From Alphaproteobacteria bacterium MarineAlpha5_Bin7 (GTDB taxonomy: Bacteria > Pseudomonadota > Alphaproteobacteria > HIMB59 > GCA-002718135), in NCBI GenBank assembly GCA_002938195.1, contig PTKX01000006.1:1-55534 (forward strand): a DNA stretch of 55,534 bases, written 5' to 3'. This document shows, piece after piece, positions 1-55,534 of this stretch. How positions within the stretch are numbered: position 1 is the stretch's first letter; each line of letters begins with the position of its first letter. Position numbers and translations under genes: made by a program. The notes below the pieces were generated by a model. That model was given only the letters and a program-made list of their open reading frames with translations. It made no database searches and was not told where the DNA came from.

Positions 1-57
1 GAGAGCACCGGTCTCCAAAACCGGGGGCTGCGGGTTCAAGTCCTGCCACTCCTGCCA
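1..57 (+). tRNA. trnW: tRNA-Trp(CCA), 5' end cut off by the window edge
   Basis: This is the 3' part of a tRNA: the end of the D arm, the anticodon arm, the T arm (GGTTCAAGTCC at 33-43) and an encoded CCA at 55-57. The anticodon loop CTCCAAA is closed by an ACCGG/CCGGT-type stem and gives anticodon CCA, so tryptophan. About 20 bases of the acceptor and D arm lie upstream of the window. tRNA-Trp just before secE is the usual bacterial arrangement, often with tuf further upstream, and it may be co-transcribed with secE-nusG. Confidence 0.93.
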
Positions 58-90
58 TTTAATTAAGAAAGTAAAATGTAAATAAAATTT

Positions 91-306
91 ATGAATATTG
101 AAAAGAAAAAAACTAATCCAGCCCAGTTTGTAAGACAAGTTCGTCAAGAAATGCAAAAAGTTACCTGGCCTGAAAGAAAGGATATATTTATATCTTCTGC
201 AATTGTAATATTATTAATAGTGCTTTTCTCAATATTTTTTTTGTTAACAGATCAAATATGGTCTTTTTTAATTAAATGGATCATTCAAATAGGTTCAGGT
301 TTTTAA
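91..306 (+). CDS. secE: SecE, preprotein translocase subunit
   Basis: Small 71-residue inner-membrane subunit of the SecYEG channel. The cytosolic N-terminal part is basic and carries the conserved amphipathic signature around KVTWP (residues 23-27); one hydrophobic segment follows at about 36-60. The single-span form is the short SecE normal for alphaproteobacteria. The stop codon directly abuts the nusG start, so the two are translationally close, as in most bacteria. Its partner SecY is encoded in this window at 23308-24663. Confidence 0.95.
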   Translation: MNIEKKKTNPAQFVRQVRQEMQKVTWPERKDIFISSAIVILLIVLFSIFFLLTDQIWSFLIKWIIQIGSGF

Positions 307-840
307 ATGACAAATTCTCGTTGGTACGTTTTGCATGCTTATTCAGGTTACGAAAAAAAAGTAGCTGATAGTATAGTTGAACAAGCAAGCAAACTTGGAA
401 TTTCTGATCAAATTGAAGAAGTTTCCGTTCCTACTCAAAATATTGTTGAAGTAAAGCGGGGGGTAAGAGTTAATTCAGAAAGAAAAATTTTTCCTGGATA
501 TATCTTAATAAAAATGAATCTTAGTGAAGATACTTGGCATATAATTAAAAATACTCCTAAATTAAGTGGATTTTTAGGAACGAAAGGTAAACCAATTCCA
601 ATTAGTAACGCGGAAGCAAAAAGAATTTCTCAACAAGTAATAGATGGAGTTGAAAAATCTAGACCTTCAGTTATTTATGATGTTGGAGAAAAGGTAAAAG
701 TAATAGATGGACCGTTTGCATCTTTTAATGGAGAAATTCAAGAAATAGATGAAGAAAAAGCTAGATTAAGAGTGGCAGTTTCTATATTTGGCAGATCTAC
801 CCCAGTTGATCTTGAATATACACAGGTTGAGAAAGCATAA
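307..840 (+). CDS. nusG: NusG, transcription elongation/antitermination factor
   Basis: 177-residue NusG of normal length. The N-terminal NGN domain starts with [12 protein letters not shown] and contains FPGYILIKM, the surface that contacts the RNA polymerase clamp; the C-terminal KOW domain (about 125-155, [19 protein letters not shown]) binds Rho or ribosomal protein S10. It follows secE with no gap and precedes rplK by four bases. The ATG at 307 gives the canonical N terminus. Confidence 0.96.
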
Positions 841-844
841 AAAT

Positions 845-1273
845 ATGGCAAAAGAAATTTTAGGATTAATCAAATTACAAATTCCAGCTGGAGAAGCCAA
901 TCCATCACCTCCTGTTGGGCCAGCATTAGGACAAAGAGGTTTAAATATTATGGATTTTTGTAAGGCTTTTAATGAAAAAACAAAAAATTTAGAAAAAGGC
1001 TCTCCAATACCTGTGATTATTACCGCTTACAAAGATAAAAAATTTGACTTTATTACTAAATTACCGCCTGTAAGCTACTATCTTAAGAAGGCAGCTAAAA
1101 TTAAAAAAGGTAATTCAACTCCAGGAAGAAGTTTGGTTGGTAAAGTTACTATTAAAGATATTGAAAAAATAGCAAATGAAAAGATGGCTGATTTAAATGC
1201 TATAAATTTAGAAGGCGCTATTAACATGGTTAAAGGATCAGCTGTATCAATGGGAATGGAAATAGTTAATTAA
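845..1273 (+). CDS. rplK: Ribosomal protein L11
   Basis: 142-residue L11, the large-subunit stalk-base protein that binds the GTPase-associated centre of 23S rRNA. The N-terminal domain holds the proline-rich [17 protein letters not shown] motif involved in thiostrepton and stringent-factor contacts; the C-terminal rRNA-binding domain follows. The reading frame is open upstream into nusG (to 788), but the ATG at 845 gives the family N terminus [12 protein letters not shown], so the longer form is rejected. Its stop overlaps the rplA start by one base. Confidence 0.96.
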
Positions 1274-1968
1274 TGAAAACAGAATCTAAAAACAGAAAAA
1301 ATAAATTTAAAGATATCGACTTATCTAAAACATATAGTCCAATGGATGCACTAAAATTGCTGAAAGAAATTTCATATGTAAAATTTGAAGAAAGTATAGA
1401 TATAGCTATTAAACTAGGAATTGATGCAAGTAAAACTGATCAGAACATAAGAGGAGTTGTAAATCTTCCAAAAGGTTCAGGGAAAAAAATTAAAGTAGCT
1501 GTAATGGCAAAAGGAGACAAGGCAAAAGAAGCTTCCGATGCAGGAGCTGATTTGGTTGGAGATAACGATATAGTAGATATGGTTAATTCAAATAAAATTA
1601 GTTTTGATTTGTTGATAGCAACTCCTGACATGATGCCAACAATTGGAAAAATTGGAAAGATTTTAGGACCAAAAGGATTAATGCCTAATCCTAAATTAGG
1701 AACAGTAACTCAAGATGTTTCAAAAGCTGTAAAAGAAGCTAAGTCTGGTCAAATTCAATTTAAAAATGATAAGGCTGGCATTGTTCACGCAGGTATTGGA
1801 AAATTAAATTTTAAAGATGAAGATCTACTTGAAAATATTAAGGCTTTTTATGCAACTATTAATAAAAGCAAGCCAGATAGCGTCAAAGGATCTTTCATAA
1901 AAAAGGTTACCATAGCTTCAACTATGGGTTTAGGATTAGTAATAAACGTAGGAGATTTACGTTCATGA
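1273..1968 (+). CDS. rplA: Ribosomal protein L1
   Basis: 231-residue L1, the mobile L1-stalk protein that helps release deacylated tRNA from the E site; in many bacteria it also represses the rplKA mRNA. The conserved GKIGKILGPKGLMPNPKLGT block is intact near the middle. It starts at the A of the rplK stop (TAATG junction), so translational coupling is likely. A structured spacer separates it from rplJ, which marks the boundary between the L11 and L10 transcription units. Confidence 0.96.
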   Translation: MKTESKNRKNKFKDIDLSKTYSPMDALKLLKEISYVKFEESIDIAIKLGIDASKTDQNIRGVVNLPKGSGKKIKVAVMAKGDKAKEASDAGADLVGDNDIVDMVNSNKISFDLLIATPDMMPTIGKIGKILGPKGLMPNPKLGTVTQDVSKAVKEAKSGQIQFKNDKAGIVHAGIGKLNFKDEDLLENIKAFYATINKSKPDSVKGSFIKKVTIASTMGLGLVINVGDLRS

Positions 1969-1980
1969 TATTCCTAATTT

Positions 1981-2147
1981 GATAGCAGTATAAACTGTTA
2001 TCACCTGTCAAAGACTGTAGGTGCTTATGCTTAATATCCTACATAGACTGAAGCAAGTCATAAGATGAGCTTCTTGGCAGGTTGTTGTTAGAATGATGGT
2101 CATTTTAGCAATAGCTAACAGGGGAAACCCTAAAAACCGGAGTTAAA
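1981..2147 (+). promoter_or_regulatory. L10(L12) autoregulatory leader upstream of rplJ
   Basis: The 179-base spacer between rplA and rplJ folds by eye into nested helices: GATAGCAG (1981-1988) with CTGTTATC (1995-2002); a long-range stem ACCTGTCAA (2003-2011) with TTGGCAGGT (2074-2082, one G-U pair); inside it TGTAGG (2016-2021) with CCTACA (2038-2043) and GAAGC (2050-2054) with GCTTC (2069-2073). A later stem TGTTAG (2086-2091)/CTAACA (2115-2120) encloses AATGA/TCATT. Position and multi-branched shape fit the known rplJ leader, where the L10-L12 complex binds and represses rplJL translation. That regulatory role is from the family; the pairings are seen here. Confidence 0.8.
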
Positions 2148-2669
2148 GTGAAACGTTCTGATAAAAATGAATTTGTCAAAAAACTGAAAAAAGAATTAGA
2201 AGACTCTTCTTCAGTAATTGTTTCTCATTATGCTGGCTTATCAGTAATTGAAACTGATGATCTGAGAAAATCAATGAGAGATAATGGAGCAAAATTCAAA
2301 GTTACTAAGAACAGACTTACTAAGCTTGCTTTAACTGACACTAAATACGAGTCTATCACTGATCTTTTTAATGGACCAACAGCAATAGCTTTTTCTAATG
2401 ATCCAATAGCGCCTTCTAGGGTTTCTGTTGATTTTGAAAAAAAGTTTAAAAATTTTAAAATTGTTGGAGGTGCTTTTGAAGGAGAAAAGATTGATTTAGA
2501 TAAAATTCAATTTTTAGCTTCTTTGCCATCTCTTGATGAAGTGAGAGGAAAATTAGTTGGTCTAATTTTAGCGCCAGCTCAAAAAATTGCTTCTATTTTA
2601 CAAGAACCAGGTGGTCAGTTAGCTAGAGTGATTAATTCTCGTAGTGAAAGTTTAGGCAAGTCAAACTAG
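2148..2669 (+). CDS. rplJ: Ribosomal protein L10
   Basis: 173-residue L10, the base of the L7/L12 stalk. The N-terminal half binds 23S rRNA with L11 ([11 protein letters not shown], then [13 protein letters not shown]), and the C-terminal helix binds L12 dimers. The start is GTG at 2148, preceded by GGAG, and gives the family N terminus. It lies directly downstream of the structured leader, so autogenous control by the L10-L12 complex is expected. rplL follows after a 20-base gap with a strong AAAGGAG ribosome-binding site, which suits the several-fold excess of L12. Confidence 0.95.
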
Positions 2670-2689
2670 GTTTAAAAGGAGAAATAATT

Positions 2690-3067
2690 ATGACTGATTT
2701 AAACAAAATTGTAGAAGATTTATCTTCTTTATCAGTAATTGAAGCTGCTGAATTAAGCAAACTTCTTGAAGAAAAGTGGGGAGTTTCTGCCGCTGCGCCT
2801 GTAGCAGTTGCCGCTGCACCTGCAGCTGGCGGAGGTGATGCTGCCGCAGAAGAAAAAAGTGAATTTGATGTTGTTCTTGCTGAAGCTGGAGCAAATAAAA
2901 TTGCTGTAATTAAAGAAGTAAGAACTATTTCTGGCTTAGGACTTAAAGAAGCAAAAGATTTAGTAGAAGCTGCACCAAAACCTTTAAAACAAGGTGTTGC
3001 AAAAGCTGAAGCAGAGGAAATGAAAAAATCTCTTGAAGCAGCTGGAGCAAAAGTAGAATTAAAATAA
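2690..3067 (+). CDS. rplL: Ribosomal protein L7/L12
   Basis: 125-residue stalk protein, present as dimers on L10, that recruits translational GTPases. It shows the three expected parts: an N-terminal dimerisation domain (about 1-33), an alanine/glycine-rich hinge (about 34-55), and the C-terminal domain with [19 protein letters not shown] and the final [11 protein letters not shown] content rises locally in the Ala/Gly hinge, which also creates long spurious open frames on the minus strand. Confidence 0.96.
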
Positions 3068-3073
3068 TAAATA

Positions 3074-3103
3074 AAAGCTCTCAATAATATTATTGAGAGC
3101 TTT
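3074..3103 (+). terminator. Perfect 30-base palindrome between rplL and rpoB (attenuator or processing hairpin)
   Basis: The sequence is its own reverse complement over 30 bases, centred between 3088 and 3089; the left half is AAAGCTCTCAATAAT. As RNA it forms a long stem with an AT-rich apex. Only three U residues follow the stem, so it is not a classical strong terminator. The rplL-rpoB gap is a known site of partial termination and RNase III processing in enterobacteria, and the same role is inferred here: lowering rpoBC expression relative to rplJL. Confidence 0.7.
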
Positions 3104-3123
3104 CAAAACTGTAGTTAAAAGAA

Positions 3124-6100
3124 ATGAAAAACATGAGCCTTGCATATACAAATCCAAAAAAAATTAGAAAATCTTTCGGAAAAATACCTCATATAACAGC
3201 CCTACCAAATTTAATAGAAGTACAAAAAAGATCTTTTGATAATTTTTTACAACTTAAAGTTAATCCAGAAGATAGAGCTAATAGCGGTCTTCATGCAATT
3301 TTTAAATCAGTTTTTCCAATTAATGATTACACTGAAAGAGCCACAGTTGATTATGTCAGTTATGATATTGGCATACCCAAATATGATGTTGAAGAATGCT
3401 CTCAGAGAGGCATGACTTATGGAGCATCATTACTTGTAAACTTTAGGCTAATTGTCTGGGATATAGATGAAGAAGCAGGCACTAAGTCAGTGAGGGACAT
3501 TAAAGAACAAGAGGTATACATGGGTGATATACCTTTGATGACAAAAAATGCAACATTTGTGGTTAATGGCGTAGAGAGAGTAGTTGTTAGTCAAATGCAT
3601 AGATCTCCAGGAGTATTCTTTGATCATGATTTTGGTAAAACTCATGTGAGTGGTAAATATTTATACAACGCAAGGATTATTCCTTATCGTGGATCATGGT
3701 TAGATTTTGAACATGATGCAAAAAATAATATTCATGCCAGAATAGATAGAAAAAGAAAATTTCCTGTAACTACTTTATTTAAGTGTCTTTTAAGTTCTAT
3801 TTCAGAAGAATATGTTAAAGATTGTGAAGTAAAAAAAATTGAGCCTGATACGAAAAAAGTTCAAGGAATGACCGGTGAAGAAATCTTAAGAATATTTTAC
3901 GATTCAATTGAGTATAAAAAAGGTAAATTTGGGTGGCATGCAAAGTTAAATCTTCAATTCTTTAAAGGAAAGGTTTTAAATTATCATATACTTAATTCTG
4001 AAAATGGAAAAATTTTATTAGAAAAGGGAACTAAAGTAACTCAAAGACTTATTAATGAGGTTTTAAAGAAAAAAAATACTACTTTTTGTATAGAAGAAGA
4101 ATCATTGCTAGGCAGTTTTATTTCTAGCGACATCATAAATGAAAAAAATGGTAAAATTTATTATGAAGCAGGTTATGAAGTAGATGAAGATTTAATTACT
4201 TTTATCAACAACAATAATATTAATAAAATTGGAGTATTAAAAACTGATAATGTTGAAATTGGATCATATATAAGAAACACACTACAATTAGATAAAGCAA
4301 GATCTCGAGAAGAAGCATTGTTTGAAGTATTTAAAATACTAAGACCGGGTGAACCCCCTACAATAGAAACAGCTGAGTTATTATTTAATAATCTTTTTTT
4401 CAATGCAGACAGATATGATTTGTCTTCAGTGGGTAGATTAAAAATAATTTCTAAGTTTAAAAAAGATATATCAATAGAAAAAAGAGTTTTAGATAAAAGC
4501 GATATAGTTGACGTTGTTAAGCATATGCATAATCTAATTGATGGTATTGGTGAAGTAGACGATATAGATCATCTTGGGAATAGAAGAGTTAGATCTGTCG
4601 GTGAATTGCTAGAAAATCAATATCGAGTAGGCTTACTTAAAATGGATCGAGCTATTAAAGAAAGACTAAGTTCATTGGAAGTTGATAATATCATGCCGCA
4701 AGATATTATTAATGCAAAACCAGTATCAGCTTCTATTAAAGAATTTTTCGGAACTAGCCAATTAAGTCAATTTATGGATCAAACCAATCCTTTAAGTGAA
4801 ATAACTCACAAGAGAAGGGTTTCTGCACTAGGACCTGGTGGATTAAATAGAGAAAGAGCAGGATTTGAAGTTAGAGATGTGCATCAAACTCATTATGGAA
4901 GAATATGTCCTATTGAAACTCCTGAGGGAGCGAATATCGGTTTAATTAATAGCTTAGCATCTTATTCGAGAATTAATGAATATGGATTTATTGAAACTCC
5001 CTATAGAATTGTCACAAGCGGCAAGGTTACCAATAAAGTTGTTTATCTTAGCGCTATAGATGAAGAAGATTATGTTATAGCTCAAGCAAATGCTGAAGTT
5101 GATGCAAAAGGAAAGTTTTTAGATTCCTTGATAAGTTGTAGACAAAATGGTGAATTTATTACAACTGACTCAGATTCAATTGATCTTATGGATGTTTCTC
5201 CCCAACAGCTAGTTTCAGTAGCCTCTTCTTTAATACCTTTCTTAGAAAATGATGATGCAAATAGAGCTCTTATGGGTTCTAATATGATGAGACAAGCGGT
5301 TCCTCTTATGAAACCAAAGGCACCACTAGTAGGAACAGGTATGGAATATACTGTAGCTAAAGATAGTGGCTCAACTGTTGTTGCTAAAAGAGATGGCATA
5401 GTTGATCAATTAGATGCAAATAGAATAGTAATAAGAGTAACAGATAAAAGTGATAAATCTTTAAATAAAATTGATATATATAATTTGTTGAAATTTCAGA
5501 GATCAAATCAAAATACTTGTATAAATCAAAGACCATTAGTGAGTGTTGGTGATAAAGTTTCTAAAAATCAAATTATAGCAGATGGTCCAGCTACAGAACT
5601 TGGTGAATTAGCTTTAGGTAGAAATGTTTTAGTAGCATTTATGCCATGGAATGGTTACAATTTTGAAGACTCTATTTTAATTTCCGAAAGAATTGTGCAT
5701 GATGATATGTTTTCTTCAATTCATGTTGAAGAATTTGAAGTTATGGCAAGAGATACAAAACTTGGCCCAGAAGAAATAACTAGAGATATTCCGAATGCTA
5801 GCGAAGAAATGCTTAGAAATTTAGATGAAACAGGTATGGTATATGTAGGCGCAGAAGTAAAATCAGGTGATATTTTAATTGGCAAAGTAACTCCTAAAGG
5901 AGAATCTCCAATGACTCCTGAAGAAAAATTACTAAGAGCAATCTTTGGTGAAAAAGCTGCAGATGTTAAAGATACAAGTCTAAGAGTTCCTCCTGGCGCA
6001 AAAGGAACTGTTGTTGAAATAAGAGTTTTTTCAAGAAGGGGAGTTGAAAAGGATGAAAGAGCAATAAGTATTGAAAATTCAGAGATTGAAAGTATTTCTA

Positions 6101-7341
6101 GAGATAGAGATGATGAATTAAATATTCTAGAAAAAAGTTTTGCTAATCAAATTAAAGACTTATTAGTAGGCAAAACTTCTGTTTCTGATGTAGAATCTAT
6201 TCAAAAAAATTCAAAAATTGATTTTGATCAAGTAGATAACCTTGACGCAAAGTCCCTTCAAAAAGTTCAAGTTAATGATGAAAAAACAATGGCTGAAATT
6301 GAATCAAGAGCCAAAAACTATAATATTCAATTAGGTAATATAAATCAAAAATTTGAAAATAAAATTGATAAAATACAAAGTGGAGATGAACTTTTACCAG
6401 GTGTATTGAAATTAATAAAAGTATTTGTTGCGGTTAAGAGAAAATTACAACCTGGAGATAAAATGGCTGGAAGGCATGGTAATAAAGGAGTAATCTCAAA
6501 AATATGTCCAATTGAAGATATGCCATACTTAAATGATGGAACTCCAGTAGATATTGTTCTTAACCCCTTAGGTGTTCCAAGCAGAATGAATATAGGTCAA
6601 ATATTAGAAACACATTTAGGTTGGGCATCAGCTTCTCTCGGAAAACAAGTGAATGAAATGTTAACCAAAATACATTCTGAAGGAAAATCTGATGATTTAA
6701 AAAATAAATTACTTGAAATATATAATCAAGATTCATACAAAAATTTAATAAAAAATATGAATGCGGATGAAGTCATTGAACTAGCGAATAATTTAAAAGA
6801 AGGGATACCATTTGCCACTCCAGTATTTGATGGTGCTAAGGAAAATAATATTTCTTCTTTGCTAAAGAAGTCTGGAGTTAATATTACAGGGCAAGAAATT
6901 CTCACGGATGGTGTTAGTGGGGAAAAATTTGAAAGACCAGTTACAGTTGGTTATATTTATATGCTTAAACTTCACCACTTAGTTGATGAAAAAATTCATG
7001 CAAGATCTATTGGTCCATACAGTTTGGTTACCCAACAACCACTTGGAGGAAAAGCACAATTTGGTGGACAAAGGTTTGGCGAAATGGAAGTCTGGGCATT
7101 AGAAGCCTATGGAGCAGCTTATACTTTGCAAGAAATATTAACTATTAAAGCAGATGATGTTGCTGGAAGAACAAAAGTTTATGAGTCTATAGTGAAAGGT
7201 GATCATAATTTTGAATCAGGCACACCTGAATCATTCAATGTAATGATTAAAGAGTTAAGGTCGCTAGGGTTAAATGTAGAATTTAAACAGAATGTTAAAG
7301 AAGAAAATATGCAAAATAAACTTTTATTGGAGAAAGAATAA
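3124..7341 (+). CDS. rpoB: RNA polymerase beta subunit
   Basis: 1405-residue catalytic beta subunit, complete. The rifampicin-pocket region at about 540-570 ([12 protein letters not shown], then [14 protein letters not shown]) has the drug-sensitive residues corresponding to E. coli D516, H526 and S531. The C-terminal block [19 protein letters not shown] that contacts beta-prime is intact. Start choice is between ATG 3124 and ATG 3136; neither has a clear Shine-Dalgarno. The stop overlaps the rpoC start (TAATG), so the two are coupled. The hairpin just upstream probably tunes its expression. Confidence 0.97.
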
Positions 7342-10300
7342 TGAATAAAGAATTGACAAACATTTTTAATCAAAATCAAGGTGTTAAAAGTTTTGATAGT
7401 ATTAAGATTTCTATAGCTAGTCCTGATCAAATTCGTTCTTGGTCTTTTGGTGAAATAAAAAAACCAGAAACTATTAATTATAGAACTTTTAAGCCAGAAA
7501 AAGACGGTCTTTTTTGCGCAAGAATTTTTGGACCTGTAAAAGATTATGAATGTTTGTGTGGAAAATATAAACGTATGAAATTTAGAGGTATTATTTGCGA
7601 AAAATGCGGAGTTGAAGTTACTTTATCTAAAGTAAGAAGAGATAGAATGGGGCATATAGAGTTAGCTGCTCCAGTTTCACATATTTGGTTTATGAAATCT
7701 TTGCCAAGCAGAATAGCTACGCTTCTAGACATGACTATAAAAAATTTAGAAAAAGTTCTATATTTTGAACAGTTTATTGTTGTTGAACCAGGATTAACTG
7801 ACTTAAAAAAAGGCGAAATTATTTCTGAAGATCAATACATAGATTATCAAGATGAGTATGGTGAAGATTCTTTTAGCGCTGCAATTGGAGCAGAGGCTAT
7901 AGAGCAAATGTTATTGAATATAGATTTACAATCAGATAGAGAACAGCTTAAGCAAGATTTATTAGAAACTAAATCTGAATTAAAAAAAACAAAAATAACA
8001 AAAAGATTAAAATTAGTTGAAAATTTCTTAGCATCTAAAAACAAACCGGAATGGATGATACTAAATGTGTTACCAGTAATACCCCCTGAGTTAAGACCTC
8101 TGGTACCTCTTGATGGCGGTAGATTTGCAACTAGTGATTTGAATGATTTATATAGAAGAGTAATTAATAGAAATAACAGATTAAAAAGATTAATAGATTT
8201 AAGAGCCCCTGATATTATTATTAGAAATGAAAAAAGAATGTTGCAAGAATCAGTTGATGCATTGTTTGATAATGGTCGAAGAGGAAGGGTTATAACCTCT
8301 ACCAATAAAAGACCTTTAAAATCATTATCTGATATGCTCAAAGGAAAGCAAGGTAGATTTAGACAAAACTTGCTAGGTAAAAGGGTTGATTATTCAGGAA
8401 GATCAGTAATAGTTGTTGGGCCTAATCTAAAATTACATCAATGCGGATTGCCAAAAAAAATGGCACTTGAACTTTTCAAGCCTTTTATTTTTCACAAACT
8501 TGATTCTTATGGATGGGCAAATACAATTAAAGCTGCCAAAAAACTTGTCGAAAAAGAAGATCCAAGAGTTTGGGATATTTTAGAAGAGGTTATCAGAGAG
8601 CATCCAGTTTTATTAAATAGAGCACCTACTTTACATAGACTTGGCATACAAGCTTTTGAACCGATGCTTATTGAAGGAAAGTCGATTCAATTGCATCCTT
8701 TAGTCTGTACTGCTTTTAATGCTGATTTCGATGGGGATCAAATGGCTATACATGTTCCTTTAAGTCTAGAGGCTCAGTTAGAAGCTAGAGTTTTAATGAT
8801 GAGCACTAATAATATTTTATCACCTTCTAGTGGCAAACCAATTATTGTACCTTCCCAAGATATAGTATTAGGAATTTATTACTTATCTATTCTCAGAAAG
8901 AATCAAAAAGGTGAAAATAAATTCTTTGTTGACTTAGATGAAATAATCAAAGCATTAGAAAATCATGATATAGCTTTGCATACAAGAATAGTAACTAGAG
9001 TTAAAGGTTTTGACTCTAATGTAAAAAAAGTAGAAACTACAGCTGGAAGAATGATGCTCGGAAATTTACTTCCTAAAAATGAAAATATTGATTTTGACTT
9101 GATTAATAAAGTTTTAACTAAAAAAGATGTTAGCAATATCATTGACACGGTTTATAGATTTTGCGGACAAAAAGAAACTATAATTTTTGCTGACAGAATA
9201 ATGAGCCTAGGATTTAAATATGCTGCTAGAGCAGGAATATCTTTTGGCAAAGATGATTTAATTATACCTGCTGAAAAAAATATACTTGTTGATGAGACAC
9301 AAAAGAAAGTTCAAGAATATGAGAATCAATATCAGGACGGACTGATTACTCAAGGAGAAAAATACAATAAAGTTGTCGATGCATGGTCAGAATGCACAAA
9401 CAAAGTAGCTGATAAAATGTTAGACACTATTTCATCTCCTGAAGATGATAAACCCGTAAATTCTGTTTATATAATGGCACACTCTGGAGCTAGAGGGTCA
9501 GCAGCACAATTGAAACAATTAGCTGGTATGAGGGGATTAATGGCAAAACCTTCAGGTGAGATTATTGAAAATCCTATTAAATCTAATTTTAAAGAAGGTT
9601 TATCTGTTTTAGAATATTTTACTTCAACACATGGTGCGCGCAAAGGACTTGCTGATACAGCGCTAAAAACTGCTAGCTCAGGATATTTGACAAGACGTTT
9701 AGTAGATGTAGCTCAAGATGCAGTGATTAGAGAGGAAGATTGTGGTACTGAAAAAGGTGTTGTCGTTGAAGAAATAATTGAGTCTGGAAACGTAACTTCC
9801 CCAATAGTAGAAAGAATTTTGGGTCGTTGCCCAGTTGAAGACGTCAAAGATAATGATGGTAACATTATTGTCAATAAAGGAAATATTATTGAAGAACCAC
9901 ATTTAGAATCTATTTCTACCTCAAATATCAGATCTATGAAAATTAGATCAGTTTTAACCTGTGAAACATTAAATGGTATTTGTGCTAAATGTTATGGACG
10001 AGATTTAGCAAGAGGAACCAATGTAAATATTGGAGAGGCAGTAGGCATAATTGCAGCTCAATCAATAGGAGAGCCTGGAACACAATTAACTATGAGAACA
10101 TTTCATATTGGAGGGGCAGCTAGTTCATCCATGGAACAGTCTTCTGCAAAGTCTCCAATAGATGGTCAGATTCAAGCTGAAAATTTAAAATTTATCAATG
10201 ACAGCAATGGGAATAAAATATTATTAACAAGAAATGCAAAAATCAAAATATTTTCTAACAATGAAGAAAAATTTTCATTTAGCATTCCTTTTGGTTCGAG

Positions 10301-11480
10301 AGTATTATTCGATAATAATGACTCAGTAAAATCAAATCAAATTTTAGCGGATTGGGATCCTTATACTTTACCAATTATAGCTGAAAAAGATGGTTTTATT
10401 AAATATGTAGATCTTAAACAGGGAGTTTCTTTTAGAGAAGCTGTAGATGATACCACTGGTATATCGAGTAAGATTATTATGGATTGGAGTCAAAATATTA
10501 AAACAAAAAATTTAAAACCTTCTATAAACATATTAGACTCTATGAATGAAGAAGTAGACTCAGAGAACAAAGATCAATTGAATTATCCAATGTCAATTGA
10601 TACGATAATTGGTGTAGAGGACAATGCAAAGGTTACAGCAGGGCAGGTTATAGCAAGAATACCTAAAGAATCTCTAAAAACAAAAGATATTACGGGAGGT
10701 CTACCAAGGGTGGCCGAGCTTTTTGAAGCAAGAAAACCAAAAGATCCAGCTATAATGAGTGAGATAGATGGAAAAGTTGCATTTGGTAAGGATTATAAAA
10801 ATAAAAGAAGACTTATTATATCAAGTATAGATAATGATAACGATTTTGAAATCTTAATACCTCGTGCTAAATATTTAAATGTCCAAGAAGGAGATTTTGT
10901 TAAAAAAGGCGATGTTTTAGTTGATGGCACACCTGTTCCTCATGACATATTAAGAATTCTTGGTATAGAAGAATTAGCAAGATATTTAGTAAGAGAAGTG
11001 CAATCAGTTTATAAACTTCAGGGAGTTTTTATTAATGACAAACATATAGAAGTTATTGCTAGACAAATGCTACAAAAAGTATTGATCAAAAGTCCTGGAG
11101 GTTCAAGTTTATTAGCTGGAGAACAAATAAATAAATATGACATGCTTGAAATTAATAAAGAATTAGAAAAAGAAAACAAAGAACAAATTATTTATGAACC
11201 AGTTTTATTAGGTATTACAAAGGCTAGTTTACAAACTAATTCATTTATTTCTGCAGCTTCCTTCCAGGAAACAACAAAAGTACTAACTGATGCTGCTACC
11301 CAAGGAAAAACTGATAGTCTCAATGGTTTAAAAGAAAATGTTATTGTAGGAAGATTAATCCCTGCGGGTACTGGAAAAATGACTTCTAATTACAATGAAA
11401 TTGCTAAAAAAAGAGATCTTGAAAAATTAGCAATAAAATCAAAGAATCAAGAAAAAATAGAGAATTTACCTAGTAATTAA
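7341..11480 (+). CDS. rpoC: RNA polymerase beta-prime subunit
   Basis: 1379-residue beta-prime subunit. The N-terminal zinc ribbon is present (cysteines at about 71-89, [11 protein letters not shown] and ICEKCG), as is the absolutely conserved active-site loop [12 protein letters not shown] near residue 460, whose three aspartates bind catalytic magnesium. The second zinc site (CGTEKG, then CETLNG and CAKCYG) and the trigger-loop/bridge-helix region with [16 protein letters not shown] are also complete. A promoter for the downstream str genes begins about 10 bases after its stop. Confidence 0.97.
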
Positions 11481-11490
11481 GCTAATTTTC

Positions 11491-11519
11491 TTGACTTATT
11501 GAGCAGTACTTAATAAATA
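11491..11519 (+). promoter_or_regulatory. Sigma-70-type promoter for rpsL-rpsG-fusA
   Basis: In the 102-base spacer between rpoC and rpsL there is TTGACT at 11491-11496, a 17-base spacer, and TAAATA at 11514-11519. Both are close to the consensus -35 and -10, and transcription would start around 11526, leaving a leader of about 57 bases before rpsL. The same CTTGACTTAT string occurs upstream of rpsM. Seen by eye; not experimentally supported. Confidence 0.65.
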
Positions 11520-11582
11520 CGCGCTACTTTAATCAATGGTGGTGGAAAATTCATTCCAAACGCTTGATGATAGGAAATTTAA

Positions 11583-11954
11583 ATGCCTACTATAAATCAA
11601 CTTGTTCGTAAGGGCAGAGACAGAGTTAACAAAAGGAATAAAGTTCCAGCTCTAAATGCTTGTCCACAAAAAAGAGGCGTTTGTACGAGAGTTTATACCA
11701 CTACCCCAAAAAAACCTAACTCTGCGTTGAGAAAAGTAGCTAGAGTTAAACTTACTAATGGTCAGGAAGTTTCAGCTTATATTCCAGGAGAAGGACATAA
11801 TTTGCAAGAGCATTCAGTTGTTTTAATTAGAGGGGGAAGAGTTAAAGATTTGCCAGGAGTTAGATATCACATTCTAAGAGGATGTCTTGATACACAAGGT
11901 GTGTCCTCAAGAAAACAAAGACGCTCTTTATATGGAGCTAAAAAACCTAAATAA
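11583..11954 (+). CDS. rpsL: Ribosomal protein S12
   Basis: 123-residue S12 of the decoding centre. The universally conserved [15 protein letters not shown] loop includes Lys43, the classical streptomycin-resistance position, in wild-type form, and the second loop [13 protein letters not shown] is intact, so a streptomycin-sensitive genotype is predicted. First gene of the str operon here, with its own promoter; rpsG follows after 5 bases. Confidence 0.97.
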
Positions 11955-11959
11955 ATATT

Positions 11960-12430
11960 ATGTCAAGAAGAAGAGCAGCAACTAAAAGGGAAGTATTACC
12001 AGATCATAAATTTAAAGATTTAATTCTTACAAAGTTTATGAATAGAATAATGCAGGACGGAAAAAAATCTGTATCAGAAAGAATTGTCTATGGAGCTTTT
12101 GACATTGTTTACAATAAAACAAATAAGAAACCTATAGATTTTTTTCATGAAGCTTTAGATAATGTTAAACCTAACTTAGAAGTTAGATCTAGAAGAGTTG
12201 GAGGAGCAACTTATCAAGTTCCAATGGAAGTAAGACCTAGAAGAGCACAAACTCTAGCAATGAAATGGATTGTTGATTCCGCATTAAAAAGAAATGAAAA
12301 AACAATGAAGGAAAGAATTGCTAGTGAAATTATGGATGCACATAACAATAAAGGAAATGCAGTAAAGAAAAGAGAAGAAACTCATAAAATGGCTGAAGCT
12401 AATAGGGCTTTTTCTCATTTCAGATGGTAA
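11960..12430 (+). CDS. rpsG: Ribosomal protein S7
   Basis: 156-residue S7, the primary 3'-domain 16S rRNA-binding protein of the small-subunit head. It begins [15 protein letters not shown] and contains the conserved [22 protein letters not shown] segment; the beta-hairpin and C-terminal [13 protein letters not shown] are typical. In enterobacteria S7 represses the str operon; whether it does so here cannot be read from the sequence. fusA follows after 6 bases. Confidence 0.97.
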
Positions 12431-12436
12431 TTTAAA

Positions 12437-14512
12437 ATGTCAAGATCCCATCCAATAGAAAAATATAGAAACATAGGGATCATAGCTCATATTGATGCGG
12501 GCAAAACTACCACTACTGAAAGAATATTATATTATACCGGCAAATCTCACAAAATAGGTGAAGTTCATGATGGAGCGGCTACAATGGATTGGATGGAGCA
12601 GGAGCAAGAAAGAGGTATCACAATAACTTCTGCAGCTACCACTTGTTTTTGGAATGATCATAGAGTTAATATTATAGATACTCCAGGTCACGTTGACTTT
12701 ACTATTGAAGTAGAGAGATCTTTAAAAGTATTAGATGGAGCTGTTGTCGTTTTTGACGGAGTAGCAGGTGTTGAACCACAATCGGAGACAGTTTGGAGAC
12801 AGGCAGATAAATATAATGTTCCCCGTATGTGTTTTGTAAATAAACTAGATAGAACTGGTGCAAATTTTTTTATGACCGTTGACATGATCAGCGATAGATT
12901 AGGAGCCTATCCTTTGGTTACGCAACTACCTATAGGTATTGAAAGTGATTTAAAAGGGGTTGTTGATCTGGTTTTACAAAAAGGAATAGTTTGGAAAGAT
13001 GAAAAACTTGGAGCCGAATTTGAAATAGTTGATATTCCTGAAGATCTTGTAGATCAAGCAAAAGAATATAGAGAAAAATTAATTGAAAAGGCTGTTGAAG
13101 AAGATGATCAAATAATGGAAAATTATTTAGATGGAAAAGAACCAAGTTTAGAAGAAATTAAGAAATGTATTAGATTAGGCACAATCAAAGGTAATTTTGT
13201 TCCAATTTTAACTGGTTCAGCTTTTAAAAATAAAGGTGTTCAGCCATTGTTGGATGCGGTTATAGACTATTTACCTTCTCCAATGGATGTTGATAGCGTT
13301 AAAGGAATTAGTTTAAATGATGAAAAAGAACTTACTAGAAAATGTGATGATTCGGCGCCATTTAGTGCTTTAGCTTTTAAAATTATGACCGACCCTTTTG
13401 TTGGAAGTTTAACTTTTGCAAGAATTTATTCTGGTACAATTAATACCAAAGATTCAGTTTTAAATTCAACTTCTAACAAAAAAGAAACTATTGGCAGGAT
13501 GTTACTTATGCATGCCAATAATAGAGAAGAAATAAAGATAGCTCACTCCGGGGATGTTATTGCTTTAGTAGGATTAAAAGATGTTACTACAGGAGAAACT
13601 TTATGTGAAGTTAGTGATCCTATTGTTTTAGAAAAAATGGATTTTCCTGATCCTGTTATAGAAGTTGCAGTTGAGCCCAAAACTAAAGTAGATCATGAGA
13701 AAATGGGAGTAGCTTTAGGTAGACTTGCTCAGGAGGATCCAAGTTTTAGAGTTTCGACCGATGAAGAAAGTGGCCAAACCTTGATTAAGGGTATGGGCGA
13801 ACTCCATCTTGAAATTATTGTAGATAGAATGAAAAGAGAATTTAAAGTAGAAGCAAATGTTGGCGCACCTCAGGTAGCGTATAGGGAAACAATTTCTAAA
13901 TCCTACGATGTAGACTATACTCATAAAAAACAGTCTGGGGGAGCGGGTCAGTTTGCAAGAGTTAAAATATTATTTGAACCTGGAGATGCTGGAAGTGGTT
14001 ATGAATTTATTAATAAGATTAAAGGTGGAAATATTCCAACAGAATTTATACCAGGAGTACAAAAAGGATTAATAGCTCAGCAACAATCAGGAGTAATGGC
14101 AGGATATCCATGCATTGATTTTAAGGCAACTTTATATGATGGAGCATTTCATGATGTGGACTCAAGCGTTTTAGCTTTTGAAATTGCATCTCGTGCTGCT
14201 TTTAGAGAAGGAATAGCTAAAGCAAGTCCTAAACTTTTGGAGCCAATGATGAAAGTAGAGGTAGTAACGCCTGAAGAATATATGGGAGATGTTATTGGAG
14301 ATTTAAACAGTAGAAGAGGTCAAGTTCAAGAAATGAATACAAGAGGCAATGCAAATATTGTTAACGCAATGGTCCCTCTGGCTAACATGTTTGGATACGT
14401 TAATAATTTAAGGTCGCTAACTCAGGGAAGGGCTAACTATTCTATGGAATTTGATCATTATGAAGAAGTTCCATCAAATGTAGCTGAAGAAGTAAAGGCA
14501 AAATTAGCATAA
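12437..14512 (+). CDS. fusA: Elongation factor G
   Basis: 691-residue translocation GTPase, full length. GTP-binding motifs are in order: AHIDAGKT (17-24), switch region [13 protein letters not shown] (81-85), NKLD (135-138) and a later GSA. Domains II-V follow, including [11 protein letters not shown] of domain IV. The 3' end overlaps rpsJ by one base (TAATG), so the str and S10 operons are directly joined and tuf, which often lies here, is absent. Confidence 0.97.
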
Positions 14513-14820
14513 TGGAAACACAAGATATTAGAATTAGGCTTAGAGCTTATGATAGTAAATTGCTTGATAATAGCGCTTTAGAAATAATAAATACTGCAAA
14601 AAGAACTGGAGCAAAAGTAAGAGGACCAATTCCCTTACCAACAAGAAATGAAAAATTTACAGTAAACAAATCTCCACATGTTGATAAAAAAAGTAGAGAT
14701 CAATTGGAAATAAGAACTCATAATAGATTGCTAGATATTATTGATCCAACACCACAGACAGTAGATGCATTAATGAAATTGGATTTGTCTGCAGGTGTAG
14801 AAGTAGATATAAAGATTTAA
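14512..14820 (+). CDS. rpsJ: Ribosomal protein S10
   Basis: 102-residue S10 (NusE), a small-subunit head protein that also joins NusB in antitermination. It opens with [14 protein letters not shown] and contains [14 protein letters not shown] plus the loop around [17 protein letters not shown]. Normally it heads the S10 operon behind its own leader; here it starts on the fusA stop codon with no leader at all, so L4-type leader attenuation seems impossible at this point. Confidence 0.97.
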
Positions 14821-14821
14821 T

Positions 14822-15463
14822 ATGCGCACTGGTTTAATAGGAAAAAAAATTGGTAGTTCATCTTATTTTAATGAAGATGGATCAGTATCTCCTATTACAA
14901 TTGTAAAGGTGGAGGAATGTATTGTTTCTCAAGTGAAAACTAAAGATAAAGATGGTTATGATGCTATCCAATTAGCTAGTATTGAAGATAAGTTAAAAAT
15001 ATCCAAAATAAACAAACCTCAAAGAAAAATATTTACTTCTATTAATATTAAACCAAAAAGGGTTTTAAAAGAATTTAGAGTGAAAGAGGACAATCTTTTA
15101 GAAATAGGAACAAAGCTTGATGTTTCCCATTTTCAAAAAGACCAAATAGTAGATGTAACTGGAGTAAGTATTGGAAAAGGTTTTGCCGGCTCAATGAAAA
15201 GACATAATTTTGCTGGACTCAGAGCATCTCACGGTGTTTCAATCTCTCATAGAGCTCATGGTTCAACAGGGAATTGTCAAGATCCTGGAAGAGTGTTTAA
15301 AGGAAAAAAAATGGCAGGACATATGGGGGCAAAAAAAGTTACAAAACATAATTTAAAGATAATTGACATTGACGAAAATAATAAAATAATTTCTATCAAA
15401 GGTTCGATTCCAGGAAAAAACAATAGTGTCGTATTTATAAAAGACGCAATTAAAAAGAAGTAG
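14822..15463 (+). CDS. rplC: Ribosomal protein L3
   Basis: 213-residue L3, an early-assembly protein whose central extension reaches the peptidyl-transferase centre. The conserved extension GFAGSMKRHNF, with HRAHGSTGNCQDPGRVFKGKKMAGHMG, is intact, including the Gln that is methylated by PrmB in other bacteria. It lies one base after rpsJ in the S10 array. Confidence 0.96.
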   Translation: MRTGLIGKKIGSSSYFNEDGSVSPITIVKVEECIVSQVKTKDKDGYDAIQLASIEDKLKISKINKPQRKIFTSINIKPKRVLKEFRVKEDNLLEIGTKLDVSHFQKDQIVDVTGVSIGKGFAGSMKRHNFAGLRASHGVSISHRAHGSTGNCQDPGRVFKGKKMAGHMGAKKVTKHNLKIIDIDENNKIISIKGSIPGKNNSVVFIKDAIKKK

Positions 15464-15466
15464 AAT

Positions 15467-16090
15467 ATGAAAAAGCAAGTAGTAAATTTAATGAATAAAA
15501 AAGTTTCAGAAATAGAACTTCCTGAGTCAATTTTTAGCTTGAAGGTTTTTCCTGATTTACTACATCAATATATTCGCTATCAAGGAGCAAAAAATAGACA
15601 GGGATCGCATAAAACTAAAACGAGATCAGAGGTAAGTGGAAGAGCAAAAAAACCTTTTTCTCAAAAAGGAACTGGAAATGCAAGACAAGGTAGTTCAAAA
15701 CCTCCAAATTTTAGAGGAGGAGCTGTTTCAATGGGTCCCAATAATAGAGATCATTCATTTAATTTAAATAAAAAAGAAAAATTACTTGCTTTAAAATGTG
15801 CGTTGTCTGAAAAAATAAATAATGATCAAATTATTTTGGTAGATTCATTTGAAATAAAAAGTCATAAAACCAAAGATTTATCAAATTCTTTAAAGAATTT
15901 TAATTTTGACTCAGCTTTATTTATACATTCACATGAAAATAAAATTGAAAATTTTAGAAAAGCTTCATCAAATATTCCAAAACTTTCACTACTTTCTGAA
16001 AAAGGTTTAAATGTAAGAGATTTAATTTTGTTTGATAAGATATTTATTGAAGAGAGTTCTATCTCTCAAATTTCAAAGAGGTTATCATGA
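15467..16090 (+). CDS. rplD: Ribosomal protein L4
   Basis: 207-residue L4, which lines the upper exit tunnel with L22. The long loop shows the normal sequence KTRSEVSGRAKKPFSQKGTGNARQ followed by FRGGAVSMGP. In gamma-proteobacteria L4 represses the S10 operon through a leader; that leader is missing here. The last four bases overlap the rplW start (ATGA). Confidence 0.96.
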   Translation: MKKQVVNLMNKKVSEIELPESIFSLKVFPDLLHQYIRYQGAKNRQGSHKTKTRSEVSGRAKKPFSQKGTGNARQGSSKPPNFRGGAVSMGPNNRDHSFNLNKKEKLLALKCALSEKINNDQIILVDSFEIKSHKTKDLSNSLKNFNFDSALFIHSHENKIENFRKASSNIPKLSLLSEKGLNVRDLILFDKIFIEESSISQISKRLS

Positions 16091-16407
16091 AAAAATATAC
16101 TATTTCTGATATTTCTGATGAAAGAGCACTTAGCATTATTAAAAAACCATTAATGACTGAGAAATCAACTAATTTAAATCAATATAATCAGTATTCATTT
16201 GTTGTTGCAAATGATTCAAATTCTTTTGAAATTAAACAGGCAATAGAAAAAGTTTTTAAGGTTAAAGTAATTAAAGTTAACACTTCAATTACTTTTGGAA
16301 AACCAAAAACATTTAAAGGAAATTTTGGATATAAAAAGAATTATAAAAAAGCAATTGTAACCCTGGCTGAGGGTAATACAATTGACTCTTCATTGGAGAT
16401 AAAATGA
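16087..16407 (+). CDS. rplW: Ribosomal protein L23
   Basis: 106-residue L23, located at the tunnel exit where trigger factor and SRP dock. It shows [12 protein letters not shown] at the N terminus and the [20 protein letters not shown] core. It overlaps both neighbours (rplD and rplB) by four bases, the tight coupling typical of this array. Confidence 0.95.
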
Positions 16408-17228
16408 GTTTAAAGTTTTTAAAACCAACAACTCCTGGACAAAGAGGCACAGTTTTAGTTGATAAATCTCATCTTTGGAAAGGCAATCCATTAAAGAAAT
16501 TAATTTCTAAATCAAAATCTACAGGCGGTAGAAATAATCAAGGAAAAATTACCTCGCGCAGAATGGGCAAGGGGGCTAAAAGAAAATACAGAATAATAGA
16601 TTTTAAAAGAGATAAATTTGATGTTTATGGTGAAGTAACTAGAATAGAATATGATCCTAATCGTTCAGCCTTCATTAACTTAATTAAATATGAAGATGGA
16701 GAATTTAGATATATTTTATCGCCCCAAGGAATTTCTATCGGTGATAAAATTATATCAAGCCAAAAAGCGGACATAAAAGAAGGAAATTCATTGCCTATTA
16801 AAAATATTCCAAATGGAACTAACATTCATAATATTGAACTTAAACCTGGGGCTGGAGGTCAATTGGTGAGATCAGCTGGTACTTCTGCTCAAATATTATC
16901 AAAAGAAGAAATATTTGCCCAAATCAAATTAGTTTCTGGAGAAATACGTCTGGTAAATAAAAATTGCTTTGCCACGATTGGTGTTGTTTCTAACCCTGAT
17001 AATAAGAATGTAAAATTGGGTAAAGCTGGAAGAAAAAGACATTTAGGTTTTAGGCCAAAAGTAAGAGGAGTAGTTATGAACCCTGTGGATCATCCACATG
17101 GAGGAGGAGAAGGAAGAACTTCTGGAGGAAGGCATCCCGTTACTCCTTGGGGAAAATCTACTAAGGGCAAAAAAACTCGTAATAATAAAAAAACAAATAT
17201 GTTTATTTTAAAAAGAAGGAAAAAATAA
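16404..17228 (+). CDS. rplB: Ribosomal protein L2
   Basis: 274-residue L2, needed for subunit association and the peptidyl-transferase centre. The conserved C-terminal region [19 protein letters not shown] includes the histidine cluster important for activity, followed by the basic tail. Standard length. Its stop overlaps the rpsS start by one base. Confidence 0.97.
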
Positions 17229-17521
17229 TGGCTAGGTCTGTTTGGAAAGGTCCTTTTGTTGATATAACGCTTATTAAAAAAGCTGAAAAAATTTCTGAAT
17301 CAGGGAAAAAACAAGTTATAAAAACATGGTCTAGAAGATCTACTATTTTACCTCAATTTGTTGGATTAACATTTGGTGTTTATAATGGACAAAAATTTAT
17401 TCCAGTATTTGTTACAGAAAATATGGTTGGTCACAAATTAGGAGAATTTTCTCCAACAAGAAATTTTAAAGGGCATACAGCTGCAGATAAAAAAGTAACC
17501 TCAACACCCTCTAAGGATTAA
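17228..17521 (+). CDS. rpsS: Ribosomal protein S19
   Basis: 97-residue S19 of the small-subunit head, forming a complex with S13. It begins [12 protein letters not shown] and carries [21 protein letters not shown] and [17 protein letters not shown], all canonical. It follows rplB directly and precedes rplV by 2 bases. Confidence 0.97.
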
Positions 17522-17523
17522 TT

Positions 17524-17928
17524 ATGTCCAATAATTCTTCAGTAATAGCAAAAGATAATACGATACGAGTTAGCACTTATAAACTTAAAAATATTGCAAA
17601 TTTAATTGTAAATTTAAATGTTAATAAAGCTGTGAATCAATTAAAATTTTCCAATAAGAGAGTTTCATTGCCAGTATTAAAAGTTTTAAACTCAGCTATA
17701 GCTAATGCTGAAAACAATAATCAGATGGATATAGATAATCTATTTGTAAAAGAAGCTTTCGTTGGAAAAAGCTTAACAATGAAAAGATTTAGACCGCGAG
17801 CTAAAGGAAGAGCCACATCAATATTAAAACCTTTTAGTAAATTAACTATAATATTAGAAGAAAGAATAAGTAAAAAAGAAAATAAACAAAAAATAACAAA
17901 TAAAAAGACAAAGAAAGGAAATAAATAA
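17524..17928 (+). CDS. rplV: Ribosomal protein L22
   Basis: 134-residue L22; its beta-hairpin lines the exit tunnel ([19 protein letters not shown]). The core is about 110 residues, and the rest is a lysine/asparagine-rich tail ([17 protein letters not shown]). Such low-complexity basic tails occur in AT-rich genomes; no extra domain is visible. Confidence 0.94.
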
Positions 17929-17933
17929 TAGTC

Positions 17934-18611
17934 ATGGGTCAAAAAGTTAATCCAAATGGTTTAAGATTAGGAATTAATAGAACTTGGTTATCTAGATGGT
18001 TTTCTAAAAAAGAATATTCTAAGTTATTACATGAAGATTTAGAAATAAAGAAATACGTTGAGTCCAAGTTATCTTCTGCAAGTATATCAAAGATTGTTAT
18101 TGAAAGAGCTGCAAAAAAATTACGTTTGACAATTTATAGTTCTAAACCAGGTATAATCATCGGTAAAAAAGGTACAGATATTGAATCATTAAAAAATAAA
18201 TTAACTGCTATGACTAATTTAGAGATCTTTTTAGACATTAAAGAAGTTAGAAAACCAGAGGTAGAAGCTAAATTAGTAGCAGAAAATATTGCAAATCAGT
18301 TAGAAAAAAGAATTTCATTTAGAAGAGCAATGAAGAAAGCAGTTCAATCTTCAATGAGACTAGGTGCTAAAGGAGTTAAAGTTGTATGTAGTGGAAGATT
18401 AGGCGGAGCTGAAATCGCTAGAACGGAAAAATATCATGAAGGTAGTGTTCCTTTGCATACTCTTAGAAGTGATATAGACTATGCTACTGCTGAAGCAGAA
18501 ACAACATATGGTATATGTGGAATAAAAGTTTGGATTAACAAAGGGGAAATTTTATCAAAAGATCCCTACGCAAGTGAAAAAAACCAAGTTGAACAAGGAA
18601 GTATAAGATAA
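17934..18611 (+). CDS. rpsC: Ribosomal protein S3
   Basis: 225-residue S3 at the mRNA entry site. The N terminus [14 protein letters not shown] is canonical. The KH domain has the signature [15 protein letters not shown], and the C-terminal domain contains [12 protein letters not shown]. It overlaps rplP by one base. Confidence 0.97.
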
Positions 18612-19027
18612 TGAATATGCTGTCTCCAAAAAAAACTAAGTTTAGAAAACAATTTAAAGGCAGGATTCATGGCAATGCAAAAGGTAATTATGCTTTACAC
18701 TATGGAAGTTATGGTTTGAAGGCATTACAACCTGAAAGAATTACATCTAGGCAAATTGAATCAGCAAGAAAAGCTATTACTAGATATCTAAAAAGAGCAG
18801 GCAAAATGTGGATTAGAATATTTCCTGATGTGCCTGTTTCAAAAAAACCAGCAGAAGTAAGGATGGGTAAAGGTAAAGGTTCTAATGAATTCTGGGCTTG
18901 TAGAGTAAAACCAGGTAGAATTATGTTTGAAGTAGATGGAGTTGGAATTGAAGAAGCTAAAAAAGCAATGACATTAGCAGCCGCGAAATTACCAATAAAA
19001 TGTAAATTTGTTGAAAGAAATATATAA
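18611..19027 (+). CDS. rplP: Ribosomal protein L16
   Basis: 138-residue L16, close to the A-site t[19 protein letters not shown] at the N terminus and the loop [19 protein letters not shown] are typical. ATG at 18611 is followed two codons later by a second ATG (18617) that gives the more common N terminus MLSP; either could be used. Confidence 0.96.
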
Positions 19028-19224
19028 TGAATGCAAAAACAAAAAAAATTGAAAGTAAGAATATAAAATCTGAAATTGGTTTGCTAAAAAAATCTTTATT
19101 AAATCTTAGATTTCAAAGATCTACAGGACAACTAGAAAAGACTTCAGAAATAAAAAAAGTTAGAAGAAAAATAGCTTCTTTAAAAACAAGTATTACTCAA
19201 CAGAAAGGCCTAAAAAATGCCTAA
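19027..19224 (+). CDS. rpmC: Ribosomal protein L29
   Basis: 65-residue helical protein of the tunnel-exit rim. The core [32 protein letters not shown] matches the L29 pattern of two antiparallel helices. Its end overlaps rpsQ by 8 bases. Confidence 0.93.
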
Positions 19225-19477
19225 AAGAATTTTATCTGGCAAAGTTGTTTCTTCTAATAGCAATAAAACTATAGTTGTACAAGTAGAGAGAAGAGTTAAG
19301 CATAAAATGTATAAAAAAATTATTAAAAGGGCAAAAAAATATCATGCACACGATGAAAATAATCAATATAAAATTGGCGATATGGTTACAATTCAAGAGT
19401 CTAAACCAATTTCAAAAATGAAATCATGGATTGTGTATCAAAATGAATTTCAAAAAGAAAAAGAGGAATCTAAATGA
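19217..19477 (+). CDS. rpsQ: Ribosomal protein S17
   Basis: 86-residue S17, an OB-fold primary binder of 16S rRNA. The start [13 protein letters not shown] gives the family N terminus, then [20 protein letters not shown] and [18 protein letters not shown]. It overlaps both neighbours, rpmC by 8 bases and rplN by 4. Confidence 0.95.
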
Positions 19478-19842
19478 TACAAATGCAATCAAATTTATTT
19501 GTTGCTGATAATTCTGGTGCAAGAAAAATACAATGCATTAAGGTGTTAGGAGGCTCAAAAAGAAGATCAGCCTCTATAGGTGATATAATAGTTGTTTCCA
19601 TAAAAGATGCCATACCAAGAGGAAAAGTAAAAAAAGGTGAAGTATTTAAAGCAGTAATAGTAAGAACAAAAAAAGATTTTTGCAGATCAGATGGCACAGT
19701 GATAAGGTTTGATAAAAATGCAGCTGTACTATTAGATAAACAAGAAGAGCCAATAGCGACTCGAATTTTTGGTCCTGTAACTAGAGAATTAAGAAGTAAA
19801 AAATTTATGAAAATAATTAGTTTAGCTCCAGAGGTAATATAA
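19474..19842 (+). CDS. rplN: Ribosomal protein L14
   Basis: 122-residue L14 at the subunit interface and RsfS-binding surface. [39 protein letters not shown] and the closing [12 protein letters not shown] are all canonical. The minus-strand frame across this gene (19470-20000) is a shadow. Confidence 0.97.
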
Positions 19843-20160
19843 ATGAATTTTAAAATTAAATTAAAAAAGGGCGATGAAGTTATTGTTCTTGCTGGGAAGG
19901 ATAAAGGAAAAACAGGAAAGATTTCTTCGGTAATTCCAAAAAAAAATAAGGCAGTAGTATCTGGTATCAATAAAGTAAAAAAACACCAAAAACCTGACAA
20001 TAATCAGGCAGGAGGAATCATTGATAAAGAAATGCCAATTCATATCTCTAATTTATCATTTTATGATAATTCTCTTAAAAAAGGAGTACGAATAGGTATC
20101 AAGATTAATGAAAAAAATAAAAAAGTTAGATTTAATAAACAAAATCAAAAGGAAGTATAA
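19843..20160 (+). CDS. rplX: Ribosomal protein L24
   Basis: 105-residue assembly-initiator protein of the large subunit. The KOW motif [20 protein letters not shown] is at the N terminus, and [11 protein letters not shown] is the usual later segment. It begins directly after the rplN stop. Confidence 0.95.
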
Positions 20161-20162
20161 TT

Positions 20163-20714
20163 GTGAATAGACTGTTAGAGGATTTTAAAAATACCATCAA
20201 ACCTAAATTAATGGAAAAATTTGAATACAAAAACATCCATCAAATTCCTAAGATTACTAAAATTGTTTTAAATATGGGAATAGGAGATGCAAAAGAAGAC
20301 TCAAAAATACTTGATAAAGCCCAAGAAGAATTAACTTTAATTGCAGGACAAAAAGCTGTTAAAACTAAAGCAAAAAAAGCAATTGCAGGATTTAAAATTA
20401 GAGAAGGAATGGCTCTTGGTGTCAGTGTAATTCTAAGAAATAAAATTATGTATGAATTCTTAGATAGACTTATTAATATTGCAATGCCTAGAATAAGAGA
20501 TTTCAGGGGTCTCAATCCAAAAAGTTTTGATGGTAATGGAAATTTTACAATGGGAATAAAGGAACAAATAATTTTTCCAGAAATTAATTATGATAAAGTT
20601 GATAAAGTTAGAGGCTTAGATATAACTATTTGCACATCAGCAAAAAACAATATTGAAGCTTTGGAGCTTTTAAAAAGTTTTAACATGCCTTTTCCGGCAG
20701 AAAATAACAAGTAG
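20163..20714 (+). CDS. rplE: Ribosomal protein L5
   Basis: 183-residue L5, which binds 5S rRNA and contacts P-site tRNA. Conserved [27 protein letters not shown] and [19 protein letters not shown] are present. The start is GTG at 20163, which gives the expected N terminus; no ATG is better placed. Confidence 0.96.
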
Positions 20715-20721
20715 GTAAAAT

Positions 20722-21027
20722 ATGGCAAAACAAAGTTCTATTCAAAAAAATCTAAACAGAAAAAATCTGGTTTTAAAATTTAATAGCAGAAGAAAAAAAC
20801 TTAAAAATCAAATAATGAAAAAAGATTTAACCTTGGAAGAAAGATTTAAAATTCAATCAAAACTAAATGATCTTCCTAGAAATAGTTCAAAAATTAGGAT
20901 TAGAAATAGATGCGAATTAACAGGTAGAACCAGAGGAGTTTACAGAAAATTTGGTCTATCTAGAATAAAAATCAGAGAATTATCAATGGCAGGTTCATTA
21001 CCTGGAGTTGTTAAATCTAGTTGGTGA
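20722..21027 (+). CDS. rpsN: Ribosomal protein S14 (long, zinc-free type)
   Basis: 101-residue S14 of the small-subunit head. It is the long form lacking the two CxxC pairs of the zinc-binding version; the conserved block [20 protein letters not shown] has a single cysteine. The adjacent rpsH starts 10 bases later behind a good GAGGAGG site. Confidence 0.95.
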
Positions 21028-21037
21028 GGAGGAATTT

Positions 21038-21436
21038 ATGGCTTTTAATGATGCTTTATCTGATATGCTAGCAAGAATAAAAAATGCTCATAGAGCAAAC
21101 AAATCATTCACTTCTTGTTTTTGTTCAAAATTAAACTCTAATGTCTTAAGTGTTTTAAAAGATGAAGGATATATTAGAGACTTCCAAAATATTGAAATAA
21201 GAAAAGGTGTTAACAATATTAAAATAGAATTAAAATATCATAATGGCACTCCAGTTATAAAAAAAATTAAAAGAATTTCAAAACCTGGAATTAGAGTATA
21301 TTCTAAAATTAACGAATTACCCAAACCTTATGGAGGCTTAGGTATTTCAATTATTTCTACTCCCAAAGGTGTAATGTCAGACCAGCAAGCTAGAGCCAAT
21401 AATGTAGGTGGTGAAATTTTATGTGAGGTTTTCTAA
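21038..21436 (+). CDS. rpsH: Ribosomal protein S8
   Basis: 132-residue S8, a primary binder of the 16S central domain; in E. coli it represses the spc operon. ATG 21038 is preceded by GAGGAGG and gives a normal N terminus (MAFNDALSDMLARIKNAHRA); the frame stays open upstream to 21008 inside rpsN, but that longer start is rejected. C-terminal ISTPKGVMSDQQARANNVGGEI is canonical. Confidence 0.95.
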   Translation: MAFNDALSDMLARIKNAHRANKSFTSCFCSKLNSNVLSVLKDEGYIRDFQNIEIRKGVNNIKIELKYHNGTPVIKKIKRISKPGIRVYSKINELPKPYGGLGISIISTPKGVMSDQQARANNVGGEILCEVF

Positions 21437-21439
21437 TTT

Positions 21440-21973
21440 ATGTCAAGAATAGCTAAAAATAGTATTAAACTTCCAGAAGGAACTACTTGTAGTTTTGAGA
21501 ATAATACATTTTCTGTTAAAGGGAAATTAGGCGAGTCAAAATTGGCAATCAATCAACTTTTTGTTGTAAAGCAAGAAAATGATTCAATTATCGTGGTGCC
21601 AAAAGATGACAAAGATAAGGTTAATCCTATTTGGGGAACAACTCGTGCACATGTTGCTAATACAATCAGCGGTGTAAGTACAGGATTTTCTAAAACTTTA
21701 GAATTAAACGGTACAGGGTATCGCGCATCTGTTTCTGGATCTAAATTAAAATTACAATTAGGTTATAGTCATGATATTGATTATGAAATACCCAAAGAAG
21801 TAAAAATTGAGTGTCCTAAACAAAATATAATTAAAATTTCTAGCACAAATAAAGAAATATTGGGCGCGGTTGCAGCTAAAATTAGATCATATAGAAAACC
21901 AGAGCCATTCAAAGGAAAAGGCATTAAGTACAATAATGAGTTTATTTTTAGAAAAGAAGGAAAGAAAAAGTAA
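21440..21973 (+). CDS. rplF: Ribosomal protein L6
   Basis: 177-residue L6 near the sarcin-ricin loop. Two similar alpha/beta domains are visible; the second ends with the conserved KIRSYRKPEPFKGKGIKY motif. It lies 3 bases after rpsH and is followed by rplR. Confidence 0.96.
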   Translation: MSRIAKNSIKLPEGTTCSFENNTFSVKGKLGESKLAINQLFVVKQENDSIIVVPKDDKDKVNPIWGTTRAHVANTISGVSTGFSKTLELNGTGYRASVSGSKLKLQLGYSHDIDYEIPKEVKIECPKQNIIKISSTNKEILGAVAAKIRSYRKPEPFKGKGIKYNNEFIFRKEGKKK

Positions 21974-21976
21974 AAT

Positions 21977-22315
21977 ATGGAAAATCTTAAAAGACAAAAA
22001 AGGATTAGGTTTAAACTTAAAAAAGTTACAAAAAGGAAAAGACTTACTATTTTTAAATCTAATCATCATATACATGCTCAAATTATTAATGATGAATTAG
22101 GTGTAACTCTTGCAAGTGTTTCGTCTCTTGATAAAAATTACAAAGGTAAAAAAATTGAAAAAAAACAATTAGCTGAAGAATTGGGTAAAGAACTAGCTAA
22201 AAAATCAATTGATAATGGTATTAAGGAAGTAGCTTTTGATAAAGGAAAGTATAAATATCATGGGATAATAAAAATTTTTGCAGAAGCAGCAAGAGCGGGA
22301 GGACTAATCTTTTAA
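21977..22315 (+). CDS. rplR: Ribosomal protein L18
   Basis: 112-residue 5S rRNA-binding protein. Recognisable by RLTIFKSNHHIHAQIIND, GKELAKKSIDNGIKEVAFDKG and the ending FAEAARAGGLIF. Basic N terminus as expected. rpsE follows after 11 bases. Confidence 0.95.
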   Translation: MENLKRQKRIRFKLKKVTKRKRLTIFKSNHHIHAQIINDELGVTLASVSSLDKNYKGKKIEKKQLAEELGKELAKKSIDNGIKEVAFDKGKYKYHGIIKIFAEAARAGGLIF

Positions 22316-22326
22316 AGTAGGAAAAT

Positions 22327-22845
22327 ATGTTTGAAAATGAGAATAAAGAATATACCGAACATCTTGTAACCATAAATAGGGTTGCAAAGGTTGTTAAAGG
22401 GGGAAGAAGGTTTGGATTTGCTGCAATTATGATAGTTGGAGATTCAAAAGGAAGAGTTGGTTATGGAACTGGTAAGGCAAAAGAAGTGCCAGAGGCCGTA
22501 AGAAAGGCAACCGAAAATGCAAAAAACAAAATGGTTAGAATATATTTGAAAGAAAATAGAACAATCTACCATGATATTGTAGGAAGATTTGGTGCAGGAA
22601 AAGTAATATTAAGATCAGCTGCCCCAGGAACAGGTATTATTGCTGGCGGTCCGATGAGATCATTGTTTGAATCTTTAGGAATAAAAGATATTGTAGCAAA
22701 ATCTACAGGAAGTTCTAACCCTCATAATATGATAAAAGCAACTTTTAATGCTTTGGTAGAATCAGAGTCCCCTAAAAGTGTAGCATCAAAAAGATCTAAA
22801 AAAATAAACGAACTTAATCCAAAAAAGGATTCCTTAAGCCAATGA
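22327..22845 (+). CDS. rpsE: Ribosomal protein S5
   Basis: 172-residue S5 with the dsRBD-like N-terminal domain ([20 protein letters not shown], then [20 protein letters not shown]) and the C-terminal fold with [15 protein letters not shown]. Positions tied to ram and spectinomycin phenotypes look wild-type. The stop overlaps the rplO start by 4 bases, so rpmD (L30), which usually sits between them, is missing. Confidence 0.96.
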
Positions 22846-23303
22846 AAATAAATCAATTAAAATCAAATCTTGTATCTCAAAAGAAAAGAAAAAGACTTGG
22901 CAGGGGCGCTGGCTCAGGAACTGGCAAAACTGCCGGAAGAGGTGTTAAAGGTCAAAAATCTAGATCAGGGGTATCTATTAATGGGTTTGAAGGAGGTCAA
23001 ATGCCACTTTATAGAAGACTTCCGAAAAGAGGTTTCAATAATTATTTTGCAAAAAAAATTCAATCGATAAATTTTAATCACATAGAAAATATAATGAAAA
23101 AATATGATGTTAAGGCTCAAGAAATCAAAGAATCTGTTTTGTTTGAAAAAAAAATATTTAATAAATCAAAAGGATCTCTAAAATTATTAAATAAAGGTGA
23201 ATTAAAAACTTCTATATCTATTGAAGTTTCTTATGCTTCAAAAAAAGCTATTGAAAAAGTTGAAAAACTTGGGGGTAGCGTATCTATAAAGAAAGCGAAA
23301 TAG
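22842..23303 (+). CDS. rplO: Ribosomal protein L15
   Basis: 153-residue L15, a late-assembly protein. The glycine-rich basic start [26 protein letters not shown] and [17 protein letters not shown] are diagnostic. It overlaps rpsE directly and precedes secY by 4 bases, as normal for the spc operon apart from the missing rpmD. Confidence 0.96.
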
Positions 23304-23307
23304 AATA

Positions 23308-24663
23308 ATGGCTACTACTGCTGAAAAATTAGCTAACAATATGAACTTTGGCGCATTAGGAAAAGCTACTGAGCTTAGAAATAGATTACTATTTACTCTC
23401 GGAGCTTTAATAGTTTTTAGATTAGGAACATTTTTACCTATTCCAGGTATCAATCCACTTGCTTTACAACAATTTTTTGAACAACAGTCTTCAGGAATAT
23501 TAGGTGTATTTGATACTTTTTCTGGAGGAGCTCTTGGTAGAATGGGTATTTTTGCACTTGGCGTTATGCCATATATTTCAGCTTCAATTATAATGACTCT
23601 TATGCAGTCAAGTATACCCTATTTAAAATCATTAAAAGAACAAGGCTCAAAGGGCAGACGACAAATTATTCAATATTCAAGATATTTAACTGTGTTAATA
23701 GCAGCATTACAAGGATACGGCGTAGCTGTTGGTCTAGAATCTATGCAAACTAATTATGGAAATATAGTAATTAATCCAGGGCTTTTCTTTAAAATGACTA
23801 CAGTAGTGACATTGGTGGGAGGAACAGTTTTTTTGATGTGGTTAGGAGAGCAGATTTCATCAAGAGGAGTTGGAAACGGAATATCACTAATTATAACTGC
23901 TGGAATTATAGCTAATTTACCTAATGCAATCGTTAGCACTCTTCAATTAGGTAGAACTGGAGAATTAAGTGTTGCATTTATTTTGGCAATATTGATTTTG
24001 ATATTAGGCTTAATTATTTTTATTATATTTGTAGAAAAAGCTCAAAGAAGACTGCTTGTTCAATACCCAAAAAGACAAGTAGGAAATAAAGTATATGGCG
24101 GTCAAAGTTCTCATTTGCCCTTAAAAATAAATACAGCAGGGGTTATTCCTGTTATCTTTGCCTCTTCTATACTTTTATTGCCAAATACAATGTCTGGATT
24201 TGGCGCTGGATCCTCTAATGAAATGTTTCTAATGATTTCAAGTTACTTGGGAAGAGGTCAACCTTTATATATGCTATTTTTTGCTTTTATGATTATATTT
24301 TTTGCTTTTTTCTATACGGGTATTGTCTTTAATCCAGATGAACAAGCAGAAAATTTACGTAAATACGGAGGATTTATTCCAGGCATAAGACCAGGAGAAA
24401 ATACATCTGCTTACATTGATTATGTTCTAACAAGACTTACAACAGTTGGCGCTATTTATTTAACATTGGTAGCTTTATTGCCAGAATATTTGATATCTAA
24501 AACTTCTATTCCATTTTATTTAGGTGGAACTAGTTTATTAATAGTTGTTGTTGTAATGATAGATTTTATAGCTCAAGTGCAATCACATTTATTTCAACAC
24601 CAATATGAAGGTTTATTAAAGAAAACCAAATTAAAAGGTAGAGTAAAAATCCCAGGAGCTTAA
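23308..24663 (+). CDS. secY: SecY, protein-conducting channel subunit
   Basis: 451-residue polytopic protein with about ten membrane segments, the channel of the Sec translocon. The first segment (FTLGALIVFRLGTFLPIPGI) precedes the plug region, and cytosolic loops contain GGQSSHLPLKINTAGVIPVIFA and the conserved tip EQAENLRKYGGFIPGIRPG. It works with SecE (91-306). Usual place after rplO; adk follows after 3 bases. Confidence 0.97.
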   Translation: MATTAEKLANNMNFGALGKATELRNRLLFTLGALIVFRLGTFLPIPGINPLALQQFFEQQSSGILGVFDTFSGGALGRMGIFALGVMPYISASIIMTLMQSSIPYLKSLKEQGSKGRRQIIQYSRYLTVLIAALQGYGVAVGLESMQTNYGNIVINPGLFFKMTTVVTLVGGTVFLMWLGEQISSRGVGNGISLIITAGIIANLPNAIVSTLQLGRTGELSVAFILAILILILGLIIFIIFVEKAQRRLLVQYPKRQVGNKVYGGQSSHLPLKINTAGVIPVIFASSILLLPNTMSGFGAGSSNEMFLMISSYLGRGQPLYMLFFAFMIIFFAFFYTGIVFNPDEQAENLRKYGGFIPGIRPGENTSAYIDYVLTRLTTVGAIYLTLVALLPEYLISKTSIPFYLGGTSLLIVVVVMIDFIAQVQSHLFQHQYEGLLKKTKLKGRVKIPGA

Positions 24664-24666
24664 TTC

Positions 24667-25239
24667 ATGATATTAATTTTTTTTGGCCCACCTGGAGCTG
24701 GAAAAGGAACTCAAGCAAGTTTAATTTCAAAAATCTATAGTATTCCCCATTTGTCTACAGGCGATATTTTAAGATCAATAATTTCTCAACAAGATGAAAC
24801 ATCTACAAAATTAAAAAAGATTATGAACAGTGGACAACTTATATCTGATGAAATTTTGAATGAAATAGTTTCAAAGAGAATTAATGAAAAAGATTGCTTA
24901 AATGGTTTTATTTTAGATGGCTATCCAAGAACAAAAGATCAAGCATTGTTTTTAGACTCAATTTTAGAAAATAAAAAAATCAAAATTGATAAAATTATAG
25001 ACATTAAACTAAGTGAAAAAACTATTATGAGCCGTATACTTTCAAGATCAAATATTGAAAATAGAGGAGATGATAAAGAATTAGTTATAAAAACTAGAAT
25101 ACATAAATATATATCTGAAACAAAGCCAGTTTCTGAATATTTTCTGACAAGATACCCCGATAGCTTTAAAGTTATTGATGGAGATCAAGAAATTGAAAAA
25201 ATAAACCATGATATTCTTAAATTATTGAAAAATGAGTAA
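24667..25239 (+). CDS. adk: Adenylate kinase
   Basis: 190-residue enzyme converting ATP + AMP to 2 ADP. The P-loop GPPGAGKGT is at 7-15, the AMP site LSTGDILR follows, and FILDGYPRTKDQA is the conserved NMP-binding segment. It is the short type: the LID region is reduced to a short stretch (SRSNIENRGDD) instead of the zinc-type 30-residue LID. Last gene of the spc unit; a promoter-like spacer separates it from rpsM. Confidence 0.95.
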   Translation: MILIFFGPPGAGKGTQASLISKIYSIPHLSTGDILRSIISQQDETSTKLKKIMNSGQLISDEILNEIVSKRINEKDCLNGFILDGYPRTKDQALFLDSILENKKIKIDKIIDIKLSEKTIMSRILSRSNIENRGDDKELVIKTRIHKYISETKPVSEYFLTRYPDSFKVIDGDQEIEKINHDILKLLKNE

Positions 25240-25266
25240 AAATAAGGCTTTTCAACATTTCTTGTC

Positions 25267-25296
25267 TTGACTTATATGCTTGTTATCATGTATTCA
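25267..25296 (+). promoter_or_regulatory. Probable promoter for the alpha operon (rpsM-rpsK-rpoA-rplQ)
   Basis: The 90-base spacer between adk and rpsM holds TTGACT (25267-25272) and, after 18 bases, TATTCA (25291-25296). The -35 is strong and shares the string CTTGACTTAT with the rpsL promoter; the -10 is weak, so the exact position is uncertain. A promoter is expected from the unusually long gap in an otherwise gapless array. Confidence 0.45.
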
Positions 25297-25329
25297 CCCT
25301 CATTCTTTTCAATATAATAGGCATTAATT

Positions 25330-25710
25330 ATGGCAAGAATTTCAGGTGTAAATATTCCAACAAATAAAAAGATATCGATTGCTTTAACTTATATTTTTGG
25401 AATTGGCTCTAAAATCGCAAAAGATATTTGTGATCAAGCGGAAATAGACAAAACTAAAAGAGTGAATGAATTAAATGATAATGAAATTACAAAAATTAGA
25501 GAATTAGTAGAATCAAATTATTCCGTTGAAGGAGATTTAAGAAGAAAGATATCTGTAGATATAAAAAGACTGACAGATTTAGGATGTTATAGAGGATTAA
25601 GACATAGAAAAAAATTACCCGTTAGGGGCCAAAGAACACATACAAATGCTAGAACAAGAAAAGGAAAAGCTGTAGCAATAGCTGGAAAGAAAAAAGTAAC
25701 TAAAGGATAA
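25330..25710 (+). CDS. rpsM: Ribosomal protein S13
   Basis: 126-residue S13 of the small-subunit head, contacting P-site tRNA and S19. It begins [38 protein letters not shown] is the conserved C-terminal RNA-binding stretch. First gene of the alpha operon; rpmJ, sometimes upstream, is not here. Confidence 0.97.
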
Positions 25711-25713
25711 TCT

Positions 25714-26103
25714 ATGGCAACAGAAAAGAAAAAAACAAAATTCAAAGCGAAAAGAAAAGTTTCTAGTGGTATAGCACATATAATTTCCTCATTTAATAAT
25801 ACAATAATCACAATTAGTGATGAAAATGGTAATGCTCTGGCATGGTCTTCTGCTGGACACAAAGGTTTTAAAGGTTCTAGAAAATCTACTCCTTTTGCAG
25901 CACAAATTGCTGCTGAAGATGTAGGAAATAAAGCAAAAGAATTTGGTCTTAAAACACTAAGGGTTGAAGTTTCAGGACCTGGCTCTGGAAGAGAATCTGC
26001 TTTAAGGTCGCTACAATCAATAGGATATGTAATAACTTCAATTAAAGATGTTACTCCAATTCCACATAATGGTTGTAGACCTAGAAAAAGAAGAAGAGTT
26101 TAG
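25714..26103 (+). CDS. rpsK: Ribosomal protein S11
   Basis: 129-residue platform protein next to the mRNA exit. Conserved [41 protein letters not shown] and the end [13 protein letters not shown] are all present. It follows rpsM by 3 bases. Confidence 0.97.
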
Positions 26104-26131
26104 TTAATTATTATTTAATAAGGAGTATTAA

Positions 26132-27154
26132 GTGTTACAAAAAAATTGGATGGAATTAATCAAGCCCAATAAAATGGATGTTATTGTTCAAGAAAATAAT
26201 GGAAGACAAGGCACGCTTATCGCAGAACCGTTAGAAAGAGGTTTTGGATTAACTTTAGGCAATGCTCTAAGAAGAATATTGTTATCCTCTTTGCAAGGCG
26301 CTGCAATTACTTCTATAAAAGTAAAAGGCGTAGTACATGAATTTTCTACTATATCTGGTGTTAAAGAAGATTTAACAGATATAGTGCTTAACCTAAAGTC
26401 AGTAGGAATAAAAGTTCATTCTCCAGGGGCGAGAAAAATGTATCTGAAAGCTAAGGGACCGGGAGAGATTAGAGCCGGAAATTTTGAAACTGACTCAGAA
26501 ACTGAAATTATGGATCCAGATCAAATAATTATGACTTTAGATAGTAATGCTGATGTAGAATTAGAAGCGAATGTTGAAACTGGCAAAGGGTACGTATCAG
26601 CTGAAGTAGCTGAAGATGATAGCAAACTGATTGGTGAAATCAAAATAGATGCCATGTTTAGTCCAGTTAAAAAAGCTTCATACAAAATTGAAAATAGCAG
26701 AGTCGGCCAAGTCACGGATTTTGATAAATTAATTTTAGATATAGAAACAAATGGAGCAGTATCACCTGATGATGCAATAGCTCTTGCAGCTCGAATACTT
26801 CAAGATCAATTACAGCCATTTATAAATTTTGATGAACCAGAAGTGCAAAATGAGGTTAGTAGTCAGGAGCAATTACCTTTCAATCATAATTTACTTAAAA
26901 AAGTAGAGGAATTAGAATTATCTGTTCGTTCAGCAAATTGTCTAAAAAATGATAATATTATTTATATAGGTGATTTAGTTCAGAAATCAGAATCTGAAAT
27001 GCTAAGAACTCCTAACTTTGGAAGAAAATCTCTAAATGAAATTAAAGAAGTTCTCCAACAAATGGAACTGGGTTTAGGTATTACTGTACCTAGTTGGCCT
27101 CCTGAAAACATTGAGGAACTTGCAAAAAAATTTGAAGATCCTTTTAACAAATAG
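26132..27154 (+). CDS. rpoA: RNA polymerase alpha subunit
   Basis: 340-residue alpha subunit. The N-terminal dimerisation domain includes [23 protein letters not shown]; a linker follows; the C-terminal domain (about 250-320) with [14 protein letters not shown] and [17 protein letters not shown] contacts UP elements and activators. The start is GTG at 26132, preceded by AAGGAG at 26120-26125, and gives a family-like N terminus ([12 protein letters not shown]). rplQ starts 6 bases downstream. Confidence 0.97.
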
Positions 27155-27160
27155 GTTAAT

Positions 27161-27580
27161 GTGAAACATAATATTACTCATAAAAAATTAAATAGAACTT
27201 CATCCCATAGGAAGGCTCTTCTAATGAATTTATCAAATTCCTTATTAAAGCATGAACAAATTACTACTACACTTCCAAAAGCAAAAGAATTAAGACCTTT
27301 TGTTGAAAAGATTATCACATTAGGGAAAAGGGGTGACTTGCAATCCAGGAAAAAAGCAATATCTATATTAAAAAATTCAAAAAATATAAAAAAAATCTTT
27401 GATGTTTTTGCCAATAGATATAAAAATAGACTCGGCGGTTATACTAGGATAGTTAAAATTGGTAATCGTTTTGGAGATAATGCTCCTAAAGCTATTATAG
27501 AGTTTGTTGATAGAGACGAAAAAGCAAAAGGTAAAGATAGCGGACCAGTTATAAAGAAAAAAACTTCTGAAGAAGAGTAA
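27161..27580 (+). CDS. rplQ: Ribosomal protein L17
   Basis: 139-residue L17 with a GTG start. The N-terminal domain [26 protein letters not shown] is canonical, as is [26 protein letters not shown]; the last 20 residues are a charged tail. Final gene of the alpha operon and of the continuous translation block. No terminator hairpin is visible before crcB. Confidence 0.95.
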
Positions 27581-27595
27581 AATTAGTTTTTAGCA

Positions 27596-27964
27596 TTGGT
27601 TAAATTACTATTAATTATATCAGGAGGTGCCTTAGGTTCATTAACAAGATACCTAGTTAATAATTTTTATATATTTTTTTTTCCTAATTTTCCTATTGGT
27701 ACTTTGTTTGTTAATTTCACCGGCTCTTTTTTAGTTGGATTTTTAATTAGCTATTTAGAAAATTATTCCTATAACGAAAATTTTATAAGATTCTTTTTAA
27801 TTATTGGTTTTTTAGGATCATTTACAACATTCTCTGCTTTTTCCATGGAAATTATTGAATTTATTAATAATAAAAAAATATTTACTGCTTTAATATATTT
27901 AATCTTATCTATTCTATTATGCATATCTGGCGCTTTTCTAGGATACTTTATAAATCGAGTATAA
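27596..27964 (+). CDS. crcB: CrcB/Fluc fluoride channel
   Basis: 122-residue membrane protein with four hydrophobic segments, the dual-topology fluoride exporter. Family motifs are visible: GGALGSLTRYLVNNF near the N terminus, NFTGSFLVGF, and GFLGSFTTFSAFSME, which contains the pore phenylalanine and serine/threonine residues. The start is a TTG at 27596; no ATG precedes the first membrane segment. No fluoride riboswitch fits in the 15-base gap to rplQ. Confidence 0.88.
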   Translation: MVKLLLIISGGALGSLTRYLVNNFYIFFFPNFPIGTLFVNFTGSFLVGFLISYLENYSYNENFIRFFLIIGFLGSFTTFSAFSMEIIEFINNKKIFTALIYLILSILLCISGAFLGYFINRV

Positions 27965-27965
27965 A

Positions 27966-28886
27966 TTGTTTAAGTCTATTAAAGTTAACCCCAGCAATAC
28001 AGATACTAGAATAGATAAATGGTTAAAAAGGGAATTTTCAAATTTAAATCAAAGTTTTATAGAAAAAAATCTTAGAAAAGGGTTAATTAAAATTAACAAC
28101 TCGAAAGTTAAATCTAATTATATAGTGAGTGAAAATGATATTATAAATATATTTAATTTTTCGATAGAAAAATACCCTTGTAAAATTAAAAAAAAAGATA
28201 CTAAAAAAATACCAGTAACAATAATAAATAGATTTAAAAAAATTATTGTTTATGAAAATAAAGATTTCATGATTATAGATAAATGGAATGGACTAGCTTC
28301 TCAAGCAGGAAGTAAAGTAAATATTTCAATTGATGATATAATTAAAAATATATCTATTGATTATAATTTAGTACATAGATTAGATAAGGATACATCAGGA
28401 TTAATGATAATAGCTAAGAATTTTATGACAACTAAAATTATTTCAAAACTTTTTTATGAAAAAAAAATAAAAAAAATATATTTAGCTATATGTCAAGGAA
28501 ATCCAATAAATGTTAATTCTTTAATAAAATTAAAAATCCCGATTAAAAAAAACAAAAATGTTTTTGGAGAAACAGTTACAAGATTCAAAATACTTAAAAA
28601 AAACAAGAATTTTTCTTTTATAGCATTTAAACCTTTAACTGGAAAAAAACACCAGTTAAGAATTTTGTCTAAAAAAATAGGATGTCCGATAGTTGGAGAC
28701 AATAAATACAATTTAGATAAAACTTTTTATAAAGAAAGTTTGAAATTGAATGCTCATATTTTAAAATTTACAATTAATAGTAAAGAATATATATTTAAAT
28801 CAGAAATACCTATTAATTTTAATAATTTTCTAATTAAAGAAAAATTAAATTATAATAAAATAAAAAATTTATTAAAACTTTTTTAA
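27966..28886 (+). CDS. RluC/RluD-type 23S rRNA pseudouridine synthase
   Basis: 306-residue protein that isomerises uridine to pseudouridine in RNA. An S4-like RNA-binding domain occupies about 13-70; the catalytic domain carries HRLDKDTSG with the catalytic Asp at 140, and GKKHQLRI is the later conserved motif. It starts with TTG one base after the crcB stop. RluC is likelier than RluD from the S4 plus synthase layout, but the exact rRNA target cannot be read here. The 3' end overlaps the convergent lipB by 15 bases. Very lysine/isoleucine-rich. Confidence 0.85.
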   Translation: MFKSIKVNPSNTDTRIDKWLKREFSNLNQSFIEKNLRKGLIKINNSKVKSNYIVSENDIINIFNFSIEKYPCKIKKKDTKKIPVTIINRFKKIIVYENKDFMIIDKWNGLASQAGSKVNISIDDIIKNISIDYNLVHRLDKDTSGLMIIAKNFMTTKIISKLFYEKKIKKIYLAICQGNPINVNSLIKLKIPIKKNKNVFGETVTRFKILKKNKNFSFIAFKPLTGKKHQLRILSKKIGCPIVGDNKYNLDKTFYKESLKLNAHILKFTINSKEYIFKSEIPINFNNFLIKEKLNYNKIKNLLKLF

Positions 28887-29522
28887 TTCATCATTAAATT
28901 TTTTAAAAAACATTTTATCAAATTCCTCTTTGGAAATGTTTATGCCTAATTCTAATAAAGATGTAGTTTTGTAATTTTTTAAGCCACAAGCATGTATATT
29001 ATCATAATAACTTAAATCAGGATTAATATTAAAACTTAATCCATGGTATGTTACCCATTTTTTGATTCTTAAACCAATTGCGCCTATTTTTTTTTCTTTA
29101 GTAAGTTTTTTATTTTTAACTTTAGTAACCCAAATACCAATTCTTTTAGGAAAGGTTTTTGCTTCAATATTAAATTCTTTTAACAAAGATATTGTAGAAA
29201 ATTCTATTATTTTTACAAATCTTCTTATATCTTTTTTTCGATTATTTAGATTGATAATAAAATAAACTATTCTTTGACCAGGGCCGTGATAAGTAGTTTT
29301 ACCTCCTCTGTTTGTTTTTATAATAGGAATATTATTGGTGAATAATATTTCGTCTTTATGAGCACTTGTGCCACAAGTGTAGATATGATCATGGTTTAAA
29401 AACCATATCATTTCCGCCTCTTTTTTATTAAGTATATTTTTTACTCTTTCTTCCATAAAAGATATAGCCTCAAAATATTCAATATTTTGGTTTGATATTT
29501 TTATATTTATTTTACTGCTCAT
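28872..29522 (-). CDS. lipB: Lipoyl(octanoyl) transferase LipB
   Basis: 216-residue enzyme moving octanoyl from acyl carrier protein to the lipoyl domains of 2-oxoacid dehydrogenases and GcvH. It shows NRGGKTTYHGPGQRIVYF (about 71-88), the lysine motif KKIGAIGLRI, and the catalytic cysteine at 179 in HACGLKN. It is minus-strand between a plus-strand pseudouridine synthase gene and tRNA-Leu, and overlaps the former tail to tail. lipA is not in the window. Confidence 0.93.
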   Translation of the reverse strand: MSSKINIKISNQNIEYFEAISFMEERVKNILNKKEAEMIWFLNHDHIYTCGTSAHKDEILFTNNIPIIKTNRGGKTTYHGPGQRIVYFIINLNNRKKDIRRFVKIIEFSTISLLKEFNIEAKTFPKRIGIWVTKVKNKKLTKEKKIGAIGLRIKKWVTYHGLSFNINPDLSYYDNIHACGLKNYKTTSLLELGINISKEEFDKMFFKKFNDELKKF

Positions 29523-29545
29523 TAATATTTAAAAACTATCATTTA

Positions 29546-29574
29546 TTGATACTTAATAACCTATCTGATAGTTA
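29546..29574 (+). promoter_or_regulatory. Possible promoter for tRNA-Leu and mgtE
   Basis: In the 75-base divergent gap between lipB and tRNA-Leu, TTGATA (29546-29551) is followed after 17 bases by TAGTTA (29569-29574), 24 bases ahead of the tRNA 5' end. The match is modest and rests on position. Confidence 0.35.
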
Positions 29575-29597
29575 ATCTCTAATTTAATTTTCAGCGC

Positions 29598-29684
29598 GCG
29601 GCCGTGGCGGAATTGGTATACGCGCAGCGTTGAGGTCGCTGTGGGATTATTCCCGTGGAAGTTCAAGTCTTCTCGGCCGCACCA
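29598..29684 (+). tRNA. trnL: tRNA-Leu(GAG)
   Basis: 87 bases including an encoded CCA. The acceptor stem GCGGCCG (29598-29604) pairs with CGGCCGC (29674-29680). The anticodon stem CAGCG/CGCTG closes the loop TTGAGGT, giving anticodon GAG at 29632-29634, which reads CUC and CUU. A long variable arm (around GTGGGATTATTCCCGT) and a T arm with GTTCAAGTC confirm a class II leucine tRNA. mgtE follows 16 bases later, so they may share a transcript. Confidence 0.96.
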
Positions 29685-29700
29685 TAAATAGGATATGATT

Positions 29701-31068
29701 ATGAATAAAGATATTGAATCAAAAAAAAATCAAAATCTTAATTCTAGCTTGGTAGCAATTAATAAATTTTTTGAAGAAAATAATAATGAAGATTTGTTAC
29801 ACTTTGTAAAAGAACTGCATAACGCAGATATAGCAGATTTAATACAAAATCTTGACGAAAGTAAACGAGTACAACTTATCAATAACATTAAAGATGATTT
29901 TGATCCAGAAATTCTAACATACTTAAATGAGAGTTTAAAAGAAGAAGTCATAGAATATCTAGATATAAAAAAACTTGCATCAAATGCAAGTGACTTAGAT
30001 GTTGATGATGCTGTAGATGTAGTAGAAGATTTGGAAGAGTCAGAACAAGCAAAATTTTTAGAAAATGTATCTGCCAAAGAAAGAAAATTGATTCAAGAAG
30101 GTCTTAATTATCCTGAAGATAGTGCTGGAAGATTAATGCAAAGAAATTTTGTATCTATTAGCGATACATGGAATGTTGGAGATGCAATTGATTATTTAAG
30201 AAAAGAAACCTCAAAATTACCTGATGATTTTTATGATATTTATCTAATAAATACTAACAATACCATTAGTGGAATTGTCCCTCTGGGAAGATTAATGAGT
30301 TCGAATAGAAATATAGATTTGAAAAATATTAAAAATAAAGAAACAAGAATTATTAAAGTATTAACAGATCAAGAGGAAGTAGCTTATCAATTTAATAAAT
30401 ATGCTATGGTAAGCGCACCTGTTGTGGATGAGAATAATTTTATTATCGGTTCTATTACAGTAGATGACGTTGTGGATGTTATCGAAGAAGAAAGAGAAGA
30501 AGATATTTTGAAATTAGGAGGAGTTGGTCAAGCAGATATTTATGACGCAGTTTTTGATACAACTAAACTTCGATTTTCATGGCTGCTTGTCAACTTACTC
30601 ACGGCAATTGCAGCTTCTATTGTTATAGGTTTTTTTCAAGCTTCTATAGAAAAGGTAGTTGCCTTAGCTGTTTTGATGCCAATAGTTGCTTCAATGGGTG
30701 GAAATGCAGGAACCCAAACTCTTACTGTAGCTGTTAGAGCTTTGGCTACAAAAGAGTTAACACCTTCCAACGCAATAAGAATTATAGCTAAAGAAACATT
30801 TGTTGGAGGAATTAATGGAATTATTTTTGCTATTTTAGTTGGATTAATATCATCTTATTGGTTTAGCAGTCCTCAATTAGGAATAGTTATAGCTTTAGCT
30901 ATGATATTAAATCTGCTTGTAGCAGGCTTAGCTGGAACCTTAATACCTATTACCTTGAATAAACTGAAGATTGATCCTGCTTTAGCTTCAGGAGTAATTC
31001 TCACAACTATTACTGACGTATTTGGATTTTTATCTTTTCTTGGACTGGCTTCTATCTTTATAATATAA
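29701..31068 (+). CDS. mgtE: MgtE family magnesium transporter
   Basis: 455-residue Mg2+ channel/transporter. A charged helical N-terminal domain (to about 125) contains repeated Asp/Glu-rich helices, two CBS domains follow (about 130-250), and the C-terminal five-helix pore domain includes the signature MPIVASMGGNAGTQTL. Two in-frame ATGs occur at 29695 and 29701; AGGA at 29690-29693 is correctly spaced only for 29701. In the family, cytosolic Mg2+ binding to the N and CBS domains gates the pore. Confidence 0.92.
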   Translation: MNKDIESKKNQNLNSSLVAINKFFEENNNEDLLHFVKELHNADIADLIQNLDESKRVQLINNIKDDFDPEILTYLNESLKEEVIEYLDIKKLASNASDLDVDDAVDVVEDLEESEQAKFLENVSAKERKLIQEGLNYPEDSAGRLMQRNFVSISDTWNVGDAIDYLRKETSKLPDDFYDIYLINTNNTISGIVPLGRLMSSNRNIDLKNIKNKETRIIKVLTDQEEVAYQFNKYAMVSAPVVDENNFIIGSITVDDVVDVIEEEREEDILKLGGVGQADIYDAVFDTTKLRFSWLLVNLLTAIAASIVIGFFQASIEKVVALAVLMPIVASMGGNAGTQTLTVAVRALATKELTPSNAIRIIAKETFVGGINGIIFAILVGLISSYWFSSPQLGIVIALAMILNLLVAGLAGTLIPITLNKLKIDPALASGVILTTITDVFGFLSFLGLASIFII

Positions 31069-31087
31069 TATAGTGTAATATAAATTT

Positions 31088-31654
31088 ATGAAAAATAGTT
31101 CTGTTTTAATTAATAGTATCTATCCAGCTGATTCTGGTATCAAATATATATTAAAGCTTATAATTTTATCTGCTTTTGGAAGTTTATTGCTAGCCTTGTC
31201 TTCAAAAATTCAGGTTCCTTTTTGGCCTGTTCCAATGACCATGCAAACATTTATGGTTTTTATTATTGGGATGACTTATGGTTTTACTTTTAGTTCATAC
31301 ACATTAGTTTCTTACCTAATGCTAGGTGCGATAGGTTTGCCTGTTTTTGCTAAAGGCGGAGGAATATTGTACTTAACAGGACCAACAGCAGGCTATTTAT
31401 ATGGCATGGCTATAGCCGCTGCTGTAATTGGTTTTTTGGCAGATAGGGGTTATGCAAAGTCCTATTTAAAAAGTTTAATAGCAATATTTATCGGTACAGT
31501 TATAATTTTTGCTTTAGGAGTTGGATATTTGGGTTCAGTTATTGGTTATGATAAGGCTTTAGCCGGTGGCTTGTATCCATTTTTATTAAGTGAAGCTTTT
31601 AAAATAGCTTTGGCTATATCTATTGTTCCAACGATATCAAAGCTTACTAAATAA
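31088..31654 (+). CDS. bioY: BioY, biotin-uptake S component
   Basis: 188-residue membrane protein with about six hydrophobic segments. Family features are IQVPFWPVPMTMQTFMVF near the first loop and a GPTAGYLYG segment. BioY captures biotin, usually with an ECF module (BioMN), which is not in this window; solitary BioY can function alone. Its presence suggests dependence on external biotin, common in streamlined marine bacteria (inference). Confidence 0.9.
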   Translation: MKNSSVLINSIYPADSGIKYILKLIILSAFGSLLLALSSKIQVPFWPVPMTMQTFMVFIIGMTYGFTFSSYTLVSYLMLGAIGLPVFAKGGGILYLTGPTAGYLYGMAIAAAVIGFLADRGYAKSYLKSLIAIFIGTVIIFALGVGYLGSVIGYDKALAGGLYPFLLSEAFKIALAISIVPTISKLTK

Positions 31655-31667
31655 ATTAAATCTTATT

Positions 31668-32555
31668 ATGAAAATTGGTATTGATTTAGGTGGTACCAAA
31701 ACTGAAGCAATTTTAATTGATAATATTGGCAATGAACTATTCAGAAAAAGAATACAAACCGAAAAGAGCTATGATGGTACAATCAAGGGCATAATAAATT
31801 TAATTAAAGAAATTGACAATAAATTTGAAAAAATTCATTCTGTTGGCATAGGGATGCCTGGTATAATTTCAAATTACACTTCTTTAGTTAAAAATGCTAA
31901 TTCCATTTGGTTAAATGGAAAGCCACTAAAGAAAGATTTGGATAAAATTTTAGATAAAAAAATTACAATTGAAAATGATGCAAATTGTTTTGCTCTTTCG
32001 GAAGCTGTAGACGGCGCTGGCAAAGATTATAATGCAGTTTTTGGTGTTATAATCGGCACTGGAACTGGTGGTGGAATAGTATTTAACAAAAAAGTATTAC
32101 AAGGGATAAATCAAATTGGTGGTGAATGGGGTCATACATCTCTACCTAATAGAACTAATGATGAAATAAAATATGCAAAAAAATGTTTTTGTGGTCTAGA
32201 GGGATGTATGGAGACTTATGTATCAGGTCCAGGATTTGCAAATATTTTTAATAACATTCATAATGAAAATTTTAATTCTCATCAAATTATTGATGAATTT
32301 ATAAATGGATCTCAGAGATCTAAATTGGCATTAGATAATTATGTGAATCATTTAGCAAGAGGCCTGTCAAATGTTATTAATATACTCGATCCAGATGTGA
32401 TAATACTAGGTGGCGGGATGTCAAATATAGATTACATCTATGAAAATATAAGTAAACAATTAAAAAAATATGTTGTTACTGATACTTTTCACACCAAAGT
32501 GTTAAAAAACAAGCATGGTGACTCTAGTGGCGTTAGAGGAGCGGCTTGGCTTTAA
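31668..32555 (+). CDS. ROK family sugar kinase (fructokinase or N-acetylglucosamine kinase type)
   Basis: 295-residue ATP-dependent sugar kinase. The phosphate loop DLGGTKTE is near the N terminus, ENDANCFALSEA is the sugar-binding catalytic segment, GTGTGGGIV binds ATP, and the ROK zinc site is visible as GEWGHTSL with CFCGLEGCMETYVSGPG. The frame is open upstream to 31623, inside bioY, but ATG 31668 gives the family N terminus MKIGIDLGGTKTE. The pattern resembles NagK/Mak enzymes; substrate not determinable. One base separates its stop from the convergent dehydrogenase. Confidence 0.88.
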   Translation: MKIGIDLGGTKTEAILIDNIGNELFRKRIQTEKSYDGTIKGIINLIKEIDNKFEKIHSVGIGMPGIISNYTSLVKNANSIWLNGKPLKKDLDKILDKKITIENDANCFALSEAVDGAGKDYNAVFGVIIGTGTGGGIVFNKKVLQGINQIGGEWGHTSLPNRTNDEIKYAKKCFCGLEGCMETYVSGPGFANIFNNIHNENFNSHQIIDEFINGSQRSKLALDNYVNHLARGLSNVINILDPDVIILGGGMSNIDYIYENISKQLKKYVVTDTFHTKVLKNKHGDSSGVRGAAWL

Positions 32556-32556
32556 A

Positions 32557-34008
32557 TTAAATACCCGCCATTTGAATATACTTTATTTCTAAAAAATCAT
32601 CTATTCCGTATTTAGATCCTTCACGTCCAAGTCCAGATTCCTTAACTCCACCAAAAGGAATTTCTGCTTTGGAAGGAAGTCCTGTATTTACTGAGACTAT
32701 GCCATATTCTAATTCTTCTGCTACTTTCCATATTCTTCCGATATCTCTTGAATAAAAATAAGAAGCTAATCCATAAGGTGTATCATTTGCCATTTTTATT
32801 ACTTCTTCATCTTTCGAAAATTTATATACTGGAGCTACTGGACCAAAGGTTTCTTCATTTGTAATTTTTGATTTAATAGAAACATCTGACAAAATGGTTG
32901 GTAAGTAAAAGTTTCCACCAAGTTTATGAATTTCTCCACCGATAGCTATTTTTGCTCCCTTATTTACAGCATCTTGAACATGTTCTTTAACTTTTTCAAG
33001 AGAATATTCATCAATTAGTGGCCCAGAAACAATTCCTTCAGTAAAACCATCTCCAACTTCCATTTCTGACACAGCTTTAACAAATTTTTTTAAAAATTCA
33101 TCATATACTTTTTCATGAACAAATAATCTATTTGCACATACACAAGTTTGACCAGTATTTCTAAATTTACTTTGGATGGCCCCAGTTACAGCTTCATCTA
33201 TGTTAGCATCATCAAAAACTATAAAAGGAGCATGTCCACCAAGTTCCATTGAAACTTTTTTTACAGTACTTGAGCATTGTGATAATAAAACTTTTCCAAC
33301 TTCTGTTGAACCAGTAAAAGACAATTTTCTTACTATTGGATTATAAGACATTTCAGAACCAATTTCTTTAGCATCTCCTGTGATAATATTGATGACTCCT
33401 TTAGGGAAACCTGCTTCTTCGGCTAGAACACCTAGTGCTAAAGCAGAAAAAGGTGTTTGACTAGCAGGTTTGATTACTACGGGACATCCAACAGCTAGAG
33501 CAGGTGCACATTTTCTTGTAATCATGGAGCTCGGAAAATTCCAAGGAGTTATTGCAGCAACAATTCCAATAGGTTGTTTAAGCACAATTATTCTTCTATC
33601 CGAAAATCTATCTGGGATAGTGTCTCCATAAATTCTTTTTGCTTCTTCTGCAAACCATTCTACAAATGAGGCTCCATAGGAAATTTCAGCTCTGGATTCT
33701 GCTATAGGCTTACCTTGCTCGAAGGTCATAATTTTTGCTAAATCCTCTTTATTTTTTTCTATTAAATAAAACCACTTTTTAAGTAAAACAGATCTTTCTA
33801 ATGCAGTTTTGCCTTTCCAACCACTCCAAGCTTCATTAGCTTTAGAAATAGCAAATTTGGTTTCCTCTTTGCCACATTTCGGAACTTTACCAATAATTTT
33901 CAATGTGCTTGGATTATTAACTTCAATTATATCCTTATTATAGCTATTTATCCACTCGCCATTAATATAACATTTATCTTTTATAAGTGACTTATTTGAG
34001 ATATCCAT
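32557..34008 (-). CDS. gabD: GabD-type semialdehyde dehydrogenase
   Basis: 483-residue aldehyde dehydrogenase, closest by eye to NAD(P)-dependent succinate-semialdehyde dehydrogenase. Key parts: ITPWNFPSSMITRK, nucleotide-site FTGSTEVGK, the catalytic glutamate in MELGGHAPF and the catalytic cysteine in NTGQTCVCANR. It is divergent from the amidinotransferase operon across 89 bases. Ectoine-degradation clusters often include a related dehydrogenase acting on aspartate semialdehyde, so a role with the neighbouring operon is possible; GABA catabolism is the alternative. Confidence 0.9.
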   Translation of the reverse strand: MDISNKSLIKDKCYINGEWINSYNKDIIEVNNPSTLKIIGKVPKCGKEETKFAISKANEAWSGWKGKTALERSVLLKKWFYLIEKNKEDLAKIMTFEQGKPIAESRAEISYGASFVEWFAEEAKRIYGDTIPDRFSDRRIIVLKQPIGIVAAITPWNFPSSMITRKCAPALAVGCPVVIKPASQTPFSALALGVLAEEAGFPKGVINIITGDAKEIGSEMSYNPIVRKLSFTGSTEVGKVLLSQCSSTVKKVSMELGGHAPFIVFDDANIDEAVTGAIQSKFRNTGQTCVCANRLFVHEKVYDEFLKKFVKAVSEMEVGDGFTEGIVSGPLIDEYSLEKVKEHVQDAVNKGAKIAIGGEIHKLGGNFYLPTILSDVSIKSKITNEETFGPVAPVYKFSKDEEVIKMANDTPYGLASYFYSRDIGRIWKVAEELEYGIVSVNTGLPSKAEIPFGGVKESGLGREGSKYGIDDFLEIKYIQMAGI

Positions 34009-34015
34009 AAATAAT

Positions 34016-34035
34016 ATTTAAGAAGATTTAAGAAG
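34016..34035. repeat. Perfect tandem 10-base repeat in the gabD/amidinotransferase divergent spacer
   Basis: ATTTAAGAAG occurs twice in a row (34016-34025 and 34026-34035), one helical turn apart, 8 bases upstream of the gabD start codon and about 60 bases upstream of the amidinotransferase start. Placement would suit a regulator binding the same DNA face twice, but in AT-rich DNA chance is not excluded. Confidence 0.4.
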
Positions 34036-34097
34036 TTATTTTATTATATTAAATATTTTTTGTAAAATTTATTTGATAAAAAAATGGAAGCTAAGAC

Positions 34098-35204
34098 ATG
34101 AAAATAGTAAATTCTTGGAATGAATGGGATCCTCTAAAGCACGTAATTGTTGGTAAAGCTGATAATTGTTGCATACCTCCTCCTGAACCAGCTACTGATC
34201 CTAAAATTCCAAAGGATAGCGATATGAAAGGAATGCATGGACCGCGTCCACATGATACTGTTGATAAAGCAAATGAACAGCTTGATGGTTTAGCAAATAT
34301 ATTAAAAAAAAGAGGTATTAAGGTAGATAGACCAACACCTCTAGATTTTAATCAAAAAATTGCTACCCCTGATTGGGAAATTGGCTCAATGTTTGGGTGT
34401 ATGCCTCCACGCGATGTAATATTAACTTTAGGCAATGAAATGTTAGAGGCAACAATGTCTTATCGCTCAAGGTGGTTTGAATATTTGTGCTATCGTCCTT
34501 TACTCCAAAAATATTTTGATGAAGATCCTGAAATGAAATGGGAGTCAGCTCCAAAACCAAGATTAACAGAAAAATCTTACAGAACAAACTATCTTAATGA
34601 AGGTATTTCTGACGAACAAAGATTAGAAATGGTCAAAAGAAAAGAATTTGTAACAACAGAAGAAGAACCTTTATTTGATGCAGCTGATATTTTGAGAATG
34701 GGTAAGGATCTATTTATACAAAATGGTTTTACAACAAACCTTAAGGGTGCAAATTGGATACAAAGACATTTTAAAAGTCACCGGGTTCATATTTTAAATT
34801 TTCCTGGAGATATGTATCCAATTCATATTGATGCAACATTTACACCTATTAAACCAGGATTAATTATCAATAATGCGAGCAGACAATTACCTGAAGATCA
34901 GAAAAAAATATTTTATGACAATGATTGGGAAATAGTAGATGCAGCTCAACCAGCTCATAATGAACCACCACCTCTTTGTTATTCTAGTGTTTGGTTGAGC
35001 ATGAATGTGTTGGTAATAGATCCAAAAACAGTGTGTGTTGAGGCTAGTGAAGTTTATCAGTCTGAACAATTGGATAAATTAGGAATGGAAGTTATTCCTG
35101 TGCCATTTAGAGATGCATATCCATTTGGTGGAGCTCTGCATTGCGCTACTACCGATGTTTATAGAGATGGTAAATGTGAAGATTATTTTCCGAATCAATC
35201 ATGA
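34098..35204 (+). CDS. Amidinotransferase of the arginine:glycine amidinotransferase family
   Basis: 368-residue enzyme expected to move an amidino group from arginine to an amine, or the reverse. The whole length follows the vertebrate AGAT pattern: NSWNEWDPLKHVIVGKA at the start, GNEMLEATMSYRSRWFEY, and a catalytic triad matching AGAT: Asp197 (FDAADILR), His243 (PIHIDATF) and Cys349 (GGALHCATTD). The residue after the cysteine is Ala, where AGAT has Trp, so the acceptor may not be glycine. GGAAG precedes the ATG. First gene of a 12-gene array; the end overlaps eutA by 4 bases. Confidence 0.87.
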   Translation: MKIVNSWNEWDPLKHVIVGKADNCCIPPPEPATDPKIPKDSDMKGMHGPRPHDTVDKANEQLDGLANILKKRGIKVDRPTPLDFNQKIATPDWEIGSMFGCMPPRDVILTLGNEMLEATMSYRSRWFEYLCYRPLLQKYFDEDPEMKWESAPKPRLTEKSYRTNYLNEGISDEQRLEMVKRKEFVTTEEEPLFDAADILRMGKDLFIQNGFTTNLKGANWIQRHFKSHRVHILNFPGDMYPIHIDATFTPIKPGLIINNASRQLPEDQKKIFYDNDWEIVDAAQPAHNEPPPLCYSSVWLSMNVLVIDPKTVCVEASEVYQSEQLDKLGMEVIPVPFRDAYPFGGALHCATTDVYRDGKCEDYFPNQS

Positions 35205-35950
35205 ATAATTTTATTCAAAAAGATTTATCTCCTACTTTTAACGAAATAGTTAACCCAAGAATTGGCGTTATAACTCTTTCAACAGATTTTACTATAGAAC
35301 AAGATTTTAGAAAGGTATGTCATGGTATTGATTTAGATATCTTCTTTAATAGAATACCTTTTAACAACCCATTAAATCATGAAAATTATCTAAAGATGGC
35401 TGAACATATTCCAGAGATAACAGAACAAATATTACCTAAACAAAAAGTGGATGTAATAGCATATGGCTGTACTTCAGGAACAATTGCAATTGGAGAAGAG
35501 TTTATAACAAGTCAGATACATAAAAAAAAACCAGGTGCCTTGGTTACTACGCCGATAACTGCTGCATTAAAAGCATTTAAAAAATTAAATTTAAAAAAAA
35601 TTGCTGTTTTGACACCTTATCCTACAAACGTCAATTTAACTGTCTTTAATTATTTGGAGCAAAACAATTTAGAAGTAGATTCATTTAATTCTTTTAATTT
35701 GAATTATGACTCAGAAATTGCAAAAGTAAGTCCTGCAAGTCTTTTGGATGGTATTGATAAAATCAATCTAGAAAATGTTGATGGTCTGTTTGTTTCGTGT
35801 ACAGCTCTCAAAATATTAGAAATACTTGAAAAAGTTGAACAAAAATTCAATACTACAGTCATCTCTAGCAACCAGGCAATAATATGGGATTGTTTAAGAC
35901 TTTCAAATATCAATAACAAAATAAATGGTTATGGTAAATTGTTTCAATAA
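35201..35950 (+). CDS. eutA: EutA-like protein (maleate isomerase / Asp-Glu racemase fold)
   Basis: 249 residues of the Asp/Glu racemase superfamily. Both catalytic cysteines are present, Cys90 in YGCTSGT and Cys200 in SCTALK, each in the typical small-residue loop. In hydroxyectoine-utilising alphaproteobacteria eutA precedes eutB and eutC in this order, which is what is seen here, so the EutA name rests on fold plus order. The reaction it performs in that pathway is only proposed in the literature. Confidence 0.82.
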   Translation: MNNFIQKDLSPTFNEIVNPRIGVITLSTDFTIEQDFRKVCHGIDLDIFFNRIPFNNPLNHENYLKMAEHIPEITEQILPKQKVDVIAYGCTSGTIAIGEEFITSQIHKKKPGALVTTPITAALKAFKKLNLKKIAVLTPYPTNVNLTVFNYLEQNNLEVDSFNSFNLNYDSEIAKVSPASLLDGIDKINLENVDGLFVSCTALKILEILEKVEQKFNTTVISSNQAIIWDCLRLSNINNKINGYGKLFQ

Positions 35951-35961
35951 AATTTAATATA

Positions 35962-36912
35962 ATGATCTCATTGGATAGAATTAAAGAAGCGCACAAAAAA
36001 ATTATACCTTATATCAATCATACTCCATTGATACATTCTGATTTTTTGTCTCAAAATAGAAATGTTAGATTAAAATTAGAATCACTTCAAAAAACTGGAT
36101 CTTTTAAATTACGGGGAGCATTAAATAAATTATTATCACTTTCAGATGAACAAAAAGATCGGGGGGTTATAGCTGTTTCTACAGGAAATCATGGTAAAGG
36201 TGTGGCCTATGCTTCCAGTTTATTGGGAATTAAATCCACTATATACATGTCATCTATGGTTCCAAAATATAGGAAAGAGGCAATTCAAGCTTTGGGAGCC
36301 AATGTTGAGATTGTAGGAAAAAATAGTGATGAAGCTGATTTATATGCAAAAAAAATATCTATAAAAGAAAATATTAAACTTATACATCCTTTTGATGATG
36401 AAGATATAATTGCAGGACAGGGAACAATAGGTTTAGAAATGATTAAAGATTTTCCTGATGTAGACACTGTAATTATACCTACATCTGGCGGAGGTTTGAT
36501 AGGAGGAATTGCTTTGGCTTTAAAATTACAAAAACCTAATATTAAAGTTATTGGAGTCTCTATGAAAAGAGGGCCTTCTATGTATGAAAGTTTAAAACTT
36601 GGAAAACCTGTTGATGTTGAAGAATTAGAAACTTTGGCTGATTGTTTAGGAGGAAGTATAGGGCAAGATAACAAGTATACCTTTAATATTGTCAAAAAAA
36701 CAATAGATGATTTTGTTTTAGTTGATGAAGATAAAATAGCAGAGGGTATCAAGTTAAATTTCTTGGAACATAAATTAGTAACTGAAGGCGCAGCCGCAAC
36801 CAGCATTATGGCAGTAAAAGAGAATTTATCCACACATATAGGAGAAAATGTTATTTGTTTGATTTGCGGAGGTAATATTGAATCTAAATTATTTACAAAA
36901 TTAGTTTCATGA
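35962..36912 (+). CDS. eutB: EutB-like threonine dehydratase family enzyme
   Basis: 316-residue fold-type-II PLP enzyme. The PLP lysine is Lys49 in KTGSFKLRGA; STGNHGKGVAYAS and the glycine-rich phosphate loop TSGGGLIGGIALAL are intact. The segment LADCLGGSIGQDNKYTF matches my recollection of EutB rather than biosynthetic threonine dehydratase, and no regulatory ACT domain is present. EutB is thought to dehydrate hydroxyectoine or its derivative. It overlaps eutC by 4 bases. Confidence 0.83.
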   Translation: MISLDRIKEAHKKIIPYINHTPLIHSDFLSQNRNVRLKLESLQKTGSFKLRGALNKLLSLSDEQKDRGVIAVSTGNHGKGVAYASSLLGIKSTIYMSSMVPKYRKEAIQALGANVEIVGKNSDEADLYAKKISIKENIKLIHPFDDEDIIAGQGTIGLEMIKDFPDVDTVIIPTSGGGLIGGIALALKLQKPNIKVIGVSMKRGPSMYESLKLGKPVDVEELETLADCLGGSIGQDNKYTFNIVKKTIDDFVLVDEDKIAEGIKLNFLEHKLVTEGAAATSIMAVKENLSTHIGENVICLICGGNIESKLFTKLVS

Positions 36913-37889
36913 CAGTTATTTTAAGTTTAGATGAAATCAAAAAATGTATAGGTTTGGATAAACAACTTATACCTATAATTGAAGAGGCATTTAAAAATTT
37001 AGCTCAGGATAAAGTATCTATGCCACCTATTTTACGCCTTGATATAGAAGAATATCATGGGGAGTCTGATGTAAAGGCTGCATATATTCAAGGTTTGGAC
37101 AGTTATGCTATAAAAGTAGCATCTGGTTTTTTTAACAATCCAAAAATTGGCCTTCCTTCTAGCAATGGATTAATGATTTTATTAGACTCAAAAACTGGCG
37201 TTATAAAATCAATTTTATTGGATAAGGGATACTTGACTGATATTCGTACAGCAATCGCTGGAGCCATAGCAGCAAAATATTTATCAAATCCTGATTCTAA
37301 AAAAGTAGGAATAATAGGGGCGGGAATACAGGCTAAATTACAACTTGAAGCATTATCTTTAGTTAGAAATATAGATACAGCATTTATATGGGCAAGAAAA
37401 AAAGATAAGGTTTCTGAATTTATAGCAGATATTAAGAAGCTAAATATAAATATTCAAGCATGTCTTTTACCAGAAGAAGTAGTAAATCAATGTGAAATTC
37501 TTGTTACAACAACGCCCAGCAAATCTCCTTTAATAAAAAATGAATGGTTAAAGAAAGGTCTGCACATAACAGCAATGGGTTCTGATGCTGAACAAAAGAA
37601 TGAATTAGATCCTCTTATCATTAAGGATTGTGATCTCTATATTCCTGATAGTTTGTCTCAAACAAAAATATTAGGTGAATTAAATCATGCAATAAAAAAT
37701 AATCTTGTTTCGTCTAATCAGAATTATAATGAACTTGGAGAAGTTATTCTTGATCCTAGCTTAGGAAGAAAAAGAAAAGAAGATATAACTGTATGTGACT
37801 TGACTGGTACTGGAGTTCAAGATACTGCTATAGCAAGACAAACATATGAAATAGCTATGCATTTAAAATTAGGAACAAGTGTTGATTAA
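36909..37889 (+). CDS. eutC: EutC-like ornithine cyclodeaminase family enzyme
   Basis: 326-residue member of the ornithine cyclodeaminase / mu-crystallin family. A Rossmann motif VGIIGAGIQAKLQLEAL follows the N-terminal substrate domain with KVASGFFNNPKIGLPS; later TAMGSDAEQKNELDP and SQTKILGELNHAI are typical of the EutC branch. EutC is proposed to reduce the intermediate formed by EutB. True ornithine cyclodeaminase (ornithine to proline) is an alternative that would also fit the amidinotransferase in the operon, which could release ornithine. Confidence 0.83.
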   Translation: MTVILSLDEIKKCIGLDKQLIPIIEEAFKNLAQDKVSMPPILRLDIEEYHGESDVKAAYIQGLDSYAIKVASGFFNNPKIGLPSSNGLMILLDSKTGVIKSILLDKGYLTDIRTAIAGAIAAKYLSNPDSKKVGIIGAGIQAKLQLEALSLVRNIDTAFIWARKKDKVSEFIADIKKLNINIQACLLPEEVVNQCEILVTTTPSKSPLIKNEWLKKGLHITAMGSDAEQKNELDPLIIKDCDLYIPDSLSQTKILGELNHAIKNNLVSSNQNYNELGEVILDPSLGRKRKEDITVCDLTGTGVQDTAIARQTYEIAMHLKLGTSVD

Positions 37890-37892
37890 GTT

Positions 37893-39335
37893 ATGAATGA
37901 ATCAATTATTAATAAAACATCTGAATATTTTAAAAAAAATGGTGTAGTTTTGCCTACTATCTCAGAACTTTGCGAACCTCATTCAATAAATGAAGAAATA
38001 AAAAATAAACTAAAATCCGTCAATAAGAATGAAATCAATCCTTTAAATTTATTTAGAGTACATTGGTATAATAATTTAAATCATTCAGGTTTTTCAAAAG
38101 TACCTGAACATATTGTGCTACCAAGTGAATTTACTGGAGTGGAAGCAAAGATAATTATTAATATTGGAAGATTATTTCCATTAATAACTGCACATAAAGT
38201 GCTTGCAGCTTATGGATGTTTATTACCAAGAATTTTAAATGGTACATTTGATTATGAAAATCATAAAGCTGTTTGGCCCTCAACTGGTAATTATTGTAGA
38301 GGAGGAGTCGCTATTTCAAGGATACTTGGATTTAAAAGTGTTGCAATTTTACCTGAAGGAATGAGTAGAGAACGTTTTAACTGGTTAGAAAAATGGGTTG
38401 AGGATAAAAATGATATAATTAAAACAGCTGGCACAGAAAGTAATGTTAAGGAAATATATGATGCTTGCAACCAATTACAAAAAGACTCAAAAAATGATAT
38501 TATAAATCAATTTGATGAATATTATAATTATGCTATTCATCGTGCAGTAACAGGACCTTCTTTTGAAAAATCTTTTTTAGAAGTAAAAGGTGACTCAAAT
38601 TTAAAACCAAGATTTTATGTTAGCGCCTCAGGATCAAGTGGAACACTTGCAGCTGGAGATTATTTAAAAGATAGACTAAATACTAAAATTGCTGTTGTTG
38701 AGGCAAAAGAATGTCCAACTTTGCTTTACAATGGCTATGGAGAACATAATATTCAAGGCATTGGTGACAAACACGTCCCATTAATTCATAATGTAATGAA
38801 TACTGATTTTGTTGTAGGCGTTTCTGATCAAGCCACAAATAATCTCAATATGATTTTTAACACAGATGAAGGTCAAAAATTTTTAATATCAAAAAAAGGT
38901 TTTGATATTAAATTTATTAACAGATTACCAGAATTTGGTTTCTCAGCTATTGCGAACATACTTGCTTCTATTAAATTAGCAAAATATATGAAATTAGGAC
39001 CTGATGATGCAATAATTACTGTAGCAACTGATGGTGCTGATTTATATTTTTCTGAATTAGAAAAAACAAAAAAAGAATTCCAAGGTATTTATGATGAAAT
39101 TGCATGCTCAGAAATATACGGTCAATATCTTAATGGCATTGCAATTGATGATACTTTAGAGCTTAATCAAAAAGACAAAGAAAGAATCTTCAATCTTGGA
39201 TACTATACTTGGGTAGAGCAACAAGGAGTAGATATTAATGATTTTGAAAAAAGAAGAAATATAAATTTTTGGAATGAACACTATAATTATATGCTTTCTC
39301 TTGATAATCAAATTAAAGAATTTAATAGTATTTAA
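37893..39335 (+). CDS. Fold-type-II PLP enzyme of unknown substrate (cysteine synthase-like)
   Basis: 480 residues, longer than cysteine synthase (about 310). The probable PLP lysine is Lys102 in ITAHKVLAA; WPSTGNYCRGGVAISRILG is the substrate/cofactor loop, and the phosphate-binding glycine loop is SASGSSGTLAAGDYL. An N-terminal extension of about 80 residues precedes the PLP domain, and a C-terminal part of about 70 residues has no feature I recognise. It sits between eutC and an M20 hydrolase with gaps of 3 and 5 bases, so it is surely part of the pathway; a beta-elimination or beta-replacement is likely, but no substrate can be named. Confidence 0.7.
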   Translation: MNESIINKTSEYFKKNGVVLPTISELCEPHSINEEIKNKLKSVNKNEINPLNLFRVHWYNNLNHSGFSKVPEHIVLPSEFTGVEAKIIINIGRLFPLITAHKVLAAYGCLLPRILNGTFDYENHKAVWPSTGNYCRGGVAISRILGFKSVAILPEGMSRERFNWLEKWVEDKNDIIKTAGTESNVKEIYDACNQLQKDSKNDIINQFDEYYNYAIHRAVTGPSFEKSFLEVKGDSNLKPRFYVSASGSSGTLAAGDYLKDRLNTKIAVVEAKECPTLLYNGYGEHNIQGIGDKHVPLIHNVMNTDFVVGVSDQATNNLNMIFNTDEGQKFLISKKGFDIKFINRLPEFGFSAIANILASIKLAKYMKLGPDDAIITVATDGADLYFSELEKTKKEFQGIYDEIACSEIYGQYLNGIAIDDTLELNQKDKERIFNLGYYTWVEQQGVDINDFEKRRNINFWNEHYNYMLSLDNQIKEFNSI

Positions 39336-39340
39336 CTTAA

Positions 39341-40495
39341 ATGAAGACAAAGAGTTTACATAATAAATTAGTAGAGTGGAGACATGATTTACACATGAAT
39401 CCACAAATAAGTTTTGAAGAAGAATATGCTTCGAATAAAGTAGCAAACTTATTAAAAGAATTTGGAATTGTGGTACATCCAGGTATAGCAAAAACTGGAG
39501 TAGTTGGAGTTTTAAAGAAAGGTAAAGGTAATAAGAGTATTGGCATTAGGGCAGATATAGACGCTTTACCAATTAATGAGAAAAATACATTTTCTTATAA
39601 ATCAAAAATTGAAAACAGAATGCATGCTTGTGGTCATGATGGACATACGACAATGTTACTTGGCGCTGCAAAATATTTAGCAGAGAATAGTAATTTTGAT
39701 GGAACTATTTATTTTATTTTTCAACCAGATGAAGAAAATTGTTTTGGCGCTAAAACAATGATTGAGGAAGGTTTATTCAGTAATTTTTCAATAGATGAAG
39801 TATATGCGATGCACAATATTCCAAATATGGAGTTAGGTTCATTTGGCACGCGTAAAGGAGCAATAACTGCTAGCGAAAATTTATTTGAAATCAATATTCA
39901 AGCAAAGGGTGGTCATGCGGCTTTACCACACATGGGGGTCGATGCAATAACTGTTGGCTCGCAAGTAGCTATAGCATTACAATCAATAGTTTCAAGAAAA
40001 CTCAATCCTGCAGATAATGGCATTGTTTCTATTACTGAATTTATTACTGATGGAAAAAAAAATGTATTACCTGGCAAAGTAAAAATAACAGGAGATGCCC
40101 GAGCTTTATCAAAAACAACTAACGAGATGATCGAAAAAAATATGAAACAGATTGTTAAAGGTGTATGTGAAGCTCATGAAGTTTCTTATGATGTAACATA
40201 TAAAACTTCTTGTCCAATAACTTTAAATGATTCAGAGCAGGCAGAATCAGCGACAAAGGCAGCAAAATCTTTACTAGGAGAGAAAAAAACTAATGGAAAT
40301 ATTGAACCAAGATTATTTTCTGAAGATTTTTCCATAATGTCTGCTGAAAAACCTGGATGTTTTGTTTTGATGGGCAATGGAACAAAAGGCTCTAATGCAA
40401 AACCATTGCATGCAGCAGATTATGACTTTAATGATGAATTATTGGTAATAGGTTCCTCTTATTGGGTGGAATTGGCAGAACAACAATTAAAATAA
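39341..40495 (+). CDS. M20 family amidohydrolase (N-acyl-amino-acid deacylase type)
   Basis: 384-residue zinc/manganese hydrolase of the hippurate hydrolase/IAA-amino-acid hydrolase branch. Metal-site residues are visible: Cys97 and His99 in HACGHDGHTTM, Glu131/Glu132 in FQPDEEN, His in YAMHNIP, and the C-terminal FSEDFS and LHAADYDFND. No signal peptide, so cytoplasmic. In ectoine catabolism the ring-opened N-acetyl-diaminobutyrate needs a deacetylase (EutE/DoeB, another fold); this enzyme occupies a comparable place and could do that job, which is inference. Confidence 0.85.
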   Translation: MKTKSLHNKLVEWRHDLHMNPQISFEEEYASNKVANLLKEFGIVVHPGIAKTGVVGVLKKGKGNKSIGIRADIDALPINEKNTFSYKSKIENRMHACGHDGHTTMLLGAAKYLAENSNFDGTIYFIFQPDEENCFGAKTMIEEGLFSNFSIDEVYAMHNIPNMELGSFGTRKGAITASENLFEINIQAKGGHAALPHMGVDAITVGSQVAIALQSIVSRKLNPADNGIVSITEFITDGKKNVLPGKVKITGDARALSKTTNEMIEKNMKQIVKGVCEAHEVSYDVTYKTSCPITLNDSEQAESATKAAKSLLGEKKTNGNIEPRLFSEDFSIMSAEKPGCFVLMGNGTKGSNAKPLHAADYDFNDELLVIGSSYWVELAEQQLK

Positions 40496-40516
40496 TATTA
40501 TTATAAGAGAAATTTA

Positions 40517-41665
40517 ATGTTTAAGAAAAATTTACTTAAATTACAAAATAGTATGAAAGAAAATAACATTGACCTCGCAATAATAACAGATGATGATTCT
40601 TTATATTATTTTACTGGATATTATAATTTTCTTCACATGGATTTTTTTCGTCCCACAATATTACTTGTTCCTAAAGATGATGAAAGCACTTTAATTACCC
40701 CTTTATTAGACGTTCTTTTAATAGAAAAGGATTGTCCGATTAAAAAAATTAAAACTTGGAATGATGGCATAGGCAATGAATGGAGAGAATATTTGCCTAA
40801 ATTTATAAAAGAAAACAAAAAAATAGCATGTGAAAAATTTAAGATTAACGCTACTGTTAGTAATTATTTAAACGATTTACTTAGTGGCAAAGATTTAAAA
40901 GATATAACGCCTATAATAAGCAATATTCGAATGATAAAATCTGAAGAGGAGTTAAAAATTGCAAGACATGCAGGTGAGGTAGCTTTGGCTATGATGGAGG
41001 GTGGCAAAAAGGCTTTAGGTCATAATGTACCTGAGTATGAAGTTGCTATCGCAACATCTCAAGCTGGAACTAGAAAAGCTGCAGAACTTTTGGAAAAACA
41101 TTATGATAATAAGACTATGTCTCCTAATATTCATTTTTTGCAAGTTATGTCTTCAGGCCATGATTTACCAAAAACTCATCATCGTGCTTCAACAAAATTA
41201 ATTAAAAAAGGAGACCCAGTATTTCTTTGCTTTTGCGGATCTACAAATTTTCATAGATTTAAATTGGGATTTGATCGTGTTTTTTGGATCGAAGAAGTTA
41301 GAGAAGACTCGCAAATAAAAGCATTCGAAGTCGCTGTAAAATCTCAAAAAGCAGCACTTAGTGTACTTCGACCAGGAATAACCGCAGAAGAAGTGCATGA
41401 AGCTTATGCAGAGACTATACAAGAAGAAGGTTATCCTTATCCAACTTTTCGCTGTGGCCGTGCTACAGGTTTTAGTGTTTTAGAAGAGCCACAATTGATT
41501 GTTGGAAATAAAACTATATTGCAGCCAGGAATGGTTTTTGCAGTAGATGGAGGAGCAAGTACCGATAATTTTAGAGCTCAAGTTGGAGATAGTTTTATTA
41601 TTACAGAAAATGGTTATGAACAAATTACTCATCATTCCAAAGAGATTAAAGATTTAATTGTTTGA
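40517..41665 (+). CDS. Creatinase-like M24 (pita-bread fold) protein without metal ligands
   Basis: 382 residues with the N-terminal creatinase domain and C-terminal M24 fold. The residues that bind the two metals in M24 peptidases are replaced: the first Asp by Cys (LCFCG), the His by Ala (GRATGFS) and the last Glu by Gly (QVGDSF). A histidine (His221) aligns with the catalytic His of creatinase, a metal-independent relative that splits creatine to urea and sarcosine. A cleavage of a C-N bond in a guanidino or cyclic amidine substrate is therefore plausible. EutD/DoeA (ectoine hydrolase) is a related family, but its N-terminal motifs are not evident here. Confidence 0.72.
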   Translation: MFKKNLLKLQNSMKENNIDLAIITDDDSLYYFTGYYNFLHMDFFRPTILLVPKDDESTLITPLLDVLLIEKDCPIKKIKTWNDGIGNEWREYLPKFIKENKKIACEKFKINATVSNYLNDLLSGKDLKDITPIISNIRMIKSEEELKIARHAGEVALAMMEGGKKALGHNVPEYEVAIATSQAGTRKAAELLEKHYDNKTMSPNIHFLQVMSSGHDLPKTHHRASTKLIKKGDPVFLCFCGSTNFHRFKLGFDRVFWIEEVREDSQIKAFEVAVKSQKAALSVLRPGITAEEVHEAYAETIQEEGYPYPTFRCGRATGFSVLEEPQLIVGNKTILQPGMVFAVDGGASTDNFRAQVGDSFIITENGYEQITHHSKEIKDLIV

Positions 41666-41668
41666 TTA

Positions 41669-42694
41669 ATGCAAAATATAAAAGTTTATAACGCACATTG
41701 TTGTGGTGAAATCGGTGATGTTGTCATAGGAATGGAAAATTTTGATTTTAAATCACCAAAAGAAGGGTCGGCACATTTATTCAAAGATAAATCTTGGAGA
41801 AATTTTTTTTTAAATGAACCTAGAGGCGGAGTATTTAAACATTGTAATATAATTGTAAAACCTTCAGATCCAGATGCTGATGCGGGATTTATTATTTTAG
41901 AGCCCGAAGATAACCCTCCTATGAGTGGTTCAAACACTATATGTGTCACAACCGTTTTGCTTGAAAAAAAAATATTAAAAATGCAATATCCTTTTACTTC
42001 ATTAACTCTTGAGGTTCCAGGGGGATTGATTAAAGTTATTGCAGAATGTGAAAATAACAAAGTAAAGAATGTTTCTTTGACTAATTTACCTTCTTTCGTT
42101 GATAAAGTTGATGTTACTCTTAAAACTTCAAATTATGGCAACATAATTGTTAGTACCGCTTATGGAGGCGATAGCTTTTTGCTATGCGAAGCAAGAGATT
42201 TTAATTTGGAAATAGAACCAAAAAATGCTAAAAATTTTGTAAATATTGCTGATGAACTATTAAATGAAGCTAATAAACAAATTGGATTTCAACACCCTAG
42301 TATTTCAGAATTAAATTATATTTCTTTTTGTCAATTTATGGATCCATTAAAAATTGACAATCAAGGAAATAAAAATGCAAAAAATACCGTTGTCATAAGA
42401 CCAGGCAAATTAGACAGGTCGCCTTGTGGCACAGGAACATCAGCAAGATTAGCATTGCTAAGAAATAAAAATGAAATTAAAATTGGAGAAAAAATAATAT
42501 CTCAATCAATTATTGGATCTACTTTTGAAGCATTTATTGAAGATGAAATTATTGAATCGTTAAGTGCTATGATCAAACCTAACATTAAAGGTAGTGCTTA
42601 TATAACCGGAGAACAAATTCTCTATAAAAATGACGATGATCCCTTTCCAGAAGGATACAAAATAAATGATACATGGCCAGATAGTCACAAATAA
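41669..42694 (+). CDS. Proline racemase superfamily protein with a Ser/Cys catalytic pair
   Basis: 341 residues. The superfamily includes proline racemase, 4-hydroxyproline 2-epimerase and trans-3-hydroxyproline dehydratase. The first catalytic position is Ser86 (PPMSGSNTI) instead of cysteine; the second is Cys253 (DRSPCGTGTSA). Loss of the first cysteine is seen in dehydratases and some epimerases of the family, so a simple proline racemase is unlikely. It lies 3 bases after the M24 gene and 47 before soxB. A cyclic imino acid as intermediate of the pathway is suggested. Confidence 0.82.
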   Translation: MQNIKVYNAHCCGEIGDVVIGMENFDFKSPKEGSAHLFKDKSWRNFFLNEPRGGVFKHCNIIVKPSDPDADAGFIILEPEDNPPMSGSNTICVTTVLLEKKILKMQYPFTSLTLEVPGGLIKVIAECENNKVKNVSLTNLPSFVDKVDVTLKTSNYGNIIVSTAYGGDSFLLCEARDFNLEIEPKNAKNFVNIADELLNEANKQIGFQHPSISELNYISFCQFMDPLKIDNQGNKNAKNTVVIRPGKLDRSPCGTGTSARLALLRNKNEIKIGEKIISQSIIGSTFEAFIEDEIIESLSAMIKPNIKGSAYITGEQILYKNDDDPFPEGYKINDTWPDSHK

Positions 42695-42741
42695 ATATTG
42701 TTATATTTGCTTATTTTTTTGAATAAATATAGAAGAAGGTT

Positions 42742-44007
42742 ATGACAAGATTTAATGCCTGGAATGTAATTAAAAATGGATTAAATGACCAAACTGGTTG
42801 GGATAGGCAATGGAGAGATCCAGAACCCAAAAAAGAGTATGAGATTGTCATTGTAGGCGGTGGCATACATGGTTTAGCAACTTCTTATTATCTAGCAAAA
42901 AACTTCAATATTAAAAATATTGCAGTTCTTGAAAAAGGTTGGATAGGAGGTGGCAATGCAGGAAGAAACACAACTATTATACGATCTAATTATATGATGC
43001 CAGGTAGTCATCAATTTTATGAGCATTCATTAAAGTTATGGGAAAACTTGAGTCATGATTTAAATTATAATGTAATGTTTAGCCAAAGAGCGCATGTATC
43101 ACTTTTTCATAGCCCTCCTGCTAGAGATGTTGCCGCAAGAAGATATAACATTATGAAACTTCATGGCACTGATGCAGAACTATGGGATATTAATAAGCTG
43201 AAAAAAAATATACCATATTTAAATTATCATAATGCAAGATTCCCAATACTAGGAGCAGCAGTTCAAAATAGAGCTGGAAATGCTAGACATGACGCAGTTG
43301 TTTGGGGATATGCAAGGGCAGCAGATCAATTAGGAGTAGATATTCTTCAAAACTGCGAAGTGACTAACATTTTAAGAACAAATAGCAATATAGATGGATT
43401 AGAAACAACAAGAGGAATTATAAAAGCTAAAAAAATTGGCTTTGCTGTTGCAGGTAACACATCAAGACTCTGGGAAATGACGGGTCTTGGAAATCTCCCA
43501 ATTGAGTCTCATAAACTACAAGCATTTGTTACTGAGTCAATTAAGCCATTAATAGATCAAGTTATCGTATATGGAGTTGGCGGCGCACATTTTTATATAT
43601 CACAATCTGATAAGGGTAGTTTAGTTTTTGGAGGTGATCTTGATTGGTACAAATCTTATGCACAAAGAGGTAATTTACCAATAGTTCAAGATTGTGCAGA
43701 GGCAGCAATGGCAATTCTTCCTTGTTTAGGAAGGATTAGAATAGTCAGGCATTGGGCTGGTGTATGTGACATGTCTATGGACGGAACTTTTTTTATTTGC
43801 AATACTCCTATAAAGAATTTGTTTTTAAATGCTGGCTGGAACTACGGTGGATTCAAGGCTGGTCCAGCTTCTGGATGGTATTTTGCAGATTTAATTGCTA
43901 ATGAACAACCTAATCAAATCATCAAAAATCATAATCTAGAACGTTTTGAAAAAGGTATTAACTTAGATGAGCGAGGAGCTGGACCTGATCCTAAATTACA
44001 TGGATAA
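42742..44007 (+). CDS. soxB: Sarcosine oxidase beta subunit
   Basis: 421-residue FAD-dependent subunit of the heterotetrameric enzyme oxidising sarcosine to glycine, with the methyl passed to tetrahydrofolate and H2O2 formed. The Rossmann motif VIVGGGIHGLAT is at 36-47, GNAGRNTTIIRSNYM follows, and the C-terminal GWNYGGFKAGPASGWYFA closes the FAD site. The N-terminal 30 residues with TGWDRQWRDPEPK are typical of SoxB. AGAAGG precedes the ATG. Gene order soxB-soxD-soxA-soxG is standard. Confidence 0.95.
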   Translation: MTRFNAWNVIKNGLNDQTGWDRQWRDPEPKKEYEIVIVGGGIHGLATSYYLAKNFNIKNIAVLEKGWIGGGNAGRNTTIIRSNYMMPGSHQFYEHSLKLWENLSHDLNYNVMFSQRAHVSLFHSPPARDVAARRYNIMKLHGTDAELWDINKLKKNIPYLNYHNARFPILGAAVQNRAGNARHDAVVWGYARAADQLGVDILQNCEVTNILRTNSNIDGLETTRGIIKAKKIGFAVAGNTSRLWEMTGLGNLPIESHKLQAFVTESIKPLIDQVIVYGVGGAHFYISQSDKGSLVFGGDLDWYKSYAQRGNLPIVQDCAEAAMAILPCLGRIRIVRHWAGVCDMSMDGTFFICNTPIKNLFLNAGWNYGGFKAGPASGWYFADLIANEQPNQIIKNHNLERFEKGINLDERGAGPDPKLHG

Positions 44008-44013
44008 TATAAT

Positions 44014-44304
44014 ATGATTAGAATTAAATGTCCTTATTGTGGAGAAAGAGATCATAGCGAATTTACCTATGGAAGTGACGCATCTATAGAATATCCAAAT
44101 CTAGAATCCAATGCAAAAGATTGGACTGAAGCTATTTTTTTTAGAAAAAATATTTATGGCAAACAAATAGAGACATGGCATCATACTAATGGTTGCAGAT
44201 TATGGTTAATCATTGAAAGATGTACAATAACTCATAAAATTTTTTCTATTAAACCTGCCCATCCAGAAATACACAAATTACTTAAAAATCAAAATAATAT
44301 ATGA
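44014..44304 (+). CDS. soxD: Sarcosine oxidase delta subunit
   Basis: 96-residue small subunit that binds zinc in the tetramer. The zinc ligands are visible as Cys6 and Cys9 (IKCPYCGERDHSEF) with a His and Cys in WHHTNGCRLW. Normal length for SoxD. It overlaps soxA by 4 bases. Confidence 0.94.
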   Translation: MIRIKCPYCGERDHSEFTYGSDASIEYPNLESNAKDWTEAIFFRKNIYGKQIETWHHTNGCRLWLIIERCTITHKIFSIKPAHPEIHKLLKNQNNI

Positions 44305-47279
44305 CTGCAAAAAGATTAAAAGATTACGGAAAAGTTAATCAAGATAAAATATTATCATTTACTTGGGAAAATAAAAAATATTTTGGTTACAAGGGCGATA
44401 GTTTGGCAGCATCTCTTTTAGCAAATAATATCAATATAATTGGAAGAAGTTTTAAATACCATCGTCCTAGAGGAATAATGTCTGCAGGAGTTGAAGAATC
44501 TGGAGCTCTGGTTACCATAGGTAAAAATGAATATACTGATCCAAATGTTAGGGCTACTTCTCAAGAGTTATATGAAGGTTTGATAGCATCGGGTCAAAAT
44601 GCATTTCCAAATGTTAATTTTGATCTTGGTTATATTAATAACTATCTAAGCCGTTTTTTTGCTGCGGGTTTTTACTATAAAACTTTTATGGGCTTACCAC
44701 CTTTTGAGTGGGGTAAAGGAACTAAGATTTGGATGATCTATGAAAAATTGATTAGAAAAGCAGCAGGGATGGGTAAAGCTTCTAAAATGCCAGATCCTGA
44801 CAAGTATGAGCACGCTAATGAATTTTGTGACGTACTTATTATTGGTTCAGGACCATCTGGAATAGCAGCAGCCGTTGAAGCGGCAAACAACAATCTAGAT
44901 GTTATACTTGTGGAACAAGATCATGTTATAGGAGGGAACTTACTTTCAAATTCAAACTTTGATTTTGAAGAAAAAAAATATTTTTTGCAAAAAGCTGGAA
45001 TTAAAGTGATGACGAGAACTACGGCTTTTGGTTTATATGATAATTGCGTAGCAGGTATGATCGAGAGAGTTAATGATCACTTTTTTTTACCAAAAAATAA
45101 TACTCCAAGACAGAGATTTTGGACAATTCGTTCAAAGCATATAATTTTAAGTACAGGTTCTTTGGAAAGACATATTGCTTTTAATAATAATGACATACCT
45201 GGAGTAATGACTGTTAATGCAGCTAGACATTATTTAAATAGATATGGAGTATTAGCAGGAGAAAAAATTATTATCTGTACCAATAATGATTCTGTATTTG
45301 AAACTTCGATATTATTATCTAAAGCTGGAGCTAAAGTAAAAGTATTTGATATTAGAGAAAAGATTGATGAAAACACAATAAAAAAACTTAATACCAACAA
45401 TGTTGAAATAGAGTTTAACAAAGCTCCATTAAACATTCAAGGAAACAAAAAAGTTGAAAGTATCGATATAGGAATAAAAGTGGGCAATAAATACAAAAAA
45501 GTTAACGAAGAAGAATGTGACTTGGTATTAATATCAGGAGGCTGGTCTCCGGTTATTCATCTTTTATCACATAGGGGTATAAAACCTAAATGGGATAAAG
45601 AAAATCTTTGCTTCTTACCTAGCCAATCTTCAGAACCTATAACAGTTGCAGGCTCCGCTGCAGGTATATGGAATAATGATGATTGTGAAGCTTCAGGTAT
45701 TGCCTCAGGATTAAAAGCGGCAAATGAAATTGGAATTAAAACCTCTGATTATTTTTTTCCTAAACAAGGAGGTTGGAAAAATCCTATATTTCCACTATTT
45801 GAAATAAAATCAAATCGATCAAGATCAAAAAGTTTTATAGATTTTCAGCATGACGTAACATCAGATGATATCAGGTTAGCCCATAGAGAAGGTTTTGTGT
45901 CAGTAGAGCACCTAAAAAGATATACAACTTTAGGAATGGCTAACGATCAAGGTAAAATGGGGAATATAATTGGATTATCAATAATGGCAGATTTATTACA
46001 GAAAGAAATTTCCGAAGTGGGTACCACGGTATTTAGACCACCTTATACACCTATATCAATTGGAGCGTTAGCAGGGAGAAATGTAAATAAACATTTCAGG
46101 CCATTAAGGGTTACACCATTGCATGATTGGAATTTAGAAAATGGTGCTAAAATGATAGAGACCGGGTTATATCAAAGACCTTGGTATTATCCAAAAAATA
46201 ATGAAAAATTGGCAGATGCGTATATTAGAGAGGCAAGCTCAGTAAGAAAAACAGTTGGATTATGCGATGTTACTTCTTTGGGGAAAATTTCAATACAAGG
46301 CCCTGATTCTACTATTTTTTTGAATAAGGTTTATAGCAATGCCTTTGCTAAGCTACCTATAAACAAAGCAAGATATGGTATTATGCTAAGAGATGATGGA
46401 TTGGTGATGGACGATGGAACTTCTTGGAGACTTTCTGAGAATGAATATTTTATGACTACATCTACAGCTCATGCTGCAAAGGTTATGTTATGGTTAGAGG
46501 AGTTATTACAAACTCGATGGCAAAACTTAAAAGTTCATGTAACTTCTGTTTCTGAAGAATGGGCGGCTGTATCAATTGCTGGACCAAAATCAAGAGATAC
46601 TCTTTCTTTGTGTGTTGAAGATCCTAATTTAATATCTAATGATAATTTGCCTTTTATGGGATTAACTCAAACTAAATTAAACAATGGTATACCTTGCAGA
46701 ATAGCTAGAATTAGTTTTTCAGGTGAGTTAGCTTTTGAAATTTATACCCCTTCTGATTTTGCATATAATATGATGAATATTCTTTGGGAAAGTGCAAAAA
46801 AATTTGATGGGTGTTTATATGGATTAGAAGCTTTGGGAGCACTAAGAATTGAAAAAGGTCATGTTACTGGAGCAGAATTAGACGGAAGAGTTACTATAGA
46901 GGATGTAGAATTGGGTAAAATGGCTTCTGATAAAAAATCATATATTGGCAGTGCAATGCAAAAAAGAGGAGTGTTAGCAGATAAAGATAGAGAAACTTTA
47001 GTGGGTATTTTTCCAAGAAATAAATCACAAACCTTTGATGCAGGAACTATTATTTGTAAAAAAAATGAAATTAAAGGATATGGAATAGGCAGAATTACTT
47101 CTGTAACTTATTCACCTGGATTAGGTCATTGGATTGGATTGGGATTCATAAAAGGCGGTTATACTGAGTGGAAAAACACAATTGTCGTTGGAGCAGATCC
47201 TGTTAGAAATAAGGAAATTGATTTAGAAATTGTTTCTCCTCACATGTTTGATCCCAAGGGGGAGAGATTACATGGTTGA
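44301..47279 (+). CDS. soxA: Sarcosine oxidase alpha subunit
   Basis: 992 residues, normal length. The N-terminal part has the ferredoxin-like segment FKYHRPRGIMSAG without iron-sulfur cysteines; a dinucleotide-binding domain starts near 177 (VLIIGSGPSGIAAA); the C-terminal third is a GcvT-like folate domain (from about 600), where the methylene group of sarcosine is transferred to tetrahydrofolate. The end overlaps soxG by 8 bases. Confidence 0.95.
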   Translation: MTAKRLKDYGKVNQDKILSFTWENKKYFGYKGDSLAASLLANNINIIGRSFKYHRPRGIMSAGVEESGALVTIGKNEYTDPNVRATSQELYEGLIASGQNAFPNVNFDLGYINNYLSRFFAAGFYYKTFMGLPPFEWGKGTKIWMIYEKLIRKAAGMGKASKMPDPDKYEHANEFCDVLIIGSGPSGIAAAVEAANNNLDVILVEQDHVIGGNLLSNSNFDFEEKKYFLQKAGIKVMTRTTAFGLYDNCVAGMIERVNDHFFLPKNNTPRQRFWTIRSKHIILSTGSLERHIAFNNNDIPGVMTVNAARHYLNRYGVLAGEKIIICTNNDSVFETSILLSKAGAKVKVFDIREKIDENTIKKLNTNNVEIEFNKAPLNIQGNKKVESIDIGIKVGNKYKKVNEEECDLVLISGGWSPVIHLLSHRGIKPKWDKENLCFLPSQSSEPITVAGSAAGIWNNDDCEASGIASGLKAANEIGIKTSDYFFPKQGGWKNPIFPLFEIKSNRSRSKSFIDFQHDVTSDDIRLAHREGFVSVEHLKRYTTLGMANDQGKMGNIIGLSIMADLLQKEISEVGTTVFRPPYTPISIGALAGRNVNKHFRPLRVTPLHDWNLENGAKMIETGLYQRPWYYPKNNEKLADAYIREASSVRKTVGLCDVTSLGKISIQGPDSTIFLNKVYSNAFAKLPINKARYGIMLRDDGLVMDDGTSWRLSENEYFMTTSTAHAAKVMLWLEELLQTRWQNLKVHVTSVSEEWAAVSIAGPKSRDTLSLCVEDPNLISNDNLPFMGLTQTKLNNGIPCRIARISFSGELAFEIYTPSDFAYNMMNILWESAKKFDGCLYGLEALGALRIEKGHVTGAELDGRVTIEDVELGKMASDKKSYIGSAMQKRGVLADKDRETLVGIFPRNKSQTFDAGTIICKKNEIKGYGIGRITSVTYSPGLGHWIGLGFIKGGYTEWKNTIVVGADPVRNKEIDLEIVSPHMFDPKGERLHG

Positions 47280-47832
47280 CAGAACTTCAGCTTTAGATAA
47301 AAATTATGAAATTGTTAAAAAAATCAATGATGAAAAAGTTAATCTTATATTTAACAGAAATATTAATTTACAGATTACACAAGTGGCAGCATGGCCCGAT
47401 ACAGTTTCAAAAGTTGAATTAATTATATCAAAATATTTAAAAATATTATCATTACCTAGATCAAATTTCGCTGAAGATAATGATTCTTTTGCTATAATGA
47501 GAGTAGAACCTCTTAAATGGTGGATTCTTGGTTCTGATATTCCTTTATTATCGACTGAAGAGGGAACTACATTAGATTTATCTCATTCATTCACGAATAT
47601 TCAAATATCTGGACCAAGTGCCAAATTATTTTTGAATAGGTTTTTACCTCTAGATTTAAGAGACAATTCATTTCCAATCAACAAAGTGGCCTCTTCAGCT
47701 ATACATCATGTTAGTGTAAAATTATGGCTTTCAAGAAATGGCTTTCAATTATTTATACCACGAGGCTATGCAATGTCATTGTGGGAAATTTTTCAAGAAT
47801 CAGCAACTCAATTTGGATATGAAATAAAGTAA
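47272..47832 (+). CDS. soxG: Sarcosine oxidase gamma subunit
   Basis: 186-residue fourth subunit, weakly conserved in the family; recognised by position after soxA and by motifs such as DLSHSFTNIQISGP and FPINKVASSAIHHVSVKLW. The frame extends upstream inside soxA to 47230, but ATG 47272 has a strong AAGGGGGAGAG ribosome-binding site 6 bases before it, so this start is preferred. The stop codon lies within the terminator stem. Confidence 0.9.
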   Translation: MVDRTSALDKNYEIVKKINDEKVNLIFNRNINLQITQVAAWPDTVSKVELIISKYLKILSLPRSNFAEDNDSFAIMRVEPLKWWILGSDIPLLSTEEGTTLDLSHSFTNIQISGPSAKLFLNRFLPLDLRDNSFPINKVASSAIHHVSVKLWLSRNGFQLFIPRGYAMSLWEIFQESATQFGYEIK

Positions 47833-47859
47833 CATTGCTGTTTAGCTTGTTACTTTTTT
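47826..47859 (+). terminator. Intrinsic terminator at the end of the amidinotransferase-to-soxG operon
   Basis: AAAGTAACA (47826-47834) pairs perfectly with TGTTACTTT (47848-47856), with an inner GCT/AGC helix and a GTTT loop, followed by a run of T to 47859. The stem contains the soxG stop codon. No other hairpin of this strength is seen between 34098 and here, so it probably closes the whole transcription unit. Confidence 0.75.
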
Positions 47860-47902
47860 ACGCAAACTAAATCGTATTATTTTCTAGCTATTTGGTGATT
47901 AT

Positions 47903-49051
47903 TTGTCTAGAGAACTTATCAATTTTTTTATGAAATCAAATCCTGAAATAACTTTTGGAACCAGAATAAGAAAATCCCCTTTTTTTGATTCTACAATAAA
48001 ATGGGGATGCAAGGCTTTTACAATATACAATAAAATGTACATGCCAACATACTATAAATCATTTGTTGAGGATTATTGGTCATTAGTGAATGATGTTACA
48101 TTATGGGATGTAGCAGGAGAAAGACAAGTTGAGATAACTGGAAAAGATGCTGAAAAATTTGTTGAATATATTACGCCAAGAGATATTTCTGCATGTAAAG
48201 TTGGTCAATGCATGTATATTTTGTTAACCGAAAAAGATGGAGGTATTGTAAATGATCCAGTTCTATTAAAATTAGATGAAAATCATTTTTGGTTATCAAT
48301 TGCTGATAGCGATGTATTATTATGGTGCTTAGGTATTGCTTCTTCAAATAGATTTGATGTTAAATTATCTGAGCCTGACGCTTCTCCATTATCACTACAA
48401 GGTCCAAAATCACCTGATGTTATGGCAAGAGTGTCAGGTGAATGGGTAAAAGGATTAAAATTTTTTAATTTTAAAAAATCTGTAATTAATGGAATACCTG
48501 TGATTATTGCAAGAAGTGGATGGAGTGGGGAACCTGGTTTCGAAATTTATTTATTAGACGGTTCTAGAGGAAATGAATTATGGGAAATAATTATGGAAGC
48601 TGGGAAAGATTATAAGATTGCCCCAGCTTGCCCTTCACAAATTAATAGGGTTGAGAGTGGAATGCTTTCATATGGTTCTGATATGACTCTACAGGAAAAT
48701 CCTTATGATGTTAGTTTAGGAAAATTTGTTAATATAGATAAAAAAGCCGATTTTTTATCTAAAGCGGCTTTAAGTAATATTAAACAAAAAGGAATTCTTA
48801 AAGAAATGGTAGGTGTAGAAATCATGGAAAAAACATCAGATGAATTTATTCGAGATCACTTGCCTATTTATGATGAAAAAAATGTTGTTGGTAAAATTAC
48901 ATCCAGCGTTTATTCTCCAAGACTAAAAAAAAATATAGGATTGGCAATTATAAATAAGGAGAACATAAATTCTAATAATCTTAGACTAGAGTATAGCGGA
49001 AAAAGTATAGAAATAAAAATTTCTCAATTACCTTTTCTTAGGAATAAATAG
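47903..49051 (+). CDS. DmdA-like / GcvT-fold tetrahydrofolate-dependent demethylase
   Basis: 382-residue aminomethyltransferase-fold protein. The pattern VTLWDVAGERQVEITG, ITPRDIS, NDPVLLKL, FWLSIADSDVLLWCLGIA, GEPGFEIY and RVESGMLSYGSDMT resembles DMSP demethylase DmdA of SAR11 more than glycine-cleavage GcvT. Starts with TTG at 47903, in a 70-base gap containing the soxG terminator and a TATTAT (47875-47880) that might be a -10. Candidate substrates: dimethylsulfoniopropionate or an N-methylated amine. True DmdA versus DmdA-like paralogue needs phylogeny. Confidence 0.72.
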   Translation: MSRELINFFMKSNPEITFGTRIRKSPFFDSTIKWGCKAFTIYNKMYMPTYYKSFVEDYWSLVNDVTLWDVAGERQVEITGKDAEKFVEYITPRDISACKVGQCMYILLTEKDGGIVNDPVLLKLDENHFWLSIADSDVLLWCLGIASSNRFDVKLSEPDASPLSLQGPKSPDVMARVSGEWVKGLKFFNFKKSVINGIPVIIARSGWSGEPGFEIYLLDGSRGNELWEIIMEAGKDYKIAPACPSQINRVESGMLSYGSDMTLQENPYDVSLGKFVNIDKKADFLSKAALSNIKQKGILKEMVGVEIMEKTSDEFIRDHLPIYDEKNVVGKITSSVYSPRLKKNIGLAIINKENINSNNLRLEYSGKSIEIKISQLPFLRNK

Positions 49052-49918
49052 TTGCCATTTAAAGATTATTTTTTAGCTATTAGTGTGCCTTTATTATGGG
49101 GAATTGGCATGGTGATAACTAAGCCTGGAATGGAATATTTTCCTCCAATGCTTATTAATGGTTTGCGCTGGGGTTTAACGGGCATCATTCTTGTTTGGTG
49201 GTTTCCTATACCCAAAGATTATTTATTTAAAATATTTCTGGTGTCTATTATTGCGTGTACAATTCAGTATTCTTTAACCTTTTCTGGCTTAAATATAATA
49301 GATGCTTCATCAGCAGTACTTTTTGTGCAATGTGAAGTGCCATTTGGTGTATTAATTGCATATTTATTTTTAAAAGAAAAACCCCATCTTAAAAATATTA
49401 TTGGCATAGCAATTGCCTTTATAGGTTTGCTTATTCTATCAGGCTCACCAAATCTTGAAGGAAAATACATCGGAGTAATTCTAGTTTTATCAGGAGCATT
49501 TACTTGGGCTTTGGGACAAATTTTAATTAAACCAATAAGTGAAAAAATAAATGGAATTGTTCTTACAGCATGGATAGGAGTGTTTGCGGGACCGCAATTA
49601 ATTATTTCATCACACTTAATAGAGGGAAATGTTTTTAACAACATTGTGAATGCTGATTATAGAGCTTGGCTTATAGTAATATATTTAGGATTACTTATGA
49701 ATTCTTTAGGATATAGTATTTGGTATTATGTTTTAGGAAAGTATGCGGTTCAAAAAATATTACCAGTAATGCTACTTCTTCCTGTAACTGGAGTTTTGAC
49801 AGCTATTATCTTCCTCGGAGAAAGACCTGATATTAAAGTGTTTATAGGTGGCTTTATTATTATATTAGGTGTTGCTTTGATCTTATTTGAAAAAATCAAA
49901 CTTAATCAAAAAATTTAA
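49052..49918 (+). CDS. EamA/DMT family transporter
   Basis: 288-residue membrane protein with about ten hydrophobic segments in two EamA repeats (ISVPLLWGIGMVITKPGMEY at the start, and SGAFTWALGQILIKPIS opening the second half). Family members export or import amino acids and other small metabolites. It starts with TTG directly after the preceding stop, so it is co-transcribed with the DmdA-like gene. The stop abuts the stop of the minus-strand DUF3726 gene. Substrate unknown. Confidence 0.87.
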   Translation: MPFKDYFLAISVPLLWGIGMVITKPGMEYFPPMLINGLRWGLTGIILVWWFPIPKDYLFKIFLVSIIACTIQYSLTFSGLNIIDASSAVLFVQCEVPFGVLIAYLFLKEKPHLKNIIGIAIAFIGLLILSGSPNLEGKYIGVILVLSGAFTWALGQILIKPISEKINGIVLTAWIGVFAGPQLIISSHLIEGNVFNNIVNADYRAWLIVIYLGLLMNSLGYSIWYYVLGKYAVQKILPVMLLLPVTGVLTAIIFLGERPDIKVFIGGFIIILGVALILFEKIKLNQKI

Positions 49919-50620
49919 TTAATCATTATCATTCTTTGCACCTGCTCCTTTTAATCTAGATTCTAATGATTCTGGCACATAAGAGCGTTGAGCGATTTTT
50001 TCTAAAGTTTTCCAATATCTTGAATTAGGTTTAAGTGATTTAGATAAATTATTTTGAATGGTATGATTTGTTATTTCTTGTTTAAATTTTTCTAATTTTA
50101 AAGAATCAGATTTTTTTGAAATAATAATTTTTACTTGATTTTTTTTAAGTTTCTCAAAGTTAGAATTTGATCCAATTTTTACTGAATTTTTTTTAATTGA
50201 GTAAAAAAAATTTTCTTTTTTATTTTTAACATATATTAAATGTGAAAATAAAACCTTATTTGTAATTTTAAATAGAAGAGGAAGAAAATAAATAGGCTCT
50301 TCACAATTATTTATAACAATTTCTATTCTTTTTTCTTTATCAATTATAGAGCTAAAGTAATCTATTAATCCAGGCCCTTTCATTAAAACCGATTTTTTTT
50401 TTAAATCAATAACTAATTTTTTTTTTGATAATTTAATTTTTCCATCATATTTTTTATCAATTTTATTTATTGTATTTATAAGTAGTTTTACGCCATACAA
50501 ATTGTTTAATTCAAGCCATGCGATGATAAACGCTGCATCTTCATCTGCTCCATAGGGAAAGCCCATTCCAGAGAAAGCTCTTAAGGCATTTATGTAGACT
50601 TCATAATATGAGAAATTCAC
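49919..50620 (-). CDS. DUF3726 family protein
   Basis: 233 residues, function unknown. The N-terminal LRAFSGMGFPYGADEDAAFIIAWLE and the C-terminal RSYVPESLESRLKGAGAKNDND match my memory of DUF3726, which typically ends in a similar GAGA-D-ND tail. The middle part is very lysine/asparagine-rich and diverged. No signal peptide or membrane segment. It lies 6 bases downstream of the 553-residue minus-strand gene, so the two form one transcript and probably act together. Confidence 0.7.
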   Translation of the reverse strand: MNFSYYEVYINALRAFSGMGFPYGADEDAAFIIAWLELNNLYGVKLLINTINKIDKKYDGKIKLSKKKLVIDLKKKSVLMKGPGLIDYFSSIIDKEKRIEIVINNCEEPIYFLPLLFKITNKVLFSHLIYVKNKKENFFYSIKKNSVKIGSNSNFEKLKKNQVKIIISKKSDSLKLEKFKQEITNHTIQNNLSKSLKPNSRYWKTLEKIAQRSYVPESLESRLKGAGAKNDND

Positions 50621-50626
50621 TGTTAA

Positions 50627-52288
50627 TTAATATGAATCCATGTTAGCAAAACCCCATTCATCAACGTTTTTGTCAGAAAGTTTATTAAAGAAAGGTGCCC
50701 CTGGGAAGAAACTAACTCTGAGCCATCTATCAGATCTGGGATCATATCTGGAGGCTCCAAAAAATGATAATTTAAAACGCAACATATTTATAGGCAATGT
50801 TTGTTTTGCTAAGATATTATCATTAACCTCTCCATATTGAAATTTGGATAAAGTTTGGATTCTTCTAATAATTCCCCTGTATTCTGGAAATTTTAACAAA
50901 AATTCAGCAATATTTAATTTATGTGTTTTTGGATTATTGGCAATAAAATTATATAATTCATTTACCATCTTTCCTATACCAAGAGGTTGTTCTAATTCTG
51001 CGCCTTTTTCATTAAAGCGCTCACCTAATCTTGGCTCTAATTTTGCTTCAGAAATATACCAAAATAAAAATAAGTTTTTTTTATTTTTAAAATTTATATT
51101 AATAGCCCATTTGTATTTATTTCTAATTTCATATAAAAGTGATTTAATAGTCTGATTGGTTTCTATATTCATATCCTCATTTTCAGACATATTTTCTGCA
51201 AGTGGATCTGCAATCTTAGGAAATAACTCAATTATTTGAACTTTAGTAATTTCTTGAGCATCATAACTAAATTTTTTTTCGGTATAGACAATTATATTTT
51301 TCCATGAAATATTATTTTTTTTATTTAAAGAAATCTTTTTACAATACTTAATTATATTTTTTAAATCATTTGATGATTTGCGATTCTTATTCTTTTGAAA
51401 ATTGTCATAGGTCAGTACTTCATCTAAATATAGCTTAGCTTTCTCTAAAAGTTTTATAAATTTAACAAAATGTTTTTTATTTATCTTTTTTATAAATTTT
51501 ATATCATTAAGAGCTTGTTCATATTGTTTCATCCACTGATGTATCAAAGTCGGATGTTTAATTATAAATGGAGCCATACCTAGACCAGTAGAATTTCCTA
51601 TACCTAGATGCTGTTTAATATTATCATTTAACTTAACTGCTTTTAACGGATTTTTTTTATGAGCTATGTGCTCTACAAGATCTACGCTAAACTCTCTGAT
51701 TATATATACAGCTAACATTTCTGCTCTAAATGGTTGTTTAAAATCAGTTTTCGTTTTTGTTCTAAAAAAATCTGACATTCCAAATTTACCATTGCCATAA
51801 ACAGCTGTTGTTCTTAGAAGATATCCTACGTCATTAACATCTTTTATGCTAGGTTGCTCTCCAATAGAAAGGCAAGTTACAACTTTGTCAAATAAGCGCA
51901 AACTTTTATTAGCTCTACTTAATACTAATTCATTGGCTGAATTTCTTCCTGCTTCTTGTAAAGGTATGTTTTGCCTAAGACGTTTTAGATTTTTTGTTGA
52001 TATTTTGCCTATATGCAGAGTATAGGCTGTATCCCATTTATCAGCAATTACTCTGTCACTTCTATCTTTTGCAGCTAAATATTGTGAAAAACAAACTAAT
52101 GAATATATCTGATTTTTTGTATTTATTTCATAAATAGCAGTTCCATAACCGTTTTTATCTAACGCAAACTTAGACTTAGATATTTTCCATTTTTCTTTAA
52201 CTATTGTTCTTAGCATGCTTCTTGAGAAACTTAATCTAGAAGGATATCTAGAACCCATCCGATCCAAGGTCATATTATTTTTTTTCAT
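50627..52288 (-). CDS. Conserved protein of unknown function, 553 residues
   Basis: I do not recognise a family. The protein is soluble and basic, with no signal peptide or membrane segment. Notable stretches are RYPSRLSFSRSMLRTIVKEKW near the start, DRSDRVIADKWDTAYTLHIG, a VGYLLRTTAVYGNGKFGMSDF block, and a glycine run GIGNSTGLGMAPF. The end has YDPRSDRWLRVSFFPGAPF. Such islands, separated by Lys/Asn-rich stretches, look like an enzyme core under constraint. It is divergent from the M19 dipeptidase gene across 56 AT-rich bases and co-directional with the DUF3726 gene. Minor ATG alternative at 52273. Confidence 0.75.
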   Translation of the reverse strand: MKKNNMTLDRMGSRYPSRLSFSRSMLRTIVKEKWKISKSKFALDKNGYGTAIYEINTKNQIYSLVCFSQYLAAKDRSDRVIADKWDTAYTLHIGKISTKNLKRLRQNIPLQEAGRNSANELVLSRANKSLRLFDKVVTCLSIGEQPSIKDVNDVGYLLRTTAVYGNGKFGMSDFFRTKTKTDFKQPFRAEMLAVYIIREFSVDLVEHIAHKKNPLKAVKLNDNIKQHLGIGNSTGLGMAPFIIKHPTLIHQWMKQYEQALNDIKFIKKINKKHFVKFIKLLEKAKLYLDEVLTYDNFQKNKNRKSSNDLKNIIKYCKKISLNKKNNISWKNIIVYTEKKFSYDAQEITKVQIIELFPKIADPLAENMSENEDMNIETNQTIKSLLYEIRNKYKWAININFKNKKNLFLFWYISEAKLEPRLGERFNEKGAELEQPLGIGKMVNELYNFIANNPKTHKLNIAEFLLKFPEYRGIIRRIQTLSKFQYGEVNDNILAKQTLPINMLRFKLSFFGASRYDPRSDRWLRVSFFPGAPFFNKLSDKNVDEWGFANMDSY

Positions 52289-52344
52289 TTATTTAAGTAT
52301 ATATAGTTAATTATGTTAAATATATTAATACTATATTTATAATT

Positions 52345-53331
52345 ATGGAAAAAAATTATCAAAATCAAATAATCATTGATGGACTCCAGTATTGTAACTG
52401 GAATAGAGAAATATTTGAAGATTTATGGAATGGAGGTATTACTGCAGTCCATGCAACACTGGTTTATTGGGAAAATACTGAAGAATCATTCAATAGAATT
52501 AATGAGTGGAATAAAATATTTGATGAAAATAATGATATTATATGTCACGCAAAATCCACCAATGATATATTGCAGGCTAAAAAAAATAAAAAAGTAGCAA
52601 TAATATTTGGTTTTCAAAATTCAGCCCCTATTGCTAATGATATATATTTGTTACAAAATTTTTTTAATCAAGGGTTAAGATTTATGCAACTTACCTACAA
52701 TAACCAAACTCCTCTTGGAGGAGGCTGTTTCGAAAATAATGACTCAGGTGTTAGCCGTTTTGGCAAAGAAGTTATCGAAGAAATGAACAGATTAGGAATC
52801 ATTGTTGATCTAAGCCATGCTGGTAAAAATACCTGTCTTGATGCCATTAAATATTCTTCTAAACCAGTAGCAATATCACATGCTAATCCAAAATTTTTTC
52901 ACAATTCACTTAGAAATATAGAGGATGAAGTTTTAATTGAACTTGCAAAAAAAAATGGATTTATCGGCTTAAGTTTATACCCCTATCATCTTAAAAACTT
53001 TGGCGAATGTACTTTAGAGGACTTTTGTGCAATGATAAAAAAATTAATTAATTTAATTGGAATTGAGCATATAGGAATAGGATCGGATTTATGTAAAAAT
53101 TGGCCCAATGAAGTTGTGATGTGGATGAGAAATGGAAAATGGACAAAAAAAATTGATTATGGAGAATCTACTAATAAAAATATTAATTGGCCAAAACAAC
53201 CTATTTGGTTCACAAAAGGAAGCGATTTAAAAAATATTTTTGAATCTTTAGTTATAAATGGATTAAGCGAAGATCAAGCTTATAAAATCATGGGAATAAA
53301 TTGGCTTAATTTTATGAAAAATCATTTCTAG
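52345..53331 (+). CDS. M19 (renal dipeptidase) family protein, atypical metal site
   Basis: 328 residues with the TIM-barrel M19 fold. It keeps DLSHAGKNT, AISHANPKFFHNSLRN and GIGSDL, but the N-terminal HxD zinc motif is replaced (IDGLQYCNWNREIF) and the usual metal-bridging Glu is Gln (GFQNSAP). The same changes occur, as I recall, in the dipeptidase homologues beside dimethylglycine/glycine-betaine genes of Pseudomonas (PA5396 type), so this branch fits the methylated-amine context. The 3' end overlaps the convergent EamA gene by 20 bases. Confidence 0.82.
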   Translation: MEKNYQNQIIIDGLQYCNWNREIFEDLWNGGITAVHATLVYWENTEESFNRINEWNKIFDENNDIICHAKSTNDILQAKKNKKVAIIFGFQNSAPIANDIYLLQNFFNQGLRFMQLTYNNQTPLGGGCFENNDSGVSRFGKEVIEEMNRLGIIVDLSHAGKNTCLDAIKYSSKPVAISHANPKFFHNSLRNIEDEVLIELAKKNGFIGLSLYPYHLKNFGECTLEDFCAMIKKLINLIGIEHIGIGSDLCKNWPNEVVMWMRNGKWTKKIDYGESTNKNINWPKQPIWFTKGSDLKNIFESLVINGLSEDQAYKIMGINWLNFMKNHF

Positions 53332-54190
53332 AATTTTTAGAATTGTAAGAACCAATAATTAAACTTATGATAACTACGCACACTCCAACAACCTGATACT
53401 GAGTTAATTTTTCACTCAAAATAATAGTTGCTCCAAGAATGCCAACTACTGGCTCAATATATAATAACAAGGCTGTTTTAGATTGACCAATTTTCTGTAT
53501 AGCAATTAGTTGTGAAAAAAAAGCTATTGTATAAAAAATTGTAGGCATAAGCACCATTGTCCATGCCCCCATTCCAATTTTGAAATTTAAATTAAAAAAA
53601 ATATAGATTACAAGTATAAAAAAAATACAATTAAATGAGTTTGTAAAAAAATGAATGTGAATTGGGTTAATTTTCAAATTAGACATTTTTTGATTAGTTA
53701 TAATCATTGTTGAAGCTCCAATAGAAGCTATGATTGCAGCAAAAATACCTTCAAAATTTAATCGATCAAAAGAAGGGCCTAAAACAAAAAAAATACCTAT
53801 GAAAGCAATAAAAAAAAATAATTTTTTTCTAAAGTGAATTTTTTCTTTGATAATAAAGATAGAAAAAATTAAAACTATAATTGGATAAGTAGAAAAAATT
53901 AACATCGTTAAGCTTACATCAATAAAATTTACAGCCGATAGCAAGCCAGTTGTTAATAAAATTGAACTTAAGGTAAAAAGCATTAGAATAGTTATATTTG
54001 ATTTAAAAATATCTATTGAGGGAGGCTTGTAAAATAAAGCTGGAATTATTAGTATAGTCCCAACAATATATCTGAGGATAATTGCTAATCCAATGCTGGC
54101 TCCAAGGTTATAGGCTAGTTTTGTAGTAGGGCCTATAAAGCCAAAAAATATACCTGCGCTAAGTGCAGCGATTAAGCCTAATAAATTCAT
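53312..54190 (-). CDS. EamA/DMT family transporter
   Basis: 292-residue protein with ten hydrophobic segments and duplicated EamA halves (AALSAGIFFGFIGPTTKLAY, later FAAIIASIGASTMIITNQKM and LYIEPVVGILGATIILSEKL). Different in sequence from the plus-strand EamA gene at 49052, so not a recent duplicate. Divergent from the ABC operon, convergent with the dipeptidase gene. Substrate unknown. Confidence 0.88.
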   Translation of the reverse strand: MNLLGLIAALSAGIFFGFIGPTTKLAYNLGASIGLAIILRYIVGTILIIPALFYKPPSIDIFKSNITILMLFTLSSILLTTGLLSAVNFIDVSLTMLIFSTYPIIVLIFSIFIIKEKIHFRKKLFFFIAFIGIFFVLGPSFDRLNFEGIFAAIIASIGASTMIITNQKMSNLKINPIHIHFFTNSFNCIFFILVIYIFFNLNFKIGMGAWTMVLMPTIFYTIAFFSQLIAIQKIGQSKTALLLYIEPVVGILGATIILSEKLTQYQVVGVCVVIISLIIGSYNSKNSRNDFS

Positions 54191-54239
54191 ATTAACGATT
54201 GATATATTTTTTTAATCCTAATTCAAACTTAATCTAAGC

Positions 54240-54266
54240 TTGACATTATAAGATCAGTTCCATAAC
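54240..54266 (+). promoter_or_regulatory. Possible promoter for the ABC transporter operon
   Basis: The 104-base divergent gap contains a consensus TTGACA at 54240-54245; CATAAC at 54261-54266 would be the -10 with a short 15-base spacer. The -35 flank (CTTGACATTAT) resembles the rpsL and rpsM promoters. AAGGAG before the TTG start of the ATPase gene is at 54282-54287. Confidence 0.4.
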
Positions 54267-54294
54267 CAATATTATTAAATAAAGGAGAATTATT

Positions 54295-55380
54295 TTGTCT
54301 AATTCAGAAGGATTTGTCATATTTGATAAAATAGATAAAAGCTATGATGGTGAATCTCTTGTTGTTAGGAATTTAAATTTAAATATATCTAAAGGTGAAT
54401 TTGTTACGATGCTTGGCCCTTCTGGCTCAGGAAAAACAACTACACTGATGATGTTAGCTGGATTCGAAACTCCAACAAATGGTGAGATTTTTCTCGATAA
54501 TAATCCAATTAGCAAAATCCCTCCGTATGAAAGAGAAATTGGAATGGTTTTTCAAAACTATGCTTTATTTCCTCACATGACTGTTCAAGAAAATTTATCA
54601 TTTCCTTTAGAGGTTAGAAAAATTTCAAAATCTGAAGTTAAAGAAAAAGTTCAGAAAGCGCTTGATATGGTTGAACTAGGAAGTTTTGGCACAAGATTTC
54701 CTGCTCAGCTTTCTGGAGGACAGCAACAAAGAGTAGCTTTAGCAAGAGCGCTTGTATTTGAGCCAAGACTTGTATTAATGGATGAACCTCTTGGAGCTTT
54801 AGATAAAAATTTAAGAGAGCAAATGCAATATGAAATAAAACATATTCATGACAGGATTGGTATAACAGTTGTTTATGTTACTCATGACCAAAGCGAAGCA
54901 CTTACAATGTCGAACAGGATTGCAGTATTCAACGATGGTGTTGTGCAACAATTATCAACTCCTGACATATTATATGAAAAACCTGAAAATTCATTTGTTG
55001 CAAAATTTATTGGAGAAAATAATACTCTCAATGGTACTATTAAAGAAATTAACGGAAATATGTGCACTGTTGAACTTAATGACAATAGAGGTTTGGTAAA
55101 AGCGCTAAAGATTAATGTTGACTCTGTTGGAGATAAAACACAACTATCTATTAGACCAGAAAGAGTTGTGATTGGTAATTCTAATTCTCAAGATAATAAC
55201 TTTGAAGGAAAAATACTCGAGCTAATCTATTTGGGCGATCATATTAGAGCAAGACTTGATGCTTGTGGAAATAATGAATTTATCGTAAAAGTTCCCAATG
55301 AAGGAAGTTTTAAACATAAAGAAGGTGATGTTTTGAATTTAAGCTGGAATTCCAATGATGTTCGTGCTTTAGATATTTAA
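54295..55380 (+). CDS. PotA-like ABC transporter ATP-binding protein
   Basis: 361-residue importer ATPase of the spermidine/putrescine/Fe(III)/thiamine class. Walker A GPSGSGKT (41-48), Q-loop in VFQNYALFPHMT, signature LSGGQQQR (from 139), Walker B LMDEPLGALD (Asp163-Glu164) and H-loop VTHDQSEAL are intact; the C-terminal TOBE domain includes LSIRPERV. TTG start at 54295 with AAGGAG 7 bases before. Likely energises uptake with the binding protein that begins at 55510. Polyamine or betaine-like substrates are guesses. Confidence 0.9.
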   Translation: MSNSEGFVIFDKIDKSYDGESLVVRNLNLNISKGEFVTMLGPSGSGKTTTLMMLAGFETPTNGEIFLDNNPISKIPPYEREIGMVFQNYALFPHMTVQENLSFPLEVRKISKSEVKEKVQKALDMVELGSFGTRFPAQLSGGQQQRVALARALVFEPRLVLMDEPLGALDKNLREQMQYEIKHIHDRIGITVVYVTHDQSEALTMSNRIAVFNDGVVQQLSTPDILYEKPENSFVAKFIGENNTLNGTIKEINGNMCTVELNDNRGLVKALKINVDSVGDKTQLSIRPERVVIGNSNSQDNNFEGKILELIYLGDHIRARLDACGNNEFIVKVPNEGSFKHKEGDVLNLSWNSNDVRALDI

Positions 55381-55481
55381 TTCATTTTTTCCTTATTTTT
55401 AGCCACATTTTTTTATTTTTTAATCTTTTGTTTATGCTTATGTCATGTTATTACGCTTTTATTACAGACATAATCTAAAGA

Positions 55482-55493
55482 TTAGTTAACTAA
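55482..55493. repeat. 12-base perfect palindrome upstream of the last gene
   Basis: TTAGTTAACTAA reads the same on both strands, 16 bases before the ATG at 55510 and next to CATAAT (55469-55474), a possible -10. The gap between the two ABC genes (129 bases) holds nothing else I recognise. It could be an operator for the binding-protein gene; AT-rich chance is possible. Confidence 0.3.
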
Positions 55494-55509
55494 AAAATGG
55501 AGGATATAT

Positions 55510-55534
55510 ATGTCTAAAATTTTAAAAGTCTTCT
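55510..55534 (+). CDS. Start of a gene, probably the ABC substrate-binding protein (truncated by the window end)
   Basis: Eight codons are visible (MSKILKVF) behind a strong GGAGG at 55499-55503 with 6 bases spacing. A lysine-rich start running into hydrophobic residues fits the beginning of a signal peptide, and a periplasmic binding protein is the expected neighbour of a PotA-like ATPase. The identity is inferred from position only. Confidence 0.5.

Follow-up and report, generated by a model that had tools for sequence, protein, structure and literature searches.

Twelve genes on one strand of the window, by which we mean the whole stretch of 55,534 nucleotides analysed, probably form a single co-oriented, catabolic operon. 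We read it, tentatively and with a probability of about 0.45, as a rebuilt hydroxyectoine-utilisation cluster serving the catabolism of ectoine-like zwitterions (cyclic amidines, guanidino acids), such amidine and guanidine solutes probably being degraded via diamino acids. The source group, which in line with the label given in an earlier reading of the letters alone (the sequence-only reading) we take to be AEGEAN-169/HIMB59, comprises streamlined bacteria of the ocean, most of them not in culture, and little is known of their nitrogen-rich diet. Gene families were assigned by NCBIfam, Pfam and PDB searches, as follows.

32557..34008, - strand: candidate Ssd, a divergently oriented aldehyde dehydrogenase of the succinate-semialdehyde type (TIGR01780 704.8 bits, cutoff 646.35)
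34098..35204, + strand: glycine-amidinotransferase-like enzyme, AGAT family (human AGAT in the PDB, E 2.4e-85)
35201..35950, + strand: EutA-like racemase/isomerase (TIGR02990 212 bits, cutoff 318)
35962..36912, + strand: EutB-like PLP dehydratase (NF005680 384 bits, cutoff 413; BhcB only 213)
36909..37889, + strand: EutC-like imine reductase (NF006141 456 bits, cutoff 408; TIGR02992 424, cutoff 471.65)
37893..39335, + strand: PLP480, a 480-aa predicted fold-type-II PLP enzyme (best NCBIfam match cysK, 75.7 bits, cutoff 351)
39341..40495, + strand: M20 amidohydrolase, DoeB2-like (TIGR01891 326.6 bits, cutoff 153.75)
40517..41665, + strand: hydrolase with the M24 fold, from a separate clade that lacks the metal ligands (the five ligand columns read C-D-R-D-G)
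41669..42694, + strand: proline-racemase family (ProR), nearest trans-3-hydroxyproline dehydratase (NF047722 409 bits, cutoff 550)
42742..44007, + strand: soxB-type subunit, putative N-methyl amino-acid dehydrogenase (TIGR01373 598 bits, cutoff 529; clade placement)
44014..44304, + strand: soxD-type subunit (PF04267 93.7 bits, cutoff 27; TIGR01374 90.1, cutoff 116.5)
44301..47279, + strand: soxA-type subunit (TIGR01372 1146 bits, cutoff 1164)
47272..47832, + strand: soxG-type subunit (TIGR01375 53.6 bits, cutoff 143.95)
47826..47859, + strand: A/T-rich hairpin with a T-run, candidate terminator, overlapping the soxG stop codon

The twelve open reading frames of the + strand span 34098-47832 and lie where the sequence-only reading placed them, and its description of same-strand genes with overlaps or short gaps was borne out. 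As calculated from the coordinates, 4 bases are shared by the amidinotransferase gene and eutA, and by eutB and eutC, and the gaps of 3-47 bases are 11 (eutA-eutB), 3 (eutC-PLP480), 5 (PLP480-M20), 21 (M20-M24), 3 (M24-ProR), 47 (ProR-soxB) and 6 (soxB-soxD); soxD overlaps soxA by 4 bases and soxA overlaps soxG by 8, given the ATG at 47272 as the soxG start. The hairpin behind soxG, whose 9-bp outer stem contains two G-C pairs and takes up three residues of a six-T run, is a plausible terminator. Its strength had been overstated; the MFE of -14.6 kcal/mol (z -1.86), obtained for a span (47820-47905) that takes in a second, weaker hairpin, was equalled in 12 of 200 shuffles. It is absent from the terminators listed by a pattern scan, probably because the rule of the scan needs three G-C pairs; the scan itself returned 7 terminators against a shuffle mean of 6.2, that is, no excess.

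The full set of twelve genes keeps its order in 16 of the 20 relatives fetched, at identities of 44-88% (lowest for soxG), and in 40 of 80 database loci, which were collected through the fifth gene, PLP480. In the four other relatives the stretch ends early (L026, L031), the cluster is interrupted after M20 (L024), or ProR is missing and the cluster runs into a contig end (L038). The twelve-gene order is not a matter of chance, and this linkage supports the one co-oriented, apparently catabolic operon that had been put forward; the composition, held to be undescribed, was likewise not found in the literature searched (open-licence papers only). In many relatives the conserved unit exceeds twelve genes, since an EutD-type gene lies 3' of soxG in 24 of the 80 loci (20 have none there) and a BisC-EhuB insertion, an ectoine-type transporter, is present in four. 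In one genome (G018) the cluster is divided between two contigs. As the related genomes measure only about 0.9-1.6 Mb, the order kept in 40 loci suggests that the parts are used together. This argues against the alternative that survives best, which we nonetheless consider somewhat unlikely: a shared-regulation cassette, in which hydroxyectoine dehydroxylation, 3-hydroxyproline dehydration with the EutC reductase, N-methyl amino-acid demethylation and guanidino-group transfer are independent modules in one transcript and no single pathway exists. Such modularity would fit L106, in which PLP480 adjoins AGAT alone, outside the cluster, as well as L047 and L049, which in the stretches covered carry eutBC-PLP480-M20-M24-ProR-sox without AGAT and eutA. 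It would also fit five database loci that have M24 and soxB and miss ProR, and rhizobial plasmids in which M24 stands with an EutA-like gene and the sox genes lie some kilobases off.

The eutA, eutB and eutC genes named in the sequence-only reading proved real, if divergent. They are adjacent and in that order, as in hydroxyectoine/ectoine clusters, and their products score best on Eut models, with EutA and EutB under the equivalog cutoff and EutC over one of two; EutC is 52% identical to a plasmid EutC. A beta-hydroxyaspartate cycle was rejected, EutB and EutC scoring far higher on Eut than on Bhc models. The ectoine route ends with Ssd, and the candidate Ssd, which falls under the narrower PRK11241 cutoff (731 vs 828), has the same divergent position in 19 of the 20 fetched relatives. 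In S. meliloti, according to PMC5924519, an ssd-type gene is also divergent and beside the ectoine operon. EutD (DoeA) is absent from the window; contig C19 carries a homologue that scores 454 bits (cutoff 613), and 18 of 36 family genomes have EutD matches at E 1e-50, none over the cutoff. EutE (DoeB) had no match at E 1e-10 in the source assembly (93% complete); across 60 genomes none was over the cutoff and weak matches occurred in 4. All four EhuABCD subunits were scored in L119 only, where they exceed curated cutoffs and have an Lrp-type gene between them, and 58 of the 60 genomes, the source genome among them, gave no EhuB match at E 1e-30. Neither a transaminase nor a regulator is present in the window's operon. 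The EutD-type gene after soxG and the transporter insertion, both seen in relatives, and the upstream Ssd-type gene tie the cluster to the hydroxyectoine pathway.

The M20 amidohydrolase and PLP480 may replace the missing steps of that pathway. The M20 protein is equally like DoeB2 (312.6 bits, cutoff 550) and the carboxypeptidase CpsA (314.4, cutoff 500). For PLP480 the Pfam PALP score was 35.6 bits (cutoff 35) and no NCBIfam model came near its cutoff; by its AF2 model (pLDDT 78, pTM 0.85) it is of PLP fold type II, the nearest solved folds being CysK, CBS, and beta-cyanoalanine and O-ureidoserine synthases, with Z up to 27. An OrtB-type thiolase was considered and rejected, there being no OrtB model among the NCBIfam matches at E 1e-5. 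PLP480 adjoins ureohydrolases in L112 (over the agmatinase cutoff) and L139 (under it), stands beside CoA-transferase-type genes, as judged by eye, in 4 of 10 distant loci, and on two Rhizobiales plasmids has sulfite-exporter genes in its vicinity; the last two kinds of neighbour are unexplained by diamino-acid chemistry. The Afifella locus (L123) has no trusted neighbour in common with the cluster apart from PLP480. In the stretches fetched from six non-family genomes PLP480 was absent near AGAT (70-73% identity), and in the family of one of them (G353) it was found in 0 of 297, so that loci titled Pelagibacteraceae (L105, L106 and L108, for example) may belong elsewhere. The ProR protein carries, as read from its ORF, a Ser/Cys pair, the catalytic pair of trans-3-hydroxyproline dehydratase.

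The amidinotransferase had no NCBIfam match. In an alignment to PDB AGAT, the catalytic Cys/His/Asp and the arginine-site residues are conserved and the acceptor gate residues differ. The gene is present in 32 of 36 genomes of the source family and in none of the 24 from its sister family. The AGAT neighbourhood in Photobacterium was uninformative.

Parallel clusters, known from annotation only, are carried by plasmids of Roseovarius pelagicus and Aminobacter SR38. The former shows 59% (M24), 49% (M20), 73% (SoxB) and 57% (SoxA) identity to the operon and also has EutA-like genes, EhuCDA, Lrp, an EhuB-like protein just below cutoff, and a diaminopropionate ammonia-lyase over two of three model cutoffs; the latter bears a matching set. 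No EutB was found on plasmids at 1e-80.

It had been claimed that SoxBDAG burns sarcosine, which now seems unlikely. The operon SoxB passes the broad soxB subfamily cutoff; a second SoxB in the source genome, adjoining genes that by eye resemble folate genes, has the higher score of the two on the soxB model (707.6 bits vs 597.7). In a midpoint-rooted 14-row tree the operon copy is split from this canonical SoxB at 100/99 and forms, with two plasmid SoxB, its own 100/100 clade neighbouring Mgd. By these placements the operon soxBDAG is a paralogue, probably nearer N-methylglutamate dehydrogenase. PMC13390433 gives Mgd a part in homarine catabolism, and a homarine reading was provisionally set aside because the twelve genes include no ring-cleaving oxygenase.

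The M24 protein, formerly called creatinase-like, is by its sequence not a creatinase. Its nearest solved structures are Xaa-Pro peptidases (86 bits), followed by creatinase (72) and DoeA (36); it is 24% identical to true creatinase, lacks most of the active-site residues and forms a separate clade, which together with 57-68 bits on EutD/DoeA models (cutoffs 575-613) sets it apart from EutD/DoeA also. For this protein AF2 gave a model of unusably low confidence (pLDDT 42). Degradation of creatine and guanidinoacetate, with M24 as creatinase, Sox for sarcosine and AGAT for guanidinoacetate, is improbable on these grounds and on the separate Sox paralogue. Such degradation is predicted for an AEGEAN169 clade in PMC11366302, and it is favoured by urease alpha in 21 of 36 family genomes and by a creatinase near AGAT at three of the six non-family loci, directly adjoining in single-contig G264 and G353 and about 0.3 kb away and divergent in G436 (the G353 protein gave 544 bits against PDB creatinase, and the other two proteins share 80% and 58% identity with it). 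The other three AGAT loci show no creatinase, and a search of 60 genomes found no creatinase homologue above 30% identity. With neither creatinase nor urease alpha found in the source genome, which argues against simple creatine use, the creatine pathway was rejected as the main reading. Least probable of all is an ordinary hydroxyectoine operon with the extra genes as bystanders, which the eutABC, Ssd, EutD and EhuABCD links favour. Against it stand the linkage of the twelve genes, which is kept in 40 loci although EutD and Ehu are variably present, and the failure to find EutE in the source assembly.

For the rebuilt hydroxyectoine cluster we count the order in 16/20 and 40/80, the EutABC scores, EutD, Ehu and Ssd, the Roseovarius and Aminobacter clusters, PLP480 beside AGAT and ureohydrolases, and the second SoxB and lack of urease alpha in the source genome. 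Against it we count EutA, EutB and EutD below equivalog cutoffs, the 20 loci without EutD after soxG, the unmatched EhuB, the CpsA-like M20, the CoA-transferase and sulfite-exporter neighbours of PLP480 and its absence by the six non-family AGATs, the lack of a transaminase or regulator, and the split in G018.

The analysis establishes the gene families, the conservation of their order, the paralogy and the placement in clades; all substrates, reaction directions and the order of steps in this cluster are inferred. The solute would be imported by the Ehu-type ABC transporter seen in some relatives (no EhuB was found in the source assembly), and its amidine or C-N bond cut by non-metal M24 hydrolases, EutD where present and the operon M24. 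M20 would take off the N-acyl group in place of EutE, giving the free diamino acid; EutA, EutB and EutC would strip the beta-hydroxyl, inverting and dehydrating the substrate and reducing the resulting imine. Ammonia would be eliminated from the diamino acid by PLP480; in Roseovarius and Aminobacter its place beside that M20 is taken by the diaminopropionate ammonia-lyase. The amidinotransferase would shift amidino groups to ornithine, keeping nitrogen as arginine (no urease was detected in the genome), the Sox-like complex would demethylate an N-methyl amino acid other than sarcosine and pass the methyl group to folate, and the divergent Ssd would oxidise the semialdehyde. Of the solute degradation first proposed, the conserved, probably catabolic operon stands and the creatinase and sarcosine-burning roles fall. 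It is doubtful, and more speculative, that one marine solute akin to hydroxyectoine, with N-methyl and beta-hydroxyl groups on a cyclic amidine or guanidine, is degraded by the metal-free M24 clade working with an Mgd-like complex and by PLP480 as a diamino-/guanidino-amino-acid lyase, both undescribed, with the amidinotransferase salvaging amidino nitrogen as arginine; if so, Roseovarius and Aminobacter would use the same or a similar solute via their plasmid clusters.

A large catabolic operon of fixed order in small genomes points to a solute important to these bacteria. The labels "creatinase", "sarcosine oxidase" and "ectoine utilisation" are probably misleading here, and the plasmid clusters in Roseovarius and Aminobacter isolates open the substrate question to bench work.

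With ehuABCD-eutABCDE and uehABC-eutABCDE-asnC-ssd-atf of S. meliloti and R. pomeroyi, as described in PMC5924519 and PMC13188858, the cluster shares the eutA-eutB-eutC order, the adjoining Ssd-type gene and, in relatives, EutD, joined in a few of them by EhuABCD and an Lrp-type gene; it differs in that no eutE, atf or enuR was seen and in having instead AGAT, PLP480, M20, the separate M24 clade, ProR and soxBDAG. Like creatinase with heterotetrameric sarcosine oxidase, it combines an M24-fold protein with soxBDAG in a single operon, and the M24 keeps the FxRP arm and a His of creatinase, but most active-site residues are unlike and the sox set is a paralogue of another clade. MgdABCD has the same subunit order and a neighbouring place in the SoxB tree, whereas the operon is without glutamine-synthetase-type (GMA) or NMG-synthase genes. 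PLP480 has the fold of the diaminopropionate ammonia-lyase and cysteine synthase family and extends, at 480 aa, past the matched folds at both ends. The Roseovarius and Aminobacter SR38 clusters have the ammonia-lyase where the operon has PLP480, gave no match to AGAT, EutC or ProR over the stretches covered, and have as their only EutB match (26%) the ammonia-lyase itself; common to both sides are the M24 clade, M20, EutA-like genes and the SoxBDAG clade, a PLP fold-type-II lyase next to M20 and, where relatives of the operon carry them, the Ehu-type transporter and Lrp.

Twelve open reading frames lie on the plus strand between 34098 and 47832, as had been read from the sequence alone, neighbours overlapping by 4-8 bases or standing 3-47 bases apart. 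In family searches the first five were found to encode an amidinotransferase (through AGAT in the PDB), EutA-, EutB- and EutC-like proteins and a PALP-family enzyme (PLP480), followed by an M20 amidohydrolase, an M24 protein, a proline-racemase family protein (ProR), soxB, soxD, soxA and soxG. The hairpin 3' of soxG is present, but it is A/T-rich and of moderate stability, not strong as had been described. The operon and its surroundings are arranged as follows.

32557-34008, minus strand: succinate-semialdehyde dehydrogenase gene, divergent from the operon
34098-47832, plus strand: the twelve-gene operon
37893-39335, plus strand: PLP480, the fifth gene, a fold-type-II PLP enzyme of 480 residues
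40517, plus strand: the M24 gene
47903-49918: DmdA/GcvT-like gene and DMT-family transporter downstream of the operon

The window is one complete contig of a 1.23 Mb assembly (93% complete), whose genome we take, with its earlier label, to belong to the AEGEAN-169/HIMB59 group; relatives appear in records entitled, for instance, uncultured Alphaproteobacteria or Pelagibacteraceae bacterium. Of the family's 36 genomes, the window's own included, 32 have the amidinotransferase, against none of 24 in the sister family. When the genes were mapped onto 20 fetched neighbourhoods, 16 of these held all twelve in order; of the remaining four, two break off early, a third has an interruption after M20, and the last is without ProR and at a contig end. 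A PLP480 scan of a named genome collection found 401 relatives, and in the best 80 of these the gene is flanked by eutC or M20 in 68 loci, all twelve genes being in order in 40, and is located elsewhere in 12. Within the window's family the homologues are therefore linked rather than scattered, so the unlinked distribution named beforehand as counting against the operon does not occur there. In more distant genomes the genes separate, with PLP480 in 12 and AGAT in 11 of 385 class-wide genomes, both tallies including the window's own genome and one member of its family.

Several features tie the operon to hydroxyectoine use. The EutC protein scores above the cutoff of one EutC-type model, and EutB and EutA score best on Eut models, yet under cutoff. 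The divergent succinate-semialdehyde dehydrogenase is above its subfamily cutoff and in place in 19 of the 20 fetched relatives. An EutD-type ectoine hydrolase follows soxG in 24 of the best 80 loci, and 20 go from soxG to the next conserved gene with no EutD in between. The EutD-type gene of the window's genome (454 bits, cutoff 613) lies on a different contig, its product only 49-55% identical to those encoded after soxG in relatives. As the DmdA-like gene, which after the window's operon scores 393 bits against a DMSP demethylase cutoff of 410, comes behind EutD in some related loci (e.g. L046, L048, L176), the window may have lost EutD at this place. Elsewhere in the window's genome (L136, G000:C19:15615-17932) an EutD-like gene adjoins a second M24 with all five metal ligands kept, 40% identical to the M24 adjoining diaminopropionate ammonia-lyase on a Roseovarius plasmid. 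In one relative, genome G018, the cluster is divided over two contigs (L174, L188) with two EutD-type genes, one right after AGAT-eutA and beside an EhuB-like transporter (158 bits, cutoff 190.9).

In four of the best 80 loci eutC and PLP480 are separated by an insertion with a BisC-type molybdoenzyme and EhuB. The whole transporter is visible in the reading frames of L117 and L119; for L119 each of the four Ehu subunits is above cutoff, an Lrp-type gene lies among them, and the molybdoenzyme scores 910 bits (cutoff 1018). BisC/TorA-like molybdoenzymes lie in the Ehu insertion or upstream of M24-eutBC genes in L117, L119, L047 and L049. On a Parasedimentitalea marina plasmid (L208) an M24 homologue aligns in two pieces, with no gene annotated there, and may mark a decayed Ehu-LysR-M24 cluster.

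The M24 protein had been called creatinase-like, a label that does not hold. In a 22-row tree it falls in a separate 12-row clade (support 100/99). At the five metal-ligand columns this clade has C-D-R-D-G, where creatinase has N-E-H-E-H, a metal-type M24 D-D-H-E-E and EutD E-(A/S/T)-Y-(I/M/Q)-(S/T). Nor is the operon's M24 an EutD. The creatinase-like FxRP arm and a His are kept, but most other creatinase positions, found by motif, differ. Members of this clade adjoin an EutA-like gene in Roseovarius, Aminobacter, Rhizobium binae, Mesorhizobium AR07 and genome G003, and lie one gene away in Paraburkholderia. In Roseovarius and Aminobacter this pair has sox genes next to it; in R. binae and Mesorhizobium they are no more than 9 kb off, and the 9-kb flanks in Paraburkholderia showed none. 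The SC52 plasmid and L171 showed neither partner. The operon's EutA groups with the EutA side and not with these EutA-like partners of M24, in a 13-row tree with long branches.

The sequence-only reading had SoxBDAG burn sarcosine; another substrate seems likelier. The window's genome has a second, higher-scoring SoxB on contig C38 (707.6 bits, against 597.7 for the operon copy, both over cutoff), adjoining two genes that by eye resemble folate genes. In a 14-row midpoint-rooted tree the two split at 100/99, and the operon copies and their Roseovarius and Aminobacter SR38 counterparts form one group (100/100), on the side holding SoxB genes that neighbour glnT and glutamate-synthase-family genes, which we read as N-methylglutamate synthase. 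Ruegeria TM1040 SoxB, on the same side, is without such neighbours in the stretch seen. The order-mate L190 (G036, sister family) was placed among the SoxB with such neighbours by eye; its set lies beside apparent N-methylglutamate synthase, flavin-monooxygenase and demethylase genes, a neighbourhood resembling a trimethylamine-type pathway.

In the operon AGAT the catalytic and arginine-site residues compared are conserved, and acceptor-gating residues differ from human AGAT. Six non-family genomes encode AGAT at 70-73% identity. Creatinase adjoins it in G264 and G353 and lies 0.3 kb away in G436, so the association with creatine-type metabolism is real elsewhere; in the stretches fetched, creatinase was absent beside AGAT in the other three and PLP480 was seen in none of the six. 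Since neither creatinase nor urease alpha was found in the window's genome, a putative arginine-forming amidino transfer is the thriftier guess. In L171 (G359) an AGAT gene (70% identity) adjoins a DmdA-like gene (45%), again a loose connection of the two families. PMC11366302 predicts that an AEGEAN169 clade uses creatine, urea and sarcosine.

For PLP480 every NCBIfam model was far from its cutoff. Against the folds of cysteine synthase, cystathionine beta-synthase, beta-cyanoalanine synthase and O-ureidoserine synthase its AF2 model (pLDDT 78) reaches Z 24-27 across ~300 residues. Outside the operon-type cluster it adjoins AGAT in L106 and ureohydrolase-type genes in L112 and three of ten distant loci (L139, L145, L146); two of these were scored, L112 exceeding the agmatinase cutoff and L139 falling short of it. 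PLP480's place is occupied in the Roseovarius and Aminobacter clusters by an annotated diaminopropionate ammonia-lyase, which in Roseovarius exceeds two of three model cutoffs and which adjoins an M20 homologue 49-50% identical to the operon's. Given these neighbours and the matching place, we propose that PLP480 is a lyase of diamino- or guanidino-amino acids. This leaves unaccounted for the CoA-transferase-type genes adjoining it in four of the ten distant loci (by eye; one subunit only in L143) and the sulfite-exporter genes close by on two plasmids. In L105, L106 and L168, from small-genome marine bacteria, a PhyH-type oxygenase and a MOSC-domain protein (by eye) adjoin PLP480 or lie near AGAT.

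The operon is real and conserved, and is related to hydroxyectoine clusters but has a different lower half. EutE was undetected in the window's genome and above cutoff in none of 60 genomes. The operon's M20 enzyme partly resembles the alternative deacetylase DoeB2, and just as much the carboxypeptidase CpsA. The ectoine clusters reviewed in PMC5924519 and PMC13188858 comprise eutABCDE, transporters of the Ehu or Ueh type, asnC, ssd and atf; PMC13188858 focused on hits having EutD, EutE and EutB, and clusters without EutE would therefore lie outside its target.

Follow-up and report, generated by a model that had tools for sequence, protein, structure and literature searches.

What keeps two adjacent minus-strand genes in a small, streamlined genome when the larger of them encodes a protein of no recognisable family? 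The question arises from the 55,534-nucleotide stretch of DNA analysed here (the window), part of a genome of 1.23 Mb in 42 contigs (93% complete), a size that bears out its description as streamlined in the first-pass annotation. The ORF layout agrees exactly with that annotation in placing the two genes, denoted X and Y, 6 bp apart (Table 1). Neither is a chance ORF, because relatives of X occur in other classes and phyla and median dN/dS among close relatives is low (about 0.10 for X and 0.18 for Y; the M19-family gene beside X gives about 0.11), so that purifying selection acts on both X and Y in related genomes.

Table 1. Features of the window discussed in the text, in order of position.
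Feature	Position	Strand or orientation	Basis and remarks
SoxB-like subunit, MgdA clade	42742-44007	+	profile match and SoxB-like tree
SoxD-like (MgdB-type) delta subunit	44014-44304	+	place in quartet
SoxA-like (MgdC-type) alpha subunit	44301-47279	+	profile match
SoxG-like (MgdD-type) gamma subunit	47272-47832	+	likely ATG start; TTG at 47230 in the ORF list
GcvT-family protein near DMSP demethylase	47903-49051	+	393 bits against a cut-off of 410
EamA transporter gene	49052-49918	convergent with Y, abutting Y	ORF layout
Y (233 aa, GTG start)	49919-50620	-	ORF; DUF3726 (PF12525)
X (553 aa, ATG start)	50627-52288	-	ORF; unnamed family, GxGNxTGLGMAP loop
M19-family protein	52345-53331	+	PF01244 profile; divergent from X

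X matched nothing in Pfam or NCBIfam, neither alone nor across 14 relatives, and sequence and profile searches found no true match among PDB sequences; coiled-coil and chance PDB matches were rejected as an identity. The predicted structure of X is confident throughout (pLDDT 90.7, pTM 0.91), and a Foldseek search with this model against the PDB (350,542 chains) and BFVD gave 0 matches at E ≤ 0.001, the best PDB match having an E value of 0.49 and a TM score of about 0.1. START/Bet v1-type domains appeared at E values of about 1-4 with probabilities of at most 0.15 and were judged to be chance. As modelled, X has no known fold among solved (PDB) and viral (BFVD) structures. The first-pass view that it belongs to no recognised family therefore stands, and a characterised enzyme family to which it could be assigned, sought by sequence, profile and fold, was not found.

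That view had also made X an orphan, which it is not. A query of genome_contigs with the single X sequence returned no match, so that an alignment query was needed; this found relatives encoded on at least 571 stretches. Among the matches listed, full-length relatives at 61-66% come from uncultured marine Alphaproteobacteria and those at about 40% from other classes and phyla, and the X-bearing taxa include SAR11-type Pelagibacteraceae, SAR116, rhodobacters, Vibrio, Aliivibrio, Shewanella, Halomonas, Pseudomonas, Psychrobacter, Mesorhizobium, Paraburkholderia and Acidimicrobiales. X also occurs on 168 plasmid records and in 21 of 142 sampled genomes of the class, and all unfused copies annotated in the operons that we read are called 'hypothetical protein'. 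An alignment of 59 diverse sequences contains 72 invariant columns, among them 11 Arg residues, the GxGNxTGLGMAP loop and one His, and no Cys. The X of one genome (G084, L041:7518-9629) carries a low-complexity insertion of ~150 residues, with NVS/DNGG-type repeats, between conserved parts.

In the loci surveyed, Y is almost always the neighbour of X. A profile search placed Y directly downstream of X in 96 of 98 X loci; of the two exceptions, one has X and Y fused and the second sits at a contig end. The median gap between the genes is 2 bp, and in 31 loci they overlap by 4 bp. Fusions are seen in two genomes: that of Mesorhizobium sp. 131-2-1 spans 814 residues with a clear Y domain (E = 1e-36), and that of G057 has a weaker Y domain (E = 7e-6). 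Co-occurrence across Alphaproteobacteria, proposed earlier as a check on the pair, was borne out in the class sample: PF12525 occurs in 15 of 142 genomes, all 15 of which contain X (Fisher p = 8e-16). X and Y thus stay together in hundreds of bacteria from sea and soil.

The DUF3726 assignment of Y was confirmed at 31.9 bits (gathering cut-off 22.1) and repeated in the genome search, and the family can be traced further. In a Foldseek search with the Y model (pLDDT 87.8), the 27 best matches were all Ldh_2 (type II malate/lactate dehydrogenase) proteins, with a probability of 1.00 to Ldh_2 structures; a relative of Y (L103) exceeds the threshold of the Pfam Ldh_2 family (PF02615) with 49.1 bits against 38.8, and a profile-profile comparison of Y with Ldh_2 gives E = 1.9e-5. 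The same comparison made with X returned nothing. Y thus shares its fold with a family that includes the DpkA-type delta1-piperideine-2-carboxylate reductase (1wtj), but Ldh_2 enzymes have 335 residues and carry a catalytic Ser-His (SHG) motif, whereas Y has about 230 residues, ~100 fewer, and the motif is aligned to a gap. The Ldh_2 alignment also stops before the GTNP and Asp motifs of the NAD(P) site. Because neither catalytic nor NAD(P) motifs were recovered, we do not class Y among the working Ldh_2 enzymes. It is probably a diverged, short Ldh_2-fold protein that has lost catalysis, and the gapped motif and missing residues make it best read as a former reductase that now serves as a partner subunit. 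The flexible C-terminal tail of Y (GAGA..NDND), kept in most lineages, is modelled with low confidence; any docking of this tail onto X is speculative. DpkA itself is an Ldh_2 enzyme that makes N-methyl amino acids.

X and Y had been regarded as a two-gene unit, which proved too narrow. An M19-family gene (PF01244, E = 8e-74 for that of the window) lies beside X in 89 of 98 loci, co-directional with X in most lineages and divergent in that of the window. It belongs to the X-Y unit, which comprises at least three genes. In the human M19 dipeptidase, the dinuclear metal site is formed by H20, D22, E125, H198 and H219. The positions of H20 and D22, placed by motif, are occupied here by L14 and Y16, which are at least 95% conserved in 89 M19 sequences, and that of E125, aligned with the human enzyme, by Q91; only H158 and H179, corresponding to H198 and H219, are kept. 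With three of five metal ligands replaced, the 'dipeptidase' annotation is doubtful, and judged by its residues the protein is probably not a dipeptidase. Its nearest solved structure, 2i5g, is titled only amidohydrolase and is missing the same ligands. We take 2i5g to be the pepD M19 protein of a glycine betaine/dimethylglycine cluster. In Vibrio natriegens and P. aeruginosa, an M19 gene, pepD, lies within such a cluster (PMC12093977). Both that cluster and the present unit place an M19 protein among methylated-solute genes, although the partners are dgcAB and gbcAB in the one and X and DUF3726 in the other. The M19 protein, its relatives and 2i5g probably form a subfamily that is misannotated and associated with methylated-solute clusters. 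Membership of the M19 gene, the wide spread of X and the Ldh_2-fold origin of DUF3726 are all absent from the first-pass annotation.

Elsewhere, the three genes are components of a larger operon with the order LysR-aldehyde dehydrogenase-M19-(BCCT/ProU transporter)-X-DUF3726-Ldh, to which RidA is often added. Annotated versions, complete or largely so, occur in Ruegeria sp. TM1040 (TM1040_RS02315 to RS02345), Phaeobacter inhibens, Sulfitobacter, Aminobacter and Pseudomonas; in Ruegeria TM1040, Phaeobacter and Aminobacter the order reads LysR-aldehyde dehydrogenase-M19-(BCCT)-X-DUF3726-Ldh. The transporters are of betaine type, either BCCT or ProU/OpuAC, and the aldehyde dehydrogenase is nearest to alpha-ketoglutaric semialdehyde dehydrogenases, so that a C5 semialdehyde would fit as its substrate. 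Of these genes the window retains only M19, X and Y as a module, and M19 is divergent there. Searches of the source genome (93% complete) found no Ldh_2 gene and no aldehyde dehydrogenase of the operon clade, those present falling outside it; the aldehyde dehydrogenase at 32557-34008 of the window was considered and rejected as being of SSADH type. Other enzymes would therefore carry out those steps. In this genome the pathway may differ, other enzymes may complete it, or the genes may reside in the missing 7%.

A link with N-methyl amino acids is suggested by the neighbourhood of the operon, which in TM1040 and Phaeobacter M647 sits next to a four-gene quartet annotated as 'sarcosine oxidase'. 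In a tree of SoxB-like proteins, this quartet nests with gmaS-linked MgdA (support 100/99), for which Paracoccus aminophilus and Rhizobium phaseoli supplied the references. The SoxB-like protein of the window falls in the same MgdA clade, apart from sarcosine oxidase, on a separate sub-branch together with Roseovarius pelagicus, whose copy lies beside a Rieske gene. We rejected a sarcosine-oxidase identity for the window quartet because it falls within this gmaS-linked clade and because the genome has a second SoxB-like gene that is itself of sarcosine-oxidase type (G000:C38:2606-3835). The genes at 42742-47832 would thus encode an N-methylglutamate-dehydrogenase-type quartet (MgdABCD), as classified by sequence. 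Genes of this type adjoin the unit in TM1040, Phaeobacter M647, a further genome (G065, where X and an MgdA-type gene lie about 6 kb apart) and the window, which, together with the betaine-type transporters, substantiates the tie to methylated-solute genes suggested at first pass. MgdA-clade genes, with membership read from identity and alignment end, occur in 15 of the 21 genomes with X and in 9 of the other 121 (p = 7e-10). Because genomes with X are likewise enriched in genes of sarcosine-oxidase type, we give adjacency and phylogeny more weight than co-occurrence. Although the window quartet and the roseobacter quartets share a clade whose members elsewhere are linked to gmaS, a search of the source genome for gmaS found none. 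The N-methyl amino acid of this genome would therefore not derive from methylamine via that route, and the separate sub-branch means that the substrate of the window quartet may differ.

Which solute would supply such an amino acid? Homarine is N-methylpicolinate, an N-methylated osmolyte of marine algae. It is an abundant solute of marine phytoplankton that, once degraded, contributes to the cycling of carbon and nitrogen in the ocean. Ferrer-Gonzalez and co-workers have reportedly described, in 2026, an operon homABCDER of five structural genes and a regulator in SAR11, SAR116 and Rhodobacterales, the product of which is said to be N-methylglutamate, passed to Mgd. Literature searches on DUF3726 and homABCDER found no paper on either. 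As reported, homABCDER would fit the LysR-aldehyde dehydrogenase-M19-X-DUF3726-Ldh operon in gene number, taxa and Mgd neighbour; the window genome differs in that its full enzyme set, with operon-type aldehyde dehydrogenase and Ldh_2, was not found. PMC13390433 notes a recent report of a role for Mgd in the breakdown of homarine, for which its source is Ferrer-Gonzalez et al. 2026 (Nat Microbiol, 10.1038/s41564-026-02313-7). Mgd-type neighbours and this report together argue for catabolism of an N-methyl solute, most likely homarine. That the gene set serves the catabolism of a betaine-type N-methyl solute is highly probable; for homarine specifically, the balance is favourable with considerable room for doubt. 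Similarly, we somewhat favour a reading in which X and Y form the two subunits of one enzyme that, with the M19 protein, operates in the operon for an N-methylated betaine-type solute, homarine being the likeliest.

The main competitor, for which we see an appreciable minority chance, holds that, in the lineage of the window at least, the same module acts on another N-methylated betaine, such as proline betaine, a different pyridine betaine or an N-methyl amino acid. The operon transporters are of betaine type and not specific to homarine, and some loci have near X a Rieske oxygenase gene or dimethylglycine-dehydrogenase-like and BHMT-like genes, the latter two named by inspection of their sequences. 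The distinct branch that the window quartet shares with R. pelagicus points the same way, as does the failure to find the operon aldehyde dehydrogenase and Ldh_2 in the source genome. So do the two X copies of Phaeobacter inhibens DSM 17395 (plasmid NC_018291, L135), owing to which the X family may serve more than one substrate. Against this, the full roseobacter operon beside Mgd-type genes and the Mgd-homarine report favour homarine for the family as a whole. On NC_018291, the X copy that we read has no adjoining BCCT or Ldh gene and has DMSP-catabolism genes nearby, which hints at a second substrate.

X and Y might instead be non-catalytic, acting as a chaperone, regulator or scaffold for M19 and the operon dehydrogenases, as would suit a dehydrogenase-fold Y without catalytic residues, an M19 protein that has lost metal ligands and an X in which no conserved metal or nucleotide motif was recognised. 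We consider this improbable: the invariant columns of X, rich in Arg, Trp, Asp, Glu and glycine loops, resemble an active site, X is retained in a streamlined genome where the operon aldehyde dehydrogenase and Ldh_2 were not found, and ordinary relatives of the other operon enzymes work without a partner of this kind. Less probable still, to the point of being hard to credit, is a role in peptide metabolism, with M19 as a true dipeptidase and X-Y aiding dipeptide use. The Pfam and PGAP names support it, but the replaced metal ligands across the 89 M19 sequences, their like loss in 2i5g and the betaine-type transport of the operon speak against it.

If X and Y are indeed subunits of one enzyme of homarine catabolism, the operon could be arranged as follows. 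X, held or gated by Y as a former Ldh_2 reductase, would make the first attack, dearomatising or opening the pyridinium ring; the operon aldehyde dehydrogenase would oxidise the semialdehyde formed; the M19 protein would take off the remaining one-carbon (formyl-type) or C-N piece; and RidA would clear enamine intermediates. The Ldh_2 enzyme would then reduce an imine to N-methylglutamate, which the adjoining Mgd-type tetramer would convert to glutamate and methylene-THF. One ring carbon is lost between homarine and N-methylglutamate, which suits a sequence of ring opening, aldehyde oxidation, formyl-type removal and imine reduction. We assign the ring-attacking step to X-Y by elimination, and infer the substrate and the order of steps. 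The boldest form of the proposal is tentative and, in our estimation, rather unlikely to hold in full: that X founds an enzyme family of unseen fold which has neither a conserved metal site nor a classical flavin/NAD motif and which, paired with a pseudo-dehydrogenase, attacks the homarine pyridinium ring. If true, it would constitute a new route for breaking an aromatic N-heterocycle, one that SAR11, SAR116 and a wide range of other bacteria would use. Even if the operon has by now been published, an X with neither a named family nor a PDB fold match remains, and a central enzyme of the pathway is therefore chemically unexplained. DUF3726 is now recognisable as a decayed Ldh_2 dehydrogenase, X, Y and M19 become candidates for an unusual reaction, and annotators gain a family spanning at least the 571 stretches counted above.

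Upstream of the Mgd-type quartet, positions 35201-42694 form a compatible-solute island with EutA-, EutB- and EutC-like ectoine genes, a DoeB2-like amidohydrolase gene and a trans-3-hydroxyproline dehydratase-like gene. The GcvT-family protein encoded downstream of the quartet could be DmdA, or else a different folate-dependent demethylase acting in the N-methyl pathway. GcvT-family genes also lie 3' of the X operon at two other loci (G030 and L097), where they possibly belong to the same pathway.
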